A DNA stretch of 64,000 nt, taken from NCBI GenBank assembly GCA_948467395.1, contig CAOKDX010000004.1:1-64000 (forward strand). Direction: 5' to 3'. Of this stretch, positions 1 to 64,000 are shown piece by piece. The DNA comes from an uncultured Clostridia bacterium. GTDB lineage: Bacteria > Bacillota > Clostridia > Lachnospirales > Lachnospiraceae. The notes beneath the pieces are model-generated. The model ran no database searches. It saw nothing but the letters and a program-made list of their open reading frames with translations, and was not told the DNA's origin. The first letter of the stretch is position 1, and every line of letters begins with the position of its first letter. Made by a program: the position numbers and the translations under genes.

Positions 1-88
1 TATCAAGGTTCCTGCTGCCGTCTGTCTGCTGTAAAACGGCTGTTTTCTCTGCCTCCGCTCCTGTTTCATTACCGCGTCAGCAAGGATT

Positions 89-117
89 ATCTTATCAGAA
101 AGCTTTTGGTTTGTCAA
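89..117 (-). promoter_or_regulatory. rRNA-type promoter (proximal copy), reading out of the window
   Basis: On the minus strand there is TTGACA, a 17-base spacer and TAAGAT, preceded by A-rich tracts that look like an UP element and followed by a TGACGCGG discriminator-like stretch. A second copy with the same layout lies at 224-252. Tandem promoters of this strength with A-tracts normally drive rRNA or tRNA operons, so one probably starts left of base 1. I see no gene in 1-294 itself. Confidence 0.75.
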
Positions 118-223
118 CACTTTTTTTACTTTTTTTGAAATCTTTTTTCAAGTATATTGTCCGCCCATTTCAGATACCATTCTCCACCATCCGGTGTCTC
201 TGCGAACCGCGTCAACGAATCAT

Positions 224-252
224 ATCTTATCAAAATGGGCAGACTTTGTCAA
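224..252 (-). promoter_or_regulatory. rRNA-type promoter (distal copy)
   Basis: Minus-strand TTGACA, 17-base spacer, TAAGAT, again with an AAAAAAGTGTTGACA-type upstream region and a TTGACGCGG stretch after the -10. About 60 bases (roughly 211-272) align with 73-140, so the two promoters arose by local duplication. They lie just downstream of the chemotaxis receptor stop codon at 295. Confidence 0.75.
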
Positions 253-294
253 CACTTTTTTATCTTTTTTTGTCGATTCCTGTAGAAAGGGCAG

Positions 295-1989
295 TCAGCG
301 CCTTTTTGACGTGCTGCGGAGGCGGAACCGATTCACGGAAATCTTTAACTCCTCCGCATGCTTCTGGAGATTTCTCGCTGACGCAGCGGAGCGCTCGGCC
401 GTGGAAGCATTATCCTGAACGACCTCGGAAATCTGTCCCATTCCCTGCTTCAGCTGCGCCAACGACTGCACCTGCTGACTCGCTGATGCCGCAATCTGTA
501 CCACCATCCTATTGGATTCCCCTGAACTGGAGACAACAGATGAGAGTGCCTCCAGTGTATCCGCAGACAGTGATACACCATAGCGCACCAGTTCTATGGA
601 ATTCTCTATCAGCTCCGTAATATCTCTGGCAGATTCCGAACTTTTATTGGCCAGATTCTGTACCTCATCCGCCACTACGGCAAAGCCCTTGCCAGCTTCC
701 CCGGCACGCGCTGCCTCCACAGATGCATTCAGCGCCAGAATGGTAGTCTGGAATGAGATATCTTCTATTGTCTTGATAATTCCGCCAATCTGATCCGAGG
801 CCCTGGAGATATCCTGCATGGCTGTCTTCAGTGCTTCCATCTTTTCGTCACAGATTTCCAGTTTCCTCGCTGCGTCCTCTGAATGCTGCCGGGCATTGTC
901 TGCATCCTTAGAGGTAGAGGTAACCTGTTCCGATATATCCCCCACACTGGCTGTCAGCTCCTCCACTGCAGCTGCCTGCTGTGTGACGCCGCTGGACAGA
1001 TTCTGTGCCCCATATGCCATCTGGTCCGATTCCTGTGATACCTGCTCAGCCGTCGTGTTGATCTGGGTGAGAGCCTGGTTTAGAGCATCCAGAATCTGTC
1101 TCATGGCATCCTGGATCGGCACAAATTCACCCAGATAATCGTTTCCGATACTGAGATCCATATTGCCATCAGCCATTTGTGACAGTTTATCATCAATGTC
1201 GCTGATGTATTTTCTGAGAACCTTCTTCGTCTCATGAATCGACGCTACCAGCATACCGATCTCTGACGTATCCGGTATCAGAGGAAATTCCGTGGACAAT
1301 TTTCCCTTTGCTATCTCGCCCATCTGGTCCCTGATCTTAAGGACCGGACGTAGGATTTTAACTCTGGATACAATCATATTGACTAATGATATGATCCCAA
1401 CCAGTATCAGGGCGGCAATCATGGTAAGCCTTATATTATCCTCTTTTTTGTGCAGCACTTCCACATTGGCTGATGTTCTTGTATCCAGGGCAGCGAGAAA
1501 TTCCTCTTTGATAGAGTTGATCTCGGCAATGGATGAACTGTATTCCGAACCATAGACGTATTCAATGGCCTCATCATTTTTTCCCGCCTGAACCTCCTCC
1601 ATGGCTTTCTCTTCCAGGGGAACCAACTGGTTGGATATCCCGGACATCTTGTCAATCTGAGCCTGTTCCTCCTCCGTAATTCCAATCTCCTGCATGGCTG
1701 CCACACCGAGATCCCGGTTCTTCAGGTTGTTGATCTCATTCCAGTAATTGTCATAATGTTTCTCGTCTCCCGTAGCTGCGAAGGCACGTACTTCATTGGT
1801 CAGGTAAGAAGAGCCGTTCATAAAGCGGTTGGCATTGTATGTAAGATCAAAACGCTCTTTATATGCCTCGTTCAGCTCATTGTTGACCCTGCTGTATGAA
1901 AACAATGAATACATCATGAATAGCAGGGCTAAGATGGATCCCCCATTCAGGATCAGTGTAAGGATGGATTGATTCATGGCTTTTTTCAT
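295..1989 (-). CDS. Methyl-accepting chemotaxis protein
   Basis: A 564-residue transmembrane chemoreceptor that would pass a ligand signal to CheA/CheW. One membrane helix is near residues 9-30. A helical extracellular sensor (about 35-185) follows, then a second membrane helix (about 188-208), a HAMP linker and a long coiled-coil signalling domain. The conserved hairpin tip, with [19 protein letters not shown], is near residue 430. The sensor resembles four-helix-bundle types, but the ligand cannot be read from it. The ATG at 1989 has AAGGAG eight bases upstream. It forms its own unit between the rpoC terminator and the rRNA-type promoters. No che genes are nearby, so it is an orphan receptor. 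Confidence 0.93.
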
Positions 1990-2027
1990 ATAGGCAGCTC
2001 CTTTGTCATATATAAAGTATTACTTAC

Positions 2028-2056
2028 AGTTTACATAATATTACACCAAAAGACAA
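2028..2056 (-). promoter_or_regulatory. Promoter of the chemotaxis receptor
   Basis: Minus-strand TTGTCT, 17 bases, TAAACT, ending about 40 bases before the start codon. It is a moderate match to the housekeeping consensus. I saw no sigma-28 (flagellar) type sequence. Confidence 0.5.
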
Positions 2057-2067
2057 CCTTAAATTCC

Positions 2068-2109
2068 AAAAAACACCCCGCAGCCTGCGTCGCCGCTGCG
2101 GGGTGTTTC
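2068..2109 (-). terminator. Intrinsic terminator of rpoBC
   Basis: An 11-bp GC-rich stem (ACACCCCGCAG pairing with CTGCGGGGTGT) around a 12-base loop, followed on the minus strand by TTTTTT. It begins about ten bases after the rpoC stop codon and ends the polymerase operon. Confidence 0.9.
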
Positions 2110-2119
2110 TGTCTTTCTT

Positions 2120-5100
2120 TTATTCTTCCAGCGTTACCAGTTCTTCCTCTTCTTCCTCCTGAAGTCCCAGTTCCTCTTCTTCCTCAATATCCAGAATCGC
2201 ATCTGCCTCTTCCGCTGTAGATGCCGCTTCCTTATTTTCGTCTTCCTCTGTCTCCCCGGTTATCTCATCGAAAACTGGATCCGGCGGATCAAGACTATCT
2301 ACCAGATCGCTGTGGAGCTGAATGCTCCGGTAGCGCTTCATACCTGTACCGGCTGGGATCAGTTTACCCAGAATAACGTTTTCCTTCAGACCGATCAGCG
2401 GATCGATCTTGCCCTTGATGGCGGCATCCGTCAGCACCTTCGTCGTCTCCTGGAAGGAGGCCGCAGACAGGAATGAATTCGTGGCCAGGGATGCCTTGGT
2501 AATGCCGAGGATGATCTGCTTGCCCTCCGGCGGCTCAAGGCCTTCCTTCGTCAGCCGTTCCACCTCGTCCTCATACTCAAGGGCATCCACCATAACGCCT
2601 GGCAGGAATTCAGAATCTCCGTTGTTCTCAATACGGATCTTCTTCAGCATCTGACGGACAATTACCTCAATATGCTTGTCGTTGATCTCAACACCCTGCA
2701 GACGGTATACGCGCTGTACCTCACGGAGCATATAATCCTGTACGGCACGCACTCCCTTGATCTTCAAAATATCATGGGGATTGACGCTTCCCTCTGTCAG
2801 CTCATCGCCGGCCTCCAGCTCCTGGCCGTCCAGCACCTTGATGCGGGAGCCGTATGAGATCAGATATGCCTTGCTCTGTCCGGTCTCATCGTTTGTCACA
2901 ACCACTTCACGTTTTTTCTTTGTGTCACGGAGCTGCACCTTTCCTGCAAACTCAGAGATAATAGCGAGGCCCTTTGGCTTTCTCGCCTCAAACAGCTCCT
3001 CTACACGGGGAAGACCCTGTGTGATATCGTCACCGGCCACGCCTCCTGTATGGAAGGTACGCATGGTCAGCTGTGTACCCGGCTCGCCGATGGACTGCGC
3101 CGCAATGATTCCCACTGCCTCGCCCACCTGAACCGGTTCCTTTGTGGCCAGATTGGAGCCATAACACTTGGCGCAGATACCGATATGGGACTTACAGGTC
3201 AGGATCGTACGGATCTTAACCTGGGCCTTATCCCCGGCGTCAATAATTGCTTTTGTATTAACAATCCGGGCAGCACGCTTCGGTGTGATCATATGATTTG
3301 CCTTGACGATCACATTGCCCTCGTCATCCAGTATGGTATCACAGGAATAACGGCCTGTAATACGCTCCTCCAGTGTCTCAATCACTTCTTTTCCATCCAT
3401 GAATGCACTGATCCACATGCCGGGAATCTCGCTTACATCACGGTCTTCACAGCAGTCATTCTCGCGGATCACAAGATCCTGGGATACATCTACCAGACGC
3501 CTTGTCAGATATCCGGAATCGGCGGTGCGGAGCGCGGTATCCGACAGACCCTTGCGGGCGCCATGGGCGGAAATAAAATACTCCAATACGTCCAGTCCCT
3601 CACGGAAATTGGACTTGATCGGCAGCTCAATGGTACGGCCCGACGTATCCGCCATCAGTCCACGCATACCGGCCAGCTGTTTGATCTGCTTATCCGAACC
3701 GCGGGCGCCGGAATCCGCCATCATAAATATATTATTGTATTTGTCCAGGCCGGTCAGAAGCGCATGGGTAATCTCATCATCCGCATCCTTCCAGGTCTCA
3801 ACAACAGATTTGTATCGTTCTTCTTCCGTCAGCAGGCCCCGGCGGTATTTCTGTGAAATCACCTCTACCGTATCCTCGGCCCCTTTGATAATCTCCTTCT
3901 TCGCGGCCGGCACTTCCATATCTGAAATGGATACCGTCATCGCCGCACGGGTGGAAAATTTGTAACCGAGGGCTTTGATGGCGTCCAGTGTCTCAGCCGT
4001 CTTAATGGAACCCTCGTTGTTAATGCATTTCTCAAGGATCTGTTTGAGCTGCTTCTTGCCCACATGGAAATCCACCTCCAGCTTAAGGAAGTTTTCCGGA
4101 TCGCTGCGGTCCACAAAGCCCAGATTCTGACTGATGATCTCATTAAAGATAAAGCGGCCCAGGGTTGACTCGATAATGCGGGATTCCATTTCGCCTTCGC
4201 TGTTTTTCCCGTAACGCCTCACCTTGATCCTGGCATGGAGGGTAATCTCATGGTTTTCATAGGCGATCATGGCCTCGTTGACATCCTTAAACGCCATTCC
4301 CTCTCCCCTGACGCCCGGTCTCTCCTGTGTCAGGTAATAAATACCCAGAACCATATCCTGGGAAGGAACGGCCACAGCGCCGCCATCTGACGGCTTCAGC
4401 AGGTTGTTCGGCGACAGCAGCAGGAAACGGCACTCCGCCTGCGCTTCTACTGAGAGCGGAAGATGCACGGCCATCTGGTCACCGTCGAAGTCGGCATTGA
4501 ATGCCGTACAAACCAGCGGGTGCAGCTTGATTGCCTTGCCCTCTACCAGCGTCGGCTCAAATGCCTGAATGCCGAGACGGTGCAGGGTGGGGGCGCGGTT
4601 CAGCATAACGGGATGCTCGCGGATCACTTCCTCCAGAATGTCCCACACTGCCGGCTCCAGCTTTTCAACCATTTTCTTTGCATTTTTTATATTGTGGGCC
4701 GTGCCGTTCGCCACCAGCTCCTTCATTACGAAGGGCTTGAACAGCTCAATCGCCATCTCCTTTGGCAGGCCGCACTGGTAAATCTTCAGTTCCGGTCCCA
4801 CAACGATTACCGAACGCCCGGAATAATCCACTCTTTTTCCAAGCAGGTTCTGACGGAAACGTCCCTGCTTTCCTTTCAGCAGGTCGGACAGGGATTTCAG
4901 TGCACGGTTTCCCGGACCGGTTACCGGGCGGCCGCGGCGCCCGTTATCAATCAGGGCATCCACCGCCTCCTGAAGCATACGTTTCTCGTTCCGCACAATA
5001 ATATCCGGAGCGCCCAGCTCCAGCAGCCTCTTGAGACGATTATTGCGGTTGATGATACGGCGGTACAGATCGTTCAGATCCGAGGTGGCAAAACGTCCGC

Positions 5101-5857
5101 CGTCCAGCTGTACCATAGGACGAAGATCCGGCGGAATGACGGGAATCACCGTGAGTACCATCCAGTCAGGACAATTGCCGGATTCACGAAATGCCTCTAC
5201 CACTTCCAGCCTTTTAATGATCCTGGCGCGTTTCTGTCCCGTAGACTCCTTTAATTCAACCTTGAGACTCTTCGCCTCTTCCTCCAGATCGATGCGCTGC
5301 AGCAGCTCCTGGACAGATTCTGCCCCCATTCCCACACGGAACATATCTCCATAGGTTTCGCGTGCTTTCTGGTACTCCTGCTCATTGAGCACCTGTTTTA
5401 CCTGGATCTCCGGGGTCTCTGATTCCAGCACAATATAGGAGGCGAAGTACAATACCTTCTCCAATACCTTGGGAGAGATATCCAGCATGAGTCCCATCCG
5501 GCTTGGGATTCCCTTAAAATACCAGATATGGGAAACGGGAGCTGCCAGCTCAATATGCCCCATTCGTTCACGGCGGACACTGGATTTGGTTACCTCCACG
5601 CCGCAGCGGTCACAGACTACGCCCTTATAACGAACTTTTTTGTATTTACCACAGTGACACTCCCAGTCCTTGCTCGGACCGAAGATGCGTTCGCAGTACA
5701 AACCATCCTTCTCCGGCTTCAGCGTCCGGTAATTGATGGTCTCCGGTTTTTTTACTTCTCCCCGGGACCACTCCCGGATCCTGTCGGGAGAGGCAAGTCT
5801 AATCTTCAATTTATCATATGTTAACGTATTTACCGTGTCATTTACAAGCTGTGACAT
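2120..5857 (-). CDS. rpoC: RNA polymerase beta-prime subunit
   Basis: A 1245-residue catalytic subunit of RNA polymerase. The N-terminal zinc ribbon ([20 protein letters not shown]) is near residues 67-86. The metal-binding active-site motif NADFDGDQM is near 453-461. The second zinc site is formed by CCEDRD near 803 and [11 protein letters not shown] near 886-896. The trigger-loop region and a C-terminal clamp segment are present, and the protein ends in an acidic Glu-rich tail. Length is normal for Firmicutes. It lies 19 bases after rpoB and is clearly co-transcribed. The rpsL-rpsG-fusA genes that often follow rpoC are absent: a terminator and a chemoreceptor gene come next. Confidence 0.98.
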
Positions 5858-5876
5858 TTTCTAACCGTCCTTTCTA

Positions 5877-8800
5877 TCAATCTGCACTAATGCTGCTGTC
5901 ATCATCCAGACCATCTACGGTTGTTTCGCGGAAACCGGCATCCTCGAAGGATTCCTCCTGGAGCTCATAATTTTTGTCGTTCATCAGTTCATTGACATTC
6001 TCCGTGGATCCCTCTTCCAGACTCTCACTCATCTGAACCTCGTTCCCCTCTTCATCCAGAACGCTGACATCCAGTGCCAGAGCCTGCAGCTCCTTCAGCA
6101 TAACGCGGAAAGATTCCGGAATGCCCGGTTCCGATATATTATCACCCTTGATGATAGCTTCATAGGTCTTCACACGTCCCACAACGTCGTCCGACTTCAC
6201 TGTCAGGATCTCCTGCAGTGTATAAGCCGCGCCATAGGCCTCCAGCGCCCATACCTCCATCTCGCCGAAACGCTGTCCGCCAAACTGTGCTTTACCGCCA
6301 AGGGGCTGCTGTGTCACCAGTGAATAAGGACCTGTCGAACGGGCATGAATCTTGTCGTCTACCAGGTGGTGCAGCTTCAGATAATGCATGAAGCCAATCG
6401 TTACCTCGCCGTCGAAAAATTCACCGGTGCGCCCGTCACGAAGCTGTACCTTTCCGTCCTCTTTAATGGGAACGCCTTCCCATTCCTTCCTGTATTCCTC
6501 ATTGGTCAGCAGATATTCCATCACCTCGGGATCCAGAACATCCTTATATTTTAGCTCAAACTCCTCCAGCGGCGTATTGACATAATCATTTGCCAGCTTG
6601 AGAGTATCCATAATATCAATCTCATTTGCCCCGTCAAAAACAGGCGTCGCCACATTAAATCCAAGTACCTTGGCGGCCAGGCTGAGATGGATCTCCAGCA
6701 CCTGTCCGATATTCATACGGGAGGGCACGCCCAGGGGGTTCAGCACGATATCCAGCGGACGTCCGTTGGGCAGGAACGGCATATCCTCAATGGGGAGCAC
6801 CCGGGAGACGACACCCTTGTTCCCGTGGCGGCCCGCCATTTTATCTCCTACCTGTATCTTTCTCTTCTGGGCAATATAGATTCTCACGGACTGATTTACG
6901 CCCGGCGGCAGCTCATCGCCGTTCTCACGGGTAAATACCTTGGCGTCCACAACGATACCAAATTCACCGTGGGGAACCCGCAGTGAAGTATCGCGGACCT
7001 CCCGGGCCTTCTCTCCAAAGATCGCACGGAGCAGGCGCTCCTCTGCCGTAAGCTCCGTCTCGCCCTTCGGCGTCACCTTCCCCACCAGAATATCACCGGC
7101 GCGGACCTCAGCACCGATACGGATAATACCTCTCTCGTCCAGATCCTTCAGGGCGTCGTCGCCGACTCCCGGCACATCCCGTGTGATCTCCTCCGGTCCC
7201 AGCTTCGTATCCCGCGCCTCCGTCTCATACTCATTGATATGGACGGAAGTATACACATCCTCCTGCACCAGTCTCTCACTGAGAAGAACTGCATCCTCAT
7301 AGTTGTAGCCCTCCCAGGTCATAAATCCGATCAGCGGATTTTTGCCAAGGGCGATCTCGCCGCCGGAAGTAGACGGGCCGTCCGCAATGACCTGTCCGGT
7401 CTCTACGCGGTCACCCTTTGAGACAATAGGTCTCTGGTTCATACAGGTGCCCTGGTTGCTGCGTACAAACTTCTGTAATCTGTATTCATCCAGATTGCCA
7501 TCCTCCTTACGGATGGTAACACGGTTTGTCTCAGCGCGTTCAATCACGCCCCCCTCTTCTGCCACCACACAGTTGCCGGAGTCCACTGCCGCTTTCATCT
7601 CGATACCAGTCCCCACGACAGCGGCCTCTGTCACCAGAAGCGGCACCGCCTGGCGCTGCATGTTGGATCCCATCAGGGCACGGTTCGCATCGTCATTCTC
7701 CAGGAACGGGATCATGGCCGTCGCCACAGAAAATACCATTTTCGGAGACACATCCATATAATCAATCCGGTTTTTCTCAAATTCCGATGTCTCTTCACGG
7801 AAGCGGCCGGATACTACCTTTCTGACAAAGTGTCCCTCGCCGTCCAGCTGCTCGTTTGCCTGTGCCACATGATAACGGTCCTCTTCGTCGGCCGTCATAT
7901 AGACTACCTCGTCCGTGACGCGGGGATTTTTCGGATCTGTTTTGTCCACCTTCCGGTAAGGAGCCTCTACAAAGCCATATTCATTGATGCGGGCATAGGA
8001 TGCCAGCGAATTGATCAGTCCGATGTTGGGTCCTTCAGGAGTCTCGATGGGGCACATCCTTCCATAATGGGAATAGTGGACGTCACGCACCTCAAATCCG
8101 GCGCGGTCACGGGACAGGCCGCCAGGCCCCAGGGCGGAAAGACGTCTCTTGTGAGTCAGCTCACTGAGAGGATTATTCTGATCCATAAACTGCGACAGCT
8201 GGGAACTTCCGAAAAATTCCTTTACGGCAGCGGTCACTGGTTTGATATTGATCAGGGACTGGGCGGAGATGCCCTCAATGTCCTGCGTCGTCATTCTCTC
8301 CCGCACCACGCGCTCCATACGGGACAGGCCGATGCGGTACTGGTTCTGGAGCAGTTCGCCGACGGCACGGATACGGCGGTTGCCGAGATGATCGATATCA
8401 TCATCATTTCCGATACCGAACTCCAGATGCATATTGTAGTTAATGGACGCAAAAATGTCCTCTTTCGTAATATGTTTCGGAACCAGCAGCGGAACGCTTC
8501 TCCGAATCGCCTCACAGCGGTCCTCTTCCGTATCATATTCCTCCAGAATCTTCTTTAATTCCGGATAATATACGTCCTCTGTAATGCCAAGCGCCTTCTT
8601 GTCAGCATCTGGCAAAAATGTATTTAAATCCACCATCATATTGGAGAGAATTTTTTCGATATGCCCTTCCTCTGTCTCCAGCCTGACAAAGGGGACAGCG
8701 GCATTCTGTATCTCTGCCGCCAGTTCTTCAGAGACTACCGTACCCGCCTCCGCCAGTACTTCCCCCGTCTCGGGACTGACCACATCCTCCGCCAGGGTAA

Positions 8801-9674
8801 ATCCCGGAATGCGGTTGTGGAAGGCAAGCTTTTTGTTAAATTTATAGCGTCCGACCTTGGCGAGATCATATCGTCTCACATCAAAAAACATGCTGTTGAT
8901 CAGGTTTTCCGCGCTGTCTACAGCCAGTGGTTCACCCGGTCTCAGCTTCTTATAGAGCTCCAGAAGCCCATCCTGGTAATTGTCTGAGGGGTCCTTGGCA
9001 AAGCTTGCCAGAATCTTCGGCTCCTCGCCAAACATGTCCAGAATTTCCTGATTCGTTCCCACGCCCAGCGCCCGGATCAGTACGGTGATGGGAACCTTTC
9101 TGTTTCTATCTACACGAACGTAAAATATATCATTGGAGTCAGTCTCATACTCTAACCAGGCACCGCGGTTAGGGATGACTGTAGCGGAATACAATTCCTT
9201 ACCGATCTTATCATGGGCAATTCCATAATAAATTCCCGGAGAACGCACCAGCTGGCTTACAATCACGCGCTCTGCGCCATTGATGACAAATGTGCCGGTG
9301 GCCGTCATAAGAGGGAGATCTCCCATAAAGATATCATGCTCACTGATCTCTTCTGTCTCATTATTATGGAGTCTTACCTTGACCTTCAAAGGCGCAGCGT
9401 AAGTCGCATCTCTTTCTTTACACTCTTCGATGGAATATTTCACATCATCTCTGCACAATTCAAAGCTGACAAATTCCAGGCTCAGATTGCCATTGTAATC
9501 CGCGATAGGCGAAATATCACGAAGCACTTCATTTAATCCATCTTCCAGAAACCATTTATAAGAATCTGTCTGAACTTCAATGAGGTTTGGCATCTCCAAT
9601 ACCTCTCTTTGTTTCGAGTAACTCATTCTGACGCCTTCGCCAACCTGGACCGGACGTATTCTGTTTTTCTCCAT
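5877..9674 (-). CDS. rpoB: RNA polymerase beta subunit
   Basis: A 1265-residue beta subunit carrying the typical landmarks: the rifampicin-region block with [47 protein letters not shown] and the C-terminal [21 protein letters not shown] chose the ATG at 9674 because AAGGAGTG lies about ten bases upstream and the protein then begins [12 protein letters not shown], as in related beta subunits. A longer reading frame to a TTG at 9797 exists, but that codon lies inside the promoter -35 box. The gene has its own promoter. It is separated from rplL by a secreted arabinanase gene, which is very unusual. Confidence 0.98.
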
Positions 9675-9768
9675 TGATGATTCACTCCTTGTCTTTTTTA
9701 CAAAACTGTGATATAATTCAAAATGTGTAGGACTAGTACGCCTACCATACCACAATAGTGCATTTTCC

Positions 9769-9797
9769 ATCTTACCACAGTTGTAGAGTACTGTCAA
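9769..9797 (-). promoter_or_regulatory. Dedicated rpoB promoter
   Basis: Minus-strand TTGACA, exactly 17 bases, TAAGAT: a near-consensus sigma-A promoter about 95 bases before the rpoB ATG. It lies between the arabinanase terminator and rpoB, so polymerase genes are transcribed independently of the inserted gene and of rplJL. Confidence 0.85.
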
Positions 9798-9831
9798 GAC
9801 ATTATTCCAGAATTTGTTATACCTGCTTTAC

Positions 9832-9866
9832 AAAAACAGCGGAAGCAAAAGCTCTCCGCTGTTTTT
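9832..9866. terminator. Terminator after the inserted arabinanase gene
   Basis: A 12-bp stem AAAAACAGCGGA/TCCGCTGTTTTT, extended inside by AGC/GCT. On the minus strand the U-rich arm ends the arabinanase transcript, about 50 bases after its stop codon. Confidence 0.8.
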
Positions 9867-9886
9867 CTATGCTCTGCCTGTCGGCG

Positions 9887-9910
9887 GGTTCAAATTGGCG
9901 CCATTGAACC
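9887..9910. repeat. 24-bp palindromic element, copy A
   Basis: GGTTCAA and TTGAACC arms flank a TGGCGCCA core, forming an almost perfect palindrome between the arabinanase stop codon and its terminator. Related sequences occur at 29727-29750 and 35116-35141, each close to the end of a transcription unit. Function unknown. Confidence 0.4.
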
Positions 9911-9918
9911 AGTACCCC

Positions 9919-12900
9919 CTATTTCACAATCTTCACTGTCTTCTTCTGTCCCTTCTTCCGGAACAGCTTCTTATACTTTTTGAATTTCGGGGACGGCACT
10001 TTCACTTTCGCCTTCCTGTGGATCCCCTTCAGGGCATTGCTGCCCACACCTGTGATTTTCTTACTCTTCACTGTGATCTTCCGCAGCTTCGGACAGTTAT
10101 AAAACGCCTTTTTGCCAATCTTTACAACATTGCTGCCCAGAGTAATATTTTTCAGCTTCTTACATTTGGCAAATGCACTGGAACCGATCTGACGGACCGC
10201 AAACTTCGTCCCCTTTATTGTAACCGATGCGCCGACGGATGCAGAAGTTAGCTTCTTTGATTTCACTCCTGTGACAGTGACATAGTTTTTGCCGCTTTTC
10301 ATACTGGTGACTTTGTATTTCAGCTTTCCCACCGTATATGTCTTTCCCACTTCCGCCTTCTCGGCCTTATCCTCCGTCTGACCGGGATTCGTTGTCCCCG
10401 GTGACGGATCCGGCTGCCTGTCAGGGGTTTTATTCTCCAGTTCCTTCTTTGCCGCCGCAGCTTCGGCATCCATTTTTGCCTTCTCCTCCTGATACAGCTT
10501 TGCTATCTCCAGATCGCCCAGCGCTTTGCTGTAAATCTTGAGATTGTCAACCGACAGCTCGCCGGAACCCCAGTACCCGCCATAGCCGATATAGAAGTGA
10601 CGGGAAGTGTTAAACAGATCCAGAAGACGTTTTCCCATGGCCTCGTCATAACCGCTCGTACCGGCGAAGGCTGCGTTCTGCTGTTTATTATATCTCATTT
10701 TTCCGTCAATATAGATACCGTATCCGTCTCTGTCCGCCGTCACTGTCACCAGCTTCCAGCTGCCCCTGCCGATGGCATTTGTCACAGTGGCCCCGTTATT
10801 ACAGTCAAAATATATCTCGCCGCCGTTGTAATTGTATCCGAGAAATGCATTCTGCGTCAGGAACAGCCTGGTGTTATTGTCATCAAAGAATGACCATATC
10901 TCTCCCCATACATTATTGTCATCGCATTTCACCCACAGAGAGACAGAGGCGCCTTCCACATTTTTGCCCTTTAGCGGATTTTGTATCCGGGCATAGCTGT
11001 TTGAATTGCCATTTCCCTTATAGGTGTGCAGCACCCTGCTCCCCCTGTCCAGATCGTCCCTCACTGCCGGCCTGGAGATAGATCCCCTTGACAGAAGCTC
11101 CGCCGACTCAGATGGATTTTTTGCGTTCGTCAGCCCGCTGTCATCAAAGGAGTAGCCCGCCGCCAGCCCCGCATCTGTATCTATGGCATCTATCCCTTTT
11201 GCATATACCGTCGTCCTGTATTCCTTTTGCACGGCGGCGGAACCGCGGCTTATCACCGCCGTCATGGTCACCTCCGTATCCTCAGAAGGCAGCGTAACCC
11301 TGCCGTCATTTGCGATGACAGCCGGATCCGAGGAGGTCCAGCTCACCGCCACCTCATCCGGCAAGGCTGTCTGCAGGGACAGATCCGTGTATGTGCCCGC
11401 CGTTATGCCGCTGTGGAAACCCGCCGCATTTTTCACCACCGCCAGTCTGTCGTCCGCGATGCGGTATCCCCATATGGATATATCGTTATCTCCTACAACA
11501 GTAAGGCACATGGCCGGCCATTTGCTTCCCTCTACATTCTGTTCCACAAAGACGCCCTGATAGGTATCGTCACCGCATTTCAGCGTTACCTCCGGCCCCT
11601 CCGCCCCCTGAGACCAGGTGCCGGTATATTCTCCCGCAACGGTTCCGTCCTGCCTAAGGGTAATGGTTTTTTCCGTGACGCATTCCTTGTCTCCATACCT
11701 CACATCCCCCATTGTCAGGATCCGGTAATCTCCCACCAGCTCAGCCTTCTCATACGGCGTCACGGCCAGCGTCTCGCCGCAGTACTCAAAAGGCGCCGTC
11801 ACAAGACCGCCGTTTCCCGCCGCAAAGATCTGGTGCACACGGTCCTGGTAAAATCCATTATTGACAAAGCGGGTATGATAGACAAGGAATTTTTTTCCAT
11901 CGTCATCCACCAGAACCGAATTATGTCCCTGGGCCGTGTGTCCATCGCTCATAAAGTCCCATTTATAATAACTCATCAGCCGGTTTCCTATCGTTCCATT
12001 GATGTTGTCTTCATTATTTGTAATAAGATTATAGGTTCCCTTTTCATAAGCAGGCGCCACATTACTCTTGGCAAATCTGGCGTCGTCACCGGACATATCC
12101 TTGTAGGGCCCCGTTATGCTGTCAGAGGAAAATACTCTCATATTGTATCCGCCGTCCGCATTCAGACCGCCGTTTGTAATAAACAAATAAAATCTGCCGT
12201 CTATTTTCTGAATGTAGGACGCCTCACCGGAGGCAAAGCTTCCGCCGGCGATCTTAAGCCCCATGTAGGGATCGGACTGATTTGGCTTTAACGCGTATGT
12301 GACGGTCTTATCCCGAAGCCCGGTGGCCTTGTCCATTTTTATCAAATAGATCCCGCCGGACCAGGAACCGTACGTCATCCACAGATCATTTCCCTCAAAG
12401 AGTATGCATGGATCAATGGCGTGGGCGCCATACTCCGTATTCCATCGGGACGCCGTACACTTTGTGCCGCCGTCTGACCACTGCCATGCGCCGCCGAGAT
12501 ACCGGGACGGCAGGGCGGTATCCCCTGTCACCTCCTGATAATCAGTTTTTGTGTAATCATAGGTTGTGCCGTCATCAAATCCGGAATAGATCACCGTCCC
12601 CTGATATTCCCAGTTCCCATTCAGGGAATCGGACGTCAGCAGGGCAATGGAGGAATTCCAGGAGCAGCCGTTTACACTCATATACAGCATCCAGCATCCC
12701 TTTGACCCATCCTTGTTTATGTAATGCGGATTCCAGATCACATCCGGCGCCCACAGGTTCGAACCCCAATTCGACACAAGGGAGTACACGGGATCCCCTC
12801 TCTTGGACCAGGATTCTCCATCGGCAAACAGGGCGTGCGCCGTCTGGTCATTGTTAATATTATTGGTAAAAGTCTTCCAGTTCTTCATATCCGTGGAATA

Positions 12901-13206
12901 AGCGAAGGAACGGTGGGTTCCAAAAATAAAATACATCTTCTTCCTTGTCCCCGTCTCATTCTGTTCCCCATACACTTTCGTGGAGGCAGTGTATGATTCC
13001 CCCTCGTAATATCCCGTTACAATGGATGGATCGTGGACAGAAACCCGGCTGTATCCCGGATTTGCCGAGTGCTCCGCGTAGAGCCTGCCCACCTCTTCCT
13101 CCGTCAGGCTGGCAGCCCGTTCCGTCTCCTCTGCCGCCGCCGGAATTCCCGGCAGAAGAAGCAAAGCCGACAAAAGAATTGCCAGTAACCCTTTTACTTT
13201 CCCCAT
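9919..13206 (-). CDS. Secreted multidomain GH43 endo-arabinanase inserted in the ribosomal/polymerase cluster
   Basis: A 1095-residue secreted enzyme expected to cut alpha-1,5-linked arabinan. A signal peptide (about 1-25) precedes a five-blade GH43 domain. The catalytic base Asp is in VHDPSI (about residue 59), the second Asp is in AIDPCI and the acid Glu is in SGEASYI; the SNLWAPDVIWNPH and LWMTYGSWSGGIY blocks match endo-arabinanases. A beta-barrel C-domain (about 490-590), an Ig-like domain (600-670), a LamG-like lectin domain (705-880) and BspA-type leucine-rich repeats with a basic tail (about 990-1095) follow. The ATG at 13206 has AGGAGG seven bases upstream; an ATG at 13212 is too close to it. 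It is related to the 46029-48122 enzyme. No sortase motif is visible. Confidence 0.9.
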   Translation of the reverse strand: MGKVKGLLAILLSALLLLPGIPAAAEETERAASLTEEEVGRLYAEHSANPGYSRVSVHDPSIVTGYYEGESYTASTKVYGEQNETGTRKKMYFIFGTHRSFAYSTDMKNWKTFTNNINNDQTAHALFADGESWSKRGDPVYSLVSNWGSNLWAPDVIWNPHYINKDGSKGCWMLYMSVNGCSWNSSIALLTSDSLNGNWEYQGTVIYSGFDDGTTYDYTKTDYQEVTGDTALPSRYLGGAWQWSDGGTKCTASRWNTEYGAHAIDPCILFEGNDLWMTYGSWSGGIYLIKMDKATGLRDKTVTYALKPNQSDPYMGLKIAGGSFASGEASYIQKIDGRFYLFITNGGLNADGGYNMRVFSSDSITGPYKDMSGDDARFAKSNVAPAYEKGTYNLITNNEDNINGTIGNRLMSYYKWDFMSDGHTAQGHNSVLVDDDGKKFLVYHTRFVNNGFYQDRVHQIFAAGNGGLVTAPFEYCGETLAVTPYEKAELVGDYRILTMGDVRYGDKECVTEKTITLRQDGTVAGEYTGTWSQGAEGPEVTLKCGDDTYQGVFVEQNVEGSKWPAMCLTVVGDNDISIWGYRIADDRLAVVKNAAGFHSGITAGTYTDLSLQTALPDEVAVSWTSSDPAVIANDGRVTLPSEDTEVTMTAVISRGSAAVQKEYRTTVYAKGIDAIDTDAGLAAGYSFDDSGLTNAKNPSESAELLSRGSISRPAVRDDLDRGSRVLHTYKGNGNSNSYARIQNPLKGKNVEGASVSLWVKCDDNNVWGEIWSFFDDNNTRLFLTQNAFLGYNYNGGEIYFDCNNGATVTNAIGRGSWKLVTVTADRDGYGIYIDGKMRYNKQQNAAFAGTSGYDEAMGKRLLDLFNTSRHFYIGYGGYWGSGELSVDNLKIYSKALGDLEIAKLYQEEKAKMDAEAAAAKKELENKTPDRQPDPSPGTTNPGQTEDKAEKAEVGKTYTVGKLKYKVTSMKSGKNYVTVTGVKSKKLTSASVGASVTIKGTKFAVRQIGSSAFAKCKKLKNITLGSNVVKIGKKAFYNCPKLRKITVKSKKITGVGSNALKGIHRKAKVKVPSPKFKKYKKLFRKKGQKKTVKIVK

Positions 13207-13226
13207 AAGCATACCTCCTATTTTTG

Positions 13227-13238
13227 TTAGTGAACTAA
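13227..13238. promoter_or_regulatory. Candidate operator of the inserted arabinanase gene
   Basis: A palindrome with TTAGT/ACTAA arms around a two-base centre. It touches the -10 box and covers the expected transcription start, a position that suits a repressor. No exact second copy was noticed at the other arabinan genes. Confidence 0.45.
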
Positions 13239-13266
13239 TTAAAAATTTAGAGTATTCTTTTGTCAA
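13238..13266 (-). promoter_or_regulatory. Promoter of the inserted arabinanase gene
   Basis: Minus-strand TTGACA, 17 bases, TTTAAT, located just after the rplL terminator. The -35 is perfect and the -10 has one mismatch at an important position, so it may be weak or regulated. It makes the arabinanase an independent transcription unit. Confidence 0.65.
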
Positions 13267-13284
13267 AAAGATGTCATTATTCAC

Positions 13285-13316
13285 AAAAAAGAAGCCCCGG
13301 TATGAACCGGAGCTTC
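13285..13316 (-). terminator. Intrinsic terminator after rplL
   Basis: GAAGCTCCGG pairs with CCGGGGCTTC around a six-base loop and is followed by TTTTTT on the minus strand. It separates rplJL from the arabinanase gene. Confidence 0.88.
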
Positions 13317-13336
13317 CTCTGCCGTCTATCCTGATA

Positions 13337-13705
13337 TTATTTCAGTGTAACCTTTGCGCCCTCAGCTTCAAGTTTAGCCTTGATCTCTTCAGCCTCTTCC
13401 TTGCTTGCGCCCTCTTTCACAACCTTAGGAGCACCGTCTACTACTTCCTTTGCTTCCTTCAGTCCAAGGCCGGTTACCTCACGGACAACCTTGATTACTT
13501 TCACCTTAGCCGCGCCAACCTCTGTCAGCTCTACATCAAACTCGTCCTTCTCTGCTGCGCCGCCCGCTGCGTCTCCGCCTGCCGCTGCCACTACCACGCC
13601 AGCTGCTGCAGATACGCCGAACTCTTCCTCACATGCTTTTACTAAATCATTTAATTCCATTACGCTCATCTCTTTGACAGCGTCGATAAATTCCTGTGTC
13701 GTCAT
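13337..13705 (-). CDS. rplL: Ribosomal protein L7/L12
   Basis: A 122-residue stalk protein of the 50S subunit that recruits translation factors. It has the N-terminal dimerisation helices ([19 protein letters not shown]), an Ala/Gly-rich hinge near 40-52 and the conserved C-terminal domain with [24 protein letters not shown] chose the ATG at 13705 because the five residues before it are encoded by the GGAGG ribosome-binding sequence. It is co-transcribed with rplJ after a 67-base gap and ends at a strong terminator. Confidence 0.97.
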
Positions 13706-13772
13706 TTTATCTTCCTCCATTTAATTAATAATAGCTGCCGGCAAAACCGGTCTGTCATAATACAATACAGCA

Positions 13773-14273
13773 TTACTCTGCTGCCGCTTCGCCCTGTTTC
13801 TCTGCAATCTGATTGAGTACACGGGCAAGATTTGTGATTGGCGACTGCAGGCTTCCCAACAGTTTGGAAATAAGAACTTCCTTGGACGGGATTGTTGCAA
13901 GCACCTTCACACCAGCTTCATCATAGTATGTTCCGTCTACAACGGCGCCTTTAAACTGAAGAGATTCCGCTTCTTTTGCAAAATCGTTCAGGATACGTGC
14001 CGGTGCAGTCTCATCCTCAATACCGAATGCGATGGCAGTCGGCCCCTCCAGATGCTGGTCAAGCTGGGCATAGTCTGTGCCGTCGAATGCGAGATGCAGC
14101 ATTGTGTTCTTGTATACCTTGTATACAACGCCCGCCTCTCTCATCTGTCTGCGGAGTCTTGTATCCTGTTCCACAGTCAGACCACGGTAATCCACCAGTA
14201 CCGCTGATTTGGCATCGGCTACATAGCCTTTGATCTCGTCAACGATCGGCGCTTTTAATTCGACTTTAGCCAT
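13773..14273 (-). CDS. rplJ: Ribosomal protein L10
   Basis: A 166-residue protein that anchors L7/L12 dimers to 23S rRNA. The N-terminal block contains AVLVDYRGLTVEQDTRLRRQMREAG, and the C-terminal helix ends LARVLNQIAEKQ, where L7/L12 dimers bind. The start has GGAGG nine bases upstream. It is preceded by its own promoter and by a leader with the L10 autoregulatory structure and an attenuator. Confidence 0.97.
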   Translation of the reverse strand: MAKVELKAPIVDEIKGYVADAKSAVLVDYRGLTVEQDTRLRRQMREAGVVYKVYKNTMLHLAFDGTDYAQLDQHLEGPTAIAFGIEDETAPARILNDFAKEAESLQFKGAVVDGTYYDEAGVKVLATIPSKEVLISKLLGSLQSPITNLARVLNQIAEKQGEAAAE

Positions 14274-14334
14274 GGGATTTTACCTCCTTATAAAATTTTA
14301 GCTTTCGCTATATATTTTATAAGCTGCCTTTATA

Positions 14335-14369
14335 GAAAAACTCCCTGTCCGTTCTCGCAGACAGGGAGT
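14335..14369 (-). terminator. Attenuator hairpin in the rplJ leader
   Basis: ACTCCCTGTC and GACAGGGAGT form a 10-bp stem with a ten-base loop, then TTTTTC on the minus strand. It lies between the L10-binding leader and the rplJ start, where it can end transcription early. Confidence 0.8.
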
Positions 14370-14458
14370 CCTGATTACACTTATCCGATAAATATAATCC
14401 TCCTCGGCAGGCGCACTGCTTACACCGGAATCACCAGTACCTGCTGTCTACGGCAGTT
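14370..14458 (-). ncRNA. L10 (rplJL) ribosomal-protein leader
   Basis: The transcript upstream of rplJ contains GTAGACAGCAGGTACTGG and later CAGTGCGCCTGCCGAGGAGG. These are the hallmark segments of the Firmicutes L10 leader, in which CAGCAGG and CCTGC pair. In that family the L10-L12 complex binds the leader and represses rplJL. Here the binding region is followed by a terminator hairpin, so control is probably by attenuation. Confidence 0.85.
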
Positions 14459-14471
14459 ATAAACTTTTGAT

Positions 14472-14500
14472 AGTGTAGCATATGCTGCACGTTCTGTCAA
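14472..14500 (-). promoter_or_regulatory. rplJL promoter
   Basis: Minus-strand TTGACA, 17 bases, TACACT, starting eight bases after the rplA stop codon. It gives rplJ-rplL its own strong transcription start ahead of the L10 leader. Confidence 0.8.
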
Positions 14501-14508
14501 GCAAAAGA

Positions 14509-15201
14509 TCAGCCAAGTTTCAATGTATTTACCTTTATGCCAGGGCCCATCGTAGTGGTGAGCGTCACGCTCTTCAGGTAAGTACCCTTCGCACTTGACG
14601 GTTTTGCCTTGATGATGGCATCCATCAGGGTAGTGAAGTTCTCCGTAAGCTGCTCCTCTGTGAAGGATGCTTTGCCAACCGGGCAGTGGATAATATTGGA
14701 ACGGTCCAGACGGTATTCAATCTTACCGGCTTTAATATCATTAACAGCCTTTGTAACATCCATTGTAACCGTACCGGCCTTGGGGTTTGGCATCAGACCC
14801 TTCGGTCCGAGAACACGGCCAAGACGTCCTACAACTCCCATCATATCCGGAGTTGCCACAACTACGTCAAACTCAAACCATCCCTCGTTCTGGATCTTCG
14901 GGATCAGCTCCTCGCCGCCGACATAATCGGCACCGGCAGCCTCGGCCTCGGCCACCTTGTCGCCCTTGGCAAACACGAGAACGCGGACGGTCTTGCCAGT
15001 TCCGTGGGGCAGAACAACGGCGCCGCGCACCTGCTGCTCTGCATGGCGTCCGTCTACGCCGAGACGGATATGAGTCTCTACGGTTTCATCGAATTTTGCA
15101 ACTGCTGTCTTTTTTACAAGGTCAATTGCTTCGGCCACGTCATACTGAGTCATACGGTCAACCAGCTTTGCAGCCTCTGTATACTTTTTACCTCTTTTCA
15201 T
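14509..15201 (-). CDS. rplA: Ribosomal protein L1
   Basis: A 230-residue 50S protein of the L1 stalk. Conserved segments include [13 protein letters not shown], the [20 protein letters not shown] block and a C-terminal [11 protein letters not shown]. The start has AGGAGG eight bases upstream. It is co-transcribed with rplK across a structured intergenic RNA of about 186 bases, and the rplJL promoter begins just after it. Confidence 0.97.
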
Positions 15202-15237
15202 TTTACAAACCTCCTGGTGGTATTAACGAACATTTTT

Positions 15238-15316
15238 ATCAGACTCCCTGTCTGATATGCGGGAAGAATCGTAAGATTCTTCAAATGCGTTTCCCTGAAA
15301 CGCCATGTCTCCCACA
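15238..15316 (-). ncRNA. Structured rplK-rplA intergenic RNA
   Basis: On the minus strand TGTGGGAG can pair with CTTCCCGCA, enclosing two further hairpins (GCGTTT/AAACGC and GAAGAATC/GATTCTTC). A third hairpin, ATCAGAC/GTCTGAT, lies just before the rplA ribosome binding site. Ribosomal protein L1 is known to control its operon by binding rRNA-like structures, so this is a candidate control element. No U-tract follows, so it is not a simple terminator. Confidence 0.5.
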
Positions 15317-15387
15317 ACGTCCTAATGACATTAGTTCTTTGCGATTTATGCCTGTTTCACTATTCTTTCCGGTCTGTTCCGATCCGG

Positions 15388-15813
15388 TTATTCCTCTACT
15401 GTGATACCCATGCTTCTTGCCGTTCCTGCAATCATGCTGACAGCCGCTTCCAGGCTGCCCGCATTCAGGTCAGGCATTTTTGTCTCTGCAATCTTCTGGA
15501 GCTCTTCCTTAGAGATCGTGGCAACCTTTTTCTTGTTTGGTTCGCCGGATCCGGACTGGATCTTGCAGGCCTTTTTAAGAAGTACAGCTGCCGGCGGAGT
15601 CTTTGTCACAAAGCTAAAGCTTCTGTCTGCATATACCGTGATGACAACAGGAATGATCATGCCCTCCTGTCCCTGGGTTTTTGCATTAAACTCCTTTGTA
15701 AACTGAGCGATATTTACTCCGTGCTGTCCAAGCGCCGGACCAACCGGCGGTGCCGGAGTCGCTTTTCCTGCCGGAATCTGTAACTTTATATATCCTTCAA
15801 CTTTCTTTGCCAT
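15388..15813 (-). CDS. rplK: Ribosomal protein L11
   Basis: A 141-residue 50S protein of the GTPase-associated centre. It carries the proline-rich [20 protein letters not shown] segment near residues 18-37 and a C-terminal rRNA-binding domain ending in [18 protein letters not shown] lies upstream of the ATG. It follows nusG after 21 bases. Confidence 0.98.
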
Positions 15814-15834
15814 TTTTTTACCTCCATCTAAACG

Positions 15835-16353
15835 TTAAACCTGTTTCAATTCAGAGAAATCAATCTCAACCGGCGTATCGCGTCCAAACATATCGATAAC
15901 GATAACGGCCATCTGCTTCGCCGGATGAACCTCCTGAACGACACCGTCTGTATCCTGCCATACTCCCTCTGTGACAACGACATGATCTCCCACAGAAAAT
16001 GGTGATTCTTCTGCCTGGGCCAGAAAGCCCATATTGGTAATCTCCTCCTCTGTGAGGGGAACCGGTTTGGATCCCGGACCGACAAATCCTGTCACGCCAC
16101 GCGTGTTTCGCACAACATACCATGTCTGGTCATTCATGATCATATTGATCAGAACATAGGCGGGAAACATTTTCTTCTGAACCTGCTTCTTCTCGCCGTT
16201 CTTCTCCTCCACAACAGTCTGCAGCGGAATCATGACTTCCATGATCTGATCCTGCAGATTGCGGTTTTCGATCGTTTTCTCAATATCCGCCTTTACCTTA
16301 TTCTCATAACCCGAATAAGTGTGGACTACATACCATTTCGCTTCTTCTGCCAT
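15835..16353 (-). CDS. nusG: Transcription factor NusG
   Basis: A 172-residue elongation factor that binds RNA polymerase and couples it to the ribosome or pausing signals. It has the N-terminal NGN domain (WYVVHTYSGYENKVK; NTRGVTGFVGPGSKPVPL) and a C-terminal KOW domain (FSVGDHVVVTEGVWQDTDGVV). AGGAGG precedes the ATG. It follows secE after nine bases, in the order typical of bacteria. Confidence 0.98.
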   Translation of the reverse strand: MAEEAKWYVVHTYSGYENKVKADIEKTIENRNLQDQIMEVMIPLQTVVEEKNGEKKQVQKKMFPAYVLINMIMNDQTWYVVRNTRGVTGFVGPGSKPVPLTEEEITNMGFLAQAEESPFSVGDHVVVTEGVWQDTDGVVQEVHPAKQMAVIVIDMFGRDTPVEIDFSELKQV

Positions 16354-16362
16354 GGCAACCTC

Positions 16363-16566
16363 CTATGAAACAATGTTGAGTAACTGCAGGCCATACCGTA
16401 TTGCCCAGTCGATACCGGCGATCACTACGCCCAGTACCAGGGATACTACGATCACAAGCCCGGACTGTTTCATAAGATCTTCCCTTTTCGGCCATGTGCA
16501 CTTTTTGAATTCGCTTTTCAGATTCTTAAAGAATCCCGGTTTGGAAGCCTTTTCTGCTTCGCTCAT
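16363..16566 (-). CDS. secE: Preprotein translocase subunit SecE
   Basis: A 67-residue single-span SecE. The amphipathic FKNLKSEFKKCTWPKREDL segment comes first, then one membrane helix (about 38-58). I prefer the ATG at 16566, which has AAGGA ten bases upstream; a GTG at 16575 is almost fused to that site. It lies between rpmG and nusG as usual. Confidence 0.95.
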   Translation of the reverse strand: MSEAEKASKPGFFKNLKSEFKKCTWPKREDLMKQSGLVIVVSLVLGVVIAGIDWAIRYGLQLLNIVS

Positions 16567-16601
16567 ATGACACACATCCTTTCCGAAACATCACACGGAC
16601 C

Positions 16602-16751
16602 TTACTTTGTCTCCTTGTGTAATGTGTGTTTCCTGCAAAATCTGCAATACTTCTTTGTTTCCATTCTGTCCGGATGGTTCTTTTTGTCTTTGGTCAGATT
16701 GTAATTGCGCTGTTTACACTCTGTACACTCCAAAGTAATCTTAGTACGCAT
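16602..16751 (-). CDS. rpmG: Ribosomal protein L33
   Basis: A 49-residue 50S protein beginning [17 protein letters not shown] and ending HTLHKETK. The four zinc-binding cysteines are in two CxxC pairs (CTEC and CRFC), so this is the zinc-containing form. A GGAGG site lies upstream. It is the first gene of the leftward cluster. Confidence 0.96.
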
Positions 16752-16821
16752 CTTGTCACCTCCGTGATATTTTGTTCTAAAAATTTAGGCATAAAAAAAA
16801 GACCTAACTCATCGCTCAATC

Positions 16822-16851
16822 ACTATACCATATCAGCCGCTGCCATGTCAA
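16822..16851 (-). promoter_or_regulatory. Promoter of rpmG-secE-nusG-rplKA
   Basis: Minus-strand TTGACA, 18 bases, TATAGT, about 70 bases before the rpmG ATG. A T8 run lies in the leader without a convincing stem in front of it. Confidence 0.78.
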
Positions 16852-16901
16852 GTATATGTTTTCATCCGGTGCGGATCCAAAAGAATACCATCAAATAGAG
16901 C

Positions 16902-16930
16902 TTGATACAATACATGTTAGGACGTATAAT
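16902..16930 (+). promoter_or_regulatory. Promoter of the NusG-II / Gx-transporter pair
   Basis: TTGATA, 17 bases, TATAAT on the plus strand, 59 bases before the start at 16990. It is divergent from the rpmG promoter. Confidence 0.78.
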
Positions 16931-16989
16931 ATAAAAAACGCCAAAGCAATACAACCATAATAAATTATGTAGAATCGAGGAATAAATAA

Positions 16990-17391
16990 ATGACAGCTCC
17001 ATCACCCCAAAAATGGTTCTCCCTGCCAGATCTGATATTAATTCTGGGTCTTGTTCTGGCCGGGATTCTGTTGTCAGCCTGGGTCTTCTTCCCGGACGGT
17101 ACGGCGGCCGCCTATGTGGAAGTCCGGCAGAACGGAAATGTCATTATGACACTCCCTTTAGACAAAGATACCGAACAGACAGTCAAAGGGAATAACGGCA
17201 GTATCAATACATTTGAGGTCAAAGACCATTCGGTTGCGATGACCACTGCAGACTGCGGCGATAGGACATGTATCAATACGGGAAGGATTTCCCAAACCGG
17301 GGAATCCATCGTCTGCCTCCCCCACCGTCTTGTCCTGCAGATCATTCCTGAGCGTTCCACCGACGATGCCCTCGACGCTCTTGTCCATTAA
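16990..17391 (+). CDS. NusG domain II-containing membrane-anchored protein
   Basis: A 133-residue protein with one N-terminal membrane helix (about 13-34) and a small beta domain outside. The domain contains AAYVEVRQNGNVIMTLPL and CGDRTCINTGRISQTGESIVCLPHRL. The latter is the three-Cys motif typical of the free-standing NusG domain II family, which is not a transcription factor. In clostridia it commonly sits beside a Gx transporter gene, as here. Its role is unknown; a link to redox, flavin or cofactor traffic has been inferred only from such neighbours. Confidence 0.85.
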   Translation: MTAPSPQKWFSLPDLILILGLVLAGILLSAWVFFPDGTAAAYVEVRQNGNVIMTLPLDKDTEQTVKGNNGSINTFEVKDHSVAMTTADCGDRTCINTGRISQTGESIVCLPHRLVLQIIPERSTDDALDALVH

Positions 17392-17425
17392 AAACACGGT
17401 GCCGCCCGAGAAAGGAGAAACCCGC

Positions 17426-17944
17426 ATGAGTGCCCGAACCAAAAAAGCTGCAGAGCTTGCCGTTTTCACTGCCGTGGCATTTATATTCAGCTATATCGAA
17501 AGCCTATTCCCTCTGCCAATACCATTTCCCGGCATTAAGCTGGGGCTTGCCAATCTAATCATCCTGGTGGTTCTCTGCCAGGATGGCATGAGAGCCGCCT
17601 TCTGCGTCTCCATAACCCGGAATGTCCTGAATGCCCTCACCTTCGGCAGCCTCTTTGGACTTTTCTACAGCCTTGCAGGAAGCGTCCTCAGCCTGCTTGT
17701 CATGGCGGCATTGCTGTCCAGGAAATCCTCCCCCTTTTCTTTGGCTGGCATCAGCGCCGTGGGAGGGGTCCTGCATAATATCGGACAGTTTTTCGTTGCC
17801 GCAGTGCTGGCAGGCTTCTCCGCCATACTCAACTATCTTCCCTTTCTATACTTCGCGGGACTTATAGCCGGAGTACTCACCGGGGTACTGGCTGAAATGT
17901 GTCTGAGACGGCTTCCCAGAGCAGCAAGACGGTCTTTCCTGTAA
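17426..17944 (+). CDS. Gx transporter family membrane protein (HepI-like)
   Basis: A 172-residue integral membrane protein with about five helices, of the family once annotated as heptaprenyl diphosphate synthase component I. FPLPIPFPGIKLGLANLIIL and the GSLFGLFYSLAGSVLSLLVM segments are typical. The family resembles ECF-transporter substrate-binding (S) components, so small-molecule uptake is likely, but the substrate is unknown. I chose the ATG at 17426, which has AAAGGAG eight bases upstream; a longer frame overlaps the preceding gene. It probably forms an operon with that gene. Confidence 0.82.
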   Translation: MSARTKKAAELAVFTAVAFIFSYIESLFPLPIPFPGIKLGLANLIILVVLCQDGMRAAFCVSITRNVLNALTFGSLFGLFYSLAGSVLSLLVMAALLSRKSSPFSLAGISAVGGVLHNIGQFFVAAVLAGFSAILNYLPFLYFAGLIAGVLTGVLAEMCLRRLPRAARRSFL

Positions 17945-17950
17945 TATAAA

Positions 17951-17978
17951 ATATCCGGCAGACGCTTCTGCCGGATAT
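17951..17978. terminator. Bidirectional terminator hairpin
   Basis: ATATCCGGCAGA and TCTGCCGGATAT form a strong stem between two convergent genes. The minus-strand flank is TTTTATATT and the plus-strand flank is A/T-rich, so it can serve both directions. Confidence 0.7.
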
Positions 17979-17989
17979 AAATAAAATGA

Positions 17990-18613
17990 TTAACAATAAG
18001 AGTTAAACAACATTCCGCTGTACAGTGACGATTCATATGCCGTTCCAATATCATTGCGGTAAAGATGTGCATAGCTATATACTTTCTGTTCTACATATTC
18101 CATAGGATTCATGCTCATGTGTTCGCACTTATCCGCCAGCTGCCGCATAAAGTTCTTTGGAACCACAGCGTCTTCTTCCGAAGGGGAGGTCAAAAATCCC
18201 CTCTCATCAATAGAGAATCCCGCCTCAATCAACTCTCCTGCATTTTTTTCAACCAGATTGCGCAGCTCACCGCCAGGTCTCGACGGTTTCCTCGTCTTCT
18301 CGCCATACCGGTCGCTGCGGGACAGGAGATCATTGAATATATCCGTCATCTTCCCGAGGTTATCCGGTACATCCGCCTCACGGCCCTCCAGTGCATCCTC
18401 CGCCACCTCTCCAAGCTCCATGGACAGTTCCTTTACCTTCAGGGCGTAGGACTGTGTGTCGTTTGAGAGCTTCACCATAACGAGAGGTATCGTATTGTTG
18501 AGACTCAGAATGTTCTTATACTTTGTTTTCAGTTCATGCTTGTTGTGAACGTTTGTCTTCGGGGATACCTTTGGAAGGTATCCGCCTAAATAAAAATTGT
18601 ATGCTTCTACCAT
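17990..18613 (-). CDS. Uncharacterised 207-residue protein
   Basis: I do not recognise this protein with confidence. It is soluble, with no signal peptide or membrane helix, and rich in charged helices. It opens with VEAYNFYLGGYLP, has a central helical part (NTIPLVMVKLSNDTQSYALKVKELSMELGEV), a Pro/Arg-rich linker near 105-115 and ends ESSLYSGMLFNSYC. The long helices and the SxYSGMLFN end weakly recall flagellar filament-associated proteins, but no flagellar genes are near, so I give no function. Start: ATG 18613 with AAGGAAGG 12 bases upstream; a GTG at 18622 is possible. It has a consensus promoter and a 5-prime hairpin. Confidence 0.8.
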   Translation of the reverse strand: MVEAYNFYLGGYLPKVSPKTNVHNKHELKTKYKNILSLNNTIPLVMVKLSNDTQSYALKVKELSMELGEVAEDALEGREADVPDNLGKMTDIFNDLLSRSDRYGEKTRKPSRPGGELRNLVEKNAGELIEAGFSIDERGFLTSPSEEDAVVPKNFMRQLADKCEHMSMNPMEYVEQKVYSYAHLYRNDIGTAYESSLYSGMLFNSYC

Positions 18614-18674
18614 ATTAATCACGCGCCTTCCTTGGCCTCCAGTTTACTGGTACACCTTACTCCTATTTGTGCCG

Positions 18675-18703
18675 GACGGCATAAATCAGTTATTTATGCC
18701 GTC
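18675..18703 (-). promoter_or_regulatory. Stable hairpin in the 5-prime leader of the 17990 gene
   Basis: A perfect 12-bp stem (GACGGCATAAAT with ATTTATGCCGTC) and a five-base loop, between promoter and ribosome binding site. There is no U-run after it. It may stabilise the mRNA or be a protein-binding site. Confidence 0.55.
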
Positions 18704-18717
18704 AGCTTTACATTTAT

Positions 18718-18746
18718 ATTATAGCGCTATTCAGGTAAAAGTTCAA
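18718..18746 (-). promoter_or_regulatory. Promoter of the uncharacterised 207-residue protein gene
   Basis: Minus-strand TTGAAC, 17 bases, TATAAT, a near-consensus housekeeping promoter about 105 bases before the start codon. Confidence 0.78.
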
Positions 18747-18778
18747 GATTTTTTTCACAGAAATTTACAGTTCTTCCT

Positions 18779-19495
18779 CTAGCGGAGCAGTACCATAGGG
18801 TTTACTGTCTGGTCCTTTTCCCGGATCTGGAAATACAGGTTCGTGCCCTCCATTGTATAGTATTTCGTTGGATCTGCCACCTTCCCTATCACCTGTCCCT
18901 CTGAGACGCGGTCTCCCTTCTGCACCGTGATATCCGAAAGCTGACCATATACTGCGCTGAAACCGTCGCCGATATCCATGGTCAGCGTGCGCCCCGTCTC
19001 CTCTGAGGTAGTGATGCCTGTCACCTCACCATCGGCGCTTGCTTTCACCTCTGTCCCTTTTTTGGCCGCGATCAGCAGGGCGGGATTTGTCCGGTACTGA
19101 GCCAGCGTCTTAAAATAGACGACCTTGTCTGCACTGTACTCCATCAGAATCTCACCATTGACCGGCCAGAGAAGTCCTGTCTCCTGATCAAAATGGAGCT
19201 TATTCTTCACGGGTTTTCCATCTGTCTCCACCGCCTTGGGCGTAGCGGTGGGCCTCGGTTTCTTCGTTGGCTCCACCTCTTTGCGTTTCACATCCTGGGA
19301 GGAGACCTCTTTGGTCTCAGGTTCTTTGGTAGGAGCCGGCGTGGGTGTATTTTCAGCCACTATGGGGCTCTCATCACCGTTTCCCGTATCGCCGTTCATC
19401 AGATTCATGCAGATGGCGGCAAATGCCACCAGTGCCACAATACCGCATGCCAAAGATATATAGAATCCCTTTTCCTTATAAAACAATACTATCAC
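18779..19495 (-). CDS. spoIIQ: SpoIIQ-like protein with a degenerate LytM/M23 domain
   Basis: A 238-residue protein: short cytoplasmic start, one membrane helix (about 12-32), a Pro/Thr/Lys-rich spacer (45-95) and a LytM fold. In active M23 peptidases HxxxD and HxH bind zinc. Here the first motif reads YRTNP and the last reads LYFQIR, so zinc ligands are lost and it is probably a structural protein. That matches SpoIIQ, the forespore partner of SpoIIIAH in the engulfment channel. The sigma-F-like promoter supports this. Start: GTG 19495 (AAGGA upstream) or TTG 19486 (GAGGTG upstream). A general M23 cell-wall protein is the alternative. Confidence 0.78.
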   Translation of the reverse strand: MIVLFYKEKGFYISLACGIVALVAFAAICMNLMNGDTGNGDESPIVAENTPTPAPTKEPETKEVSSQDVKRKEVEPTKKPRPTATPKAVETDGKPVKNKLHFDQETGLLWPVNGEILMEYSADKVVYFKTLAQYRTNPALLIAAKKGTEVKASADGEVTGITTSEETGRTLTMDIGDGFSAVYGQLSDITVQKGDRVSEGQVIGKVADPTKYYTMEGTNLYFQIREKDQTVNPMVLLR

Positions 19496-19524
19496 CTCGT
19501 TCCTTCTTGATGGTGATAGTATTG
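19484..19524. repeat. 13-bp perfect inverted repeat at the spoIIQ-like start
   Basis: CAATACTATCACC at 19484-19496 is repeated inverted as GGTGATAGTATTG at 19512-19524, with 15 bases between. The right arm overlaps the -10 of the sigma-F-like promoter and the left arm contains the possible start codons. If transcription starts near 19510, the repeat cannot form fully in RNA, so a DNA operator is more likely. Confidence 0.75.
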
Positions 19525-19545
19525 CCTGATTGCCTTATTTTATAC
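19517..19545 (-). promoter_or_regulatory. Sigma-F-like promoter of the spoIIQ-like gene
   Basis: Minus-strand GTATA, 14 bases, GGCAATACTA. The -10 matches the sigma-F pattern GGNRANANTR at every fixed position and the -35 matches GYWTA. No sigma-A promoter is visible in the same gap. The -35 lies at the end of glgP. Confidence 0.65.
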
Positions 19546-22002
19546 GGTCACTTTCTCCAGATGCCAGATTTCTTTCGCATATTCCTCAATGGTGCGGTCA
19601 GAAGAGAATTTGCCGCATTTTGCCGTCTGCAGCATGGCCATCTTCGCCCACCGATCCTGATCCCTGTAAGCCTCCTCAACTTTCTTCTGCGCCTCTGCAT
19701 AGGAGCGGAAATCCTTCAGGATGAAATACTGGTCTGCCCGCTCACCGCCGTTTTTCTCCAGAAGTGAGTTGTACAGTTCACGGAACAGCTCCAGATTTTC
19801 CTGGGAGTATGTCCCGTCGATCAGCTGGGTCAGCACAGCCCGGACGTCCGAATCCATATTGTAGATCTCTCTCGGATCATACTGGTTATTGTGTTCGAAA
19901 TCAATGACCTCCTGGGATGAAAGTCCGAAGATAAATGCATTTTCCTCTCCCACCTCTTCCACAATCTCCACATTGGCCCCGTCCATCGTTCCCAGTGTCG
20001 GTGCGCCGTTCAGCATAAACTTCATATTTCCTGTACCGGACGCCTCTTTGGACGCCGTAGAGATCTGCTCGGATACATCAGCTGCCGCAAAGATCATTTC
20101 GGCGTTGGATACGCGGTAGTTCTCGATAAATACCACCTTGATCTTGCCCTGGATGGCAGTATCGTTGTTCACCACCTCCGCCACATTGTTGATCAGCTTA
20201 ATAATGGCTTTCGCCCTGCGGTATCCCGCGGACGCCTTGGCGCCGAATATAAATGTGCGGGGATACATATCCAAATCCGGATTTTTCTTTAATTCGTTAT
20301 ACAGATACATAATGTGCAGTATATTTAAAAGCTGGCGCTTGTACTCGTGAAGTCTCTTTACCTGCACGTCAAAGATAGAACGCGGATCAATCTCAACGCC
20401 GTTATTCTCTTTGATATATTTTGCCAGGCGCAGCTTATTCTGATACTTGATGTTCATAAATTCCTGCTGGCATTTTTTGTCATTTACATAGATGGAGAGC
20501 TTATCGATCTGGGACAGATCCGTAATCCACTCATCTCCGATCTTATCTGTCACCCAGGCCGCCAGCTTCGGGTTGCCGTGAAGCAGGAAACGGCGCTGCG
20601 TAATGCCGTTTGTCTTATTGTTAAATTTCTCCGGCATCATCTGGTAGAAATCCTTCAGCTCCTGATTTTTCAAAATCTCCGTGTGAAGCCTTGCCACACC
20701 GTTCACGGAAAATCCTGCGGCAATGGCAAGGTGCGCCATCTTAACCTGACCATCGTAGATGATCGCCATGCTCTTTACCTTCTCAAAGTCGCCGGGATAT
20801 GTCTCCTGAATCTTCGCCTGGAAACGGCGGTTGATCTCTTCCGTGATCTGATAGATTCGGGGAAGCAGTCTTGAGAAGAGCTCAAGAGGCCATTTCTCCA
20901 GCGCTTCGGACATAATGGTATGGTTGGTGTAAGCGCAGGTTCGGGAAGTGATATCCCACGCGTCCTCCCAGTCCAATTCATATTCATCCAAAAGGATCCT
21001 CATCAGCTCTGGTACGGTTACTGTCGGATGGGTGTCGTTCAGCTGGAAACATACTTTGTCCGGCAGGCCGTGAATATCGTCGTGCTTTTCCATATATTTC
21101 TGTACAGCCCGCTGCACACTGGCGGAAACAAAGAAATACTGCTGTTTCAGGCGCAGCTCCTTGCCCGCCATATGGTTATCGTTGGGGTAAAGCACCTCAC
21201 AGATCGTCCTGGCCAGGTTCTGCTGCTCCACTGCCTTCTGGTAATCCCCTTTGTCAAAGGAGTCAAGGTTAAAGGTATCCATCGCCTCCGCATCCCAGAT
21301 CCGAAGGGTATTGACAATCTTATTGCCGTATCCCACCACCGGAAGGTCATAGGGAACGGCGCGGACGGACTGGTAGTTCTCCTGCACAAAGCGGTCCCGG
21401 CCGGTCTTTTCGTCCTTGCGAACCGCCACATAGCCTCCGAAGCGCACCTCTACAGCATATTCCGGACGCTTCATCTCAAAGGGATTCCCCTCCTTCAGCC
21501 AGTCATCCGGCGCCTCAATCTGATAACCGTTTTCGATCTTCTGCATAAACATTCCGTATTTGTAGCGGATACCGCAGCCATATGCGGGATATCCCAGGGT
21601 AGACAGGGAATCGAGAAAGCAGGCGGCAAGTCTTCCCAGACCGCCGTTGCCAAGCGCTGCATCCGGCTCCTGGTCCTCCAGCTCATCCAGGTTCACGCCC
21701 ATCTCATCCAGAACCTCCCGGACTACCTTATCCTGTTTGAGATTGATAATGATATTTCCCATGGCGCGTCCCATCAGAAATTCCATGGACAGATAATAGA
21801 CGGTTTTGACATCCTTTTTTTCATATGCCTTGTGCGTCGTCATCCAATCGTCCACCACAATGTCCTTCACTGCGTAGGCCACAGCCTGAAACAGCTGCTG
21901 GGAGTTCGCCTCCTCCACCGGCTTGCGGAATAACAGCTTCATATAATTTTCAATGGCTGATCTCAATTCCTTCTTTTTTTCCTTCTCAGTTAAAAATGAC
22001 AT
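19540..22002 (-). CDS. glgP: Glycogen/starch phosphorylase
   Basis: An 820-residue GT35 phosphorylase that releases glucose-1-phosphate from alpha-glucan ends, in the cytoplasm. The fold is complete: NGGLGRLAACFLDSLSTL near the N-terminus and the pyridoxal-phosphate site EASGTGNMKF near residue 660. Length matches bacterial enzymes. I chose ATG 22002 because AAGGAG lies nine bases upstream; a TTG at 22020 overlaps that site. It starts 23 bases after the ileS stop and has no obvious own promoter, so it is probably read through from the ileS T-box transcript. Confidence 0.96.
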   Translation of the reverse strand: MSFLTEKEKKKELRSAIENYMKLLFRKPVEEANSQQLFQAVAYAVKDIVVDDWMTTHKAYEKKDVKTVYYLSMEFLMGRAMGNIIINLKQDKVVREVLDEMGVNLDELEDQEPDAALGNGGLGRLAACFLDSLSTLGYPAYGCGIRYKYGMFMQKIENGYQIEAPDDWLKEGNPFEMKRPEYAVEVRFGGYVAVRKDEKTGRDRFVQENYQSVRAVPYDLPVVGYGNKIVNTLRIWDAEAMDTFNLDSFDKGDYQKAVEQQNLARTICEVLYPNDNHMAGKELRLKQQYFFVSASVQRAVQKYMEKHDDIHGLPDKVCFQLNDTHPTVTVPELMRILLDEYELDWEDAWDITSRTCAYTNHTIMSEALEKWPLELFSRLLPRIYQITEEINRRFQAKIQETYPGDFEKVKSMAIIYDGQVKMAHLAIAAGFSVNGVARLHTEILKNQELKDFYQMMPEKFNNKTNGITQRRFLLHGNPKLAAWVTDKIGDEWITDLSQIDKLSIYVNDKKCQQEFMNIKYQNKLRLAKYIKENNGVEIDPRSIFDVQVKRLHEYKRQLLNILHIMYLYNELKKNPDLDMYPRTFIFGAKASAGYRRAKAIIKLINNVAEVVNNDTAIQGKIKVVFIENYRVSNAEMIFAAADVSEQISTASKEASGTGNMKFMLNGAPTLGTMDGANVEIVEEVGEENAFIFGLSSQEVIDFEHNNQYDPREIYNMDSDVRAVLTQLIDGTYSQENLELFRELYNSLLEKNGGERADQYFILKDFRSYAEAQKKVEEAYRDQDRWAKMAMLQTAKCGKFSSDRTIEEYAKEIWHLEKVTV

Positions 22003-22025
22003 AATTAAACTCTCCTTCAATTTTA

Positions 22026-25000
22026 TTATATGGAAACCTTCGTGACGCCGAACATAACGCTCTCCCCATTGATGTTCCAGGTGGCGGTGTGTCCCCGCAT
22101 CTCCCCGAGGAAGATGCGGTCCGCCAGCACTTCCGATTTAATCTGCTCGGCGTTTCTCATGATAATATCATGAATCTTCTGATTGGCGTCCTGATAGAGA
22201 CGGATGTGATCCATCACCTCGAAGTCATTTTCTTTCCGCATGGTCTGGATCTTGCTGATGATCTCCCGGACAAAGCCCTCCTCGATAAGCTCCTTTGTCA
22301 GCTTTGTATCCAGCACTACCGTAATGCCGTGATCGGCTTCACTGACAAAGCCCTCCATCTGTGCCGACTCGATCAGAAGATCCTCCTTCGTGAGAACCTC
22401 ATCCACGCCCTCTACGCAGACAGTAATCTCTCCCGTCTCGTTCAGCGCGTCCATGGTCTCGTTGCCCGGCAGGCCGGCAAGCACCTCCTTCAGGGCACCA
22501 AGCCGGCTGCCAAACCGGCGCCCCAGAGTGCGGAGCTGCGGTTTAAAGCAGTAGGAGGTGAAGTCCCTGACGTCCTCCGTAAAGATAACCTCCTTCACAT
22601 TCAGCTCGTCTTCCATAATCTCCCGGTAAAATTCCGAGAGGGTCCTGTCCGTCCTGACATACAGCCTTGCCACAGGCTGCCGGTTCTTGATATTCGCCGT
22701 ATTGCGGCAGGCACGCCCAAGCACGACGATATCCAGAAGCTCTTTCATCTTCTGTTCCAGATCCGTATCGATCCATTCCGCAGCGACAGCGGGGAAGTCA
22801 CAGAGATGGATACTCTCCGGCGCGTCCATCCCCAGACCGCATACCAGGTTCTGGTAAATACTCTCTGTCATAAAGGGTATCATTGGCGCCGCCGCCTTGC
22901 TGATAGTAACCAGGGCCGTATACAGCGTCATATAGGCATTGATCTTGTCCTGCTCCATCCCCTTTGCCCAGAACCGGTCGCGGCATCGGCGGACATACCA
23001 GTTACTCATATCCTCCACAAACTGCTGCAGCGCTTTGGCGGTCTCAGGGATCCGGTAATTCTCAAGGCTGTCATCCACTTCCTTCACCGTGGAATTCAGC
23101 CGGGAAAGAAGCCATTTGTCCATTACGGACAGCTTTTCATATTCCAATTGATACTGTGAGGCATCAAACTGGTCAATGTTGGCATACAGCACAAAGAACG
23201 CATAGGTATTCCACAGTGTACCCATAAACTTGCGCTGCCCCTCCGTCACTACCTTATCATGGAAACGGTTGGGAAGCCAGGGGGCGCTGTTGACATAGAA
23301 GTACCAGCGTATCGCATCGGCGCCGAATCTGCCCAGCGCCTCCATGGGATCAACAGCATTTCCCTTGCTCTTGCTCATCTTCTGCCCGTTCTCATCCTGT
23401 ACAAGGCCAAGCACGATCACGTTCTCATAGGGTGCACGGTTAAACAGAAGCGTAGACTCCGCCAGCAGGGAATAGAACCAGCCACGGGTCTGATCCACCG
23501 CCTCGGAGATAAACTGCGCGGGAAACTGCGCCTCGAATAGCTCCTTGTTCTCAAAGGGATAATGGTGCTGGGCAAACGGCATGGCGCCGGAATCAAACCA
23601 GCAGTCAATGACCTCCGGCACCCGGTGCATCGGCTTCCCGCACTTCGGACAGGGGATCGTCACCTCGTCAATATACGGACGGTGCAGCTCCACCTTCGCC
23701 GCCTCCGGATCCCCGCTCTTCTCTGCCAGCTCGGCACGGCTTCCCACCGATTCCAGATGGCCGCATTCACATTCCCATACATTCAGCGGAGTTCCCCAGT
23801 AGCGGTTCCGGGAGATACCCCAGTCCTGGATATTCTCCAGCCAGTCTCCGAAACGTCCCTTTCCGATGGACTCCGGAATCCAATTTATGGTATTGTTGTT
23901 GCGGATCAAATCCGCCTTCACCTCTGTCATCCTGATAAACCATGACTCTCTGGCATAGTAGATCAACGGCGTGTCACAGCGCCAGCAGAAGGGATAATCA
24001 TGCTCGAATTTCGGCGCCGAGAACAGAAGTCCTTTGGCGTCCAGGTCTTTCAGTATAAGGGGATCCGCATCCTTCACAAAGACTCCGGCATATGCCGTCT
24101 CCTCCGTCATCTCTCCCTTTCCATTTACCAGCTGCACGAAAGGCAGGTCATACCGGCGTCCCACTTGGGCATCGTCCTCACCAAATGCCGGGGCGATATG
24201 AACGATCCCCGTACCGTCCGTCATAGTAACATAGGTATCACAGACAATGTAATATGCCTTTTTGTGCTGCTTCTCACAGATCCCCACTGCGCAGTCAAAT
24301 AAGGGCTCATATTCCCTGCCCTCCAGGTCGGTTCCCTTATAAGTCTCCAGAATCTCATAGGCGCTGTCCTTTTCTGACAGTCCGCCCAGCACGGCGTCCA
24401 AAAGCTGTTCCGCCATGTAATAAGTATATCCATCTGCCGCCTTTACCTTGCAGTATGTCTCTTCCGGATTCACACAGAGGGCGACATTGCTGGGCAGCGT
24501 CCAGGGCGTGGTAGTCCATGCCAGGAAATATGCCTCCTCGCCCACTACCTTAAAGCGGGCGACGGCAGACCGCTCCTTCACCGCCTTGTAGCCCTGGGCT
24601 ACCTCGTGGGAGGACAGCGGCGTACCGCATCGCGGACAGTAAGGCACGATCTTAAACCCTTTGTACAGCAGCTTTTTATCCCAGATCTGCTTCAGCGCCC
24701 ACCACTCTGATTCAATAAAGTTATCGTCATAGGTCACATAAGGATCTTCCATATCCGCCCAGAAGCCCACCGCATCTGAGAATTCCTCCCACATGCCCTT
24801 GTATTTCCATACGGACTCCTTGCACTTGGAGATAAAAGGATCCAGTCCATATTCCTCAATCTGCTCCTTGCCGTCCAGGCCAAGAAGCTTCTCCACCTCC
24901 AGCTCCACGGGAAGTCCGTGGGTATCCCAGCCAGCCTTCCGTGGTACCTGATACCCTTTCATTGTGCGGTAACGGGGTATCATATCCTTGATCACACGGG

Positions 25001-25181
25001 TCAGCACATGGCCGATATGGGGTTTGCCATTGGCTGTGGGCGGCCCGTCATAGAACATATAAGTTGGGCTGCCCTGGCGCAGTCTGATGCTTTTTCCAAA
25101 GATGTCATTCTCTTTCCAGAAATTCTCGATTTCCTTCTCCCGCTCAACAAAGTTCATGTCTGCTGATACTTTTTTGTACAT
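22026..25181 (-). CDS. ileS: Isoleucyl-tRNA synthetase
   Basis: A 1051-residue class I synthetase charging tRNA-Ile. HIGH is at residues 55-58 and KMSKS near 601-605. The editing domain contains WTTTPWTLPSN, and FDSGAMPFAQHHYPF and the C-terminal helical anticodon-binding part are present. Overall length and sequence style resemble the eukaryote-like type 2 enzymes (insensitive to mupirocin in studied cases) more than the roughly 930-residue type 1; this subtype call is an inference. It is controlled by an upstream isoleucine T-box and followed by glgP after 23 bases. Confidence 0.96.
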   Translation of the reverse strand: MYKKVSADMNFVEREKEIENFWKENDIFGKSIRLRQGSPTYMFYDGPPTANGKPHIGHVLTRVIKDMIPRYRTMKGYQVPRKAGWDTHGLPVELEVEKLLGLDGKEQIEEYGLDPFISKCKESVWKYKGMWEEFSDAVGFWADMEDPYVTYDDNFIESEWWALKQIWDKKLLYKGFKIVPYCPRCGTPLSSHEVAQGYKAVKERSAVARFKVVGEEAYFLAWTTTPWTLPSNVALCVNPEETYCKVKAADGYTYYMAEQLLDAVLGGLSEKDSAYEILETYKGTDLEGREYEPLFDCAVGICEKQHKKAYYIVCDTYVTMTDGTGIVHIAPAFGEDDAQVGRRYDLPFVQLVNGKGEMTEETAYAGVFVKDADPLILKDLDAKGLLFSAPKFEHDYPFCWRCDTPLIYYARESWFIRMTEVKADLIRNNNTINWIPESIGKGRFGDWLENIQDWGISRNRYWGTPLNVWECECGHLESVGSRAELAEKSGDPEAAKVELHRPYIDEVTIPCPKCGKPMHRVPEVIDCWFDSGAMPFAQHHYPFENKELFEAQFPAQFISEAVDQTRGWFYSLLAESTLLFNRAPYENVIVLGLVQDENGQKMSKSKGNAVDPMEALGRFGADAIRWYFYVNSAPWLPNRFHDKVVTEGQRKFMGTLWNTYAFFVLYANIDQFDASQYQLEYEKLSVMDKWLLSRLNSTVKEVDDSLENYRIPETAKALQQFVEDMSNWYVRRCRDRFWAKGMEQDKINAYMTLYTALVTISKAAAPMIPFMTESIYQNLVCGLGMDAPESIHLCDFPAVAAEWIDTDLEQKMKELLDIVVLGRACRNTANIKNRQPVARLYVRTDRTLSEFYREIMEDELNVKEVIFTEDVRDFTSYCFKPQLRTLGRRFGSRLGALKEVLAGLPGNETMDALNETGEITVCVEGVDEVLTKEDLLIESAQMEGFVSEADHGITVVLDTKLTKELIEEGFVREIISKIQTMRKENDFEVMDHIRLYQDANQKIHDIIMRNAEQIKSEVLADRIFLGEMRGHTATWNINGESVMFGVTKVSI

Positions 25182-25197
25182 CTCTCATTCTCCATTT

Positions 25198-25530
25198 CTG
25201 CGCAGCTCCCTGCGCACTGTTGATTCAGGTGCATGAAAAGGAATTTTTCATTCAAACAAAAAAGGCGCCCATCTCAAACGAGGATGAGAGCCATAATGCT
25301 TCCATTTATACCACCTGTCTGTATCCATGCTCTTCTAAGTATAACATGTATCCTTCTAACGGGGGATTCCGGCGCGGCCTACTATGAGATCTGTTTCAGC
25401 CTTGCAACTCCAGAGTGATCTTCACCAAAGCCTACTGGCACCGGGTTCACACTTTCCCCGGCTCACTGCGGCACTTCAGCTGTGGGTACTCTCTCCTTCA
25501 GCGTCTTTTTCATACAAAGATTTACAAATC
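25198..25530 (-). ncRNA. Isoleucine T-box leader of ileS
   Basis: The 5-prime leader carries T-box hallmarks. Near the end of Stem I, GTGAAGATCACTCTGGAG holds an ATC (Ile) specifier codon at 25417-25419. AGGTGGTATAAATGGAAGC at about 25297-25316 serves as T-box, with UGGU at 25310-25313 to pair with the ACCA end of tRNA-Ile. A terminator follows. Uncharged tRNA-Ile should stabilise the antiterminator and switch on ileS. A further TGCGCA/TGCGCA hairpin lies just before the gene. Confidence 0.85.
25258..25292 (-). terminator. T-box terminator hairpin
   Basis: GGCTCTCATC pairs with GATGGGCGCC (one mismatch) around a nine-base loop and is followed by TTTTTTG on the minus strand. It competes with the antiterminator formed by the T-box sequence just upstream. 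Confidence 0.8.
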
Positions 25531-25536
25531 CCCTTT

Positions 25537-25565
25537 ATCATAGACAAAAACAGTCGGCTTGTCAA
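25537..25565 (-). promoter_or_regulatory. Promoter of the ileS T-box transcript
   Basis: Minus-strand TTGACA, 17 bases, TATGAT, giving a leader of about 350 bases before ileS. Confidence 0.8.
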
Positions 25566-25636
25566 GAGGGGAACCGCACCTTTTTCATGATTTTTCGATC
25601 CGATGCTGCCGCTCCCTCTCTCCTGCCAGGTCAAAA

Positions 25637-26689
25637 TTATTCTGGGATGATCCGTATTCTCTGTTCCCCTTCCCTGCCCTCCCGAAACCGATACCACCGG
25701 CCGCCGCCGAGAGCTCCCTCCTTTCCGTTCTTTTCTTCCATATCCGTCAGAAAGCGTTCCGCCTCCCCGGCATCCACGGCCATCCACGTGAGAAGTCCCG
25801 CGAGATCCCGTCTCTCCTGTTCATTAAACAGAAGGTTCCCCTCACGGAAGGAATCCCGCCGGAGCCCGATCTCCACCTGGAGCACGCGGCCCTCCTTAAA
25901 AAATATCTGCACATCCTTTGAATAGCTGCTCCCGGTGGGATCTTCCCCGCCCTGGAACGCAATGAATTCCAGTTCCCCCCCACATACAATCCGGCTGACC
26001 ATGAATGCATTCCGCATCTGGTTCTCCAGCAGTTCCGCATATCTCTCCGGATAGACCAGGCTGTCCGTATTCAATCCCAGATATACGGTATATTCTTCTG
26101 TCTCCTCGTCATAGGAAAAAGTAAACCCAACCCCTCCCAGTATCTGCTGACAGTAATATTCCATACCGGCATCCGGCAGCTCTGCCGGTCCAAACCCGAT
26201 ACGGGATAAGCCCTGTACCAACTCCGGCATCTGATCCCCGCTGACAAAGAAGGACCCCTCCAAAAGCTCCCCCTCACCCCGAAACACCTTTTTCTCTGTC
26301 TCCATATCCGTTCTCCAGTTCTTGAGTTCAGAAAGATCACCATCCATCCCCATCTCCTCATCGTCCTCTTCCTCTTCCCATATATAGGAAACGTCCGAAT
26401 CCGAAGAGGGGTTCTCCAGCAGCCGGATCGTCCCCTCCGCCGCTTTCTTTTCCAGAAATTCCACTAAACTGCCAATCTTCTGTTCCCTGTCGGCAGAAAC
26501 CACCACCGGCTCCCACTGCCCCTCGCTGCGGCGGACTGCCCGTTCAAAGGCCGCCCTGTCCTCCTCACTACCGGCAAAACCCGCAGAGCGTGCCATCCTC
26601 TGGCACTCATCCGCTACGGCGTCGGGAATGCCGCATCCGGTGAGCAGGATTGCCGCGCACACCGCCGCCATCCATGTCTTTTTCCTCAT
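25637..26689 (-). CDS. Lipoprotein of the YtrA-type ABC operon
   Basis: A 350-residue lipoprotein with signal peptide and lipobox LLTGC (Cys about 19). The body has no family I recognise. It contains an acidic stretch (WEEEEDDEEMGMDG) near 105-120 and beta-rich segments such as YYCQQILGGVGFTFSYDEETEEYTVYLGL. ATG 26689 has GGGGG seven bases upstream; an ATG at 26695 sits on the site itself. It starts three bases after the permease stop, so it is the last gene of the gntR-ATPase-permease operon and may be an accessory subunit or sensor on the outer membrane face. Confidence 0.8.
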   Translation of the reverse strand: MRKKTWMAAVCAAILLTGCGIPDAVADECQRMARSAGFAGSEEDRAAFERAVRRSEGQWEPVVVSADREQKIGSLVEFLEKKAAEGTIRLLENPSSDSDVSYIWEEEEDDEEMGMDGDLSELKNWRTDMETEKKVFRGEGELLEGSFFVSGDQMPELVQGLSRIGFGPAELPDAGMEYYCQQILGGVGFTFSYDEETEEYTVYLGLNTDSLVYPERYAELLENQMRNAFMVSRIVCGGELEFIAFQGGEDPTGSSYSKDVQIFFKEGRVLQVEIGLRRDSFREGNLLFNEQERRDLAGLLTWMAVDAGEAERFLTDMEEKNGKEGALGGGRWYRFREGREGEQRIRIIPE

Positions 26690-26691
26690 CG

Positions 26692-27780
26692 TCATACCCC
26701 CTTCGCCGGCCTGCCCAGCAGTTTCCATGCCACAGGCGTAAAGACCGCCGTCCAGACCAGCTCATTTACAATAAAACGAAGTCCCTGTGATTCCATATAA
26801 ATAAAGGGATAAAACGCAGGGATTGCCACGCCGAAACAAAATCCAATCCCCGCCGCCAGAACGAGTCTTACCCATTTGTCCGGCACAAGCCTTCCGGAGG
26901 ACGCCAGATCTTCCCCCCTGGCAAATTTCCATACAAAGACAGCACACACAAGAATAATTGCGAAAAGCAGGATAAATACCGTCCACATATTTCCATATAC
27001 GACATAGGTAAAGCCGTATCCCTCCCCGGCATTGATAAAAGAACTTTCCTCATTCTCAAATGCCGCCATGGAGTCTCCTGTAAACATCCCGGCCATCTGG
27101 GACCAGAATCCGGTTCCCATTGTTTTGCTGGTCAGGAGATGATGCCATCTCTGGACGGCGTGGCCCAGCACCCAGGGAAATGCCAGAATCCCCAGGGACA
27201 AAACGGTGGCAGCCAGATTACTCTTTACCACCAGGTGCAACAGCACAAAGATGGAATAGGCGGCCAGAAGTTCCAGCCCAAACACCCCCAGCGTCCGCAG
27301 CGTATGCCACACCGTCTCATTGGCGAAGAGCTCTCTGCCAAAGGGGTACAGCACATTGATTTTCTGCAGCCCGGTAATGACACTCTGGCGGATCAGTATG
27401 GTTCCGGCCGTCATGATAAGCCACACCGCCAGAATAACAGCATAGCCAATGGAAATCTTTACAAAGAAACGCTGCCGTCTCGTAAAGGGGAGCGAGCGCA
27501 TGTACTCCTCCGTCCTTCTATGATGAAGATCCGAAAACTGCAGAAACACCATTATGGCAAAAAGAAACCATACATATACGTGAATAATCTGAAAAAGGTT
27601 CAGCAGCCCCTCACTGAAGCAGCTGCCACAGTTTTCATAGTTGGACCAGAATATCCCTCTCTGCCCTCCGACATAGGCATAAAGCAGCAGATGAAAGAAC
27701 AGCGGGCACAGCAGGCTTACCACAATTACCCCTTTCATCCTCCTGATTTCATATGCCGTCAGGGCGCGTATCCTATCCAT
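26692..27780 (-). CDS. ABC transporter permease (ABC-2/YtrC-like)
   Basis: A 362-residue integral membrane protein with about six or seven helices in the ABC-2 exporter style, starting MDRIRALTAYEIRRMKGVIVV. A large loop between helices holds FANETVWHTL and the ENEESSFINAGEGYGF region. The ATG at 27780 overlaps the ATPase stop by eight bases and has GGAG upstream, so the two are translationally coupled. With the ATPase and the GntR/YtrA regulator it fits cell-envelope-stress or antimicrobial-response exporters. The substrate is unknown. Confidence 0.82.
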   Translation of the reverse strand: MDRIRALTAYEIRRMKGVIVVSLLCPLFFHLLLYAYVGGQRGIFWSNYENCGSCFSEGLLNLFQIIHVYVWFLFAIMVFLQFSDLHHRRTEEYMRSLPFTRRQRFFVKISIGYAVILAVWLIMTAGTILIRQSVITGLQKINVLYPFGRELFANETVWHTLRTLGVFGLELLAAYSIFVLLHLVVKSNLAATVLSLGILAFPWVLGHAVQRWHHLLTSKTMGTGFWSQMAGMFTGDSMAAFENEESSFINAGEGYGFTYVVYGNMWTVFILLFAIILVCAVFVWKFARGEDLASSGRLVPDKWVRLVLAAGIGFCFGVAIPAFYPFIYMESQGLRFIVNELVWTAVFTPVAWKLLGRPAKGV

Positions 27781-28672
27781 TGGCTCTCCCCCCTTCCCGC
27801 TGGTGATTGATATAGACAAAGCTTTCCTCCAGCCCCACTGCCATCTGCTCCACGAGAACGGCTCCCGCCCTCTTCACCCATTCTTCGAATTCAGCGGATG
27901 CCCCCGGCAGCACAACCGTATATACGCTTCCCACATTGGAGAGCCCCAAAAGATCCTGTCTCTTGTACAGCTCCGGCGGCGCCCCCTGGGGAAATACTAC
28001 CTGGTATTTCGCCACCAGCCCGGTTACCTCCTCCAATGCGTCGTCCACCTGAACCGCTCCCCTGGTCAGTACTGTAACCGTATCGCAGATTCTTTCCAGT
28101 TCACTCAGATGATGGGATGAGATGAGCACCGTCATTCCCCTGTTTTCTACAGTGGTGACAAGGAGATCCAGAAGATCCTTCTTGGCCATGGCGTCCAGTC
28201 CGGATGTAGGCTCATCCAGAATCATTACCTCCGGATTCCTCGCCAGATTCAGCATAAAGGAGACCCTCATCTTCTGCCCCTTGGACAGCTGTCCCAGCTT
28301 CCTGTACAAATTCACACGGAAGATACGATTCAGCGCCAGAAAATCTTCCTTTAAAAATCCCGGAAAAATTCGGTTATAAAATTTCACCAGCTCTTTTACC
28401 CGGTAATAGGAAAACATCTGGCTGCTGTCAGCCACATAACCAATCTTCTCCTTCGTCTCCGGATTGTCGTACACCGGCGATCCGTCAATGAGAACCTCCC
28501 CCTTATCCGGCTGGTAAATCCCTGTCAGACATTTGATGGTAGTCGTCTTTCCCGATCCGTTATGGCCGATCAGTCCGTGGACCGTACCCTTCTGCACACG
28601 AAAGCTGACGTCCTTTAAAATGTAATTATCGTTATTCTGATAGCCCTTATACAGGTTTTTCACCTGAATCAT
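27773..28672 (-). CDS. ABC transporter ATP-binding protein (YtrB-like)
   Basis: A 299-residue ATPase. Walker A is GHNGSGKT (about 36-43), the signature is LSKGQKMR, Walker B is VMILDEP, and the switch His is in ISSHHLSEL. The C-terminal part (about 210-299) is the variable region of exporter ATPases. ATG 28672 has AGGAGG eight bases upstream; a GTG at 28681 is on the ribosome site. It overlaps the end of the regulator gene by 26 bases, a tightly coupled arrangement. Confidence 0.92.
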   Translation of the reverse strand: MIQVKNLYKGYQNNDNYILKDVSFRVQKGTVHGLIGHNGSGKTTTIKCLTGIYQPDKGEVLIDGSPVYDNPETKEKIGYVADSSQMFSYYRVKELVKFYNRIFPGFLKEDFLALNRIFRVNLYRKLGQLSKGQKMRVSFMLNLARNPEVMILDEPTSGLDAMAKKDLLDLLVTTVENRGMTVLISSHHLSELERICDTVTVLTRGAVQVDDALEEVTGLVAKYQVVFPQGAPPELYKRQDLLGLSNVGSVYTVVLPGASAEFEEWVKRAGAVLVEQMAVGLEESFVYINHQREGGRANG

Positions 28673-29057
28673 CCCCGGCACCTCCTCTCAGCTCCTCCAT
28701 GATCTCCTCCACAAGACCAATGATTTCCTCCCTTTCCAGTCCCTGGCAGACCAGTTCCATACACCTCTCCTTCAATTCCTCCCTCACTCTCCGGATCACT
28801 CCCTCATTTCTTATCTTCTTTGCCACACCGGCAGCAAAAGTACCCTTCCCCCGCACCGTCTCAATCAGCCCCTGCTGTTCCAGTTCCCGGTAGGCCTTCG
28901 CCACAGTTCCAGGAGTGATATTCAGTTCCAACGCCAGTCTGCGCACAGACGGAACCGCATCCCCTTTTTTCAGATATCCCTGAAGCATCATATATTTATA
29001 CTGGGTAATAATTTGTTCATAAATAGGCTGGGAGCTGCGAAAATCCAGTTGAACCAA
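28647..29057 (-). CDS. GntR-family regulator, YtrA subfamily
   Basis: A 136-residue repressor-type protein. The winged helix (SSQPIYEQIITQYKYMMLQG; PSVRRLALELNITPGTVAKAYRELEQQGLI; RGKGTFAAG) is followed by a short two-helix tail, the hallmark of the YtrA subfamily. I prefer the TTG at 29057, which has GAAGGAGGG six bases upstream; the ATG at 29075 has no site. Members usually repress their own ABC operon. The palindromic GTGTA/TACAC element just after the promoter fits that. Confidence 0.9.
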   Translation of the reverse strand: MVQLDFRSSQPIYEQIITQYKYMMLQGYLKKGDAVPSVRRLALELNITPGTVAKAYRELEQQGLIETVRGKGTFAAGVAKKIRNEGVIRRVREELKERCMELVCQGLEREEIIGLVEEIMEELRGGAGDDSGEKPV

Positions 29058-29090
29058 GCAATCCCTCCTTCTCATTCTTCACTGTATCAA

Positions 29091-29113
29091 GTGTACCATC
29101 TTAAGTAATACAC
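29091..29113. promoter_or_regulatory. Candidate YtrA-type operator
   Basis: GTGTA and TACAC arms separated by 13 bases lie directly downstream of the gntR promoter -10. YtrA regulators bind dyads with GTGT/ACAC halves. It also lies upstream of the divergent gene at 29226. Confidence 0.5.
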
Positions 29114-29115
29114 CC

Positions 29116-29144
29116 ATCTTACTATGCAGGGAAGATATTGTCAA
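29116..29144 (-). promoter_or_regulatory. Promoter of the gntR-ABC-lipoprotein operon
   Basis: Minus-strand TTGACA, 17 bases, TAAGAT, about 60 bases before the TTG start. It is back to back with the plus-strand promoter at 29151. Confidence 0.8.
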
Positions 29145-29150
29145 GAAGTA

Positions 29151-29179
29151 TTGACAAGAAAATTAGTTTCATGTAGGAT
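29151..29179 (+). promoter_or_regulatory. Promoter of the COG2426 membrane protein gene
   Basis: TTGACA, 17 bases, TAGGAT on the plus strand, 47 bases before the start at 29226. Confidence 0.72.
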
Positions 29180-29225
29180 TAGAATGTTGTCTTTAATAAT
29201 GAAGAAAAGAATCAGGAGAAATGGA

Positions 29226-29702
29226 ATGTTAGTAAAATATCTTATCGTGTTTTTCGTATCCATGGTGCCGATCATAGAACTCCGCGGCGCCATCCCCTAT
29301 GCCGTGGGCATGGGACTGCCGCTGCTCCCTTCCTATATTATTGCCGTTCTGGGCAATATGCTGCCGGTTCCGTTTATCTATCTTTTTGCCAGAAAGATAC
29401 TGGTCTGGGGAGCGGACAAAAAATATATCGGAAAATTCTTTAGCTGGTGTCTGGACAAGGGTGAGCGCGGAGGGAAAAAGCTGCAGCAAAAAGCAGGGCG
29501 CGGATTGTTCCTTGCCCTGCTGCTATTCGTTGGAATCCCTCTGCCGGGAACCGGAGCCTGGACTGGCACTCTCGCCGCCAGCTTCCTGGATATGGACTTT
29601 AAGCCAACCGTACTGGCCGCCATGGGCGGGGTGCTGCTGGCCGGGATTATTATGGGTGCTGCCAGCGCCGGATTATTCGGCGCCCTTGCCGCACTGTTCT
29701 GA
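29226..29702 (+). CDS. Small multidrug export protein family (COG2426) membrane protein
   Basis: A 158-residue membrane protein with about four or five helices. It matches the COG2426 pattern: VPIIELRGAIPYAVGMGLP near the start, GNMLPVPFIYLFARKIL, then FVGIPLPGTGAWTGTLAASFLDMD and a Gly/Ala-rich last helix. Despite the family name, drug export is poorly supported and it may be a DedA-like protein. The ATG at 29226 has AGGAG seven bases upstream; longer starts lack one. It is divergent from the gntR operon. Confidence 0.85.
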   Translation: MLVKYLIVFFVSMVPIIELRGAIPYAVGMGLPLLPSYIIAVLGNMLPVPFIYLFARKILVWGADKKYIGKFFSWCLDKGERGGKKLQQKAGRGLFLALLLFVGIPLPGTGAWTGTLAASFLDMDFKPTVLAAMGGVLLAGIIMGAASAGLFGALAALF

Positions 29703-29725
29703 CACAAAAGCAGAACTGCTATTTC

Positions 29726-30229
29726 TTAGCTCAATGGCGGCATTGAACTAAACTCACACATTTGAAAATCTACTTCCCCATCATCGCGGATCTTCATTAC
29801 CGTGTAGGTGGGGATCTTCTTTTCCTGCCGCGGGCGGGATATACTCCCCGGATTCAGCAGGATCGGGTGAGAGGTCCGGTCCAGATACGGCAGGTGGGTG
29901 TGACCGAACATTGCGATATCCACCCTCTGCTCCAGCGCCCAGTACCGGATTCCGTCAATGCCGCTGTAGTTCAAATACCGGTGGCCGTGGCACAAGCCGA
30001 TCCTCTTCCCTCCAAATTCGGTTATAATCTGCACCGGCAGGCTGCCATCATAATCCCCGTTTCCCCGGACGAGATAGACGGGATACGGCGTTGCCCGGCG
30101 GAGACGACCGGCATCCCCCATAATATCCCCCATATGAAAGACCGCCTCAAAGTCCCTCTGCCGCTTCAGCACCTCCAGCAGGTTGTCCAGCTGCCCGTGA
30201 GAATCACTAAACACAAGCGCCTTCTTCAT
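29726..30229 (-). CDS. YfcE/MJ0936-type metallophosphoesterase
   Basis: A 167-residue phosphodiesterase with the calcineurin-like metal motifs in order: SDSHG, MGDIMG, RGNGDYD, CHGH and GHTH. Length suits the YfcE family, whose physiological substrates are uncertain. The ATG at 30229 overlaps the rdgB stop in an ATGA, so the genes are translationally coupled. The last seven codons fall within a short repeat element also seen at 9887 and 35116, which may have extended the C-terminus. Confidence 0.9.
   Translation of the reverse strand: MKKALVFSDSHGQLDNLLEVLKRQRDFEAVFHMGDIMGDAGRLRRATPYPVYLVRGNGDYDGSLPVQIITEFGGKRIGLCHGHRYLNYSGIDGIRYWALEQRVDIAMFGHTHLPYLDRTSHPILLNPGSISRPRQEKKIPTYTVMKIRDDGEVDFQMCEFSSMPPLS
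29727..29750. repeat. Palindromic element, copy B
   Basis: TAGCTCAATGGCGGCATTGAACTA-type sequence at the convergent ends of two genes, overlapping the yfcE 3-prime end. It shares GGCGGCATTGAAC with the GGCGCCATTGAAC of copy A (one mismatch). Confidence 0.35.
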
Positions 30230-30828
30230 ACGCTTCCCCGTTTCTTCAATATTTCCACCATCCTGCGCACTGCAAGCCCCCGGTGGCTGATCCTGTTTTT
30301 CTCCTCCGGCAGTAACTCGCCGGTTGTACATCCCCGTTCCGGCAGAAAGAAGATGGGATCGTATCCAAAGCCGTTATTTCCCTTCGGTTCCTGGGCGATC
30401 CTGCCCTCAATCACCCCGGTGGCGGTGTCCACAGCTCCGTCTGGATAGGCACATGCGATCACACAGACAAACCGGGCGCCCCTCTCCTCCTCCGGCACCC
30501 CTTCGCATCGCCGGAGAAGCTCCGCATTTTTGACGGAATAGGGCGTGTCCTCCCCCATATATCGGGCAGAATAGATGCCAGGCTCTTTGTTCAGGCAGTC
30601 CACCTCGAAGCCGGAATCGTCTGCCAGCACCATTTCCCCAGTGGCCTCCATTACTGCCTTCGCTTTGATAATGGCATTCTCCTCAAAGGTTTTTCCATCC
30701 TCTATAATCTCTATCTCCACATCCAGATCCTTCAGGGACAGAATCTCATAATCCTCCCCCAGCATCTGGCGAAATTCATTCACCTTTCCCTGATTTCCCG
30801 TGGCAAATACCAAACGTGTCTTACTCAT
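30226..30828 (-). CDS. rdgB: XTP/dITP diphosphatase (non-canonical purine NTP hydrolase)
   Basis: A 200-residue housecleaning enzyme that hydrolyses dITP, ITP and XTP to monophosphates, keeping inosine out of DNA and RNA. The N-terminal FATGNQGKVNEF nucleotide-binding motif, the VLADDSGFEVDCLNKEPGIYSARY block and the C-terminal GNNGFGYDPIFFLPE and ISHRGLA motifs are all present. It overlaps the upstream methyltransferase gene and the downstream yfcE gene by four bases each. Confidence 0.96.
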   Translation of the reverse strand: MSKTRLVFATGNQGKVNEFRQMLGEDYEILSLKDLDVEIEIIEDGKTFEENAIIKAKAVMEATGEMVLADDSGFEVDCLNKEPGIYSARYMGEDTPYSVKNAELLRRCEGVPEEERGARFVCVIACAYPDGAVDTATGVIEGRIAQEPKGNNGFGYDPIFFLPERGCTTGELLPEEKNRISHRGLAVRRMVEILKKRGSV

Positions 30829-31994
30829 TTCCGGCCTCCCTTTTTCGGTGGTTTTGTTCCCATATACTGATACAGATATGTCTTCATCATACCGTTGTAA
30901 ATCTTTCGGTTCTTTGTGGCCTTTCCCCGGCTGCCTCCGGCAGCCACAGCCTTCTGGGCGTCCTCATAGCCGCTGAGGAGAAAAAATGACCACGTCTCGT
31001 TGGCATCCATCACACTGCCCAGCGTCCGATAGAGCTCAAACATATCCTCCCTGGCAGACAGCCTCTCCCCATACGGGGGATTGCTTATGACAAACCCATA
31101 CTTCTTTGGATTACTGAAATCCCTGATATCCCGCTGCTGGAAATGTATGTGCTCCGCAACACCTGCCAGGGCGGCGTTGGACCTGGCCATTTTCAGTACC
31201 TCATCACTGATATCGTAGCCCTGGATATTCAGGATGGCGTCCCGGCGGATTCTGTCTTTCGCCTCCTGCACTGCCTCTGACCAGACCCTCTCCGGCACCA
31301 GATGCGGCCAGTGCCGGGCAGTAAACTCCCGGTTCATTCCCGGCGCCATATCCAGCGCGATCATTGCCGCCTCAATAGGAATGGTGCCGCTCCCACAGAA
31401 GGGATCCACCAGAACCCGGTCGGCCCGCCAGGGGGACAGAAGGAGAATGGCAGCCGCCAGCGTCTCTGTCACCGGTGCCGGCGCCGTGTACCGGCGGTAT
31501 CCCCGTTTGTGCAGCGACTCCCCTGTCGTATCGATCCCAATGGTAACCATATCCTTTATAATACTGATCCGCAGGGGATACGGATCCCCGCTCTCTTCAA
31601 ACCAGTCTGTGTGATATATCCCCTTGAGCCTCTCCACCATGGCCTTCTTTACAATTTTCTGTATGTCAGACGGACTAAACAATTTACTGCTGACAGAATT
31701 TGCTTTCGCGACCCAGAATTTTCCATCCTTCGGGATATAATCCTCCCAGGGAACCGCTTTCACCTGCTCAAACAGTTCGTCAAAGGTCTCCGCCCGGAAT
31801 GCCGCTGCCTTCAGTAGTATCCGCTCCGTGGTCCGGAGAAATATATTCCCTCTTGCCACCGCCGCCGCATCTCCTGCAAACGTCACCTTGCCATTGTCTA
31901 CATCCGTGATCTCATAACCCAGATCCGTAATCTCTCTCTTTAGTACTGCCTCCATGCCGAAATGGCATGGCGCTGTCAATTCATATCGTTCCAT
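30825..31994 (-). CDS. THUMP-domain class I rRNA N2-guanine methyltransferase (RlmL/YpsC-like)
   Basis: A 389-residue RNA methyltransferase. The N-terminal ferredoxin-like and THUMP part (about 1-160) is followed by a Rossmann methyltransferase domain with VDPFCGSGTIPIEAAMIALDMAPG and the catalytic NPPYGERL motif (FVISNPPYG). This fits enzymes that make m2G in 23S rRNA. The C-terminus is basic (KKGGRK). It is first in the rlmL-rdgB-yfcE operon. The promoter at 32038-32067 overlaps the end of the rhodanese gene. Confidence 0.92.
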   Translation of the reverse strand: MERYELTAPCHFGMEAVLKREITDLGYEITDVDNGKVTFAGDAAAVARGNIFLRTTERILLKAAAFRAETFDELFEQVKAVPWEDYIPKDGKFWVAKANSVSSKLFSPSDIQKIVKKAMVERLKGIYHTDWFEESGDPYPLRISIIKDMVTIGIDTTGESLHKRGYRRYTAPAPVTETLAAAILLLSPWRADRVLVDPFCGSGTIPIEAAMIALDMAPGMNREFTARHWPHLVPERVWSEAVQEAKDRIRRDAILNIQGYDISDEVLKMARSNAALAGVAEHIHFQQRDIRDFSNPKKYGFVISNPPYGERLSAREDMFELYRTLGSVMDANETWSFFLLSGYEDAQKAVAAGGSRGKATKNRKIYNGMMKTYLYQYMGTKPPKKGGRK

Positions 31995-32037
31995 CCTGCC
32001 CTCTTTTATCTCTCACCGGCCAAGCCGTTTTTATAAC

Positions 32038-32067
32038 ATTATACGGCACACCGGTTCTCCCCGTCAA
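32038..32067 (-). promoter_or_regulatory. Promoter of the rlmL-rdgB-yfcE operon
   Basis: Minus-strand TTGACG, 18 bases, TATAAT. The -35 overlaps the rhodanese stop codon. Confidence 0.65.
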
Positions 32068-32387
32068 TGATTTTTGAAGAAAGAACGAAATACCTCCTTC
32101 CGTTCCGGCGCATCATAACCTCCCGCCACGCTGTAGCTCTGCTGTCCCCTCTTCGCCAGTATCCGCGCCGCGGAAAGGCTGTGATTGCCACGGTCACAGT
32201 AAAATATCACCCTGGCATACCCCCTGAAATCATCTATATGTTCTTCCAGAACCTCATAGGGAACATTCCACGCCCCCGTGACATGTCCCATATCATATTC
32301 TTCCTTATCCCTCAGATCAACAAACAACGAATCGCTATTGTATATATATTTGGAAATCTGTTCCCATGGCACTAACTGTGGTCTCAT
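32064..32387 (-). CDS. Single-domain rhodanese-like protein
   Basis: A 107-residue rhodanese domain. LFVDLRDKEEYDMGHVTGAWNVPYE is the typical first half. The active-site loop IFYCDRGNHS has the catalytic Cys at about residue 64, so sulfur-transfer activity is possible. No signal peptide. The ribosome site is weak (AGGG). The partner is unknown, and neighbouring genes give no pathway. Confidence 0.88.
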   Translation of the reverse strand: MRPQLVPWEQISKYIYNSDSLFVDLRDKEEYDMGHVTGAWNVPYEVLEEHIDDFRGYARVIFYCDRGNHSLSAARILAKRGQQSYSVAGGYDAPERKEVFRSFFKNH

Positions 32388-32494
32388 AGCTAAACCCTTT
32401 TTCTTACACTCTATTCTCCAGGGAAAGAAAATAGTACACCTTACTAACAGTGACTGGCTCAGCCTCCTCTGCTATCTCCCCGACAAACCAGAAT

Positions 32495-32941
32495 CTAACC
32501 ATCTAATCTCATGTACAAAAGTGGATATGGATTGCCTTGTTCATCGCACTCTGTTCTTTTATAAAACTCAAATCCCATATGTTCATAGAAGCCTTTTGCG
32601 AGAGGATTTTGCTCATTAACTGCCAAATCATTCACTGAATATTTTTCTATTCCGTATTTAAGCAATTCTTTTCCTAACCCTTTCCCTCTATCTTCATGAG
32701 AAATAAAGAGCATTTCAAGATGCTGCCCTTCAATTCCCATAAAGCCAACAGGAATTTGATTTTCGCTTTGTACTATTGTTAAAGTAGGTATTTCCTTCAA
32801 TGCGTGCGGTACATATTCCTTAATGTTTTCTATTTCGTCCTCTGACAAAAAAAGATGCGTTGTCCTAACAGAACTTTCCCACACGGCCAGCAATTGTTTT
32901 ATCAACGAAGCAGATCTATCTTTTACTTCTATAATTTTCAA
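32495..32941 (-). CDS. GNAT-family acetyltransferase
   Basis: A 148-residue N-acetyltransferase with the acetyl-CoA motif EDRGKGLGKELL (about 95-106) and a C-terminal NPLAKGFYEHMGFEFYKR motif typical of the family. The substrate cannot be told. The start is a TTG with GGAGG eight bases upstream. The gene is much more AT-rich than its neighbours and lies next to a group II intron relic, which suggests recent acquisition. The 107 bases between it and the rhodanese gene hold no clear element. Confidence 0.88.
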   Translation of the reverse strand: MKIIEVKDRSASLIKQLLAVWESSVRTTHLFLSEDEIENIKEYVPHALKEIPTLTIVQSENQIPVGFMGIEGQHLEMLFISHEDRGKGLGKELLKYGIEKYSVNDLAVNEQNPLAKGFYEHMGFEFYKRTECDEQGNPYPLLYMRLDG

Positions 32942-32972
32942 ATCCTAATCCTCCATAAATTTTTGCATCTTT

Positions 32973-33370
32973 CATAATCGAGCAGGAGGGGATTTATTAA
33001 ATCCCCGGACTCTCACACCACCGTGCGTACCGTTCGGTACACGGCGGTTCAATCAACTGAACAAACACACCTTTCGGTGTAGTAATCTAACATTGAGACG
33101 AATCCAAAACGGGTTAATCTTTCTTTTGTCACTGCATTATTCATTGCTCCCCTTTGGCAGAAATATGCTATCTTTGCCCCCCCCCGCCATCGGCTTAGGT
33201 ATCTCCACTTTTCGTACTGGTTGAGGTTTATATTTTCTTGCCCTCAACTTTACAGCTTCCTTCAGATTCCACCTCACGATAGACACCCTTGCTGTTCGGC
33301 TATACACTTCCCACTATCTGGGCGTGTTCGGGACTTGCACCCGTTAGAGCGCGCCCATGGCGCGCAAACT
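32973..33370 (-). mobile_element. ORF-less group II intron relic
   Basis: About 400 bases with recognisable bacterial group II intron RNA. The 5-prime part reads TTTGCGCGCC, then CGGGTGCAAGTCCCGAAC and the conserved domain I stretch around CCGAACAGCAAGGGTGTC and GTGAGGTGGAATCTGAAGG. The 3-prime part has domain V (ACCGCCGTG paired with CACGGTGGT over a CCGAACGG tip) and domain VI ending CTCCTGCTCGATT. The reverse transcriptase/maturase gene and domains II-IV are deleted. A run of nine C at 33177-33185 is near the deletion. It inserted directly after a terminator. Confidence 0.82.
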
Positions 33371-33403
33371 AAAAAAAGGACCATCCCGTTCCCGGCATGG
33401 CCC
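33371..33403 (-). terminator. Terminator of the Ser/Asn-rich gene
   Basis: GGGCCAT pairs with ATGGTCC around a GC-rich loop, followed by TTTTTTT on the minus strand. The intron relic begins within a few bases of the T-run. Confidence 0.7.
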
Positions 33404-33419
33404 CCGGTCTCAAACACGC

Positions 33420-33632
33420 TTAGTCGCAGTTTGAGGAGTTTTTGCTGCTGTTTTTACTTGCATTCTGACTTGTGTTCTTGCTGCTGTTCCTGCTTGCATT
33501 CTTGCTGGAATTCCGGCTGCTGTTGCTGCTTGTGTTCTTGCTGGAATTCTTACTGCTGTTGCTTGCATTTCTGCTGTTGCTTGCATTGGTTGAATTGCTC
33601 TCGTTGTACTCATCCATAAAATTTCTAGCCAT
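33420..33632 (-). CDS. Small Ser/Asn/Lys-rich low-complexity protein
   Basis: A 70-residue protein starting MARNFMDEYNES; the remainder is nearly all Ser, Asn, Lys, Thr and Ala in NSSKN-type repeats, ending NCD. It is a real gene: AGGAGG lies seven bases before the ATG and a terminator follows. Its function is not known to me. The upstream sequence resembles a sigma-G promoter, so it may be made in the forespore, perhaps as a spore protein. It lies after fba, about 95 bases away. The imperfect repeats are codon-level and not CRISPR. Confidence 0.78.
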   Translation of the reverse strand: MARNFMDEYNESNSTNASNSRNASNSSKNSSKNTSSNSSRNSSKNASRNSSKNTSQNASKNSSKNSSNCD

Positions 33633-33685
33633 GTTACTGCCTCCTGTCTGTAAAGCATCACAGTGCTTTTACTCGTTACAAAAGG

Positions 33686-33714
33686 TAGTATCTCACCAGA
33701 ATCGGAATCTATGC
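33686..33714 (-). promoter_or_regulatory. Sigma-G-like promoter of the Ser/Asn-rich gene
   Basis: Minus-strand GCATA, 17 bases, GATACTA. The pattern resembles forespore sigma-G promoters and has the same spacing as the sigma-F-like site of the spoIIQ-like gene, but lacks the GG that sigma-F prefers. A TTGACA further upstream has no matching -10. Confidence 0.45.
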
Positions 33715-33727
33715 GCAGAGAGAGATG

Positions 33728-34591
33728 TCAAGCTTTTCCAACGGAACCAAATAATTCCATTTTTTCTTTTACGGTAGCTTTGATGGCTTCTGTTCCCGGC
33801 GCCAAAAGCTTACGGGGGTCAAAGCCTTTGCCCTCCTGATCCTTTCCCGCTTCGATATACTTACGGGTCGCCTCCTGGAAGGAAAGCTGGCACTCTGTAT
33901 TTACATTGATCTTGGAAACTCCGAGAGAGATCGCTTTCTGTATCATGTCGGCCGGAATCCCTGTACCGCCGTGAAGAACCAGCGGCATAGAGCCGGTCTT
34001 CTGCTGTACCGCATCCAGCGTCTCAAAGCTGAGCCCTGCCCAGTTGTCCGGATATTTACCATGTATATTCCCAATGCCGGCTGCCAGCATGGTCACACCG
34101 AGATCGGCAATCATCTTGCACTCATCCGGATCCGCACACTCTCCGGCACCGACAACACCGTCTTCCTCGCCCCCGATGGAGCCGACTTCCGCCTCGATGG
34201 ACATCCCTTTCTCCCTGCAGATGGCAACCAGTTCTTTTGTTTTCTCCACATTTTCCTCAATGGGATAATGGGAACCGTCAAACATAATAGAGGAAAAGCC
34301 CGCCTCAATACATGCCTTCGCGCCTTCATAGCTGCCATGATCCAAATGCAGGGCAACCGGCACCGTGATATTCAGTTCCTCCAGCATGCCGTTCACCATT
34401 CCAACGACTGTCCTGTAGCCGCACATATACTTGCCGGCGCCCTCGGAAACACCAAGGATAACCGGTGAATTCAGCTCCTGTGCTGTGAGCAGGATCGCCT
34501 TGGTCCACTCCAGATTGTTGATGTTAAACTGACCGACTGCATATTTGCCAGCCTTTGCCTTCGTAAGCATTTCTTCTGCTGATACTAACAT
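33728..34591 (-). CDS. fba: Class II fructose-bisphosphate aldolase
   Basis: A 287-residue zinc aldolase that splits fructose-1,6-bisphosphate into DHAP and glyceraldehyde-3-phosphate. The zinc-site HLDHG is near residue 83. GSHYPIEENV, EAEVGSIGGEEDG, GIGNIHGKY, VLHGGTGIP and KINVNTECQ follow in order. ATG 34591 has GGAGG eight bases upstream; the ATG at 34606 is the ribosome site itself. Tagatose-bisphosphate activity is possible for this family, but the single chromosomal context suits glycolysis. Confidence 0.95.
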   Translation of the reverse strand: MLVSAEEMLTKAKAGKYAVGQFNINNLEWTKAILLTAQELNSPVILGVSEGAGKYMCGYRTVVGMVNGMLEELNITVPVALHLDHGSYEGAKACIEAGFSSIMFDGSHYPIEENVEKTKELVAICREKGMSIEAEVGSIGGEEDGVVGAGECADPDECKMIADLGVTMLAAGIGNIHGKYPDNWAGLSFETLDAVQQKTGSMPLVLHGGTGIPADMIQKAISLGVSKINVNTECQLSFQEATRKYIEAGKDQEGKGFDPRKLLAPGTEAIKATVKEKMELFGSVGKA

Positions 34592-34638
34592 ATTCTTACC
34601 CTCCATTTTGTTTTTTAGAACTTTTCTCTTTCCATTGA

Positions 34639-34666
34639 ATCATAAAAATAGAAAAATTGCGCACAA
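34639..34666 (-). promoter_or_regulatory. Probable fba promoter
   Basis: Minus-strand TTGTGC, 16 bases, TATGAT in an A/T-rich gap of about 110 bases before fba. Confidence 0.5.
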
Positions 34667-34703
34667 AAATAAACCAGCACGTTTCCCCTAAACGTACTCT
34701 CTG

Positions 34704-34979
34704 TTAATCTTCGGCATGATTCGGATTCTTACCGATCGTTTCGATTGCCTTGATAACGGCTGTCGTTATCTCCGCATCCGACTGGACAGACAGTGAATCG
34801 AACTTCTGGTACACTACTCCCTTATCGGAGAGCACATACTTTGCAGGAAGACGGTTCAGGGCATATGCTTCCATATCCCGCCTGCATTTATCACAGCTGC
34901 AGTATTGCCCCATCTGTGGAAGTACACTGTTCAGCTTCAGTTCGACACAGTCCTCCATTACATTATGTAACTCATGCAT
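34704..34979 (-). CDS. ComFB-like (late competence development) protein
   Basis: A 91-residue soluble protein resembling the ComFB family: LHNVMEDCVELKLNSVLPQM, then CSCDKCRRDMEAYALNRLPAKYV with a CxCxxC cluster that may bind metal. Despite the family name, B. subtilis ComFB is not essential for DNA uptake, and some relatives bind cyclic dinucleotides, so no specific role is claimed. ATG 34979 has AAGGAG eight bases upstream. It is monocistronic between the tRNA cluster and fba. Confidence 0.82.
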   Translation of the reverse strand: MHELHNVMEDCVELKLNSVLPQMGQYCSCDKCRRDMEAYALNRLPAKYVLSDKGVVYQKFDSLSVQSDAEITTAVIKAIETIGKNPNHAED

Positions 34980-35011
34980 ACACATATCTCCTTTGTAGTC
35001 CTATATGTAAG

Positions 35012-35039
35012 ATTGTACCACAATAAAACATAAAAACAA
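35012..35039 (-). promoter_or_regulatory. Probable promoter of the ComFB-like gene
   Basis: Minus-strand TTGTTT, 16 bases, TACAAT, just after the tRNA terminator. Confidence 0.5.
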
Positions 35040-35050
35040 AGTATTTCTTT

Positions 35051-35104
35051 AAAAAAAATAGAGAACTGTCCACTACCGGAGGAATCCCCAGCAGGAAACA
35101 GTTC
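35051..35104 (-). terminator. Terminator of the tRNA cluster
   Basis: GAACTGTTTCC pairs with GGACAGTTC over a long loop, followed by TCTATTTTTTTT on the minus strand. Confidence 0.7.
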
Positions 35105-35115
35105 CAAGCTAATCA

Positions 35116-35141
35116 GCGGGCTCAGGCCGGCGCCGTTGAAC
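35116..35141. repeat. Palindromic element, copy C
   Basis: Starts GCGGGCTCAGGCC and ends GGCGCCGTTGAAC. It aligns with copy A (from 9884) over 26 bases with mainly transition differences. It lies between the tRNA-Gln gene and the cluster terminator. Confidence 0.35.
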
Positions 35142-35145
35142 GAAC

Positions 35146-35216
35146 TGGGCTAGCGGGATTCGAACCCACGAATACAGGAGTCAAAGTCCTGTGCCTTACC
35201 GCTTGGCGATAGCCCA
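35146..35216 (-). tRNA. tRNA-Gln (TTG)
   Basis: A 71-base cloverleaf with acceptor TGGGCTA pairing to TAGCCCA, anticodon loop CTTTGAC (anticodon TTG) and T-loop GGTTCGAATC. No encoded CCA. It is last in the cluster. Confidence 0.95.
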
Positions 35217-35235
35217 TTATATTCTTATATAAATT

Positions 35236-35264
35236 CAATGTCCCGCCAAAAAAGCGGGACATTG
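35236..35264 (-). promoter_or_regulatory. Hairpin between tRNA-His and tRNA-Gln
   Basis: A perfect 11-bp stem (CAATGTCCCGC with GCGGGACATTG) and a seven-base loop that is U-rich in the transcript. There is no U-run after the stem, so it is more likely a processing or stability structure than a full terminator. Confidence 0.6.
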
Positions 35265-35269
35265 ATGCG

Positions 35270-35344
35270 GGTGGGTAATGGGATTCGAACCCACGGCCTT
35301 CAGAGCCACAATCTGACGCGCTAACCAACTGCGCTATACCCACC
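35270..35344 (-). tRNA. tRNA-His (GTG)
   Basis: A 75-base cloverleaf with 5-prime GGTGGGTATAGCGCAG, anticodon loop TTGTGGC (anticodon GTG) and acceptor end ACCCACC. The extra 5-prime G typical of tRNA-His is encoded. Confidence 0.95.
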
Positions 35345-35377
35345 ATAAATGGAAAATCATTTGAATCATTTCCCAAA

Positions 35378-35451
<74 letters not shown>

Positions 35452-35505
35452 ATAGATTGTACGAGAAGCTGATGATGTATCTACAAGCGAGTGAATACAC
35501 CCGAA

Positions 35506-35576
35506 AGCGGGTGATGGGAATCGAACCCACGTATCTAGCTTGGAAGGCTAGTGTTCTACCATTGAACTACACCCGC
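35506..35576 (-). tRNA. tRNA-Gly (TCC)
   Basis: A 71-base cloverleaf with acceptor GCGGGTG/CACCCGC, anticodon loop CTTCCAA (anticodon TCC) and T-loop GGTTCGATTC. Confidence 0.95.
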
Positions 35577-35604
35577 ATATTTTGTTGAAATGGGAAATGA
35601 TAAA

Positions 35605-35679
35605 TCGGGGTGACAGGATTTGAACCTGCGGCCTCTTGAACCCAAATCAAGCGCTCTAGCCAAGCTGAGCCACACCCCG
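35605..35679 (-). tRNA. tRNA-Pro (TGG)
   Basis: A 75-base cloverleaf with acceptor CGGGGTG/CACCCCG and anticodon loop TTTGGGT (anticodon TGG). It is first in the five-gene cluster, directly after the promoter. Confidence 0.95.
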
Positions 35680-35730
35680 TTCCGGGTATCTGTAATACCA
35701 TTCCGCGCCCTCTGCCGTGACGCAAATCTT

Positions 35731-35759
35731 ATTATATTATAGAATTCTCCCGTTGTCAA
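35731..35759 (-). promoter_or_regulatory. Promoter of the tRNA cluster
   Basis: Minus-strand TTGACA, 17 bases, TATAAT: a full consensus match about 50 bases before tRNA-Pro. It begins right after the histidine kinase stop codon. Confidence 0.88.
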
Positions 35760-35775
35760 CAAATTTCTTATCAAA

Positions 35776-36660
35776 TCACCTTCCCTGCAACCGGATCCGA
35801 ATCCTAACCTCGCCTTCCCTGTACTCCGCCTCAATACTTCCTCCCATCTGTTCTGTCAATGTCTTCGCGATGGAAAGGCCCAGCCCGGTGGAATGCGAGG
35901 CATCCTCCACTGTATAAAAGCGGTCAAACAGTCTCCCCACCTGGATTTCATCCAGGCGGGAGGCATGATTGGCAAAAGTAATCCCTCCCTCTTCGGTCAG
36001 CGTGACAGCCAGATCGCCGTCACTGTATTTGACAGCGTTGCCAATAATATTTTCGAAGATGCGGGATACCGCCCTGCGGTCCAGCATTCTCACTACCTTT
36101 TTTGCCGGCATCCGGATCTGCGGACTGATCCCCCGGCACCGGATCAGCGCATAAAATTCGGAGAGTGCCTCTTCCAGAGCCTGATTCACATCCACCTCCT
36201 CATACTCCATCTCATACGAGGGCGCCGTCACTACGGCATAGCAGAACAGTTCCTCCATCAGCTGTGTCAGCACCCCGCTCCGCTCCCGTATCACATCCAG
36301 ATAACGGGAAACCGTATCGGATGTTTCTTCCGCCTCCAGTAGATCCAGATAGCCGCAGATGGCGGTGAGCGGCGTCCGAAGATCGTGGGAAATATTCGTC
36401 ACCGCCTCCTTTAACTCCCTGTCTCCCTGCTGGAAACGGTGCCGTTCATCCCGGAATATCCGGAGCTGCTCATTGATGCTTTCGGCCAGCCGGCGCATAC
36501 AGCCATCCCGGCTGGCAATATCGATCAGGTTATTCGTCTCCGTCTCAAGCCTGTCACGAAATGCCTGCTCGATCTCCCGGGCTGACCGACGGAGCAGACA
36601 GACCTTAAGGCCCAGTAAAGCAATTACCAGAATTAGAAAAACCACGATCAGAACCCACAA
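35776..36660 (-). CDS. Sensor histidine kinase of an ABC-exporter-linked two-component system
   Basis: A 294-residue kinase with one N-terminal membrane helix (about 3-22) and almost no extracellular part. A linker, the phospho-accepting His at 92 in NISHDLRTPL, then N-box FENIIGNAVKYS, and G-box STGLGLSIAKTL complete it. Kinases this short with associated exporters usually sense bacitracin- or lantibiotic-like peptides at the membrane; that is inference. The start appears to be a TTG directly after the permease stop, with AAGGA about ten bases upstream. It is the last gene of the ATPase-permease-kinase set. Confidence 0.92.
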   Translation of the reverse strand: MWVLIVVFLILVIALLGLKVCLLRRSAREIEQAFRDRLETETNNLIDIASRDGCMRRLAESINEQLRIFRDERHRFQQGDRELKEAVTNISHDLRTPLTAICGYLDLLEAEETSDTVSRYLDVIRERSGVLTQLMEELFCYAVVTAPSYEMEYEEVDVNQALEEALSEFYALIRCRGISPQIRMPAKKVVRMLDRRAVSRIFENIIGNAVKYSDGDLAVTLTEEGGITFANHASRLDEIQVGRLFDRFYTVEDASHSTGLGLSIAKTLTEQMGGSIEAEYREGEVRIRIRLQGR

Positions 36661-37494
36661 CTATTTCACATCCTTTTTTCTAAATATTACTACTCCCGCC
36701 GCCGTGGACAAAATAATGATCCCAAAAGAATACAGCATCAACAGCCCGGGGTTCTCCACCTGGATGTTTGTATATTGGACCATCTGGCCAAGGGGATTGG
36801 CATCATGGAAAAATTCATATAATTTCCGTTTCGTCCCGGTGAGATAGTTCGGGTTTGGCTGTGCATCCTCATGCACCATCGTACCGTCCTCATCCGTATA
36901 GCTGTACGCATCGTAGATCTCAGGCTCCTGCAGCCGCTGCATCACAACCATGCCAGCGAAAAACAGCACAAAAAAGGAAATCAGACAGATGCTGACCCCT
37001 GTAGACCTGCTCTGGCTCAGCATACTGACCAGAGTAAACAGAGCGGAATAAGCCAGTACCGTGACCATACTCCCCAGCAGCATGATGGCTAGCGTCCCGG
37101 CCGCCGTCCGGAAACCGCCGAGAAGAGGAAGCCCTAGTAAGATTGCTGTCAGAAAATAAGCGGCACAGCACAGCAGCGTCCCCGCCGCATGGGTGATGAG
37201 ATTGGATAGATAGATGGACAGCCTTGTATGTCCGGCGATCAGTTTATTGCGGATCGTTCCATCGCTGTAATCCGTCCCACAGAAAACACCGCAGAAAAGA
37301 GCACTGATCATACCGATCACCGTGAGATAGCCGGTGATGACATAATCCAAGCTGGCATCCGAAACATTCCATTGAGCCATGCGCAGGGCCGAAATGACGA
37401 AAAGCACTCCCAGTGCAGACATGCCTATTATTTCCCCCCAAAAAAGCTTGCTCTTCCACATTCGGGAAAAGTTCACGTGTAACAGTCTACTCAT
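36661..37494 (-). CDS. ABC-2 type permease (peptide-resistance exporter)
   Basis: A 277-residue membrane protein with about six helices, starting MSRLLHVNFSRMWKSKLFWG. DYSDGTIRNKLIAGHTR is the characteristic cytoplasmic segment of ABC-2 permeases. A soluble extracellular loop lies near 185-225. ATG 37494 has GGAGG eight bases upstream and overlaps the ATPase end by eight bases. It pairs with the upstream ATPase. Confidence 0.88.
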   Translation of the reverse strand: MSRLLHVNFSRMWKSKLFWGEIIGMSALGVLFVISALRMAQWNVSDASLDYVITGYLTVIGMISALFCGVFCGTDYSDGTIRNKLIAGHTRLSIYLSNLITHAAGTLLCCAAYFLTAILLGLPLLGGFRTAAGTLAIMLLGSMVTVLAYSALFTLVSMLSQSRSTGVSICLISFFVLFFAGMVVMQRLQEPEIYDAYSYTDEDGTMVHEDAQPNPNYLTGTKRKLYEFFHDANPLGQMVQYTNIQVENPGLLMLYSFGIIILSTAAGVVIFRKKDVK

Positions 37495-38401
37495 TCCCCA
37501 CACCTCCGATCAGATTGACGAAATAGCTCTCCAGACTCTCATCCCGCTCCTGCAGGGAAAGGATCTCACAGTGCTCCTCTGCCAGTGCCAGTGCCAGCTG
37601 GGTGATATTTACCTTGGTAAATATATCCGCCTGCCGGCCGGACAATATACTGTATTCCCAGCCCATTTTGTCCATCACCCGGATCAGGGTATTGATATCG
37701 GTAACCTCCAGCCGGGTACATTTTCTGCACTCAGCTTCCAGCTCCTCTGCACTGATCTCCTTCACCATATGTCCTCTGTCGATAAATCCATAGTGTGTGG
37801 CCAGGCGGGACAGCTCATCCAGGATGTGGCTGGATATCAGCACCGTGATCTGCTGTTCACGGTTCAGCTTCAGGATCAGTTCCCGGATCTCGATGATCCC
37901 CTGGGGATCCAGGCCGTTCACCGGCTCATCCAGCACAAGGAAATCAGGATTTCCCGCCAGTGCCACGGCGATGCCGAGACGCTGGCGCATGCCAAGAGAA
38001 AAATTCTTCACCTTCTTCTTCCCCGTATCCTGCAGTCCCACCAGCTCCAACAGCTCCGGGATCCCACTGAAGAATGGAAGTCCCAGGGTGCGGTACTGTT
38101 CCTTCAGATTGTCTTCCGCCGTCATATTCTGATAGAGGGACGGCGTCTCCACCACTGCCCCCATCCTGCGCCGCGCTCTGTGAATCTCTTTTTCTGAATC
38201 TGTCTTTCCATATAAAACATATCCGCCTGAGGACGCCTCCTGCAGGCCGCAGATCAGCCGGATCAGCGTAGTCTTCCCCGCTCCGTTCCTGCCGACAAAC
38301 CCATAGACCGCCCCCTTGGGAACATGCATGGAAAGTCCGTCCAGCGCCTTAAATTGACGATAGCGCTTACTAAGAGCATCGGTCGTCAGTACATATTCCA
38401 T
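37487..38401 (-). CDS. ABC exporter ATPase, BcrA-like
   Basis: A 304-residue ATPase with Walker A GRNGAGKT (about 38-45), signature FSLGMRQRLGIA, Walker B FLVLDEP, NGLDPQGI and the ISSHILDEL switch. The C-terminal domain is that of bacitracin/lantibiotic immunity ATPases. AAGGAGG lies before the ATG. Its promoter region has three GTTAAG-like repeats suited to the response regulator encoded upstream. Confidence 0.92.
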   Translation of the reverse strand: MEYVLTTDALSKRYRQFKALDGLSMHVPKGAVYGFVGRNGAGKTTLIRLICGLQEASSGGYVLYGKTDSEKEIHRARRRMGAVVETPSLYQNMTAEDNLKEQYRTLGLPFFSGIPELLELVGLQDTGKKKVKNFSLGMRQRLGIAVALAGNPDFLVLDEPVNGLDPQGIIEIRELILKLNREQQITVLISSHILDELSRLATHYGFIDRGHMVKEISAEELEAECRKCTRLEVTDINTLIRVMDKMGWEYSILSGRQADIFTKVNITQLALALAEEHCEILSLQERDESLESYFVNLIGGVGNE

Positions 38402-38432
38402 AGTAATGCCTCCTTTTTTATCTGATGCTCCC

Positions 38433-38478
38433 AGTATATTGGATAATGGTTAAGAAAGCGGTAAAGAGAAATGTTAAG
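38433..38478 (-). promoter_or_regulatory. Activator-type promoter with response-regulator repeats
   Basis: The minus strand has a TATACT -10 (38433-38438) but no good -35. Instead CTTAAC, TTTACC and CTTAACC lie about 12 bases apart upstream (roughly 38449-38478). OmpR-type regulators bind direct repeats spaced about one helical turn, so the adjacent regulator probably activates the exporter-kinase genes here. Confidence 0.55.
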
Positions 38479-38512
38479 AAAAAGTAAATCGAACGAAGCG
38501 GACAGACGCACC

Positions 38513-39187
38513 TTAAGAAATATCGCACATTTTGAAGCCGATGCCCCACACTGACTCAATATAATCCTTATGCCCGGCGTCCCGGAGCTTCCGCCGGAGG
38601 TTGCTGATGTGGACCTTCAGGGAGCTCTCCACACAGTCCGGCGTATCCTCACTGATCCGGTCCAGCATTACCGACTTCGTCACCACCTGGGCCGGATTCC
38701 TCATAAGCAGGCGGAGTATCGCATACTCTGTCCTGGTGAGACGGATTTCCTGTTCCTGGATCAGGACGGAATGGGACACCGTATCCATCACAATATCATC
38801 AAAGACAAGGTGTTCCGCTGTCCCGCCCTCCGACGACTTCCTGAGCTGGACTGTGATTCTGGCCAGCAGCTCCCTTGTATCAAAGGGTTTCGTAACATAA
38901 TCCGCTGCCCCGCCCAGCAGCAGTTCAATCTTATCCTGTATATCTGACCGGGCACTGACAACAATCACCGGTATTCCTTTCAGCTCTGGCAGTACCTCTT
39001 CTCCCCTGAGCCCCGGCAGCATAAGATCCAGCAGCACAAGATCCGGTCGGTGCTCCGCCAGGGCAAGAAGCGCCTCTGTCCCGGAATAAGCCCGGGACAC
39101 CCGGTACCCCTCTCTGGTAAGCACCTCTTCCAGCATATTTCCAATGTGGACGTCGTCATCAATGATCATGATCGTTTTATATTTCAT
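38513..39187 (-). CDS. OmpR/PhoB-family response regulator
   Basis: A 224-residue regulator. The receiver has acidic IIDDD near 8-12, phospho-acceptor Asp54 in LVLLDLML, and Lys in YVTKPFD. The winged-helix output domain ends with SSLKVHISNLRRKLRDAG and YIESVWGIGFKM. ATG 39187 has GGAGG six bases upstream, inside the hisC-like gene, whose stop overlaps it by 11 bases. The 111 bases after it hold the promoter of the exporter genes. Confidence 0.94.
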   Translation of the reverse strand: MKYKTIMIIDDDVHIGNMLEEVLTREGYRVSRAYSGTEALLALAEHRPDLVLLDLMLPGLRGEEVLPELKGIPVIVVSARSDIQDKIELLLGGAADYVTKPFDTRELLARITVQLRKSSEGGTAEHLVFDDIVMDTVSHSVLIQEQEIRLTRTEYAILRLLMRNPAQVVTKSVMLDRISEDTPDCVESSLKVHISNLRRKLRDAGHKDYIESVWGIGFKMCDIS

Positions 39188-40226
39188 CCAATGCCTCCAG
39201 CAGCCTGTCCATCTGTTCGTCAGTTCCAATGGTGATCCGAAGATAGTCCCGGACCCTCTCCCCGCCAAAATGGCGGACAAAAATCTTTCTCTTCCGCAGC
39301 TCTTCAAAAAGTATGCCGGCGGGTTTCATTTGGTGTCTCACAAAAAGGAAATTAGTGCGGGAATCCAGACAGACAAATCCCCTCTGCTCCAGTTCCCCCT
39401 TCACCCGGTCCCTTGTCCGGATGATCCTGTCCAGACAGGCCTGAAAATATTCTTCATCCTCCAGAGATGCCGCCCCAAGCCGGATGGATTCCATATTCAT
39501 CGTATAGGAATTTACCGACTCCTTCACATCATTCAGCGCCTGGATCAGCCGCCTGCTGCCCATGGCAAAACCGATCCGCATCCCGGCAAGGGAGCGGGAC
39601 TTGGAATAGGTCCTCACCACTAAGAGATTTTCATACCGGTCCAGCAGAGGCAGGACGGTCTCTCCGCCAAAATCCACATATGCCTCGTCGATGATTACTA
39701 CTACATCCTGATTCCCCCGTAGGATCTCCTCCACCTGACGGAGCGGCATGCCAATGGATGTGGGAGCGTTGGGATTGGCTATGACAATACCCCCGTTTTC
39801 CCTTATATAGTCCTCGGTCCGGATGCGGAAGTCCCCGTCTAACGGCGGACACTCATAGGGAATCTGATAGACCCCGGCCCACACCGGGTAGAAGGAATAA
39901 GTCACATCCGGAAACAGCACCGGCTTGTCAGAATTAAAGAATGTAAGGAAGGCAAGGGACAGTACGTCATCCGATCCCACCCCCACGAATACCTGCCCTT
40001 TCTCCCGGCCATAATACCGTTCCAGCGCCTGCACCAGCTCCGAGGAGGACGGATCCGGATACAGGGCGAAACGATCCGTATCCATTTTTTTATGCTCCTC
40101 CACAACTCTGGGCGAGGGGGGATACGGATTTTCGTTGGTATTTAATTTAATCATATCCTTTTCCTGCGGCTGCTCTCCTGGTACATACGGTTCTACCCTC
40201 CGGATATATTCTTCCCATTTATTCAT
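39177..40226 (-). CDS. hisC: Histidinol-phosphate aminotransferase-like protein
   Basis: A 349-residue fold-type I aminotransferase. KLNTNENPYPPSP at the start, NPNAPTS, the pyridoxal-phosphate Lys near 208 in YSKSRSLAGMRIGF and the closing DYLRITIGT are HisC hallmarks. It would make histidinol phosphate from imidazole acetol-phosphate. ATG 40226 has AAGGAG six bases upstream. No other his genes are near. Its end overlaps the response regulator start, so the two are translationally coupled, an odd pairing. A related aminotransferase with another substrate is possible. Confidence 0.88.
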   Translation of the reverse strand: MNKWEEYIRRVEPYVPGEQPQEKDMIKLNTNENPYPPSPRVVEEHKKMDTDRFALYPDPSSSELVQALERYYGREKGQVFVGVGSDDVLSLAFLTFFNSDKPVLFPDVTYSFYPVWAGVYQIPYECPPLDGDFRIRTEDYIRENGGIVIANPNAPTSIGMPLRQVEEILRGNQDVVVIIDEAYVDFGGETVLPLLDRYENLLVVRTYSKSRSLAGMRIGFAMGSRRLIQALNDVKESVNSYTMNMESIRLGAASLEDEEYFQACLDRIIRTRDRVKGELEQRGFVCLDSRTNFLFVRHQMKPAGILFEELRKRKIFVRHFGGERVRDYLRITIGTDEQMDRLLEALDEI

Positions 40227-40278
40227 TTGTTCCTCTCCTTCGCTCCCGGCCGCGCACGGCTTTATTCTCTGTCTTTCT

Positions 40279-40307
40279 AATTTACTCCATTCCTCTGGGT
40301 CTGTCAA
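40279..40307 (-). promoter_or_regulatory. Promoter of hisC and the response regulator
   Basis: Minus-strand TTGACA, 17 bases, TAAATT. The -35 covers the protease stop codon. The leader (about 45 bases) contains a GC-rich segment. Confidence 0.7.
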
Positions 40308-41959
40308 TAGTCTGTAACTCCCGCGTAAGCGTCCACAATGCCATAACCCCATTCCGTATTGGGCGAGGGCACTCCCCGGGGAACTGCGCTCTGAATAAAC
40401 ATCTCCCGCATGGCAATCCCCGTGACGCCATCCCCGCCGGCGTGTTCCATAAACAGCGCGCCAATCCCCGCCGCCAGCGCTGCCGCCGCACTGGTTCCCG
40501 TCATACTGCCATACCGCCCTCTGGGAAATGGGCCCGTCAGCTCCACTCCCGGCGCCACCACATCCGGCTTCACTTCCCCGGCCGTGGTAAATCCCCGGCC
40601 CGCCTGAAGGTACAGGGCACCGTTGGCGGAATCATACGCCGATATGGTGATCATATTTTTCCCAGTGCCTGGATTGCATATTGTATAATCGGGGGTCGGC
40701 TCCAGAAATACCACCTCGTGCTCCAAAAACTGCCTGATGGGAAGCCACATATGAAAACGCGGTTCGTCGGTTTCAAAATGGGTCTGTATCTTCCATATAC
40801 CGCTTTTGGGCTGGATAAAGCGGAACACCACCACCTGTTCTCTCGTCTGTCCCTGCGACACGCCAAAGTAAATCTCAATCTCCGTATTTTCCTGGGAAAA
40901 GCGATGCTGCTGCCTTACCCCGGACACCGCCCTGACACCGCTGAATTCCTCTCCCCCCGGCGAAATAACATCCAGGGTAAGCCTGCCGGGGGTAACCCAC
41001 CAAAGCTGTGCCATAAATCCCTTCATATCCCGTTCCACATTGATATTGATGGTCTCATCCCTCTGGCGAATCCTGTGATGATGCCTGGCATTTCCCTCAT
41101 TCCCCGCACAGGTAAAAATAGAGATTCCCTGATAGGTCATATATCGATCCATCAATACCGACAGATTGCTGGCGCCGCTGTGATTTCCCATACTGGTCCC
41201 CATGCCCACGCAGATCACAATGGGCCGGTTCTCCACCTTCGCCACCTCCAGCAGATACATGATACCCGCCATGATATCATTTTCCTGATACGCCGGCACA
41301 TCATCCGGTATACCGTAATAATCCCGGTATGCCTGCTTTGCCTGCTTGCATTTGACAACTACCAGCTCCGAGAGCGGCGCCACCCCGGAGAATTCGGCAC
41401 CCTGATTCTCATTTCCCGCCGCCACCCCAGCTAAAAAGGTGCCATGACCCGATTCGTCCCTCTCCGGAACGACGGAATAGGGATCCTCGCTCCGCAGCGC
41501 CTGATTTAACTGTTCCCTGCTGTACCCCTGTCCATATTGGAAGCGCCCCACCCCTTCGCCGTCCCGTTCCGTCTGATCCCAGATTCCCAGGATCCGGCTT
41601 GTATTGTCTGCATTGATAAATGCCTCATGAGTATAGTCGATGCCAGTGTCCACCAAGCCCACCAAAATTCCGCTGCCGTACAGATCCACATAGGGCTGCC
41701 TGCGGATCCGCAGCACGCCGCTGGCCTCCAGCGCCTCTTCGTTCATCAGTCCATATACGTTGGGAATGGCAGAAAACCCGTATTTCTCTATCATTTCACT
41801 GCCCACCGATGGAAGCTCCTGGTAGATCACCGCCTGGAGTGAATCCAGGCGGATAAAGCAGTCGGGATTGTAAAATTCCTGTATATAGGTTTCTCCCCCA
41901 TAATTTCCTATAATATAGTCCAGTGCTGTCTCCGAATACACTACGTCCTGACAAGGCAT
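40304..41959 (-). CDS. Csp-like S8 subtilisin protease
   Basis: A 551-residue S8 peptidase without signal peptide. The Asp (about 104, VDTGIDYTH), His (about 172, DESGHGTFLAG) and Ser (about 487, SMTGTSAAAAL) are all intact, so it should be active. A short N-terminal region (about 1-80) may be a prodomain, and a jellyroll-like insert lies between His and Ser. This layout fits clostridial Csp proteases that process cortex hydrolases in germination, but that role is inferred. I chose ATG 41959 (MPCQDVVYSE, with AGGGGG seven bases upstream); a frame to 42103 overlaps the preceding gene. Confidence 0.88.
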   Translation of the reverse strand: MPCQDVVYSETALDYIIGNYGGETYIQEFYNPDCFIRLDSLQAVIYQELPSVGSEMIEKYGFSAIPNVYGLMNEEALEASGVLRIRRQPYVDLYGSGILVGLVDTGIDYTHEAFINADNTSRILGIWDQTERDGEGVGRFQYGQGYSREQLNQALRSEDPYSVVPERDESGHGTFLAGVAAGNENQGAEFSGVAPLSELVVVKCKQAKQAYRDYYGIPDDVPAYQENDIMAGIMYLLEVAKVENRPIVICVGMGTSMGNHSGASNLSVLMDRYMTYQGISIFTCAGNEGNARHHHRIRQRDETININVERDMKGFMAQLWWVTPGRLTLDVISPGGEEFSGVRAVSGVRQQHRFSQENTEIEIYFGVSQGQTREQVVVFRFIQPKSGIWKIQTHFETDEPRFHMWLPIRQFLEHEVVFLEPTPDYTICNPGTGKNMITISAYDSANGALYLQAGRGFTTAGEVKPDVVAPGVELTGPFPRGRYGSMTGTSAAAALAAGIGALFMEHAGGDGVTGIAMREMFIQSAVPRGVPSPNTEWGYGIVDAYAGVTDY

Positions 41960-41960
41960 A

Positions 41961-42000
41961 AAAAATCCCCCTGCGTTTTCTTTCAGTTTACGCAGGGAGA
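41961..42000 (-). terminator. Terminator hairpin that contains the protease ribosome site
   Basis: TCTCCCTGCGT pairs with ACGCAGGGGGA around a 13-base loop, followed by TTTTTT on the minus strand and then directly by the ATG at 41959. It fits an intrinsic terminator for the GH43 pair. The AGGGGG arm is also the only ribosome binding site for the protease. Confidence 0.75.
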
Positions 42001-42099
42001 CAAACTGTCGTGACTGGATGATGGAGCTTAAAAAATCAAGTCTACTATTAACAAAAGGCCCGGATGCTGAAATTTTTTCCTTTTTGCTGGTGTCATTCA

Positions 42100-44199
42100 T
42101 CATTTTGTCCTGGCTTTGATGGTTTTGTATTTACTGAAGGATTTCTTTCCGTTGATCTTTACATAGCTTCTCACATGGAAATAATAAGCTGTCCGTCTCT
42201 TCAGCATCGGCACCGTACATTTCGCCGACTTCACCGTTGTGTAATAACCGCGTTTCGATTTTTTCCTGCCAAACGCCACCTCATACCCTACGGCGCCCGG
42301 TACTTTTTTCCACGTCAGCCGGACGCTCTTTTTATTCCTGGAGGCCGCTTTCAGTTTCGTCACACGGACGGGCTTCTTTTTGACCACTACCGGAACTGTG
42401 GTGGTTTTGGAGACCCCGCCCTCCTTATATGTGATCTTCAGGGTTTTTGTTCCCGGCTTCTTTGTGCTGATCTTCGATGCATTGCTGGAAAACTTCGTCA
42501 CCTTCTTTGTGAGTCCATTCGCATAAAATGCCCGTACCACCGCCTTTTTCGCAGAAATCCTACTGCCAGTGAAAAACTCATTTTTACTCATGGTGACGCC
42601 GATGGAACGCAGGGAGGTATCCGAAGGATCCAGCGACGTATAAAAGGTAGCGGCTACCTTGTCGCTTCCCTTTGTCACCGTCAATGTACCGTTCACCATA
42701 GTCAGGTAGTATCCGGGAATGGATACGCTCTCAAAGGAAACTCCCCCGCTGTCAGACAGCCCCTCTCTCGTCCTGAAGGTCTGCTTCTTCGCCATGGACG
42801 CCGTGGCCCCTGTATCCTGCGCCAGCGTCACCGACTTTTTCGAGTTCACAGTCAGATAGAGCCCCGGTTTGTTCTCTGACTGGATGGACACATAGGAATC
42901 CCTGGTTTTATCCGCCTTTCCCGGCCCGATCACCCATTTCCGGTCCGCTGCTGCTGAGCTCATCCCGGCCCCCACCTTTACCTTTGTATAAGGATAGGCG
43001 GAATCAGAGGCAGAGTTGGCAAATTTTTTATGGGACAGAGGCGTTCCCATATTCGTATAGATGGTTGTGGTCTTCCCCGTCAGCCCCGCCGCCGTTTCCT
43101 CCATCGGTACAACGCTGCCGTCCGCATTAAATTTCAGCTCCGTCACACACGCCGACCTGCGGTAGCCGGATCCTCCCGGCAGGGATCCGTTGTGATAGAC
43201 AAAATAAGTCTTTCCCTTAAAGTCAAATACTGCCATATGATTTGTATTGGAGGTGGCAGTGGGTCCCATGATAATGCTCCCAAAAGTCCATGTTCCGGAA
43301 ATTAGGTTATCCGTAGTAGCATATGCCATCTGCTCCCGCCAGCCATAGGCATAGAAGAGATAATACTTCCCGTAATAGGCGCCGTCAGCATTCTGGCGGC
43401 GGTAGATCCACGGCGCCTCCGTAAAGGAATTCAGTCCCGCCGTCTTATCCAGAATATCCGCGGAGGAGGCCGATGTGCCGCAGGTGATCTTCCCATCCCC
43501 ATTCAGATCCTTTACTGACATCATATCTTCATTCAGCTCACAGATATAATATTTTCCGTTTCCCCAGGCCAGATAGCGGTGCTCCACCCCCTGGGCGTCA
43601 GTCTCCACCCATGCCGTGGGATCAATATCATTCCAGTTGCTTGTCTGGGGTTCCGTGGCAGAACCCTTTACCAGCGGCTCTCCCTTGTCCTTAAACGGAC
43701 CGGTGGGGCTGTCCGATACCGCCACGCCGATGCACTGCTTGTCATTGTCTACCTCCTTCTTCGCCCAGGTACAGTAGTAAAAATAATATTTATTCCTGTA
43801 TTTCATTACCTGTCCCGCCCAGGCGGAATTGCTTGTACTCGCCCATTTGATGCTGGAGGCGTTGTCCGCCTTCATAATAACGCCCTCGTACTTCCAGGTC
43901 TGCATATCCTTAGTGGAGTAGCAGGCCCATTCCGGCATATTGTAAGCATTATTTGTGGAGGTGTCATGGCCCACATAGAGATAAACCGTATCCCCGTCCA
44001 CCAGCACGGAGGGATCACCGCCATACATTCTCCTGCCGCCGGCATCAAATCCGGCAATGGGATTTCCTGCGCTCTTCTCCAGGGTAATGTCCCGCGTCGC
44101 CGCTTTCGCCGGGGAATCTGCCGTTTTTCCCACCGGCAGTACAGGTATCGTCAGGCTCAGGGCCAGCAGCCCGGCCAGTATTTTTCTTATCGCTCTCAT
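42100..44199 (-). CDS. Secreted GH43 enzyme with AbfB-like, Ig-like and Fn3-like domains
   Basis: A 699-residue secreted glycosidase. A signal peptide (about 1-30) precedes a GH43 propeller with base Asp in YGGDPSVLV, second Asp in NDIDPTAW and acid Glu in FTEAPWIYRR. An AbfB-like beta-trefoil (about 410-520, YVSIQSENKPGLYL; GVSFESVSIPGYYL) suggests arabinose binding. An Ig-like (about 530-610) and a basic Fn3-like domain (about 613-696) follow. It starts two bases after the stop of its paralogue, with GGAAGGAG inside that gene. Activity is probably on arabinose side chains or arabino-oligosaccharides; linkage cannot be told. Confidence 0.9.
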   Translation of the reverse strand: MRAIRKILAGLLALSLTIPVLPVGKTADSPAKAATRDITLEKSAGNPIAGFDAGGRRMYGGDPSVLVDGDTVYLYVGHDTSTNNAYNMPEWACYSTKDMQTWKYEGVIMKADNASSIKWASTSNSAWAGQVMKYRNKYYFYYCTWAKKEVDNDKQCIGVAVSDSPTGPFKDKGEPLVKGSATEPQTSNWNDIDPTAWVETDAQGVEHRYLAWGNGKYYICELNEDMMSVKDLNGDGKITCGTSASSADILDKTAGLNSFTEAPWIYRRQNADGAYYGKYYLFYAYGWREQMAYATTDNLISGTWTFGSIIMGPTATSNTNHMAVFDFKGKTYFVYHNGSLPGGSGYRRSACVTELKFNADGSVVPMEETAAGLTGKTTTIYTNMGTPLSHKKFANSASDSAYPYTKVKVGAGMSSAAADRKWVIGPGKADKTRDSYVSIQSENKPGLYLTVNSKKSVTLAQDTGATASMAKKQTFRTREGLSDSGGVSFESVSIPGYYLTMVNGTLTVTKGSDKVAATFYTSLDPSDTSLRSIGVTMSKNEFFTGSRISAKKAVVRAFYANGLTKKVTKFSSNASKISTKKPGTKTLKITYKEGGVSKTTTVPVVVKKKPVRVTKLKAASRNKKSVRLTWKKVPGAVGYEVAFGRKKSKRGYYTTVKSAKCTVPMLKRRTAYYFHVRSYVKINGKKSFSKYKTIKARTK

Positions 44200-44200
44200 T

Positions 44201-45835
44201 CTATTTCTCCTTCCTATCTACATAAAAGGTTGCCGCTTTCTTATCGCTGCCATCTGTCAGACAGAGCTTCTGTTCCTTCACGGTAAGGTACTTTCCTGGC
44301 TGTGATACACTCTCAAAGGATACTCCTTTGTCATCGGCCATACCCGCCACTGTGTGGAAGGTCTGCTGCTTCGCCGTATCCTCCGCACCATCCGCATCCT
44401 GTGCCAGGGTCACGGTTCCGTCCGTCCCGGCAGTCAGATAAAGCCCCGGCTTATTTTCCGACTGAATGGAAATGCAGGCATCCTTCGCCGGGTCTGCCTT
44501 TCCTCTCGTCAGCACCCACTCCGCATCCCGGTCCGTCTCCGGGGTACCAGTGAGGACGGCGATGTCCTTATAGGGATATTCTTTATCGCTGCCGGAATTC
44601 ATAAAATTCTCATGAAACAGGTTATTTCCCGCTGCGTCCCGTATATTCATGATCGTGCCGTTCAATCCCGCCGCCGTCTCCGACATCACTTCCACCTTTC
44701 CCTTATCGTCGAACCGGAGTTCCGTGATGCAGGCGGATCGGCGGTAGCCGTTTCCACCCGGAAGGGAACCGTTGTGATAGACAAAATAGGTTTTTCCCTT
44801 GAAATCAAAGACCGCCATATGATTTGTATTGGAGGTGGCAGTGGGAGGCATCAGAACAGAACCAAATTTCCAGGAGCCCGTCAGCAGATCATCCGTCGTG
44901 GCATATGCCATGCGCTCCCGCCACCCGTAGGCGTAGAAAAGATAATATTTACCGTAGTATTTCCCCTCAGCATTCCTTCTGCGGTAGATCCACGGCGCCT
45001 CCGTAAAGGAGGTGAGTCCGGTCTGGTGATGCAGCACATCTGCCTCCTTCGGCGTCATTCCACAGGTGATCTTCCCATCCCCGTTCAGATCCTTCACCGA
45101 GATCATATCCTCGTTCAGCTCACAAATATAATACTGGCTGTTGCCCCATGCCATATACCGGTGTTCCTCTCCTGCTTCATCGGTTTCCACCCAGACAGTG
45201 GGATCGATATCGTCCCAGTTGCTCCGCTGGGGTTCTGTCAGCGTTCCCTGAACCAGCGGCTTCCCGATGTCCTGAAAGGGGCCGGTGGGACTATCCGCCA
45301 CTGCCACACCGATGGACTGCTTTCCGGAGGACGTCTTATCCCAGGAACAATAATATAGGTAATAACGGTCCTTTCCTGCCTCCCCGTCCCGGTGTTTCAC
45401 CACCTGGCTCGCCCAGGCTGTGGTGGAGCTTGTCACCCAGTCAACCTCATCCGTGCTGACCTTCATCACAGACCCCTCCGATTTCCAGTTTTTCATATCC
45501 TTCGTGGAATAGCACACATACTCCGGAATATTGTATACCGCCCGCCTTACTTCACTGTCCGTGGAGAGGTCATGACCGGTATACAGGTATACCGTATCGC
45601 CGTCCACCAGTACTGACGGGTCGCCGCCGTACTGGTAATCCCCTGTCTCACTGTCTCCTGCCAGAGGGTTTCCGCCGGTACTTTTCTCCAGGGAAACCTC
45701 GCCATTGTCCAGTGTCGTCATGACCGGCTCCTGCTTCTTCTCCTTCGGTCCTTCTTCCTTCTTTCCTCCGGAGCAGGCCGTCAGCCCGGCCAGGGCTGCC
45801 GCCAGCACCAGGGCGCAGAGTTTCCTTCTCTTCAT
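44201..45835 (-). CDS. Lipoprotein GH43 enzyme with AbfB-like domain
   Basis: A 544-residue surface lipoprotein (lipobox LTAC, Cys21) with a GH43 domain and a C-terminal AbfB-like domain. Catalytic residues are visible in YGGDPSVLV, DDIDPTVWVE and FTEAPWIYRR. It closely resembles the next gene product through the AbfB domain, and DNA around the HMAVFDFKGKTYF segment is nearly identical, so they are tandem duplicates. This copy lacks the Ig and Fn3 parts and is anchored by lipid. ATG 45835 has AAGGGGG about 11 bases upstream. It is first in a two-gene operon divergent from the 46029 gene; its promoter was not clear. Confidence 0.9.
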   Translation of the reverse strand: MKRRKLCALVLAAALAGLTACSGGKKEEGPKEKKQEPVMTTLDNGEVSLEKSTGGNPLAGDSETGDYQYGGDPSVLVDGDTVYLYTGHDLSTDSEVRRAVYNIPEYVCYSTKDMKNWKSEGSVMKVSTDEVDWVTSSTTAWASQVVKHRDGEAGKDRYYLYYCSWDKTSSGKQSIGVAVADSPTGPFQDIGKPLVQGTLTEPQRSNWDDIDPTVWVETDEAGEEHRYMAWGNSQYYICELNEDMISVKDLNGDGKITCGMTPKEADVLHHQTGLTSFTEAPWIYRRRNAEGKYYGKYYLFYAYGWRERMAYATTDDLLTGSWKFGSVLMPPTATSNTNHMAVFDFKGKTYFVYHNGSLPGGNGYRRSACITELRFDDKGKVEVMSETAAGLNGTIMNIRDAAGNNLFHENFMNSGSDKEYPYKDIAVLTGTPETDRDAEWVLTRGKADPAKDACISIQSENKPGLYLTAGTDGTVTLAQDADGAEDTAKQQTFHTVAGMADDKGVSFESVSQPGKYLTVKEQKLCLTDGSDKKAATFYVDRKEK

Positions 45836-45938
45836 ACTTATGTAATCCCCCTTTTCCTCGCTGCTCTTATGCTGCAGACTGCTCCGCCGAATCCCGGCTG
45901 CAGCATAAAAATTACAAATTTTTGACACACTAATTCTT

Positions 45939-45967
45939 TTGACTTTAACCCTATTCTGAATTATAAT
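45939..45967 (+). promoter_or_regulatory. Promoter of the divergent endo-arabinanase
   Basis: TTGACT, 17 bases, TATAAT on the plus strand, 62 bases before the start at 46029. The 193-base divergent region also contains TTGACACACTAATTC upstream of it, which may hold shared control sites. Confidence 0.8.
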
Positions 45968-46028
45968 GGATATTAAGAAAATATGCAATACAGCAAAACC
46001 ATTGCACCAAAAAAGGGAGGTTATAAAA

Positions 46029-48122
46029 ATGAGAAAACACCTGAAACGCATGGTGTCCTGCTTTGTAGCTGCTGCTCTTATGGCTACATCCATAATGGCA
46101 CCGCTGGACCCTGCCGGTATACCGACAGCCCAGGCACAGATCAAAACCCATGTATCGGTTCATGATCCGTCCATCGCAGTATCAAAAGAAGGCACGTACT
46201 ATGTATTTGGGTCACATATTGATGCAGCCAAATCAACAGACCTGATCAACTGGCAGACATTCACAAATGGCTACACCACTCCGAACAACAAGCTTTTCGG
46301 CGACATGGCAAAGAATCTTGCCGAGCCGTTTAAATGGGCGGGCGACCATGATGTAGATGCCAAAAACTACAGTATCTGGGCTCCGGATGTATTCTGGAAT
46401 CCAAAATATGACAACGGCGACGGAACCAAGGGCGCCTATATGATGTATTTCTGTACTACTTCCACGGCAGTCCGTTCCGTGATCGCTTTTGCCACATCCC
46501 AGAATATCGAGGGACCTTATACTTACAAAAAATCACTGATCTACTCCGGCTTTACAAAGGAGAGCGCCAAGGATGGCGGAAGCAGGGTAGACAAGAAGTA
46601 TACCAACACAAATATTGGCGAACTTATCGCAAATGGAACACTGAAGGACGGCCTCAATGAAAACTGGTTCCGGGGCAGCACAGCCTACAATAACAGCTAT
46701 GCGCCCAATGCCATTGATCCAACTATTTTTGAGGATAAAGACGGCAGACTGTGGATGACATACGGCTCCTGGTCCGGCGGTATTTATATTTTGGAAGTTG
46801 ACCCGGCCACCGGTGATGTGAAATACCCGGGCAAAAATGGCACCGCCTCCGGCAACCGCATTGTAGATGAGTATTTTGGAACAAGAATCTCCGGCGGCTT
46901 TGCCAAATCCGGAGAGGGACCTTATATCCTCTATGATAAGGACAGCGACTACTATTATCTGTATGTCTCCTATGAATGGCTTGGGGTAGACGGCGGTTAC
47001 AATATGCGTCTCTTCCGTTCCAAAAATCCGGATGGACCCTATACCGATGCCGCCGGCAACAATGCCGCATTGGAGAGCATGTCTACTAATTACATGAATA
47101 ACGGAATCAAGGTAATGGGAAATCACAACCTTCCCTATATCTGGTATCCGTACAAAGCACCCGGCCATAACTCTGCCTTCATTGATGAAAAGACAGGGAA
47201 GCGTTTCCTGATCTACCACACACGGTTCCAGGGGCGCGGCGAGGTTCATCAGCTCCGGGTGCACCAGCAGTTCCTGAATGAACAGGGCTGGCCGGTCACC
47301 GCTCCATATGAATACACCGGAGAATCCATTTCTCCTACCGGTTATGCGGCAGATGAAGTAGTGGGTGAGTACGCCTTTGTCAATCACGGCATTACCTCAG
47401 ACAGAACCACGGTGAATGAAGCCAAAAATATTGTTCTTAAGAAAAACGGAACCATTACCGGAGACGTGACTGGAACCTGGACTGCTAAGGCGGGAACCTA
47501 CCATATGAGCGTGAAGACCGGCGGCGTTACCTACAGCGGCGTATTCCTGAAACAGACAAAGGAAACCAGCGATGCCCAGGTCATGACATTTTCTGCCATC
47601 GGCACAAATAACCAGACGGTATTCGGCGTAAAGAAGTCAGTGGGACTCTCATCCTCAAAGTCCACTATTTACACAGGCGGCAACAAGGATAAGACAGCAC
47701 AGCTCAAGCTTACCGGTGTCGCAGAATCCGCTTATACCGTATCCTATAAATCCTCTAAGCCTTCGGTAGCCTCAGTCAGCAAAAAGGGCAAGGTTACGGC
47801 TAAAAAGAAGGGTTCAACGAAGATTACAGCTACTGTTAAGATAGGAAATACAACCAGAACTGTGTCGAAGACCATTAAAGTCAAAAAAGCCTATATCAAA
47901 TTCAGCAAGAAGAAAACTTCGCTGAAGGTGAAGAAATCATACAAATATAAAATTAAGGCTTACGGAATCAAAGCTTCTTCCGTACGTTTCAAATCATCCA
48001 AATCTTCCGTACTGAAGATTAACAAAAAGTCCGGCAAGGCGACGGCTAAGCGAAAGGGAACCGCTAAGATTACGGCAAGCTATAAGAAAGCGAAGGTCAC
48101 CGTTAAGGTAAAAGTGAAATAA
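46029..48122 (+). CDS. Secreted GH43 endo-alpha-1,5-L-arabinanase with Ig-like tail
   Basis: A 697-residue secreted endo-arabinanase. A signal peptide (about 1-36) ends near AQAQ. The GH43 domain has base Asp46 in VHDPSI, second Asp in AIDPTIFED and acid Glu in SGEGPYIL, with IWAPDVFWNP and LWMTYGSWSGGIYIL. A small beta-barrel C-domain (about 446-537) and two Lys-rich group 2 Ig-like domains (about 540-697) follow; the basic tail may hold the enzyme at the anionic cell wall. GGGAGG lies eight bases before the ATG. It is a paralogue of the enzyme inserted beside rpoB. Confidence 0.93.
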   Translation: MRKHLKRMVSCFVAAALMATSIMAPLDPAGIPTAQAQIKTHVSVHDPSIAVSKEGTYYVFGSHIDAAKSTDLINWQTFTNGYTTPNNKLFGDMAKNLAEPFKWAGDHDVDAKNYSIWAPDVFWNPKYDNGDGTKGAYMMYFCTTSTAVRSVIAFATSQNIEGPYTYKKSLIYSGFTKESAKDGGSRVDKKYTNTNIGELIANGTLKDGLNENWFRGSTAYNNSYAPNAIDPTIFEDKDGRLWMTYGSWSGGIYILEVDPATGDVKYPGKNGTASGNRIVDEYFGTRISGGFAKSGEGPYILYDKDSDYYYLYVSYEWLGVDGGYNMRLFRSKNPDGPYTDAAGNNAALESMSTNYMNNGIKVMGNHNLPYIWYPYKAPGHNSAFIDEKTGKRFLIYHTRFQGRGEVHQLRVHQQFLNEQGWPVTAPYEYTGESISPTGYAADEVVGEYAFVNHGITSDRTTVNEAKNIVLKKNGTITGDVTGTWTAKAGTYHMSVKTGGVTYSGVFLKQTKETSDAQVMTFSAIGTNNQTVFGVKKSVGLSSSKSTIYTGGNKDKTAQLKLTGVAESAYTVSYKSSKPSVASVSKKGKVTAKKKGSTKITATVKIGNTTRTVSKTIKVKKAYIKFSKKKTSLKVKKSYKYKIKAYGIKASSVRFKSSKSSVLKINKKSGKATAKRKGTAKITASYKKAKVTVKVKVK

Positions 48123-48147
48123 TGTAAAATTTTCTGAGTAACTTATC

Positions 48148-48183
48148 AAAAAGACTGGAGAATTCTCACTCTCCAGTCTTTTT
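48148..48183. terminator. Bidirectional terminator between convergent arabinan genes
   Basis: AAAAAGACTGGAGA pairs with TCTCCAGTCTTTTT. T-runs on both sides let it end the 46029 gene and the long leftward operon. Confidence 0.9.
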
Positions 48184-48217
48184 GCTTTAACAATGTAATT
48201 ATATTAACGGCTTTGCC

Positions 48218-48466
48218 CTAATTCCATTTTTTGTGAGGACACTGTCCGCCTTTCGCCAGAGCCCGCAGCTCCACATAACAGCCGCAGGCTGCACAGGTGC
48301 CGGCATTCAGAAGATCGCATTCCTTACAGACGGCAAGCCGTGTCTCGTATTCTGCACCGCTTACCCGGTCTGCCTCTTTAATGGCGTCCCGGTATCTGGC
48401 GATCTGTTTCGCATCCTCCTCTGCCATCTCCCGCAGCAGACATTTTTTGCATATCCGGACGCCCAT
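48218..48466 (-). CDS. Small Cys-rich protein (DUF6171-like)
   Basis: An 82-residue soluble protein with zinc-type cysteine pairs: CKKC near 6-9, CKEC near 47-50, then CAACGC and a final C before PHKKW. It resembles the DUF6171 family, but I could not check this. It starts one base after the GH51 stop codon, so it is translated as the last gene of the arabinan operon. A metal-binding or regulatory role is possible; nothing in the sequence ties it to sugar metabolism. Confidence 0.8.
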   Translation of the reverse strand: MGVRICKKCLLREMAEEDAKQIARYRDAIKEADRVSGAEYETRLAVCKECDLLNAGTCAACGCYVELRALAKGGQCPHKKWN

Positions 48467-48467
48467 A

Positions 48468-49982
48468 TCACTTCCGAACCCGCAGTGCGATGACGCTGTT
48501 CCTTGGCATGGTCACCCGGATTCCCTCCGGGCTCACCGTATAATCCGTAAAATCGGATTCCTTAACCTGCTCTGGCGCTTCAAAGGTATTCATCGCATGC
48601 ATATCAGCATCCGTAACAATCCTTGCCTCTGTCACCTTATAATCCCTGCCGGCAAACTGAATCTCAAGATCCGCCGCCGCCTCAATGGAAAGGTTGTTCA
48701 GTGTAATGGTGATGACGCCGTCCTGATCCATCGATACGGATTCTGTAATCTGGGGCACCTGCCATTCCTCTGTACCAATCTCCGATACGCCGGACAGGGC
48801 GCTTTCCAGAAGATCCGCCCCCTGATGATGGCGGTACATATGCATCACGTGATAGGTCGGTGTCTTGATCATCTGTCCGCCCTCCGTCAGAAGGACCGCC
48901 TGCAGTACATTTACCATCTGGGCAAGGGCAGCGATCTTCACGCGGTCGCTGTGCTTGTTAAAGATGTTCAGGGTAATTCCGGCGATCAATGCATCCCGGA
49001 TGGTATTCTGCTGATACAGGAAACCAGGATTCGTTCCGGGCTCCGCCTTGTACCAGGATCCCCATTCATCCACACACATACCGATCTCTTTTTCGGGATC
49101 ATAGTAATCCATGATCGTACCGTGACGGGTCACCAATTCATCCATATATAGCGCTTTTCCCAGTGTCTTATACCACACCTCATCGTTGAAGTCAGTAGAG
49201 CTTCCTTTGATCTTCCAGCCCTCTGGATGTACATAATAGTGAAGGGAGAGATAATCCATAAACCCGTGCTGCTGATCCTCTTCCTTCGTGTTGGCAAATG
49301 CTGTCTTAAGCACTCCCTCCGTCCAGAAATAGTCGTCCACATTGGCACCGCAGCAAACCTTCTTAATGGGATTCTTCTTGTCATAATTCCGGACATAGGT
49401 CTGATAACGGCGATATTCGTTGCCATAGAATTCCGGCGTCATATTGCCGCCGCAACCCCAGTTTTCATTGCCGACGCCGAAAAAATCAATCCGCCAGGGT
49501 TCGGCATGTCCATTTGCCTTCCTCAGATCCGCCATGGGCGATACCCCGTCAAAGGTCATATATTCTACCCACTCGGACATCTCCTGCACAGTACCGCTCC
49601 CCAGATTTCCATTTACATATGTCTTACATCCCAGCTGGCGGCATAATTCCATATATTCATGTGTACCGAAGCTGTTATCCTCCACAACTCCGCCCCAGTG
49701 GGTGTTGATCATTTTCTTGCGGTTCTCCCTGGGACCGATTCCATCCTTCCAGTGATATTCATCCGCAAAGCAGCCGCCGGGCCAGCGCAGCATCGGCACC
49801 TTCAGCTCCTTCAGCGCCTCAACCACATCGGTGCGCATACCATTTACATTGGGAATCTCCGAATGGTCTCCCACATAGATTCCCTCATAGATGCATCGTC
49901 CCAAATGCTCTGAAAAATGACCATATACCTCCGGCTCAATCCGGCTCTTTTTGTTCTCTTCGTTTATAATTAGCTTTGCCAC
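48468..49982 (-). CDS. abfA: GH51 alpha-L-arabinofuranosidase
   Basis: A 504-residue intracellular enzyme, without signal peptide, that releases terminal arabinofuranose. The (beta/alpha)8 barrel has acid/base Glu in GVGNENWGCGG (about residue 172) and nucleophile Glu in MCVDEWG (about 305); RWPGGCFADEYHWKDGIGPRE is family-typical, and a C-terminal beta domain follows. The start is a GTG at 49982 with AAAGGAG eight bases upstream; an ATG at 50009 overlaps the preceding gene and has no site. It follows the GH43 gene after 16 bases. Confidence 0.95.
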   Translation of the reverse strand: MAKLIINEENKKSRIEPEVYGHFSEHLGRCIYEGIYVGDHSEIPNVNGMRTDVVEALKELKVPMLRWPGGCFADEYHWKDGIGPRENRKKMINTHWGGVVEDNSFGTHEYMELCRQLGCKTYVNGNLGSGTVQEMSEWVEYMTFDGVSPMADLRKANGHAEPWRIDFFGVGNENWGCGGNMTPEFYGNEYRRYQTYVRNYDKKNPIKKVCCGANVDDYFWTEGVLKTAFANTKEEDQQHGFMDYLSLHYYVHPEGWKIKGSSTDFNDEVWYKTLGKALYMDELVTRHGTIMDYYDPEKEIGMCVDEWGSWYKAEPGTNPGFLYQQNTIRDALIAGITLNIFNKHSDRVKIAALAQMVNVLQAVLLTEGGQMIKTPTYHVMHMYRHHQGADLLESALSGVSEIGTEEWQVPQITESVSMDQDGVITITLNNLSIEAAADLEIQFAGRDYKVTEARIVTDADMHAMNTFEAPEQVKESDFTDYTVSPEGIRVTMPRNSVIALRVRK

Positions 49983-49998
49983 GATTCCGTCTCCTTTT

Positions 49999-50955
49999 CT
50001 AGTTTTCATAGGAAAATACCGGGCGTCCCTCCTCATCCCACTTTATCTTCATCAGCATGGCATGACGATTAGGATTGTAGAGAGGATCCCCTTCAATCAC
50101 AGACTCTTTGCGGGCATGGTATACCATAATATCATTCCCCTCCTCGTCTACTGTAAAGGAGTTATGGCCCGGTCCATAAATTTCTTTTTCATCGTTCGTC
50201 TTTAATACCGGATAGCGTTCCTTTTTCCACGACAACGGATCAAGCAGATCCGAATTCTCGTCCGCCGTCAACATTCCCATACAATAATTCACTCCGGTAT
50301 CGCTGGCGGAATATGTTAAAAAGATCTTGCCGTCATGCTTAATCACAGCCGGTCCCTCATTTACCCAAAAGCCGTGGCGCTCCCAGTCATAATCGGGAGT
50401 CGTCAGCAGCACCTGAATCGTCTTCAGCTTATAACCGGACTCCATCTCCCCGATATACAAATTGGAAATCTGTGGTCCCACGCTGACCTTCTCCGCCCAC
50501 ACATAATAATACTTTCCATTCTGTTCGAAAACTGTGGCATCCAGGGAAAAGGCTTCAAAGGAGAAAAAGTCTCCCTCGGCGCGTCCCATCTTACCCATCT
50601 CCACCCACTCGTCCTCCATTGGATCCGGACCCTGGCATTCCAGGACATAGGGACGGATATTAAAGATATTACCCGCCTCGCCGCCAGCATAATAGATATA
50701 CCATTTTCCAAAAAGAAAATGCATTTCCGGCGCCCAGATATTGGCAGACATCAGACCATCCTCATGTTTTCTCCAGACATATTTTTCCTCTGCCTCCTTC
50801 AATCCATCCAGAGTTTTAGAACGGCGCAGTACAATTCCGTCATAAGCCGGAACGGAAGCAGTAAAATAATACCATCCGTCTTTAAAACATACAAAGGGAT
50901 CTGCTCTCTGCAAAATCCATGGTTCGTTGTATTTTATTTCCTTTTCTGCTGACAT
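49999..50955 (-). CDS. Intracellular-type GH43 arabinofuranosidase
   Basis: A 318-residue single-domain GH43 enzyme without signal peptide. Base Asp is in QRADPFVCFKDGWYYFTAS, second Asp in SLDATVFEQ, acid Glu in WVNEGPAVIKHDGKIFL, and GPGHNSF completes the site. The family layout fits exo-acting alpha-1,5-L-arabinofuranosidases (GH43_26-like), which trim imported arabino-oligosaccharides. AGGAGG lies seven bases before the ATG. It has its own promoter after the solute-binding protein terminator and is followed by GH51. Confidence 0.92.
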   Translation of the reverse strand: MSAEKEIKYNEPWILQRADPFVCFKDGWYYFTASVPAYDGIVLRRSKTLDGLKEAEEKYVWRKHEDGLMSANIWAPEMHFLFGKWYIYYAGGEAGNIFNIRPYVLECQGPDPMEDEWVEMGKMGRAEGDFFSFEAFSLDATVFEQNGKYYYVWAEKVSVGPQISNLYIGEMESGYKLKTIQVLLTTPDYDWERHGFWVNEGPAVIKHDGKIFLTYSASDTGVNYCMGMLTADENSDLLDPLSWKKERYPVLKTNDEKEIYGPGHNSFTVDEEGNDIMVYHARKESVIEGDPLYNPNRHAMLMKIKWDEEGRPVFSYEN

Positions 50956-50992
50956 ATCACAGCCTCCTTTTCTGATAAATAATATTATCTTC

Positions 50993-51021
50993 ATTATAAC
51001 CGTAAATAAGAAAAAGGGCAA
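50993..51021 (-). promoter_or_regulatory. Internal promoter of the GH43-GH51 genes
   Basis: Minus-strand TTGCCC, 17 bases, TATAAT. The -35 lies within the terminator hairpin that follows the solute-binding protein gene. Confidence 0.6.
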
Positions 51022-51042
51022 GACTTATTGTCCTGCCCTTTT
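51010..51042 (-). terminator. Partial terminator after the solute-binding protein gene
   Basis: AAAAGGGCA pairs with TGCCCTTTT and runs on into TTCTTATTT on the minus strand. Such hairpins often raise the level of binding protein over downstream genes. Confidence 0.75.
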
Positions 51043-51063
51043 GACAATCTCACATGATTATGA

Positions 51064-52650
51064 TCATGAATTCTCTTCTACCATGGTGGTGTATTTCTGG
51101 ATATCTGCATCAGAAAGTACATTGTATCCATCCGGTCCGAAGTAATCAATCATAGCCTTTGCATGGAAGTAGTTTGCCTTGGAAGTTGCCTCGTCTACAT
51201 AGTCGGCAGCTTTGGCTGTACCACCGTCCACAAGATCGTGGATACCGATACTATTGAAGTACTCATCACAGAAGTTCCAATATCCTGCAATGCTGGTCCA
51301 GCCGTACGGAATCGGCTGCAGACAGCTCTTGAAGTACTCCTTCCAGTAACCTACATTTGTATCGTCCATGCCCTTGCAGTACATGTCGATATAAGCATCC
51401 CATACTTCCTGGTTTGTAGTGATCGGCGCCGGCATTACGTCATATTTCAGAGCAAGGCCGTTGGCATTCTGCTGTGACTCATCATTGTAAAGCTCGATTC
51501 TTGTCTTCCAGCCGTCCTGTCCAAAGCTCATGAACTTCAGAAGTTCATATGCTTCTCTCGGATGCTCACATGCCGGTGTCAGACCACCGAAGTCGATGGT
51601 AGCAATGCTGTGATGTCCAGCCTTTGCATCCTCCTTGCTTACGGAAGGAATGACATAAGGAATAATGTCAATGTTGTAATCTTTCTTATATGCCTCTGTA
51701 TTCCATGTATTCTGGAATGTCCAGAAAGCCTCTGTGAACAGTGCCACATGCTCGGATGCGCCGCACCATCCCTCGAAATCGCCCAGCCAGTTCTCCATAG
51801 CCGGAGTATTGGTAACCGGGGCAATGTAACCGCCCTGTTTCAGCTCTGCGAACTGCTGCTCACCGATCGCCCATGCACTCAGGTCAAATTTCTCACCGTC
51901 AAAGCCAAACTCACCGATGACCTTCTGGGAAGAAGCGATTCCATAATAGGAATCCAGTCTGTTGTAATAGCCGCATCCATAATATGCTTTACCATCTGAG
52001 GAATCTTTCACTGTTGCCTTCTTGATCAGCTCGATCATGTCATCCCATGTCCAGTTTCTGTCCGGCACAGGAATATTCAGCTTCTTCAGAACGTTCAGGT
52101 CGATGTACATAACGCCCGGGAAGAACTTAACCGGTACGGCATATCTGTGTCCGGACTGGAATGTACCGATGCCGGCATCGTTAATGGTAGAGGCAAGCTC
52201 TTTTGTCTCCGGATCGGAATCCCAAAGATTCTTGATATCAGCAAGAAGTGTGTTGCTCAGGGCAAAGTCTGCATCTGAGAACATAATAACATCCGGGGAA
52301 TTCTTGTCTGCTACCAGTGAATTCAGGGTGTCGTTGTAGCTGGATACATTTTCGTATACCGGTTTCACCTTAATATTCGGATAGATTTCCATGAAACGGT
52401 TCGCCAGATACTGAACGGTCTCATCCTGATCGAAATGGAAATAAGTCAGCTCAATATTTTCTGTGGTGATATCCTTCGCCTTCTTATACTTAATGCCGTG
52501 AATTTCCACTTCCTCAGTCTCGCCAGAAACCTTCATCTCACCGCTTGGCTTTTCCGGTCCTTTGCCTTCGCTGCCGCCTTTACCGCCACACGCTGTCAGA
52601 CCGATAACCATAGTAACGGCCAGCGCCATGGCCAATAATTTTTTCTTCAT
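51064..52650 (-). CDS. Extracellular sugar-binding lipoprotein of ABC importer 2
   Basis: A 528-residue lipoprotein (lipobox GLTAC, Cys21) with a Gly/Lys/Glu-rich spacer and a SBP_bac_1 fold: IELTYFHFDQDETVQYLANRF, NSPDVIMFSDADFAL and VKFFPGVMYIDLNVLKKL. It is longer than the usual 400-450 residues. It would deliver arabino-oligosaccharides, given the enzymes beside it, to the two permeases encoded just upstream. No ATPase gene is in the locus. It has its own promoter region with an 8-bp inverted repeat. Confidence 0.93.
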   Translation of the reverse strand: MKKKLLAMALAVTMVIGLTACGGKGGSEGKGPEKPSGEMKVSGETEEVEIHGIKYKKAKDITTENIELTYFHFDQDETVQYLANRFMEIYPNIKVKPVYENVSSYNDTLNSLVADKNSPDVIMFSDADFALSNTLLADIKNLWDSDPETKELASTINDAGIGTFQSGHRYAVPVKFFPGVMYIDLNVLKKLNIPVPDRNWTWDDMIELIKKATVKDSSDGKAYYGCGYYNRLDSYYGIASSQKVIGEFGFDGEKFDLSAWAIGEQQFAELKQGGYIAPVTNTPAMENWLGDFEGWCGASEHVALFTEAFWTFQNTWNTEAYKKDYNIDIIPYVIPSVSKEDAKAGHHSIATIDFGGLTPACEHPREAYELLKFMSFGQDGWKTRIELYNDESQQNANGLALKYDVMPAPITTNQEVWDAYIDMYCKGMDDTNVGYWKEYFKSCLQPIPYGWTSIAGYWNFCDEYFNSIGIHDLVDGGTAKAADYVDEATSKANYFHAKAMIDYFGPDGYNVLSDADIQKYTTMVEENS

Positions 52651-52681
52651 GATTTTCCTCCTTTATAAGAAATTTTTATCA

Positions 52682-52713
52682 ATTATGGCTTATTATAACA
52701 TAACTGCCATAAT
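52682..52713. promoter_or_regulatory. Candidate operator over the solute-binding protein promoter
   Basis: ATTATGGC and GCCATAAT arms, 16 bases apart, flank a minus-strand TATAAT -10 at 52692-52697. The -35 is weak. A repressor bound here would block transcription of the binding protein gene and possibly the downstream glycosidases. Confidence 0.55.
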
Positions 52714-52748
52714 AGTTCTACAGTTTTTGTACAAGATTCCTAGATTTT

Positions 52749-53765
52749 TTATTCACCCGTGATACCGGTGCGGTCAATACTCTCTACAAAGTATCTCTGA
52801 AGTATAAAGTACATCAGCATCAGAGGCAGGGCTGTCAGCATCGTGCCCGCCATATTGATGGACTCATTGATGCTGGTGGCTGCATTCACCGCCGTCTGGG
52901 AATACTTATCGTAATTCTGTGCAAAATTGCTCAGCTGGATCACCAGCGAGGTCCATCCGGTCTCTTTCATCACGCCCGCCACATACATCTGTGTCAGATA
53001 GGATTCATTCCAGTACCACACAAAGGAAAACAGTGATACGGTAATAAACGCCGGCGCTGCAGATGGCAGTGAGATCCGGAAGAAGGATTTAAAATATCCG
53101 GCGCCGTCAATCTGTGCTGCCTCGATCAGTACCTTTGGCACCTGGCGGAAGAACTGCCAGAAGATCAGGATAAAGATCGGCGCATTGATCCCCTGCCCCA
53201 ACAGGGCAGGCACCACAAAGGCCCACAGTGTTCCCAGAATCCCCATATTCGAATACAGCACATAGGTAGAGATCATGGTAGCCTGGCTCGGCAGGATAAA
53301 GGTGAACAGAATGATCACCAGTACAAGCTTCTTAAGGGGAAACTCAAAACGTGCCAGTCCATAGCCGATAATGGAACACGATACCAAGTTGCACAGGGTG
53401 GGTACTCCGGCAATCACAATGCTCTTGCCCAGAGACGCCCAGAAATCCATACTTTTAGCTGCCTGAAGATAGTTGGCAACGGTAGGAGAACTTGGAATCC
53501 AGTTAATGGATGAATCCAAGAGATCGTCGAGTGTCATGAAACCGGTACTGATCATATGCAGAATCGGGTTCAGATAGATGAATCCGACACAGATCAGTAA
53601 TGCATAGATGCAAAACGGTTTCAAAAAACCTTGTTTCTCTTTAGAGCCCAGCATAAATTTCCTAAATTTTTCTTTCGTAAATCTAGGCTGCGTCGTTGTC
53701 GCATTAGCTGCCAAGGCTTTCATTGCTTGTTTATTTGCTTTCCGCTCTTGCCTGCTTAGCCGCAT
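52749..53765 (-). CDS. Sugar ABC permease (MalG type), importer 2
   Basis: A 338-residue permease with six helices. It has a long basic cytoplasmic N-terminus (about 1-45). The EAA motif region is EAAQIDGAGYFKSFFRISLPSAAPAF, which binds the ATPase. ATG 53765 has AGGAGG ten bases upstream. It overlaps the end of its partner gene by 35 bases. Confidence 0.92.
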   Translation of the reverse strand: MRLSRQERKANKQAMKALAANATTTQPRFTKEKFRKFMLGSKEKQGFLKPFCIYALLICVGFIYLNPILHMISTGFMTLDDLLDSSINWIPSSPTVANYLQAAKSMDFWASLGKSIVIAGVPTLCNLVSCSIIGYGLARFEFPLKKLVLVIILFTFILPSQATMISTYVLYSNMGILGTLWAFVVPALLGQGINAPIFILIFWQFFRQVPKVLIEAAQIDGAGYFKSFFRISLPSAAPAFITVSLFSFVWYWNESYLTQMYVAGVMKETGWTSLVIQLSNFAQNYDKYSQTAVNAATSINESINMAGTMLTALPLMLMYFILQRYFVESIDRTGITGE

Positions 53766-54753
53766 TTCTTGCACTCCTCCTTCTTATTTTCTTAACTTCC
53801 CGCTCTTCTTTCTTCCTCTGCTTCTTCGCCTTCTTCACCTGTTTTGCATAGACATCCTTCTTCGCCATAAACAGCAGGGCAAAGATTCCGACGATCAGCA
53901 GCACCACTATGGAATACAGCCACGCCATGGCCGACGCATATCCATATCCTTTTTCCTTCGTACCGGAGAACATGGCGTTTTTGATCAGTCCGATGATCGG
54001 GTTCGTATCATTGTTGGATATAAACACAATGGTATATACCAGGTTCAGAAGAATCATCGGTTTGATGGTAGGCAGGGTAATCTTCCAGAAGCATTCCCAG
54101 CCGGAACCACCATCAATCTTCGCCGCCTCGTACATGGCCGGATCGATCTTCTGCAGACTTGACAGGAAGATCAGGATCTGTACACCGGAGTACCACAGAA
54201 TCGTTACCATGTTCTCAAAGAGATCGGCAATGGGCGTCGCCAGCATGGACGGCAGGAAGCTCTTAATGGCATTGCCGATGGACTCCGTGTCCAGCGCCGT
54301 AATGCTGCCCGCCCCCTCTTCATTCAGCATCGTCAGGATCGGGCCGCTCACAATGATAACCGGCAGGAAGAAGATCAGACGGAAAATTCCCTTTCCTTTG
54401 ATATTCTGATTCAGCATGATGGCTATCATCAATGCAAACACAACAATAACGGGCACCGATATAACGGTCGATACTACATAATCCACCAGGTTCGGCAGGA
54501 AATCCTGATCCGACAGAAGAATCTGCGTGAAGTTCCCATAGCCCACGAAATTAAATTTATATCCCATCGTCGTGATACGGATATTATTCAGGGCAAAGGT
54601 AAAGGATTCATATAGTGGATACATCAAAAACAGCAACGCACCTACAATCCATGGCGATATAAAAATCACACCCATCCACGCCTCGCGCCTCGCCAGACGG
54701 CCTGCTTTAATTTTTTCTTTCTTTACTCTCTTTTCTTTTATTTTCTTACTCAT
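53731..54753 (-). CDS. Sugar ABC permease (MalF type), importer 2
   Basis: A 340-residue permease with a strongly basic N-terminus, about six helices and the EAA motif YEAAKIDGGSGWECFWKITLPTIKPMI. The C-terminal tail is very Lys/Arg-rich. It starts within an ATGA overlap with the DUF5696 gene, so translation is coupled. It works with the 52749 permease. Confidence 0.92.
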   Translation of the reverse strand: MSKKIKEKRVKKEKIKAGRLARREAWMGVIFISPWIVGALLFLMYPLYESFTFALNNIRITTMGYKFNFVGYGNFTQILLSDQDFLPNLVDYVVSTVISVPVIVVFALMIAIMLNQNIKGKGIFRLIFFLPVIIVSGPILTMLNEEGAGSITALDTESIGNAIKSFLPSMLATPIADLFENMVTILWYSGVQILIFLSSLQKIDPAMYEAAKIDGGSGWECFWKITLPTIKPMILLNLVYTIVFISNNDTNPIIGLIKNAMFSGTKEKGYGYASAMAWLYSIVVLLIVGIFALLFMAKKDVYAKQVKKAKKQRKKEEREVKKIRRRSARNAAKQARAESK

Positions 54754-57128
54754 TCAGCCTCACCTGCCTTATAGGAATAGGACATTGCCTCTACTGTAAC
54801 ACCGTCTACTATCTGCTGTGTATTTGTGTAGTTTACGAAAACCTTTACACCGTTGCTGTAGGTGACTGCCTTGATCCCGTCCCCTTTTGTCTCATGCTTT
54901 ACGATGTTTGCATCGCCAAGCTGCGCATTCAGTTCCCTGAGCTTCTTGTCGTAATCAATCACAGCATCCTTATATGTGGTGTACTCAGTACTGTACAGAT
55001 CAGCTGAATTGGTACGGATCAGTTTGGATGAATTCTCTGCCGTCAGATAGAAGGATGGGTATACCCCTGCCTCTACCATCTGCAGGAAGAACTCCTGCTT
55101 ATTCGCCTCAAAGTTGATATATTCCGAATACATCGGCATAACACCCTTCAGTACCATGGAGAGGAACGGAATCTCGTGATCCACGTACATATAATCAGAG
55201 GAACCCAGCGGCATATCCAGAAATGCGTCTGCATTTTTCCACATATAAGCGTTTGGCGCCTCCATCGCCATATCCGCCTTCTCATCCAGGTCATTCACTG
55301 CCTTTGTATAGGCGTCCGCCGTATTATTCCGCGTAAAATAGGACGACTTGTAGCTGTAGGAGAACAGCGTATTGCTGATTCCAGCCAGCGCTACCTTGTT
55401 CAGCTCTTTGTTGTTCATGGATTCCACAAAGCTTGTAAAGTCTTCCACGGAGGATTCCGGCGTCAGGTAATTAAACTTTTTATATACATCCGCCCATACC
55501 TTTTCCTCAAAGGCTCTCTTGTTCACCTTCTTAATGGTATTGAAATTAAAGGTATTGGTGCTTGGGTTCAGCCGCAGTGCATCATTGTACAGATACATTT
55601 TATAATTGGAGTTCTCGGAATCCTTGATGAGATTCTTCAGATCCGAATCGCCGCCGATATGACCGTCCGCATTGTATTTGCTCATGGGCAGATCATACAG
55701 GCCGCCAGCCTGCCAGCCCTTATATACAGACAACAGGCTCTCCACACCGCTGCTTTTCAGCTCGCCAAAAATTTTCTTGATATCATCGGTCGTGGTCATG
55801 GTAACCGCTCTGGTCCCCAGAAGGAAATTCTCCCGTTCCGTGCCGAGGAAATCCACTCTGGAATTATATGAGGAGTCCTTCTTCACAAGAGAACCGTTAT
55901 TTAAAAGGTATTCCCGGTACTTCGCCGCCATGGTCGAATAATTCACATCATCACCGGACAAAAGCATGTAACGTACCTGAAGATCCGAATGGGTACGGTC
56001 TGCCTCTGCACGCGGCACAGTACCAGTGTTGGAATTGTTCAGCGGCTGCACGAAGAGGTCACGGATCAGAAATCTTGCAAAGCAGCGGTTATAGTTTACC
56101 ATGGCGCCGTTGGGCTGAGCCTCAATATACGCGCGCTTCTCCCCCTTTTCCACAATGGCGAGATAGCCCTTTTGATCCTTCGTATGCGCCATGCCAAAGA
56201 TCGGTGCAATGACCTGGCTGGCATCCTGAAGCATATCCAGCTCTTCCCACAGATAGGTCTTTGTATCAGACTCCACGAAACCGGAATCCGAGCCGTAGAT
56301 CATCTGGGAGAAACCGGTGACATAGCGTCCCTCTTTATTATCCAGATCGATCAGGGCGCCATTTCCATCCGGAACCAGCATATAGCCCTCCTGCTTATCC
56401 AGGAATGAGTAGCCCATAAAGGGGAACACGCTGATACTGGAGATATACGTCCCCTCCTGCTCCTCGATGATAGAATCATCCGGGATCGTCACCACCAGAT
56501 CACTGCCCTCAATGGTGACATTTACAGTAAAACCAAACTGATATGGCGTAAAATAAATCTTAGAAGAAAATCCGTTGTCAATCTTCGTAGTCTGAATGGT
56601 ATTTTCTGTAGAATTCATATTGGCCTGCAGCGTATTCTGAATTCCCTTGATCACAGCGATATCAAGACCGGATTTCATTCTTCCGTTCCATCCTGCATTG
56701 CTGTCACCGTCGTCCTGCTCATCGCTCAATGTGGACTCAATGATCTTTCCTGTACTTTTGTTCTCCAGAATAATGGAAAATCTCGGTTCATAGAAATACA
56801 GCTTGTATGTATCGCTCTCAGCCATCAGTTCATAATCCTTGATGGTGATCCATTTGGACGGGTCAAGCTTGCCCACGGCACCGTCCATAACGACCTGACC
56901 GTCCTCTCCGATATTCTGTTTTTCCTCATCCTTCTTATCGTCTTTCTTATCTGCCGTATCCGTACTGCCGCTGGCCGTCTCTGCATCGGCCCCGCCAGCT
57001 GTATCCGTCTGTCCTGCCGAATCCGCAGGGGCTGCTGCCACATAACTGGTAACATTGATAACGCTTGCGGTAATCACTGTCACAGCAGTAAGCAGGGCAA
57101 CCATTTTTCTCCATCTCTTAGTAACCAA
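54750..57128 (-). CDS. DUF5696-like secreted/membrane-anchored protein
   Basis: A protein of about 792 residues with an N-terminal hydrophobic segment (MVALLTAVTVITASVI) after a KRWRK charge cluster, a Thr/Asp/Ala-rich spacer with a KKDDKKDEEK stretch, then a large soluble region. The sequence resembles DUF5696 proteins, which often neighbour sugar ABC permeases; their function is unknown to me. It contains Trp/Tyr-rich, glycosidase-like segments (YKGWQAGGLYDLPMSKYN; LKNLIKDSENSNYKMYLYND), so a sugar-binding or hydrolase-like fold is possible. The start is uncertain: TTG 57128 or ATG 57104. It overlaps the preceding gene by 11 bases. Confidence 0.82.
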   Translation of the reverse strand: MVTKRWRKMVALLTAVTVITASVINVTSYVAAAPADSAGQTDTAGGADAETASGSTDTADKKDDKKDEEKQNIGEDGQVVMDGAVGKLDPSKWITIKDYELMAESDTYKLYFYEPRFSIILENKSTGKIIESTLSDEQDDGDSNAGWNGRMKSGLDIAVIKGIQNTLQANMNSTENTIQTTKIDNGFSSKIYFTPYQFGFTVNVTIEGSDLVVTIPDDSIIEEQEGTYISSISVFPFMGYSFLDKQEGYMLVPDGNGALIDLDNKEGRYVTGFSQMIYGSDSGFVESDTKTYLWEELDMLQDASQVIAPIFGMAHTKDQKGYLAIVEKGEKRAYIEAQPNGAMVNYNRCFARFLIRDLFVQPLNNSNTGTVPRAEADRTHSDLQVRYMLLSGDDVNYSTMAAKYREYLLNNGSLVKKDSSYNSRVDFLGTERENFLLGTRAVTMTTTDDIKKIFGELKSSGVESLLSVYKGWQAGGLYDLPMSKYNADGHIGGDSDLKNLIKDSENSNYKMYLYNDALRLNPSTNTFNFNTIKKVNKRAFEEKVWADVYKKFNYLTPESSVEDFTSFVESMNNKELNKVALAGISNTLFSYSYKSSYFTRNNTADAYTKAVNDLDEKADMAMEAPNAYMWKNADAFLDMPLGSSDYMYVDHEIPFLSMVLKGVMPMYSEYINFEANKQEFFLQMVEAGVYPSFYLTAENSSKLIRTNSADLYSTEYTTYKDAVIDYDKKLRELNAQLGDANIVKHETKGDGIKAVTYSNGVKVFVNYTNTQQIVDGVTVEAMSYSYKAGEAE

Positions 57129-59184
57129 GCCGATACACCACCTCTCCAAATACTGCACTTATGAAGTCAAATACCTGAGCCCACAGTACATATATAATGA
57201 ATATCAACAGTGCGATAATCAAAATCGTAAATATCGTCAGGAATATGATCTTCACTGTCTCTTTCACGGTATAGTTGTTTACCTCTTTAATACCAAGGAC
57301 AGCCAGGATCAGTACCCAGGAATAAATTATTACATTAATCAGCGTAACCAGGAACTGCTCGTTGTTTGTCAGCACATGGGATAACGCAAATCCGATTGGC
57401 GTCAGCACCACATAGGGCAGAAGGCTGTAACAGAAATAGGTATAAATCTTCTTGATGGTGCCCTCTCCTTCGTTGATGGTACAGATCAGATAATTACACG
57501 CTGTCAGCGCCACAACGGCAACAACGATGATCCCGATATCTGAGCCGATATCATATCTTCCCTCACGGACCGTCTTCTGCAGAAAGCCGCAGAGGTATTT
57601 ATTTACAATATATTCAATCATAAAGATCACCAGGATCAGGCTCGGTGCACTCCAGGACGCCCTGCCCTCCCGGGCAATGCCATAGGAGCCGTCGATGGGA
57701 TGCCGCATAAAATACCCGGAATACATAAAGTTAGATACAAAGCGGTTCTCCTTCACCCTGGCTTTGGCCTTCCTCACGCCGTCGAATATTTTCTTTCTGC
57801 GGTCCAGAGTGCGCAGTACCATATACAGGATCCACAAGCCCACGATAAAGAGCAGCGCCTTTACGATATTCGCCTTCAGCCACTCGTTCCGGATCTCCCA
57901 GTACGCATCGGAATAGCCTGCCTTGTCGTTGGAAAGCCTTGCATAATGAAGCGCTTCTTCATAATTGCTCTCCTGATAGAAGGCACGACCCATGGCTTTG
58001 TTGGCATAGTCAAACATACTGTTCATCTTCAGCACTTCCGCCAACGGCTCCCGGCTCTCGGTATATTTGCCCTGTGCATACAGGTTCAGCGCCGTATGCA
58101 GCTTCTGGGTAAACTCACTGGGACGGTAAACCTGAATCTGGTTCTTATCCGAATCCAGTACATAGATGGAATCATCCACCCCGACCTGAATGCTGGTAAG
58201 GGCTGACGACAGTCCGACACGCTGGGTGCCGTCGTCCTTGGCGCCAAAAACATACAGCGGTTCGCCCTGGTCGTTGTACTCATAGATGTATCCCTCCTGG
58301 GAGGCCACGTACACATTATCATGATTACCCACTGCCACTGCGGCGGGAGAGAGGTCATATACCCCGTAATTTTCCGCCCGGAGCATATTAGCACCGGCAA
58401 TATTCAGCTTCTTTACCGTCTTTTCATCGTCGCCCCGGGTAACCGTATAGATCAGTCCCTTGGAGTCGATAGCCAGATTATCCGGCGTAGACGGAATATT
58501 ACTTACCATCTTCGCTCTCTGTTCGTCTGTCAGGATGGCACGGTAGATAATCTGCTGCAGGCTCACTGCTGCGTAGTTGGTTCCGAAGTATCCAAGAAAC
58601 GTACCGCCATCTGCCGGCGAAATCTCCACAATACCGTTTGTATTGGATTCGCAGACAATAAACATCATGCCCGCCTTATTTACTACTACCTTCAGCGGCA
58701 GGAATTCCACTCCCTCGCCGTACAGCGGACTGTCTGGTTTGCCATATGTATTCAGCACTTTTCCGCTCTCATCAAATTCAAACACCGCTCTCGCATCGCG
58801 GTCCGCCACAAAGACATGCTTTGTATCTGTGACAAAGATACCCATGGGGCGCTTTAATGTTCCCATGCCAAAGGTTTTGATCAGCTTTCCTTCGGTGGTT
58901 CCCACCAAAACCCTGGCATTTCCGGTATCCGCAATATAAATCTTTCCGTCGTCAGTCACGCACATATCGTTGGCACCGCTCAGAAATTCTTTGCCGAATT
59001 TAATAATGGTGTCCTGTGCCAGATAACCTGTCTGCGTTTCCTCCATCCTGCCATATCCGTCGACGGTATAGGTAAGATATGGCGTAGCAGCGGATGAAGT
59101 CACACTGTTCATCCCTGAAGTGATGATACTCATTGCAACTAAGAGCAAAGCCATCAGCTTCAAGATTTTCTTTTTTCTTCTCAT
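57118..59184 (-). CDS. NHL-repeat, TPR and Yip1-type membrane protein
   Basis: A 688-residue protein joining three parts. After a signal-type helix (about 8-30) comes an extracellular NHL beta-propeller (about 50-370) with repeats such as DGKIYIADTGNARV and TKHVFVADRDARAV. A short TPR-like helical part (about 375-435) follows, then one membrane helix (about 447-465) and a Yip1-type bundle of about five helices (505-680). I know no function for it. It lies between two permease pairs and could be an extracellular sensor or scaffold. GAGG lies four bases before the ATG. Confidence 0.85.
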   Translation of the reverse strand: MRRKKKILKLMALLLVAMSIITSGMNSVTSSAATPYLTYTVDGYGRMEETQTGYLAQDTIIKFGKEFLSGANDMCVTDDGKIYIADTGNARVLVGTTEGKLIKTFGMGTLKRPMGIFVTDTKHVFVADRDARAVFEFDESGKVLNTYGKPDSPLYGEGVEFLPLKVVVNKAGMMFIVCESNTNGIVEISPADGGTFLGYFGTNYAAVSLQQIIYRAILTDEQRAKMVSNIPSTPDNLAIDSKGLIYTVTRGDDEKTVKKLNIAGANMLRAENYGVYDLSPAAVAVGNHDNVYVASQEGYIYEYNDQGEPLYVFGAKDDGTQRVGLSSALTSIQVGVDDSIYVLDSDKNQIQVYRPSEFTQKLHTALNLYAQGKYTESREPLAEVLKMNSMFDYANKAMGRAFYQESNYEEALHYARLSNDKAGYSDAYWEIRNEWLKANIVKALLFIVGLWILYMVLRTLDRRKKIFDGVRKAKARVKENRFVSNFMYSGYFMRHPIDGSYGIAREGRASWSAPSLILVIFMIEYIVNKYLCGFLQKTVREGRYDIGSDIGIIVVAVVALTACNYLICTINEGEGTIKKIYTYFCYSLLPYVVLTPIGFALSHVLTNNEQFLVTLINVIIYSWVLILAVLGIKEVNNYTVKETVKIIFLTIFTILIIALLIFIIYVLWAQVFDFISAVFGEVVYRLGY

Positions 59185-59215
59185 AATGCCTCTTTTCTTC
59201 GCCTTTTTGCAATTG

Positions 59216-60085
59216 TTATTTGATACCTGAGTGCGCCATCGTATTCATAACCTTATTCTGCAGAATGACAAACAGGATCAGGTTCGGCACAAACAAAATC
59301 AGAGTTGCTGCTGCCGACATACCCTGTCCGGCAACTGTATTATTCGCATTCAGCAGGGAATTCATATAAAACGTCAATGTCTTCAATCCGTCATCGTTGA
59401 TGTAGTAGTTCGACGTCTCCATGTTCGCCCATACCTGCTGGAACACCAGAATCGTGGCGGTGGCCATGGCCGGCATGATCATCGGAATGATCAGCTTCCG
59501 GTACACGGTAAAGTCTGTGGCCCCGTCAATATATGCCGCCTCGATCAGAGCGTCCGGAACCTGCTCAACGAACTGTTTCACAAGGAACAGTGCCACCGGA
59601 TACGCCATCAGGGGCAGGATATGCGACCACATGCTGTCGATCATTCCCAGATTACTGATCACCAGATATCTCGGGATCAGTACGGCAGTAGCCACGAACA
59701 TCAGAGCCACCTGGTTGATGCTCATCATCAGGTTTCTTCCCTTGAACTTCAGCTTAGACAGGGCAAAGGCCGCCATCGTTGTAAAGATCAGGGACAACCC
59801 AACCGTTACCACCGTTACGAAAATACTGTTAAACACGTAACGGCTCATGGGGATACCTGAATTCCGGCTGAATTTAGCCAGCTTTGTAAAGTTTTCCAGT
59901 GTGGCATTCCGTACAAAGAACGTGGGCGGGAATGCGAACAACTCATCCATTGGTTTAAACGCATGATTCGCAATAAAGAGAATCGGCAGAAACATGAATA
60001 ATGTCAGTGGAAGCAGACAAAGCAGGATCTTGATCTGGCCTCTGTCAAACTTCTGCGGATTCATACGCTTTCCTTTATATGCCAT
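59216..60085 (-). CDS. Sugar ABC permease (MalG type), importer 1
   Basis: A 289-residue permease with six helices and EAA motif IEAAYIDGATDFTVYRKLIIPMIMPAM. AGGAGG lies seven bases before the ATG. It is followed after 31 bases by the NHL-Yip1 gene and pairs with the 60103 permease. Confidence 0.94.
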   Translation of the reverse strand: MAYKGKRMNPQKFDRGQIKILLCLLPLTLFMFLPILFIANHAFKPMDELFAFPPTFFVRNATLENFTKLAKFSRNSGIPMSRYVFNSIFVTVVTVGLSLIFTTMAAFALSKLKFKGRNLMMSINQVALMFVATAVLIPRYLVISNLGMIDSMWSHILPLMAYPVALFLVKQFVEQVPDALIEAAYIDGATDFTVYRKLIIPMIMPAMATATILVFQQVWANMETSNYYINDDGLKTLTFYMNSLLNANNTVAGQGMSAAATLILFVPNLILFVILQNKVMNTMAHSGIK

Positions 60086-60102
60086 TATTTCCCCTCCTTT
60101 TC

Positions 60103-61050
60103 TTAATCTTTATCTGTCAATAGTACATTACAGAATTTCGAGAATATCTGTACGATCAACAACAGCACCACGGAAACCGCGGCCGCATATCCCATTTCCC
60201 ACCGGAGGAAACCATAGTCCTCGATGTGGTTTACGATGAGCTGTGCGGAATAGCCCGGCGACGGGTTACCAGTCAGCTGCGTCGAGATCAAACCGTTCTG
60301 GAATGCGTTTACAATAGCCATAACGGCAGCAAACAGCATCTGCGGCTTCATCTGGGGTATCGTAATATAGATCATTTCCTGGAAACGATTCTTAATGCCA
60401 TCGATAGCCGCTGCCTCATACAGTTCCTCATCAGAATTCAGGATACCGGCGATCATGGACAGGAAACCGACACCCATGGATGACCACAGCCCGATAATGA
60501 TTACGATGGGGAGCAGGTAGTCTGCATTCACCAGCCAGATAATAGGTTCATTGATCAGGCCCAGGTTCATCAGCCAGCTGTTCAGAAGACCTGTCTGGTC
60601 ACCGGAGAAAATAACCTTCCACAATACTGTCATGGCGGTAGGACCAGTCATACTCGGTGAATAGATGATCAGCGCCAGTATTGTTCGCGGCAGTTTGGTC
60701 AGGTTACACAACGCCCATGCCAGTATAAAGGACAGGACATATCCGCCTACGCCGACTATGATCGCATAGATCACGGTATTCGGCAAAACAAACTGCATAA
60801 AGACTTCGTCACTGGTTATCAGTGTTATGTAGTTCAGAAATCCGGTAAACTCCGGAAACTGAATTGCATTAAAGTTCGTGAAGGACAGGATGACCGCCAT
60901 GATAACCGGCACTAAAATGAATGCAATAAACACAAGTGCATATGGTGCCATAAAAAGATAACCATGCCAGTTGGATCGTTCTCTCCTTCGGATATTACTT
61001 CTTTTTTTAGGCGCTGCCACTGCGGCAGCATTCGTTTTATTATTAGCCAT
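60103..61050 (-). CDS. Sugar ABC permease (MalF type), importer 1
   Basis: A 315-residue permease. A basic N-terminus ([17 protein letters not shown]) is followed by six helices and the EAA motif [28 protein letters not shown] chose ATG 61050, which has GGAG six bases upstream; an ATG at 61062 lies before that site. It follows the giant binding protein after 15 bases. Confidence 0.94.
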
Positions 61051-61065
61051 ATTCCACTCCATCTC

Positions 61066-64000
61066 TTACTTCCCAATCAATTGCTTGACAGTTTCCAAAG
61101 TCGGAATGTTGTAATCTTTTATCGTCTTCCCTTCGCTGTCAAGATAACCGAACTCTTCCAGCTTGCGGGTAAACTCATGATTCACATTCTTGACCGCCTT
61201 GTCGATTCGCGTACGCTCATCCTGACCGTTTACCACAATGTCATTGAAGGCATTGCTGATCTCACGCTCAAGCAGATAGGTACCCGGAGCACGCGGCACG
61301 TCTACTACATTCTTAGCTGTTTCTACGATTACTTTTTTCGAGTTTGACTCAAGCGGAAGCTGTTCCATCGCCTCCATATTTGCCGTCGGCCAGATGTAAT
61401 CGTCACCATAAGAGATCTGTATCGTCTGTCCGAACTTAGCCTGCGTCTCTGTGGAGGACCACCATTTAATGAATTCCCATGCTTTCTTTTCCCTCTCTTC
61501 ATCGCTCTTGAAGATAACCGAACTCTCTGCACAGCCGCAGACAGAGCGGTCAATGGAGCCATCCTCTTTCTTCGTTCCCGGCGCCAGTGCAATCTGCCAG
61601 GATCCTTCCAGCTCAGGTGCCGCATTGGTCAGCATATTGTAGGTGGCATAATCGGCAATACCGATCGGAATATCGCCATTGCGGAAATGCTGGTAGAAGT
61701 TATCCATATTGACAGGCATATTATATACAGTAAAGAGATCTGTCAGTGTGGTAAATCCGCTAACTGTATTCTCTTCCCCAAACGCCGTACCATCATTGGC
61801 CGATGCCTTATACAGGGATCCGTTGTTCTGTACGATCAGCGGTGTCGTGCCGTGGAAGTTTCTCATAAGGATCATGCCGGCAGTGGGGTAGTAGAAATTC
61901 AATCCTCTCATCTGCAGGTCAGGAAGCATATCAATCACATCTTCCATGGTTTCCGGAATCTTCATTCCCAGCTTCTCCAATACGTCTGCACGGTAGAACA
62001 GCACCCAGAAGTTCATGGTCTCCGGCATGGAATATACGCCGTCGCCGATGGACCCGGTCAGGAAGAAGCCCGGTTCAAAGGGAGCTGCCGCCTCCTTGAA
62101 ATCGCTAAACTTCGCCATATCTACCAGCGCTCCACGGATGCCGATCTCATACGGGATCGTGTAGTTGATACCAGTGGCAACGTCTGGTGCATTTCCCGCT
62201 GAGTTCGCCAGCACCAGCTTATTCTGGTCGGGCATGACGCTGATGTCAACCTCAATGCCTGTCTTCGGCGTGAAGTCCTCATCGATCATTTTCTGCATAA
62301 TCTGGATATACTGGCTGGAGCGGTTTACCCATACCTGAAGATGTTCCCGGTTGGTACTGCTGGCATTGTAATCCTGATTGGTAAAGGATGAAACAAAACG
62401 TTTTACATTCATCCATGCGGAACTAAAGAAGCCCGGTTTGGACGGAAGCTCTGCGCCGTCCTGATAAATGTAAACACGGTCGATCGCCAGTCCGTTTGCG
62501 ATCAGATTATCAATGGTTGTAGCCAGATGATGGTTGACCGAGCTCGTACTGGTAGAGAGCTCTGCAATACGGTACGGAATTTCATCCGGGCTGTCTGCCA
62601 GGCTTCTCAGCTGCTGTGCCGCGATCAGCATGGATGACATAACCGCTACATTCTTATCGCTGTCACTCCACTTCACCGCGCTGGCTTCCAGCTGTGTCAG
62701 TGCATCTGCATAACCGTTCAGCGTCTTTTCCAGATTCGGTATGTACCGGGAGAGCTTCAGGTCGCGGTACTTATCTGCATTCGTTCCGGCAACCTTGGTG
62801 ATCTCCAGCGCCAGGTCATTGACGTCGGACATGATCCGGTCAAGCCCTTCCATAATATAACGGATATTATCCATACTGATCGTATAGGATACCGTATGGG
62901 TTCCCGGCGTCAGATGAACGGTAAGATTATTGCCGTCTGCATCTGTCAGCGACTTAGTCTGGTAGTTTGTGGAATAGGACAGTCCATAGGAACGGAATGC
63001 ATCGCTGGGGATCTTTCCATCCACCTCCACATCCACAAATACCGGAAAATCGGTTTTCTCTGACTGACGATAATTCAATGCAAGGTTATAATTACCTTCC
63101 TTTTCTACTTCAAAGCTGTAGGAGACCTTCTGGCCTGCCTCACTAAAGGAATCGGAATCCAGTGTGTTCAGGACAGTATCATCTACCTCATAGGGATCCA
63201 GCGCCGTATCATATTCTACAACGCCATGGATGGAAGAGCTGTTGGTAGTGGAATACTTCTCACCCTGTACGGTGATCAGGGCATCCCCCTCCGCCTTCTC
63301 AGATCCGGAGTATGCCGGAACGGTCTCCGGCGCCCTGAGGGCCACCCTGCCAAACAGGAAATTCCCTTCCTTAATGGTAAACTTCAGAGTGTGTTTCCCC
63401 TTCTTTAATTCCAGTTTCAGCGGATCTGAATGACGATAGCTGGAATCCATGAGACTCTGTGTCTCCCATTTGATATCTTTGTCCGGGATCGCCACCACTT
63501 CGTTATTGTAGCGGTCATAGGACGGTTCTGCGCTAAGCTTCCATGTCGTCTCCAGTTCCATGTTGCGACATTCATAGAACGGATAGGCATCGTCAACCTG
63601 CATGCCGAGGGAAATAGGCAGGATCGATTCATCATAAGAGAGATAATCCATATCCAGGCAGTAAAGTCCATCCTCCGGAACATCTATCTCCGCCTGTGCC
63701 GTGTCACCCGTCGACAATTTCAAAACCTGTGCGGAGCCTTCATAGCCCTGCGTTTCATTTGTCAGTTTGTCCTTACTGTCACCAGCTGCTGCATCCTTCA
63801 TCTGAAAGTTCACAGCATCCCCCTTGTAATCAGGCAGTGAGTACTTCTTACTGATCACAGTATAGTTCGTGCTGATACGCTCACTTGAATAGTCTTCTCC
63901 GGCCTTGCCTGAAGCCTGTTCCGTAATGTCCTCAGGGTTGGTCTGATCCGTCACCGGGTCAGCCTTGGCACGCTGTCCCACACATGCGGCGATCAGCGAC
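61066..64000 (-). CDS. Giant solute-binding lipoprotein with sugar-binding-like N-terminal domains (5-prime end outside the window)
   Basis: At least 978 residues, cut by the right edge. The first visible codons read SLIAAC, a lipobox, so the signal peptide lies just outside and the Cys is the anchor. Two beta-sandwich domains (about 40-180 and 210-340), with KHTLKFTIKEGNFLFG and GTHTVSYTISMDNIRY, look like carbohydrate-binding modules. A helical part (340-480) joins them to a C-terminal SBP_bac_1 domain (about 520-970) with VMPDQNKLVLANSAGNAPDVATG and EREKKAWEFIKWWSS. This is about twice the normal size. It is first of the visible importer 1 genes. Confidence 0.88.
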   Translation of the reverse strand, partial: SLIAACVGQRAKADPVTDQTNPEDITEQASGKAGEDYSSERISTNYTVISKKYSLPDYKGDAVNFQMKDAAAGDSKDKLTNETQGYEGSAQVLKLSTGDTAQAEIDVPEDGLYCLDMDYLSYDESILPISLGMQVDDAYPFYECRNMELETTWKLSAEPSYDRYNNEVVAIPDKDIKWETQSLMDSSYRHSDPLKLELKKGKHTLKFTIKEGNFLFGRVALRAPETVPAYSGSEKAEGDALITVQGEKYSTTNSSSIHGVVEYDTALDPYEVDDTVLNTLDSDSFSEAGQKVSYSFEVEKEGNYNLALNYRQSEKTDFPVFVDVEVDGKIPSDAFRSYGLSYSTNYQTKSLTDADGNNLTVHLTPGTHTVSYTISMDNIRYIMEGLDRIMSDVNDLALEITKVAGTNADKYRDLKLSRYIPNLEKTLNGYADALTQLEASAVKWSDSDKNVAVMSSMLIAAQQLRSLADSPDEIPYRIAELSTSTSSVNHHLATTIDNLIANGLAIDRVYIYQDGAELPSKPGFFSSAWMNVKRFVSSFTNQDYNASSTNREHLQVWVNRSSQYIQIMQKMIDEDFTPKTGIEVDISVMPDQNKLVLANSAGNAPDVATGINYTIPYEIGIRGALVDMAKFSDFKEAAAPFEPGFFLTGSIGDGVYSMPETMNFWVLFYRADVLEKLGMKIPETMEDVIDMLPDLQMRGLNFYYPTAGMILMRNFHGTTPLIVQNNGSLYKASANDGTAFGEENTVSGFTTLTDLFTVYNMPVNMDNFYQHFRNGDIPIGIADYATYNMLTNAAPELEGSWQIALAPGTKKEDGSIDRSVCGCAESSVIFKSDEEREKKAWEFIKWWSSTETQAKFGQTIQISYGDDYIWPTANMEAMEQLPLESNSKKVIVETAKNVVDVPRAPGTYLLEREISNAFNDIVVNGQDERTRIDKAVKNVNHEFTRKLEEFGYLDSEGKTIKDYNIPTLETVKQLIGK

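Follow-up and report, generated by a model that had tools for sequence, protein, structure and literature searches.

A conserved gene set linking NHL-Yip1 and DUF5696 proteins to a permease pair in a dual-importer operon of an uncultured Clostridia bacterium

Organization of the operon

The window, i.e. the whole stretch of 64,000 nt that was analysed from an uncultured Clostridia bacterium (Lachnospiraceae), ends with an operon of ten genes (48468-64000), all of them on the minus strand. The first gene, SBP2, runs past the window edge and is complete in L032 (1067-4090). The order of transcription is SBP2, F2, G2, NHL-TPR-Yip1 (hereafter NHL-Yip1), DUF5696, F1, G1, SBP1, GH43 and GH51 (Table 1), and the gene order, strand and coordinates of the original prediction were all confirmed. 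Taking the longest starts, the spacing is of 3 bp between SBP2 and F2, 17 bp between F2 and G2 and 31 bp between G2 and NHL-Yip1, followed by overlaps of 41 bp (NHL-Yip1/DUF5696), 4 bp (DUF5696/F1) and 44 bp (F1/G1), and then by a gap of 98 bp between G1 and SBP1. The genes from SBP2 through G1 therefore overlap or are 3-31 bp apart, in agreement with the single, tightly coupled unit previously proposed, which has two proteins of unknown function, NHL-Yip1 and DUF5696, at its centre.

Table 1. Genes and features of the dual-importer operon, in order of transcription.
Feature	Position in the window	Strand	Characteristics
SBP2, giant binding protein, 1007 aa	61066..64000 (start beyond window)	-	N-terminal CBM-like region, C-terminal SBP domain; SBP_bac_8 7.6e-23
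F2, MalF-type permease, importer 2	60103..61062	-	BPD_transp_1; EAA loop at residue 216
G2, MalG-type permease, importer 2	59216..60085	-	BPD_transp_1; EAA loop at residue 182
NHL propeller-TPR-helix-Yip1 membrane protein	57118..59184	-	Pfam NHL 4.1e-11, Yip1 (PF04893) 5.7e-11 (above cut-off)
DUF5696 protein, hydrophobic N-terminus	54750..57158	-	PF18952 9.7e-173
F1, MalF-type permease, importer 1	53731..54753	-	BPD_transp_1; EAA loop at residue 209
G1, MalG-type permease, importer 1	52749..53774	-	BPD_transp_1; EAA loop at residue 218
SBP1, lipoprotein-type binding protein	51064..52650	-	lipobox at residue 18; 6rjy 5.8e-13
Terminator-like stem, 13 pairs, between SBP1 and GH43	51012..51042	-	weak
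GH43 enzyme	49999..51021	-	PF04616 1.1e-64
GH51-type alpha-L-arabinofuranosidase	48468..50036	-	Alpha-L-AF_C 2.3e-51; NCBIfam ArfA 5.3e-79, below ArfA cut-off

Both SBP1 and SBP2 contain Pfam SBP domains (SBP_bac_1/8), and EAA loops are present in all four permeases. The GH43 enzyme of the operon is probably intracellular, because an internal start, judged by eye, would bypass its hydrophobic beginning. The stem located between SBP1 and GH43 is a possible attenuator; terminator-like sites were similarly frequent in shuffled sequences (15 observed versus 11.9, sd 3.4).

Three further GH43 proteins, two of them with AbfB domains, are encoded at 42100-48122. A subtilase gene (Peptidase_S8, 7.7e-32; 40304-42103) is situated between GH43 genes and a gene that appears by eye to be aminotransferase-like, and a GH43 protein with Ig-like, laminin-G-like and leucine-rich-repeat domains (9919-13284) adjoins RNA polymerase subunit genes. 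Just outside the window, an 86-aa protein with two hydrophobic stretches is encoded between a GH43 gene and SBP2 (L032 4322-4582); it has relatives in 31 of the 61 named-genome loci with room for it and in none of the other loci of the 398-genome survey (both sets are described below). Oriented divergently to that GH43 gene lies one for a GGDEF-EAL protein, whose C-terminal domain is laminin-G-like (L032 6471-8450). A link of the region with defence, with one weak PADLOC match (0.026), was dropped.

Distribution and synteny of the gene set

We surveyed 398 genomes of the phylum, scoring in each the best three candidates for PF18952 and the best two for NHL-Yip1 and for SBP2. PF18952 was present in 46 of the 398 genomes at E≤0.001, with 39 above the curated cut-off and 37 below 1e-100. 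The NHL-Yip1 profile identified 38 genomes at 1e-20, which were the same 37 as for DUF5696 plus G243, with a partial match. Likewise, SBP2 was found at 1e-30 in 45 genomes that take in all 37 of the DUF5696 genomes; among the extras, G104 and G154 produced long matches, whose downstream side stops ca. 700 bp short of the end of the contig, and the other six match the common SBP domain only. In all, DUF5696, NHL-Yip1 and the giant SBP2 occur together in 37 of the 398 genomes, with three partial exceptions (G243, G104 and G154). For 37 genomes shared by sets of 37 and 38 out of 398, the hypergeometric P is 1.9e-51; this value exaggerates the evidence, as the 37 genomes represent 20 genera and 15 families, eight of the families holding two to seven genomes each. 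The pattern of co-occurrence is nearly perfect in spite of this inflated P.

The survey contained 56 PF18952 places below 1e-100, 55 of them outside the genome of the window. We examined 51 of these 55 loci, over 4.7-19.5 kb; those from G179, G204, G323 and G344, congeners of three included genomes, were omitted, and two loci with a weak DUF5696 (L070 and L085) were kept out of the synteny counts. A second set consisted of named-genome loci, the best 80 of at least 583 relatives, which by title belong mostly to Lachnospiraceae, Oscillospiraceae and other Clostridia, and include one from Ruminococcus albus 8. Gene order is conserved across both sets. With 1.2 kb of room, NHL-Yip1 was directly upstream of DUF5696 in 75/75 named-genome and 50/50 survey loci, and with 2.5 kb of room F1-G1 was directly downstream of DUF5696 in 72/72 and 48/48 loci, respectively. 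The SBP2 unit, evaluated in loci with 7.5 kb of room on both sides, was upstream in 53/53 named-genome loci; among 36 survey loci it was upstream in 24, downstream in five and not within the flank in seven. Yip1 is a separate gene adjoining NHL in 19 of 50 survey loci and in none of 75 named-genome loci, and the break between both genes falls just past the helix located after the TPR part. Additionally, locus L168 (G062:C9), outside the synteny counts, has the order DUF5696-F1-G1-NHL-Yip1-SBP1, which none of the other viewed loci shows, and NHL-Yip1 is still inside the rearranged operon. Some loci have tandem SBP1 genes (L052, L056, L067 and L084). The phyletic and synteny counts uphold the expectation that NHL-Yip1 and DUF5696 would show conserved co-occurrence with a permease pair, and lead us to reject a chance neighbourhood.

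A search with an F1 profile in 12 genomes yielded 335 matches at 1e-8, the top 15 of which (306-423 bits) adjoin the 15 DUF5696 genes found, with the next match scoring 172 bits; in the 12 genomes tested, the F1 permease lineage was seen only beside DUF5696. Co-evolution of the parts was evident in 23 diverse loci that contain the eight parts in full, where distance correlations were 0.83-0.91 within NHL-Yip1, DUF5696, F1 and G1, and 0.81-0.87 within SBP2, F2 and G2, versus 0.54-0.70 across these modules. In 59 closer named-genome loci the correlations across modules were 0.79-0.91, and the distances did not separate the modules.

Copies were counted as match rows, including fragments at contig ends, in ten genomes chosen mainly for having loci without SBP2 nearby. 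The rows for DUF5696, NHL-Yip1 and SBP2 were, respectively, 10, 10 and 4 in G062; 10, 11 and 4 in G135; 8, 10 and 4 in G165; 11, 16 and 6 in G040; 19, 23 and 11 in G082; 3, 3 and 3 in G101; 2, 3 and 2 in G290; 1, 2 and 1 in G394; and 1, 1 and 1 in both G240 and G331. The first five, with 8 to 19 DUF5696 rows (fragments included), are genomes of 2.2-3.0 Mb. In G062, the SBP2 unit was within the examined flank of three of the ten DUF5696 loci, and one SBP2-F2-G2 unit was standing alone (L174). In a rapidly built, midpoint-rooted tree of DUF5696, whose branches are long, the ten copies from G062 are on different branches, with L170 falling in the 16-row group of the window.

Based on the exclusivity of F1, the distance correlations, the match-row counts and the loci of G062, the gene set seems to be composed of two modules: a core of NHL-Yip1, DUF5696, F1 and G1, and a companion of SBP2, F2 and G2. 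The two importers do not stand on an equal footing: NHL-Yip1 and DUF5696 go with F1-G1, whereas SBP2-F2-G2 can be unlinked and present in fewer copies.

Characteristics of the encoded proteins

A hydrophobic N-terminus was present in 121 of 129 DUF5696 members surveyed. The DUF5696 family profile showed similarity to the GH129 enzyme NagBb (5wzn; 1.6e-6) and to the anhydro-galactosidase DagB (5opq; 1.5e-4), with matches spanning the first part of the barrel and a weak likeness also at the C-terminus. Using the window protein alone, only PF18952 passes the cut-off, GH101 models reaching 0.0082 and 0.01. The protein from L085 matches both PF11308 (GH129) and PF18952; its local alignment with DUF5696 covers the C-terminal region only, and a global alignment with hhalign gives 97.8 %, with an unreliable middle part. 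Conservation was calculated with weighting for 130 DUF5696 sequences, using estimated barrel limits. Residues W482, G502, R610, P664, F665, G672 and N682 are ca. 100 % conserved, and E696 (Glu in 97 %) is the only barrel acid above 95 %, followed by column 660 (Asp or Glu in 87 %) and column 601 (Asp in 71 %); no conserved catalytic acid pair was found, in that no two barrel acids exceed 90 % in the 130 sequences. In DagB, residues Asp486, Glu517, Glu531 and Asp202 are needed for activity, and Asp486 is equated with Asp435 of NagBb, one of its catalytic pair (PMC5698469). A mapping based on motifs instead of structures would place Asp486 close to column 593 (D 32 %, G 27 %, Y 15 %) or to column 601, where the window protein has G and Y, respectively, and Glu517 close to the NAY motif of DUF5696. 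A search for GH129 in 149 genomes of the phylum yielded nothing, and its controls were not detected either. Judging from the profiles, the DUF5696 family appears to be distantly related to GH129 enzymes and to have no conserved acid pair. Since the acid columns are not kept as a catalytic pair, binding is favoured over cleaving, albeit without certainty, because the acids present in 71-97 % of the sequences may still serve catalysis.

The NHL-Yip1 protein contains a hydrophobic N-terminus, a large acidic segment that holds the NHL and weak TPR matches, a helix (439-457), a +9 loop and several hydrophobic segments; from the charges of the loops, the NHL/TPR part is predicted to lie outside the membrane. 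The TPR matches are below the cut-off (1.3e-3 in the window protein and 3.6e-4 in the relative from L036), and engineered TPR chains match the family profile. The Yip1 match of the separate gene in L036 was of 1.2e-13. The NHL profile matches the propeller of kinase PknD (1rwi, 1.7e-18), which is a sensor domain. In eukaryotes, Yip1-domain proteins are located in the Golgi (PMC6682643).

SBP2 had been described as a giant sugar-binding protein, to which CBM-like domains can be added; these are matched in the relative from L033 (CBM_35, 2e-6; CBM_6, 3e-5), whereas the window protein only reaches 0.017 with CBM_35. SBP1 shows the lowest median identity among the parts of the operon (0.27) and is replaced in other loci by distant or other binding proteins. 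Its only solved relative at E≤1e-5 is the arabino-oligosaccharide binding protein 6rjy, which we take to be AbnE. This relationship, together with the presence of GH43 and GH51 in the operon, supports the arabinan setting initially suggested. The cargo would be arabino-oligosaccharides here, and probably other glycans elsewhere.

The scan of neighbouring genes comprised 141 same-strand proteins of 250-1000 aa from loci of the 398-genome survey. Among the families listed (25 of 84 and 25 of 80) there were GH42, 26, 31, 27, 10, 43, 95, 29, 3 and 5, as well as pectate and alginate lyases, each represented by one to five proteins and alongside many non-glycan neighbours. Three of the ten G062 neighbours scanned were glycan-active (GH106, GH42 and a rhamnogalacturonan-lyase-like protein); the others were elongation factor G, a HEAT-repeat protein, an amidase, a chemotaxis receptor, a DUF3604 protein, an F5/8-type C protein and a protein that matched no family. 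A GH51 gene adjoins a fourth G062 copy (L170). The core is constant and its surroundings variable, with neighbouring enzymes that differ between loci, and in some loci, such as L035, no glycan enzyme was seen nearby by eye.

The usual view is that sugar import by an ABC system requires an ATPase in addition to a pair of permeases and a binding protein. A Pfam search found no ATPase among the ten operon proteins, so that the original prediction was right in that neither importer has its own, although this is probably not an oddity, since the genome has an MsmX-type ATPase elsewhere. This is the single OB_MalK match of the genome, unlinked to the operon, and it shares 66 % identity with the ATPase of the R. 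albus 8 locus, which in turn matches MsmX (6yir) with 3.8e-133. Relatives of this ATPase were within the examined flanks in 11 of 80 named-genome loci and in 0 of 54 survey loci. Across the wider collection of loci, a strict EAA pattern was present in 88/116 F1, 96/115 G1, 56/94 F2 and 88/90 G2 sequences. MsmX is an established case of one ATPase serving several importers (PMC5730181), and the single MsmX-type ATPase of this genome is probably the motor of both importers. The idea that the missing ATPase means that there is no importer was set aside, because the EAA loops of the window are intact and an MsmX-type ATPase exists.

A proposed role in glycan uptake

The reading that we consider reasonably probable is that of a glycan importer core joined to a glycan-holding pseudo-glycosidase and to a propeller-TPR membrane scaffold, with SBP2-F2-G2 as companion and a shared MsmX-type ATPase. 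Co-occurrence alone does not prove a complex, and the following steps are put forward from predicted domains and gene context. The operon would code for a type I (CUT1-like) import system with a four-protein core of F1, G1, DUF5696 on the outside and NHL-Yip1. Secreted GH43 enzymes would release arabino-oligosaccharides from arabinan, to be caught by SBP1 and the giant SBP2, and DUF5696 would most likely hold or orient the glycan, without cutting it, at the mouth of F1-G1. The Yip1 bundle would anchor the propeller-TPR protein, which may tether together the binding proteins, DUF5696 and the permeases. F2-G2 with SBP2 would act as a companion importer, both importers would be driven by the MsmX-type ATPase of the genome, and GH43 and GH51 would complete the breakdown of the sugars inside the cell. 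A bolder version, which is conceivable though rather doubtful, has a surface assembly in which DUF5696, as a retired glycosidase, and the propeller-TPR scaffold pass long glycans from the CBM-bearing giant to the dedicated permeases. Such an assembly would import long oligosaccharides or polymer ends, its copies being specialised for different glycans within a genome, as a Gram-positive counterpart of SusC/SusD.

The similarity of DUF5696 to 5wzn and 5opq, the match of the L085 protein to both PF11308 and PF18952 and the acids at columns 601, 660 and 696 could instead indicate a GH101/GH129-type glycosidase that is active at the surface, where it would trim glycans at the importer mouth while docked by NHL-Yip1. 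We consider this somewhat unlikely, because no two barrel acids are above 90 %, because the column that appears to correspond by motif to NagBb Asp435/DagB Asp486 is only in part Asp, the window protein having G there and Y at column 601, and because DUF5696 persists while the surrounding enzymes change. The likeness of the NHL part to the PknD propeller and the Golgi location of eukaryotic Yip1-domain proteins would also fit a different function for NHL-Yip1 and DUF5696, outside the transport path, either as a sensor or as an assembly or insertion helper for permeases. This appears unlikely: there is no regulator among the ten operon proteins, and regulators are few among the listed same-strand neighbours of 250-1000 aa (HTH_18 in 2/70 and 3/71, LacI in 3/71; these counts come from the 25/84 and 25/80 families listed, with short and opposite-strand genes outside the scan). 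LacI-like clusters were seen by eye in 7 of 54 loci. Moreover, a general helper should serve other permeases, yet the kin of F1 were only found beside DUF5696 in the 12 genomes.

A binding protein and two permeases belong to each importer, and SBP2-F2-G2 also occurs on its own (L174), as would be expected if two ordinary, independent ABC importers flanked two unrelated genes by chance; this is contradicted by the synteny and phyletic data, and we deem it extremely improbable.

The MsmX-dependent importers of B. subtilis, such as AraNPQ, resemble the window operon in having MalF/MalG-type permeases and a binding protein, in the absence of an operon ATPase, with a shared MsmX-type ATPase that is probable for the window operon, and in their connection to plant cell-wall oligosaccharides (PMC5730181). 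To our knowledge, AraNPQ lacks counterparts of NHL-Yip1 and DUF5696, as well as a second pair of permeases and a giant binding protein with CBMs. Another close counterpart is the 6rjy binding protein, to which SBP1, located beside GH43 and GH51, is related; the window importer adds accessory proteins. Regarding enzymes, NagBb (5wzn; PMC8106489) and DagB (5opq; PMC5698469), the latter composed of a beta-sandwich, a TIM barrel and an Ig-like domain, show sequence similarity to the DUF5696 profile over part of the barrel and weakly at the C-terminus. DUF5696 differs from both in the lack of a conserved acid pair and in its fixed association with a permease pair. In the SusC/SusD PULs of Bacteroidetes, a constant transport core recurs several times within a genome, next to enzymes that differ. 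The DUF5696 core is similarly multicopy beside different enzymes (10 DUF5696 matches in G062), but it has ABC permeases in place of an outer-membrane TonB transporter, and Pfam found no TonB-dependent transporter or SusD domain among the ten operon proteins.

A literature search, with most subscription papers outside its reach, found no description of DUF5696/PF18952, nor of NHL-Yip1 with a permease system; PMC6344614, which mentions upregulated ABC transporters, contains neither NHL nor Yip1. The dual-importer set with NHL-Yip1 and DUF5696 is thus apparently undescribed, in the sense of being absent from the literature searched. Its kind is likely a known one, that of ABC importers with a shared ATPase, and the novelty would lie in the dedicated extra proteins and in the many copies of some genomes. 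The set occurs in nearly one tenth of the phylum genomes surveyed (37/398), a few of which have about ten or more copies, some of them beside different glycan-degrading enzymes, and its recurrence beside one importer in related bacteria points to a widespread accessory machine in the uptake of glycans. Should NHL-Yip1 and DUF5696 prove to be subunits of the transporter, plant fibre would be handled in many Bacillota, of the gut and elsewhere, by an undescribed machine at the cell surface, and DUF5696, a domain of unknown function, would gain a testable role.
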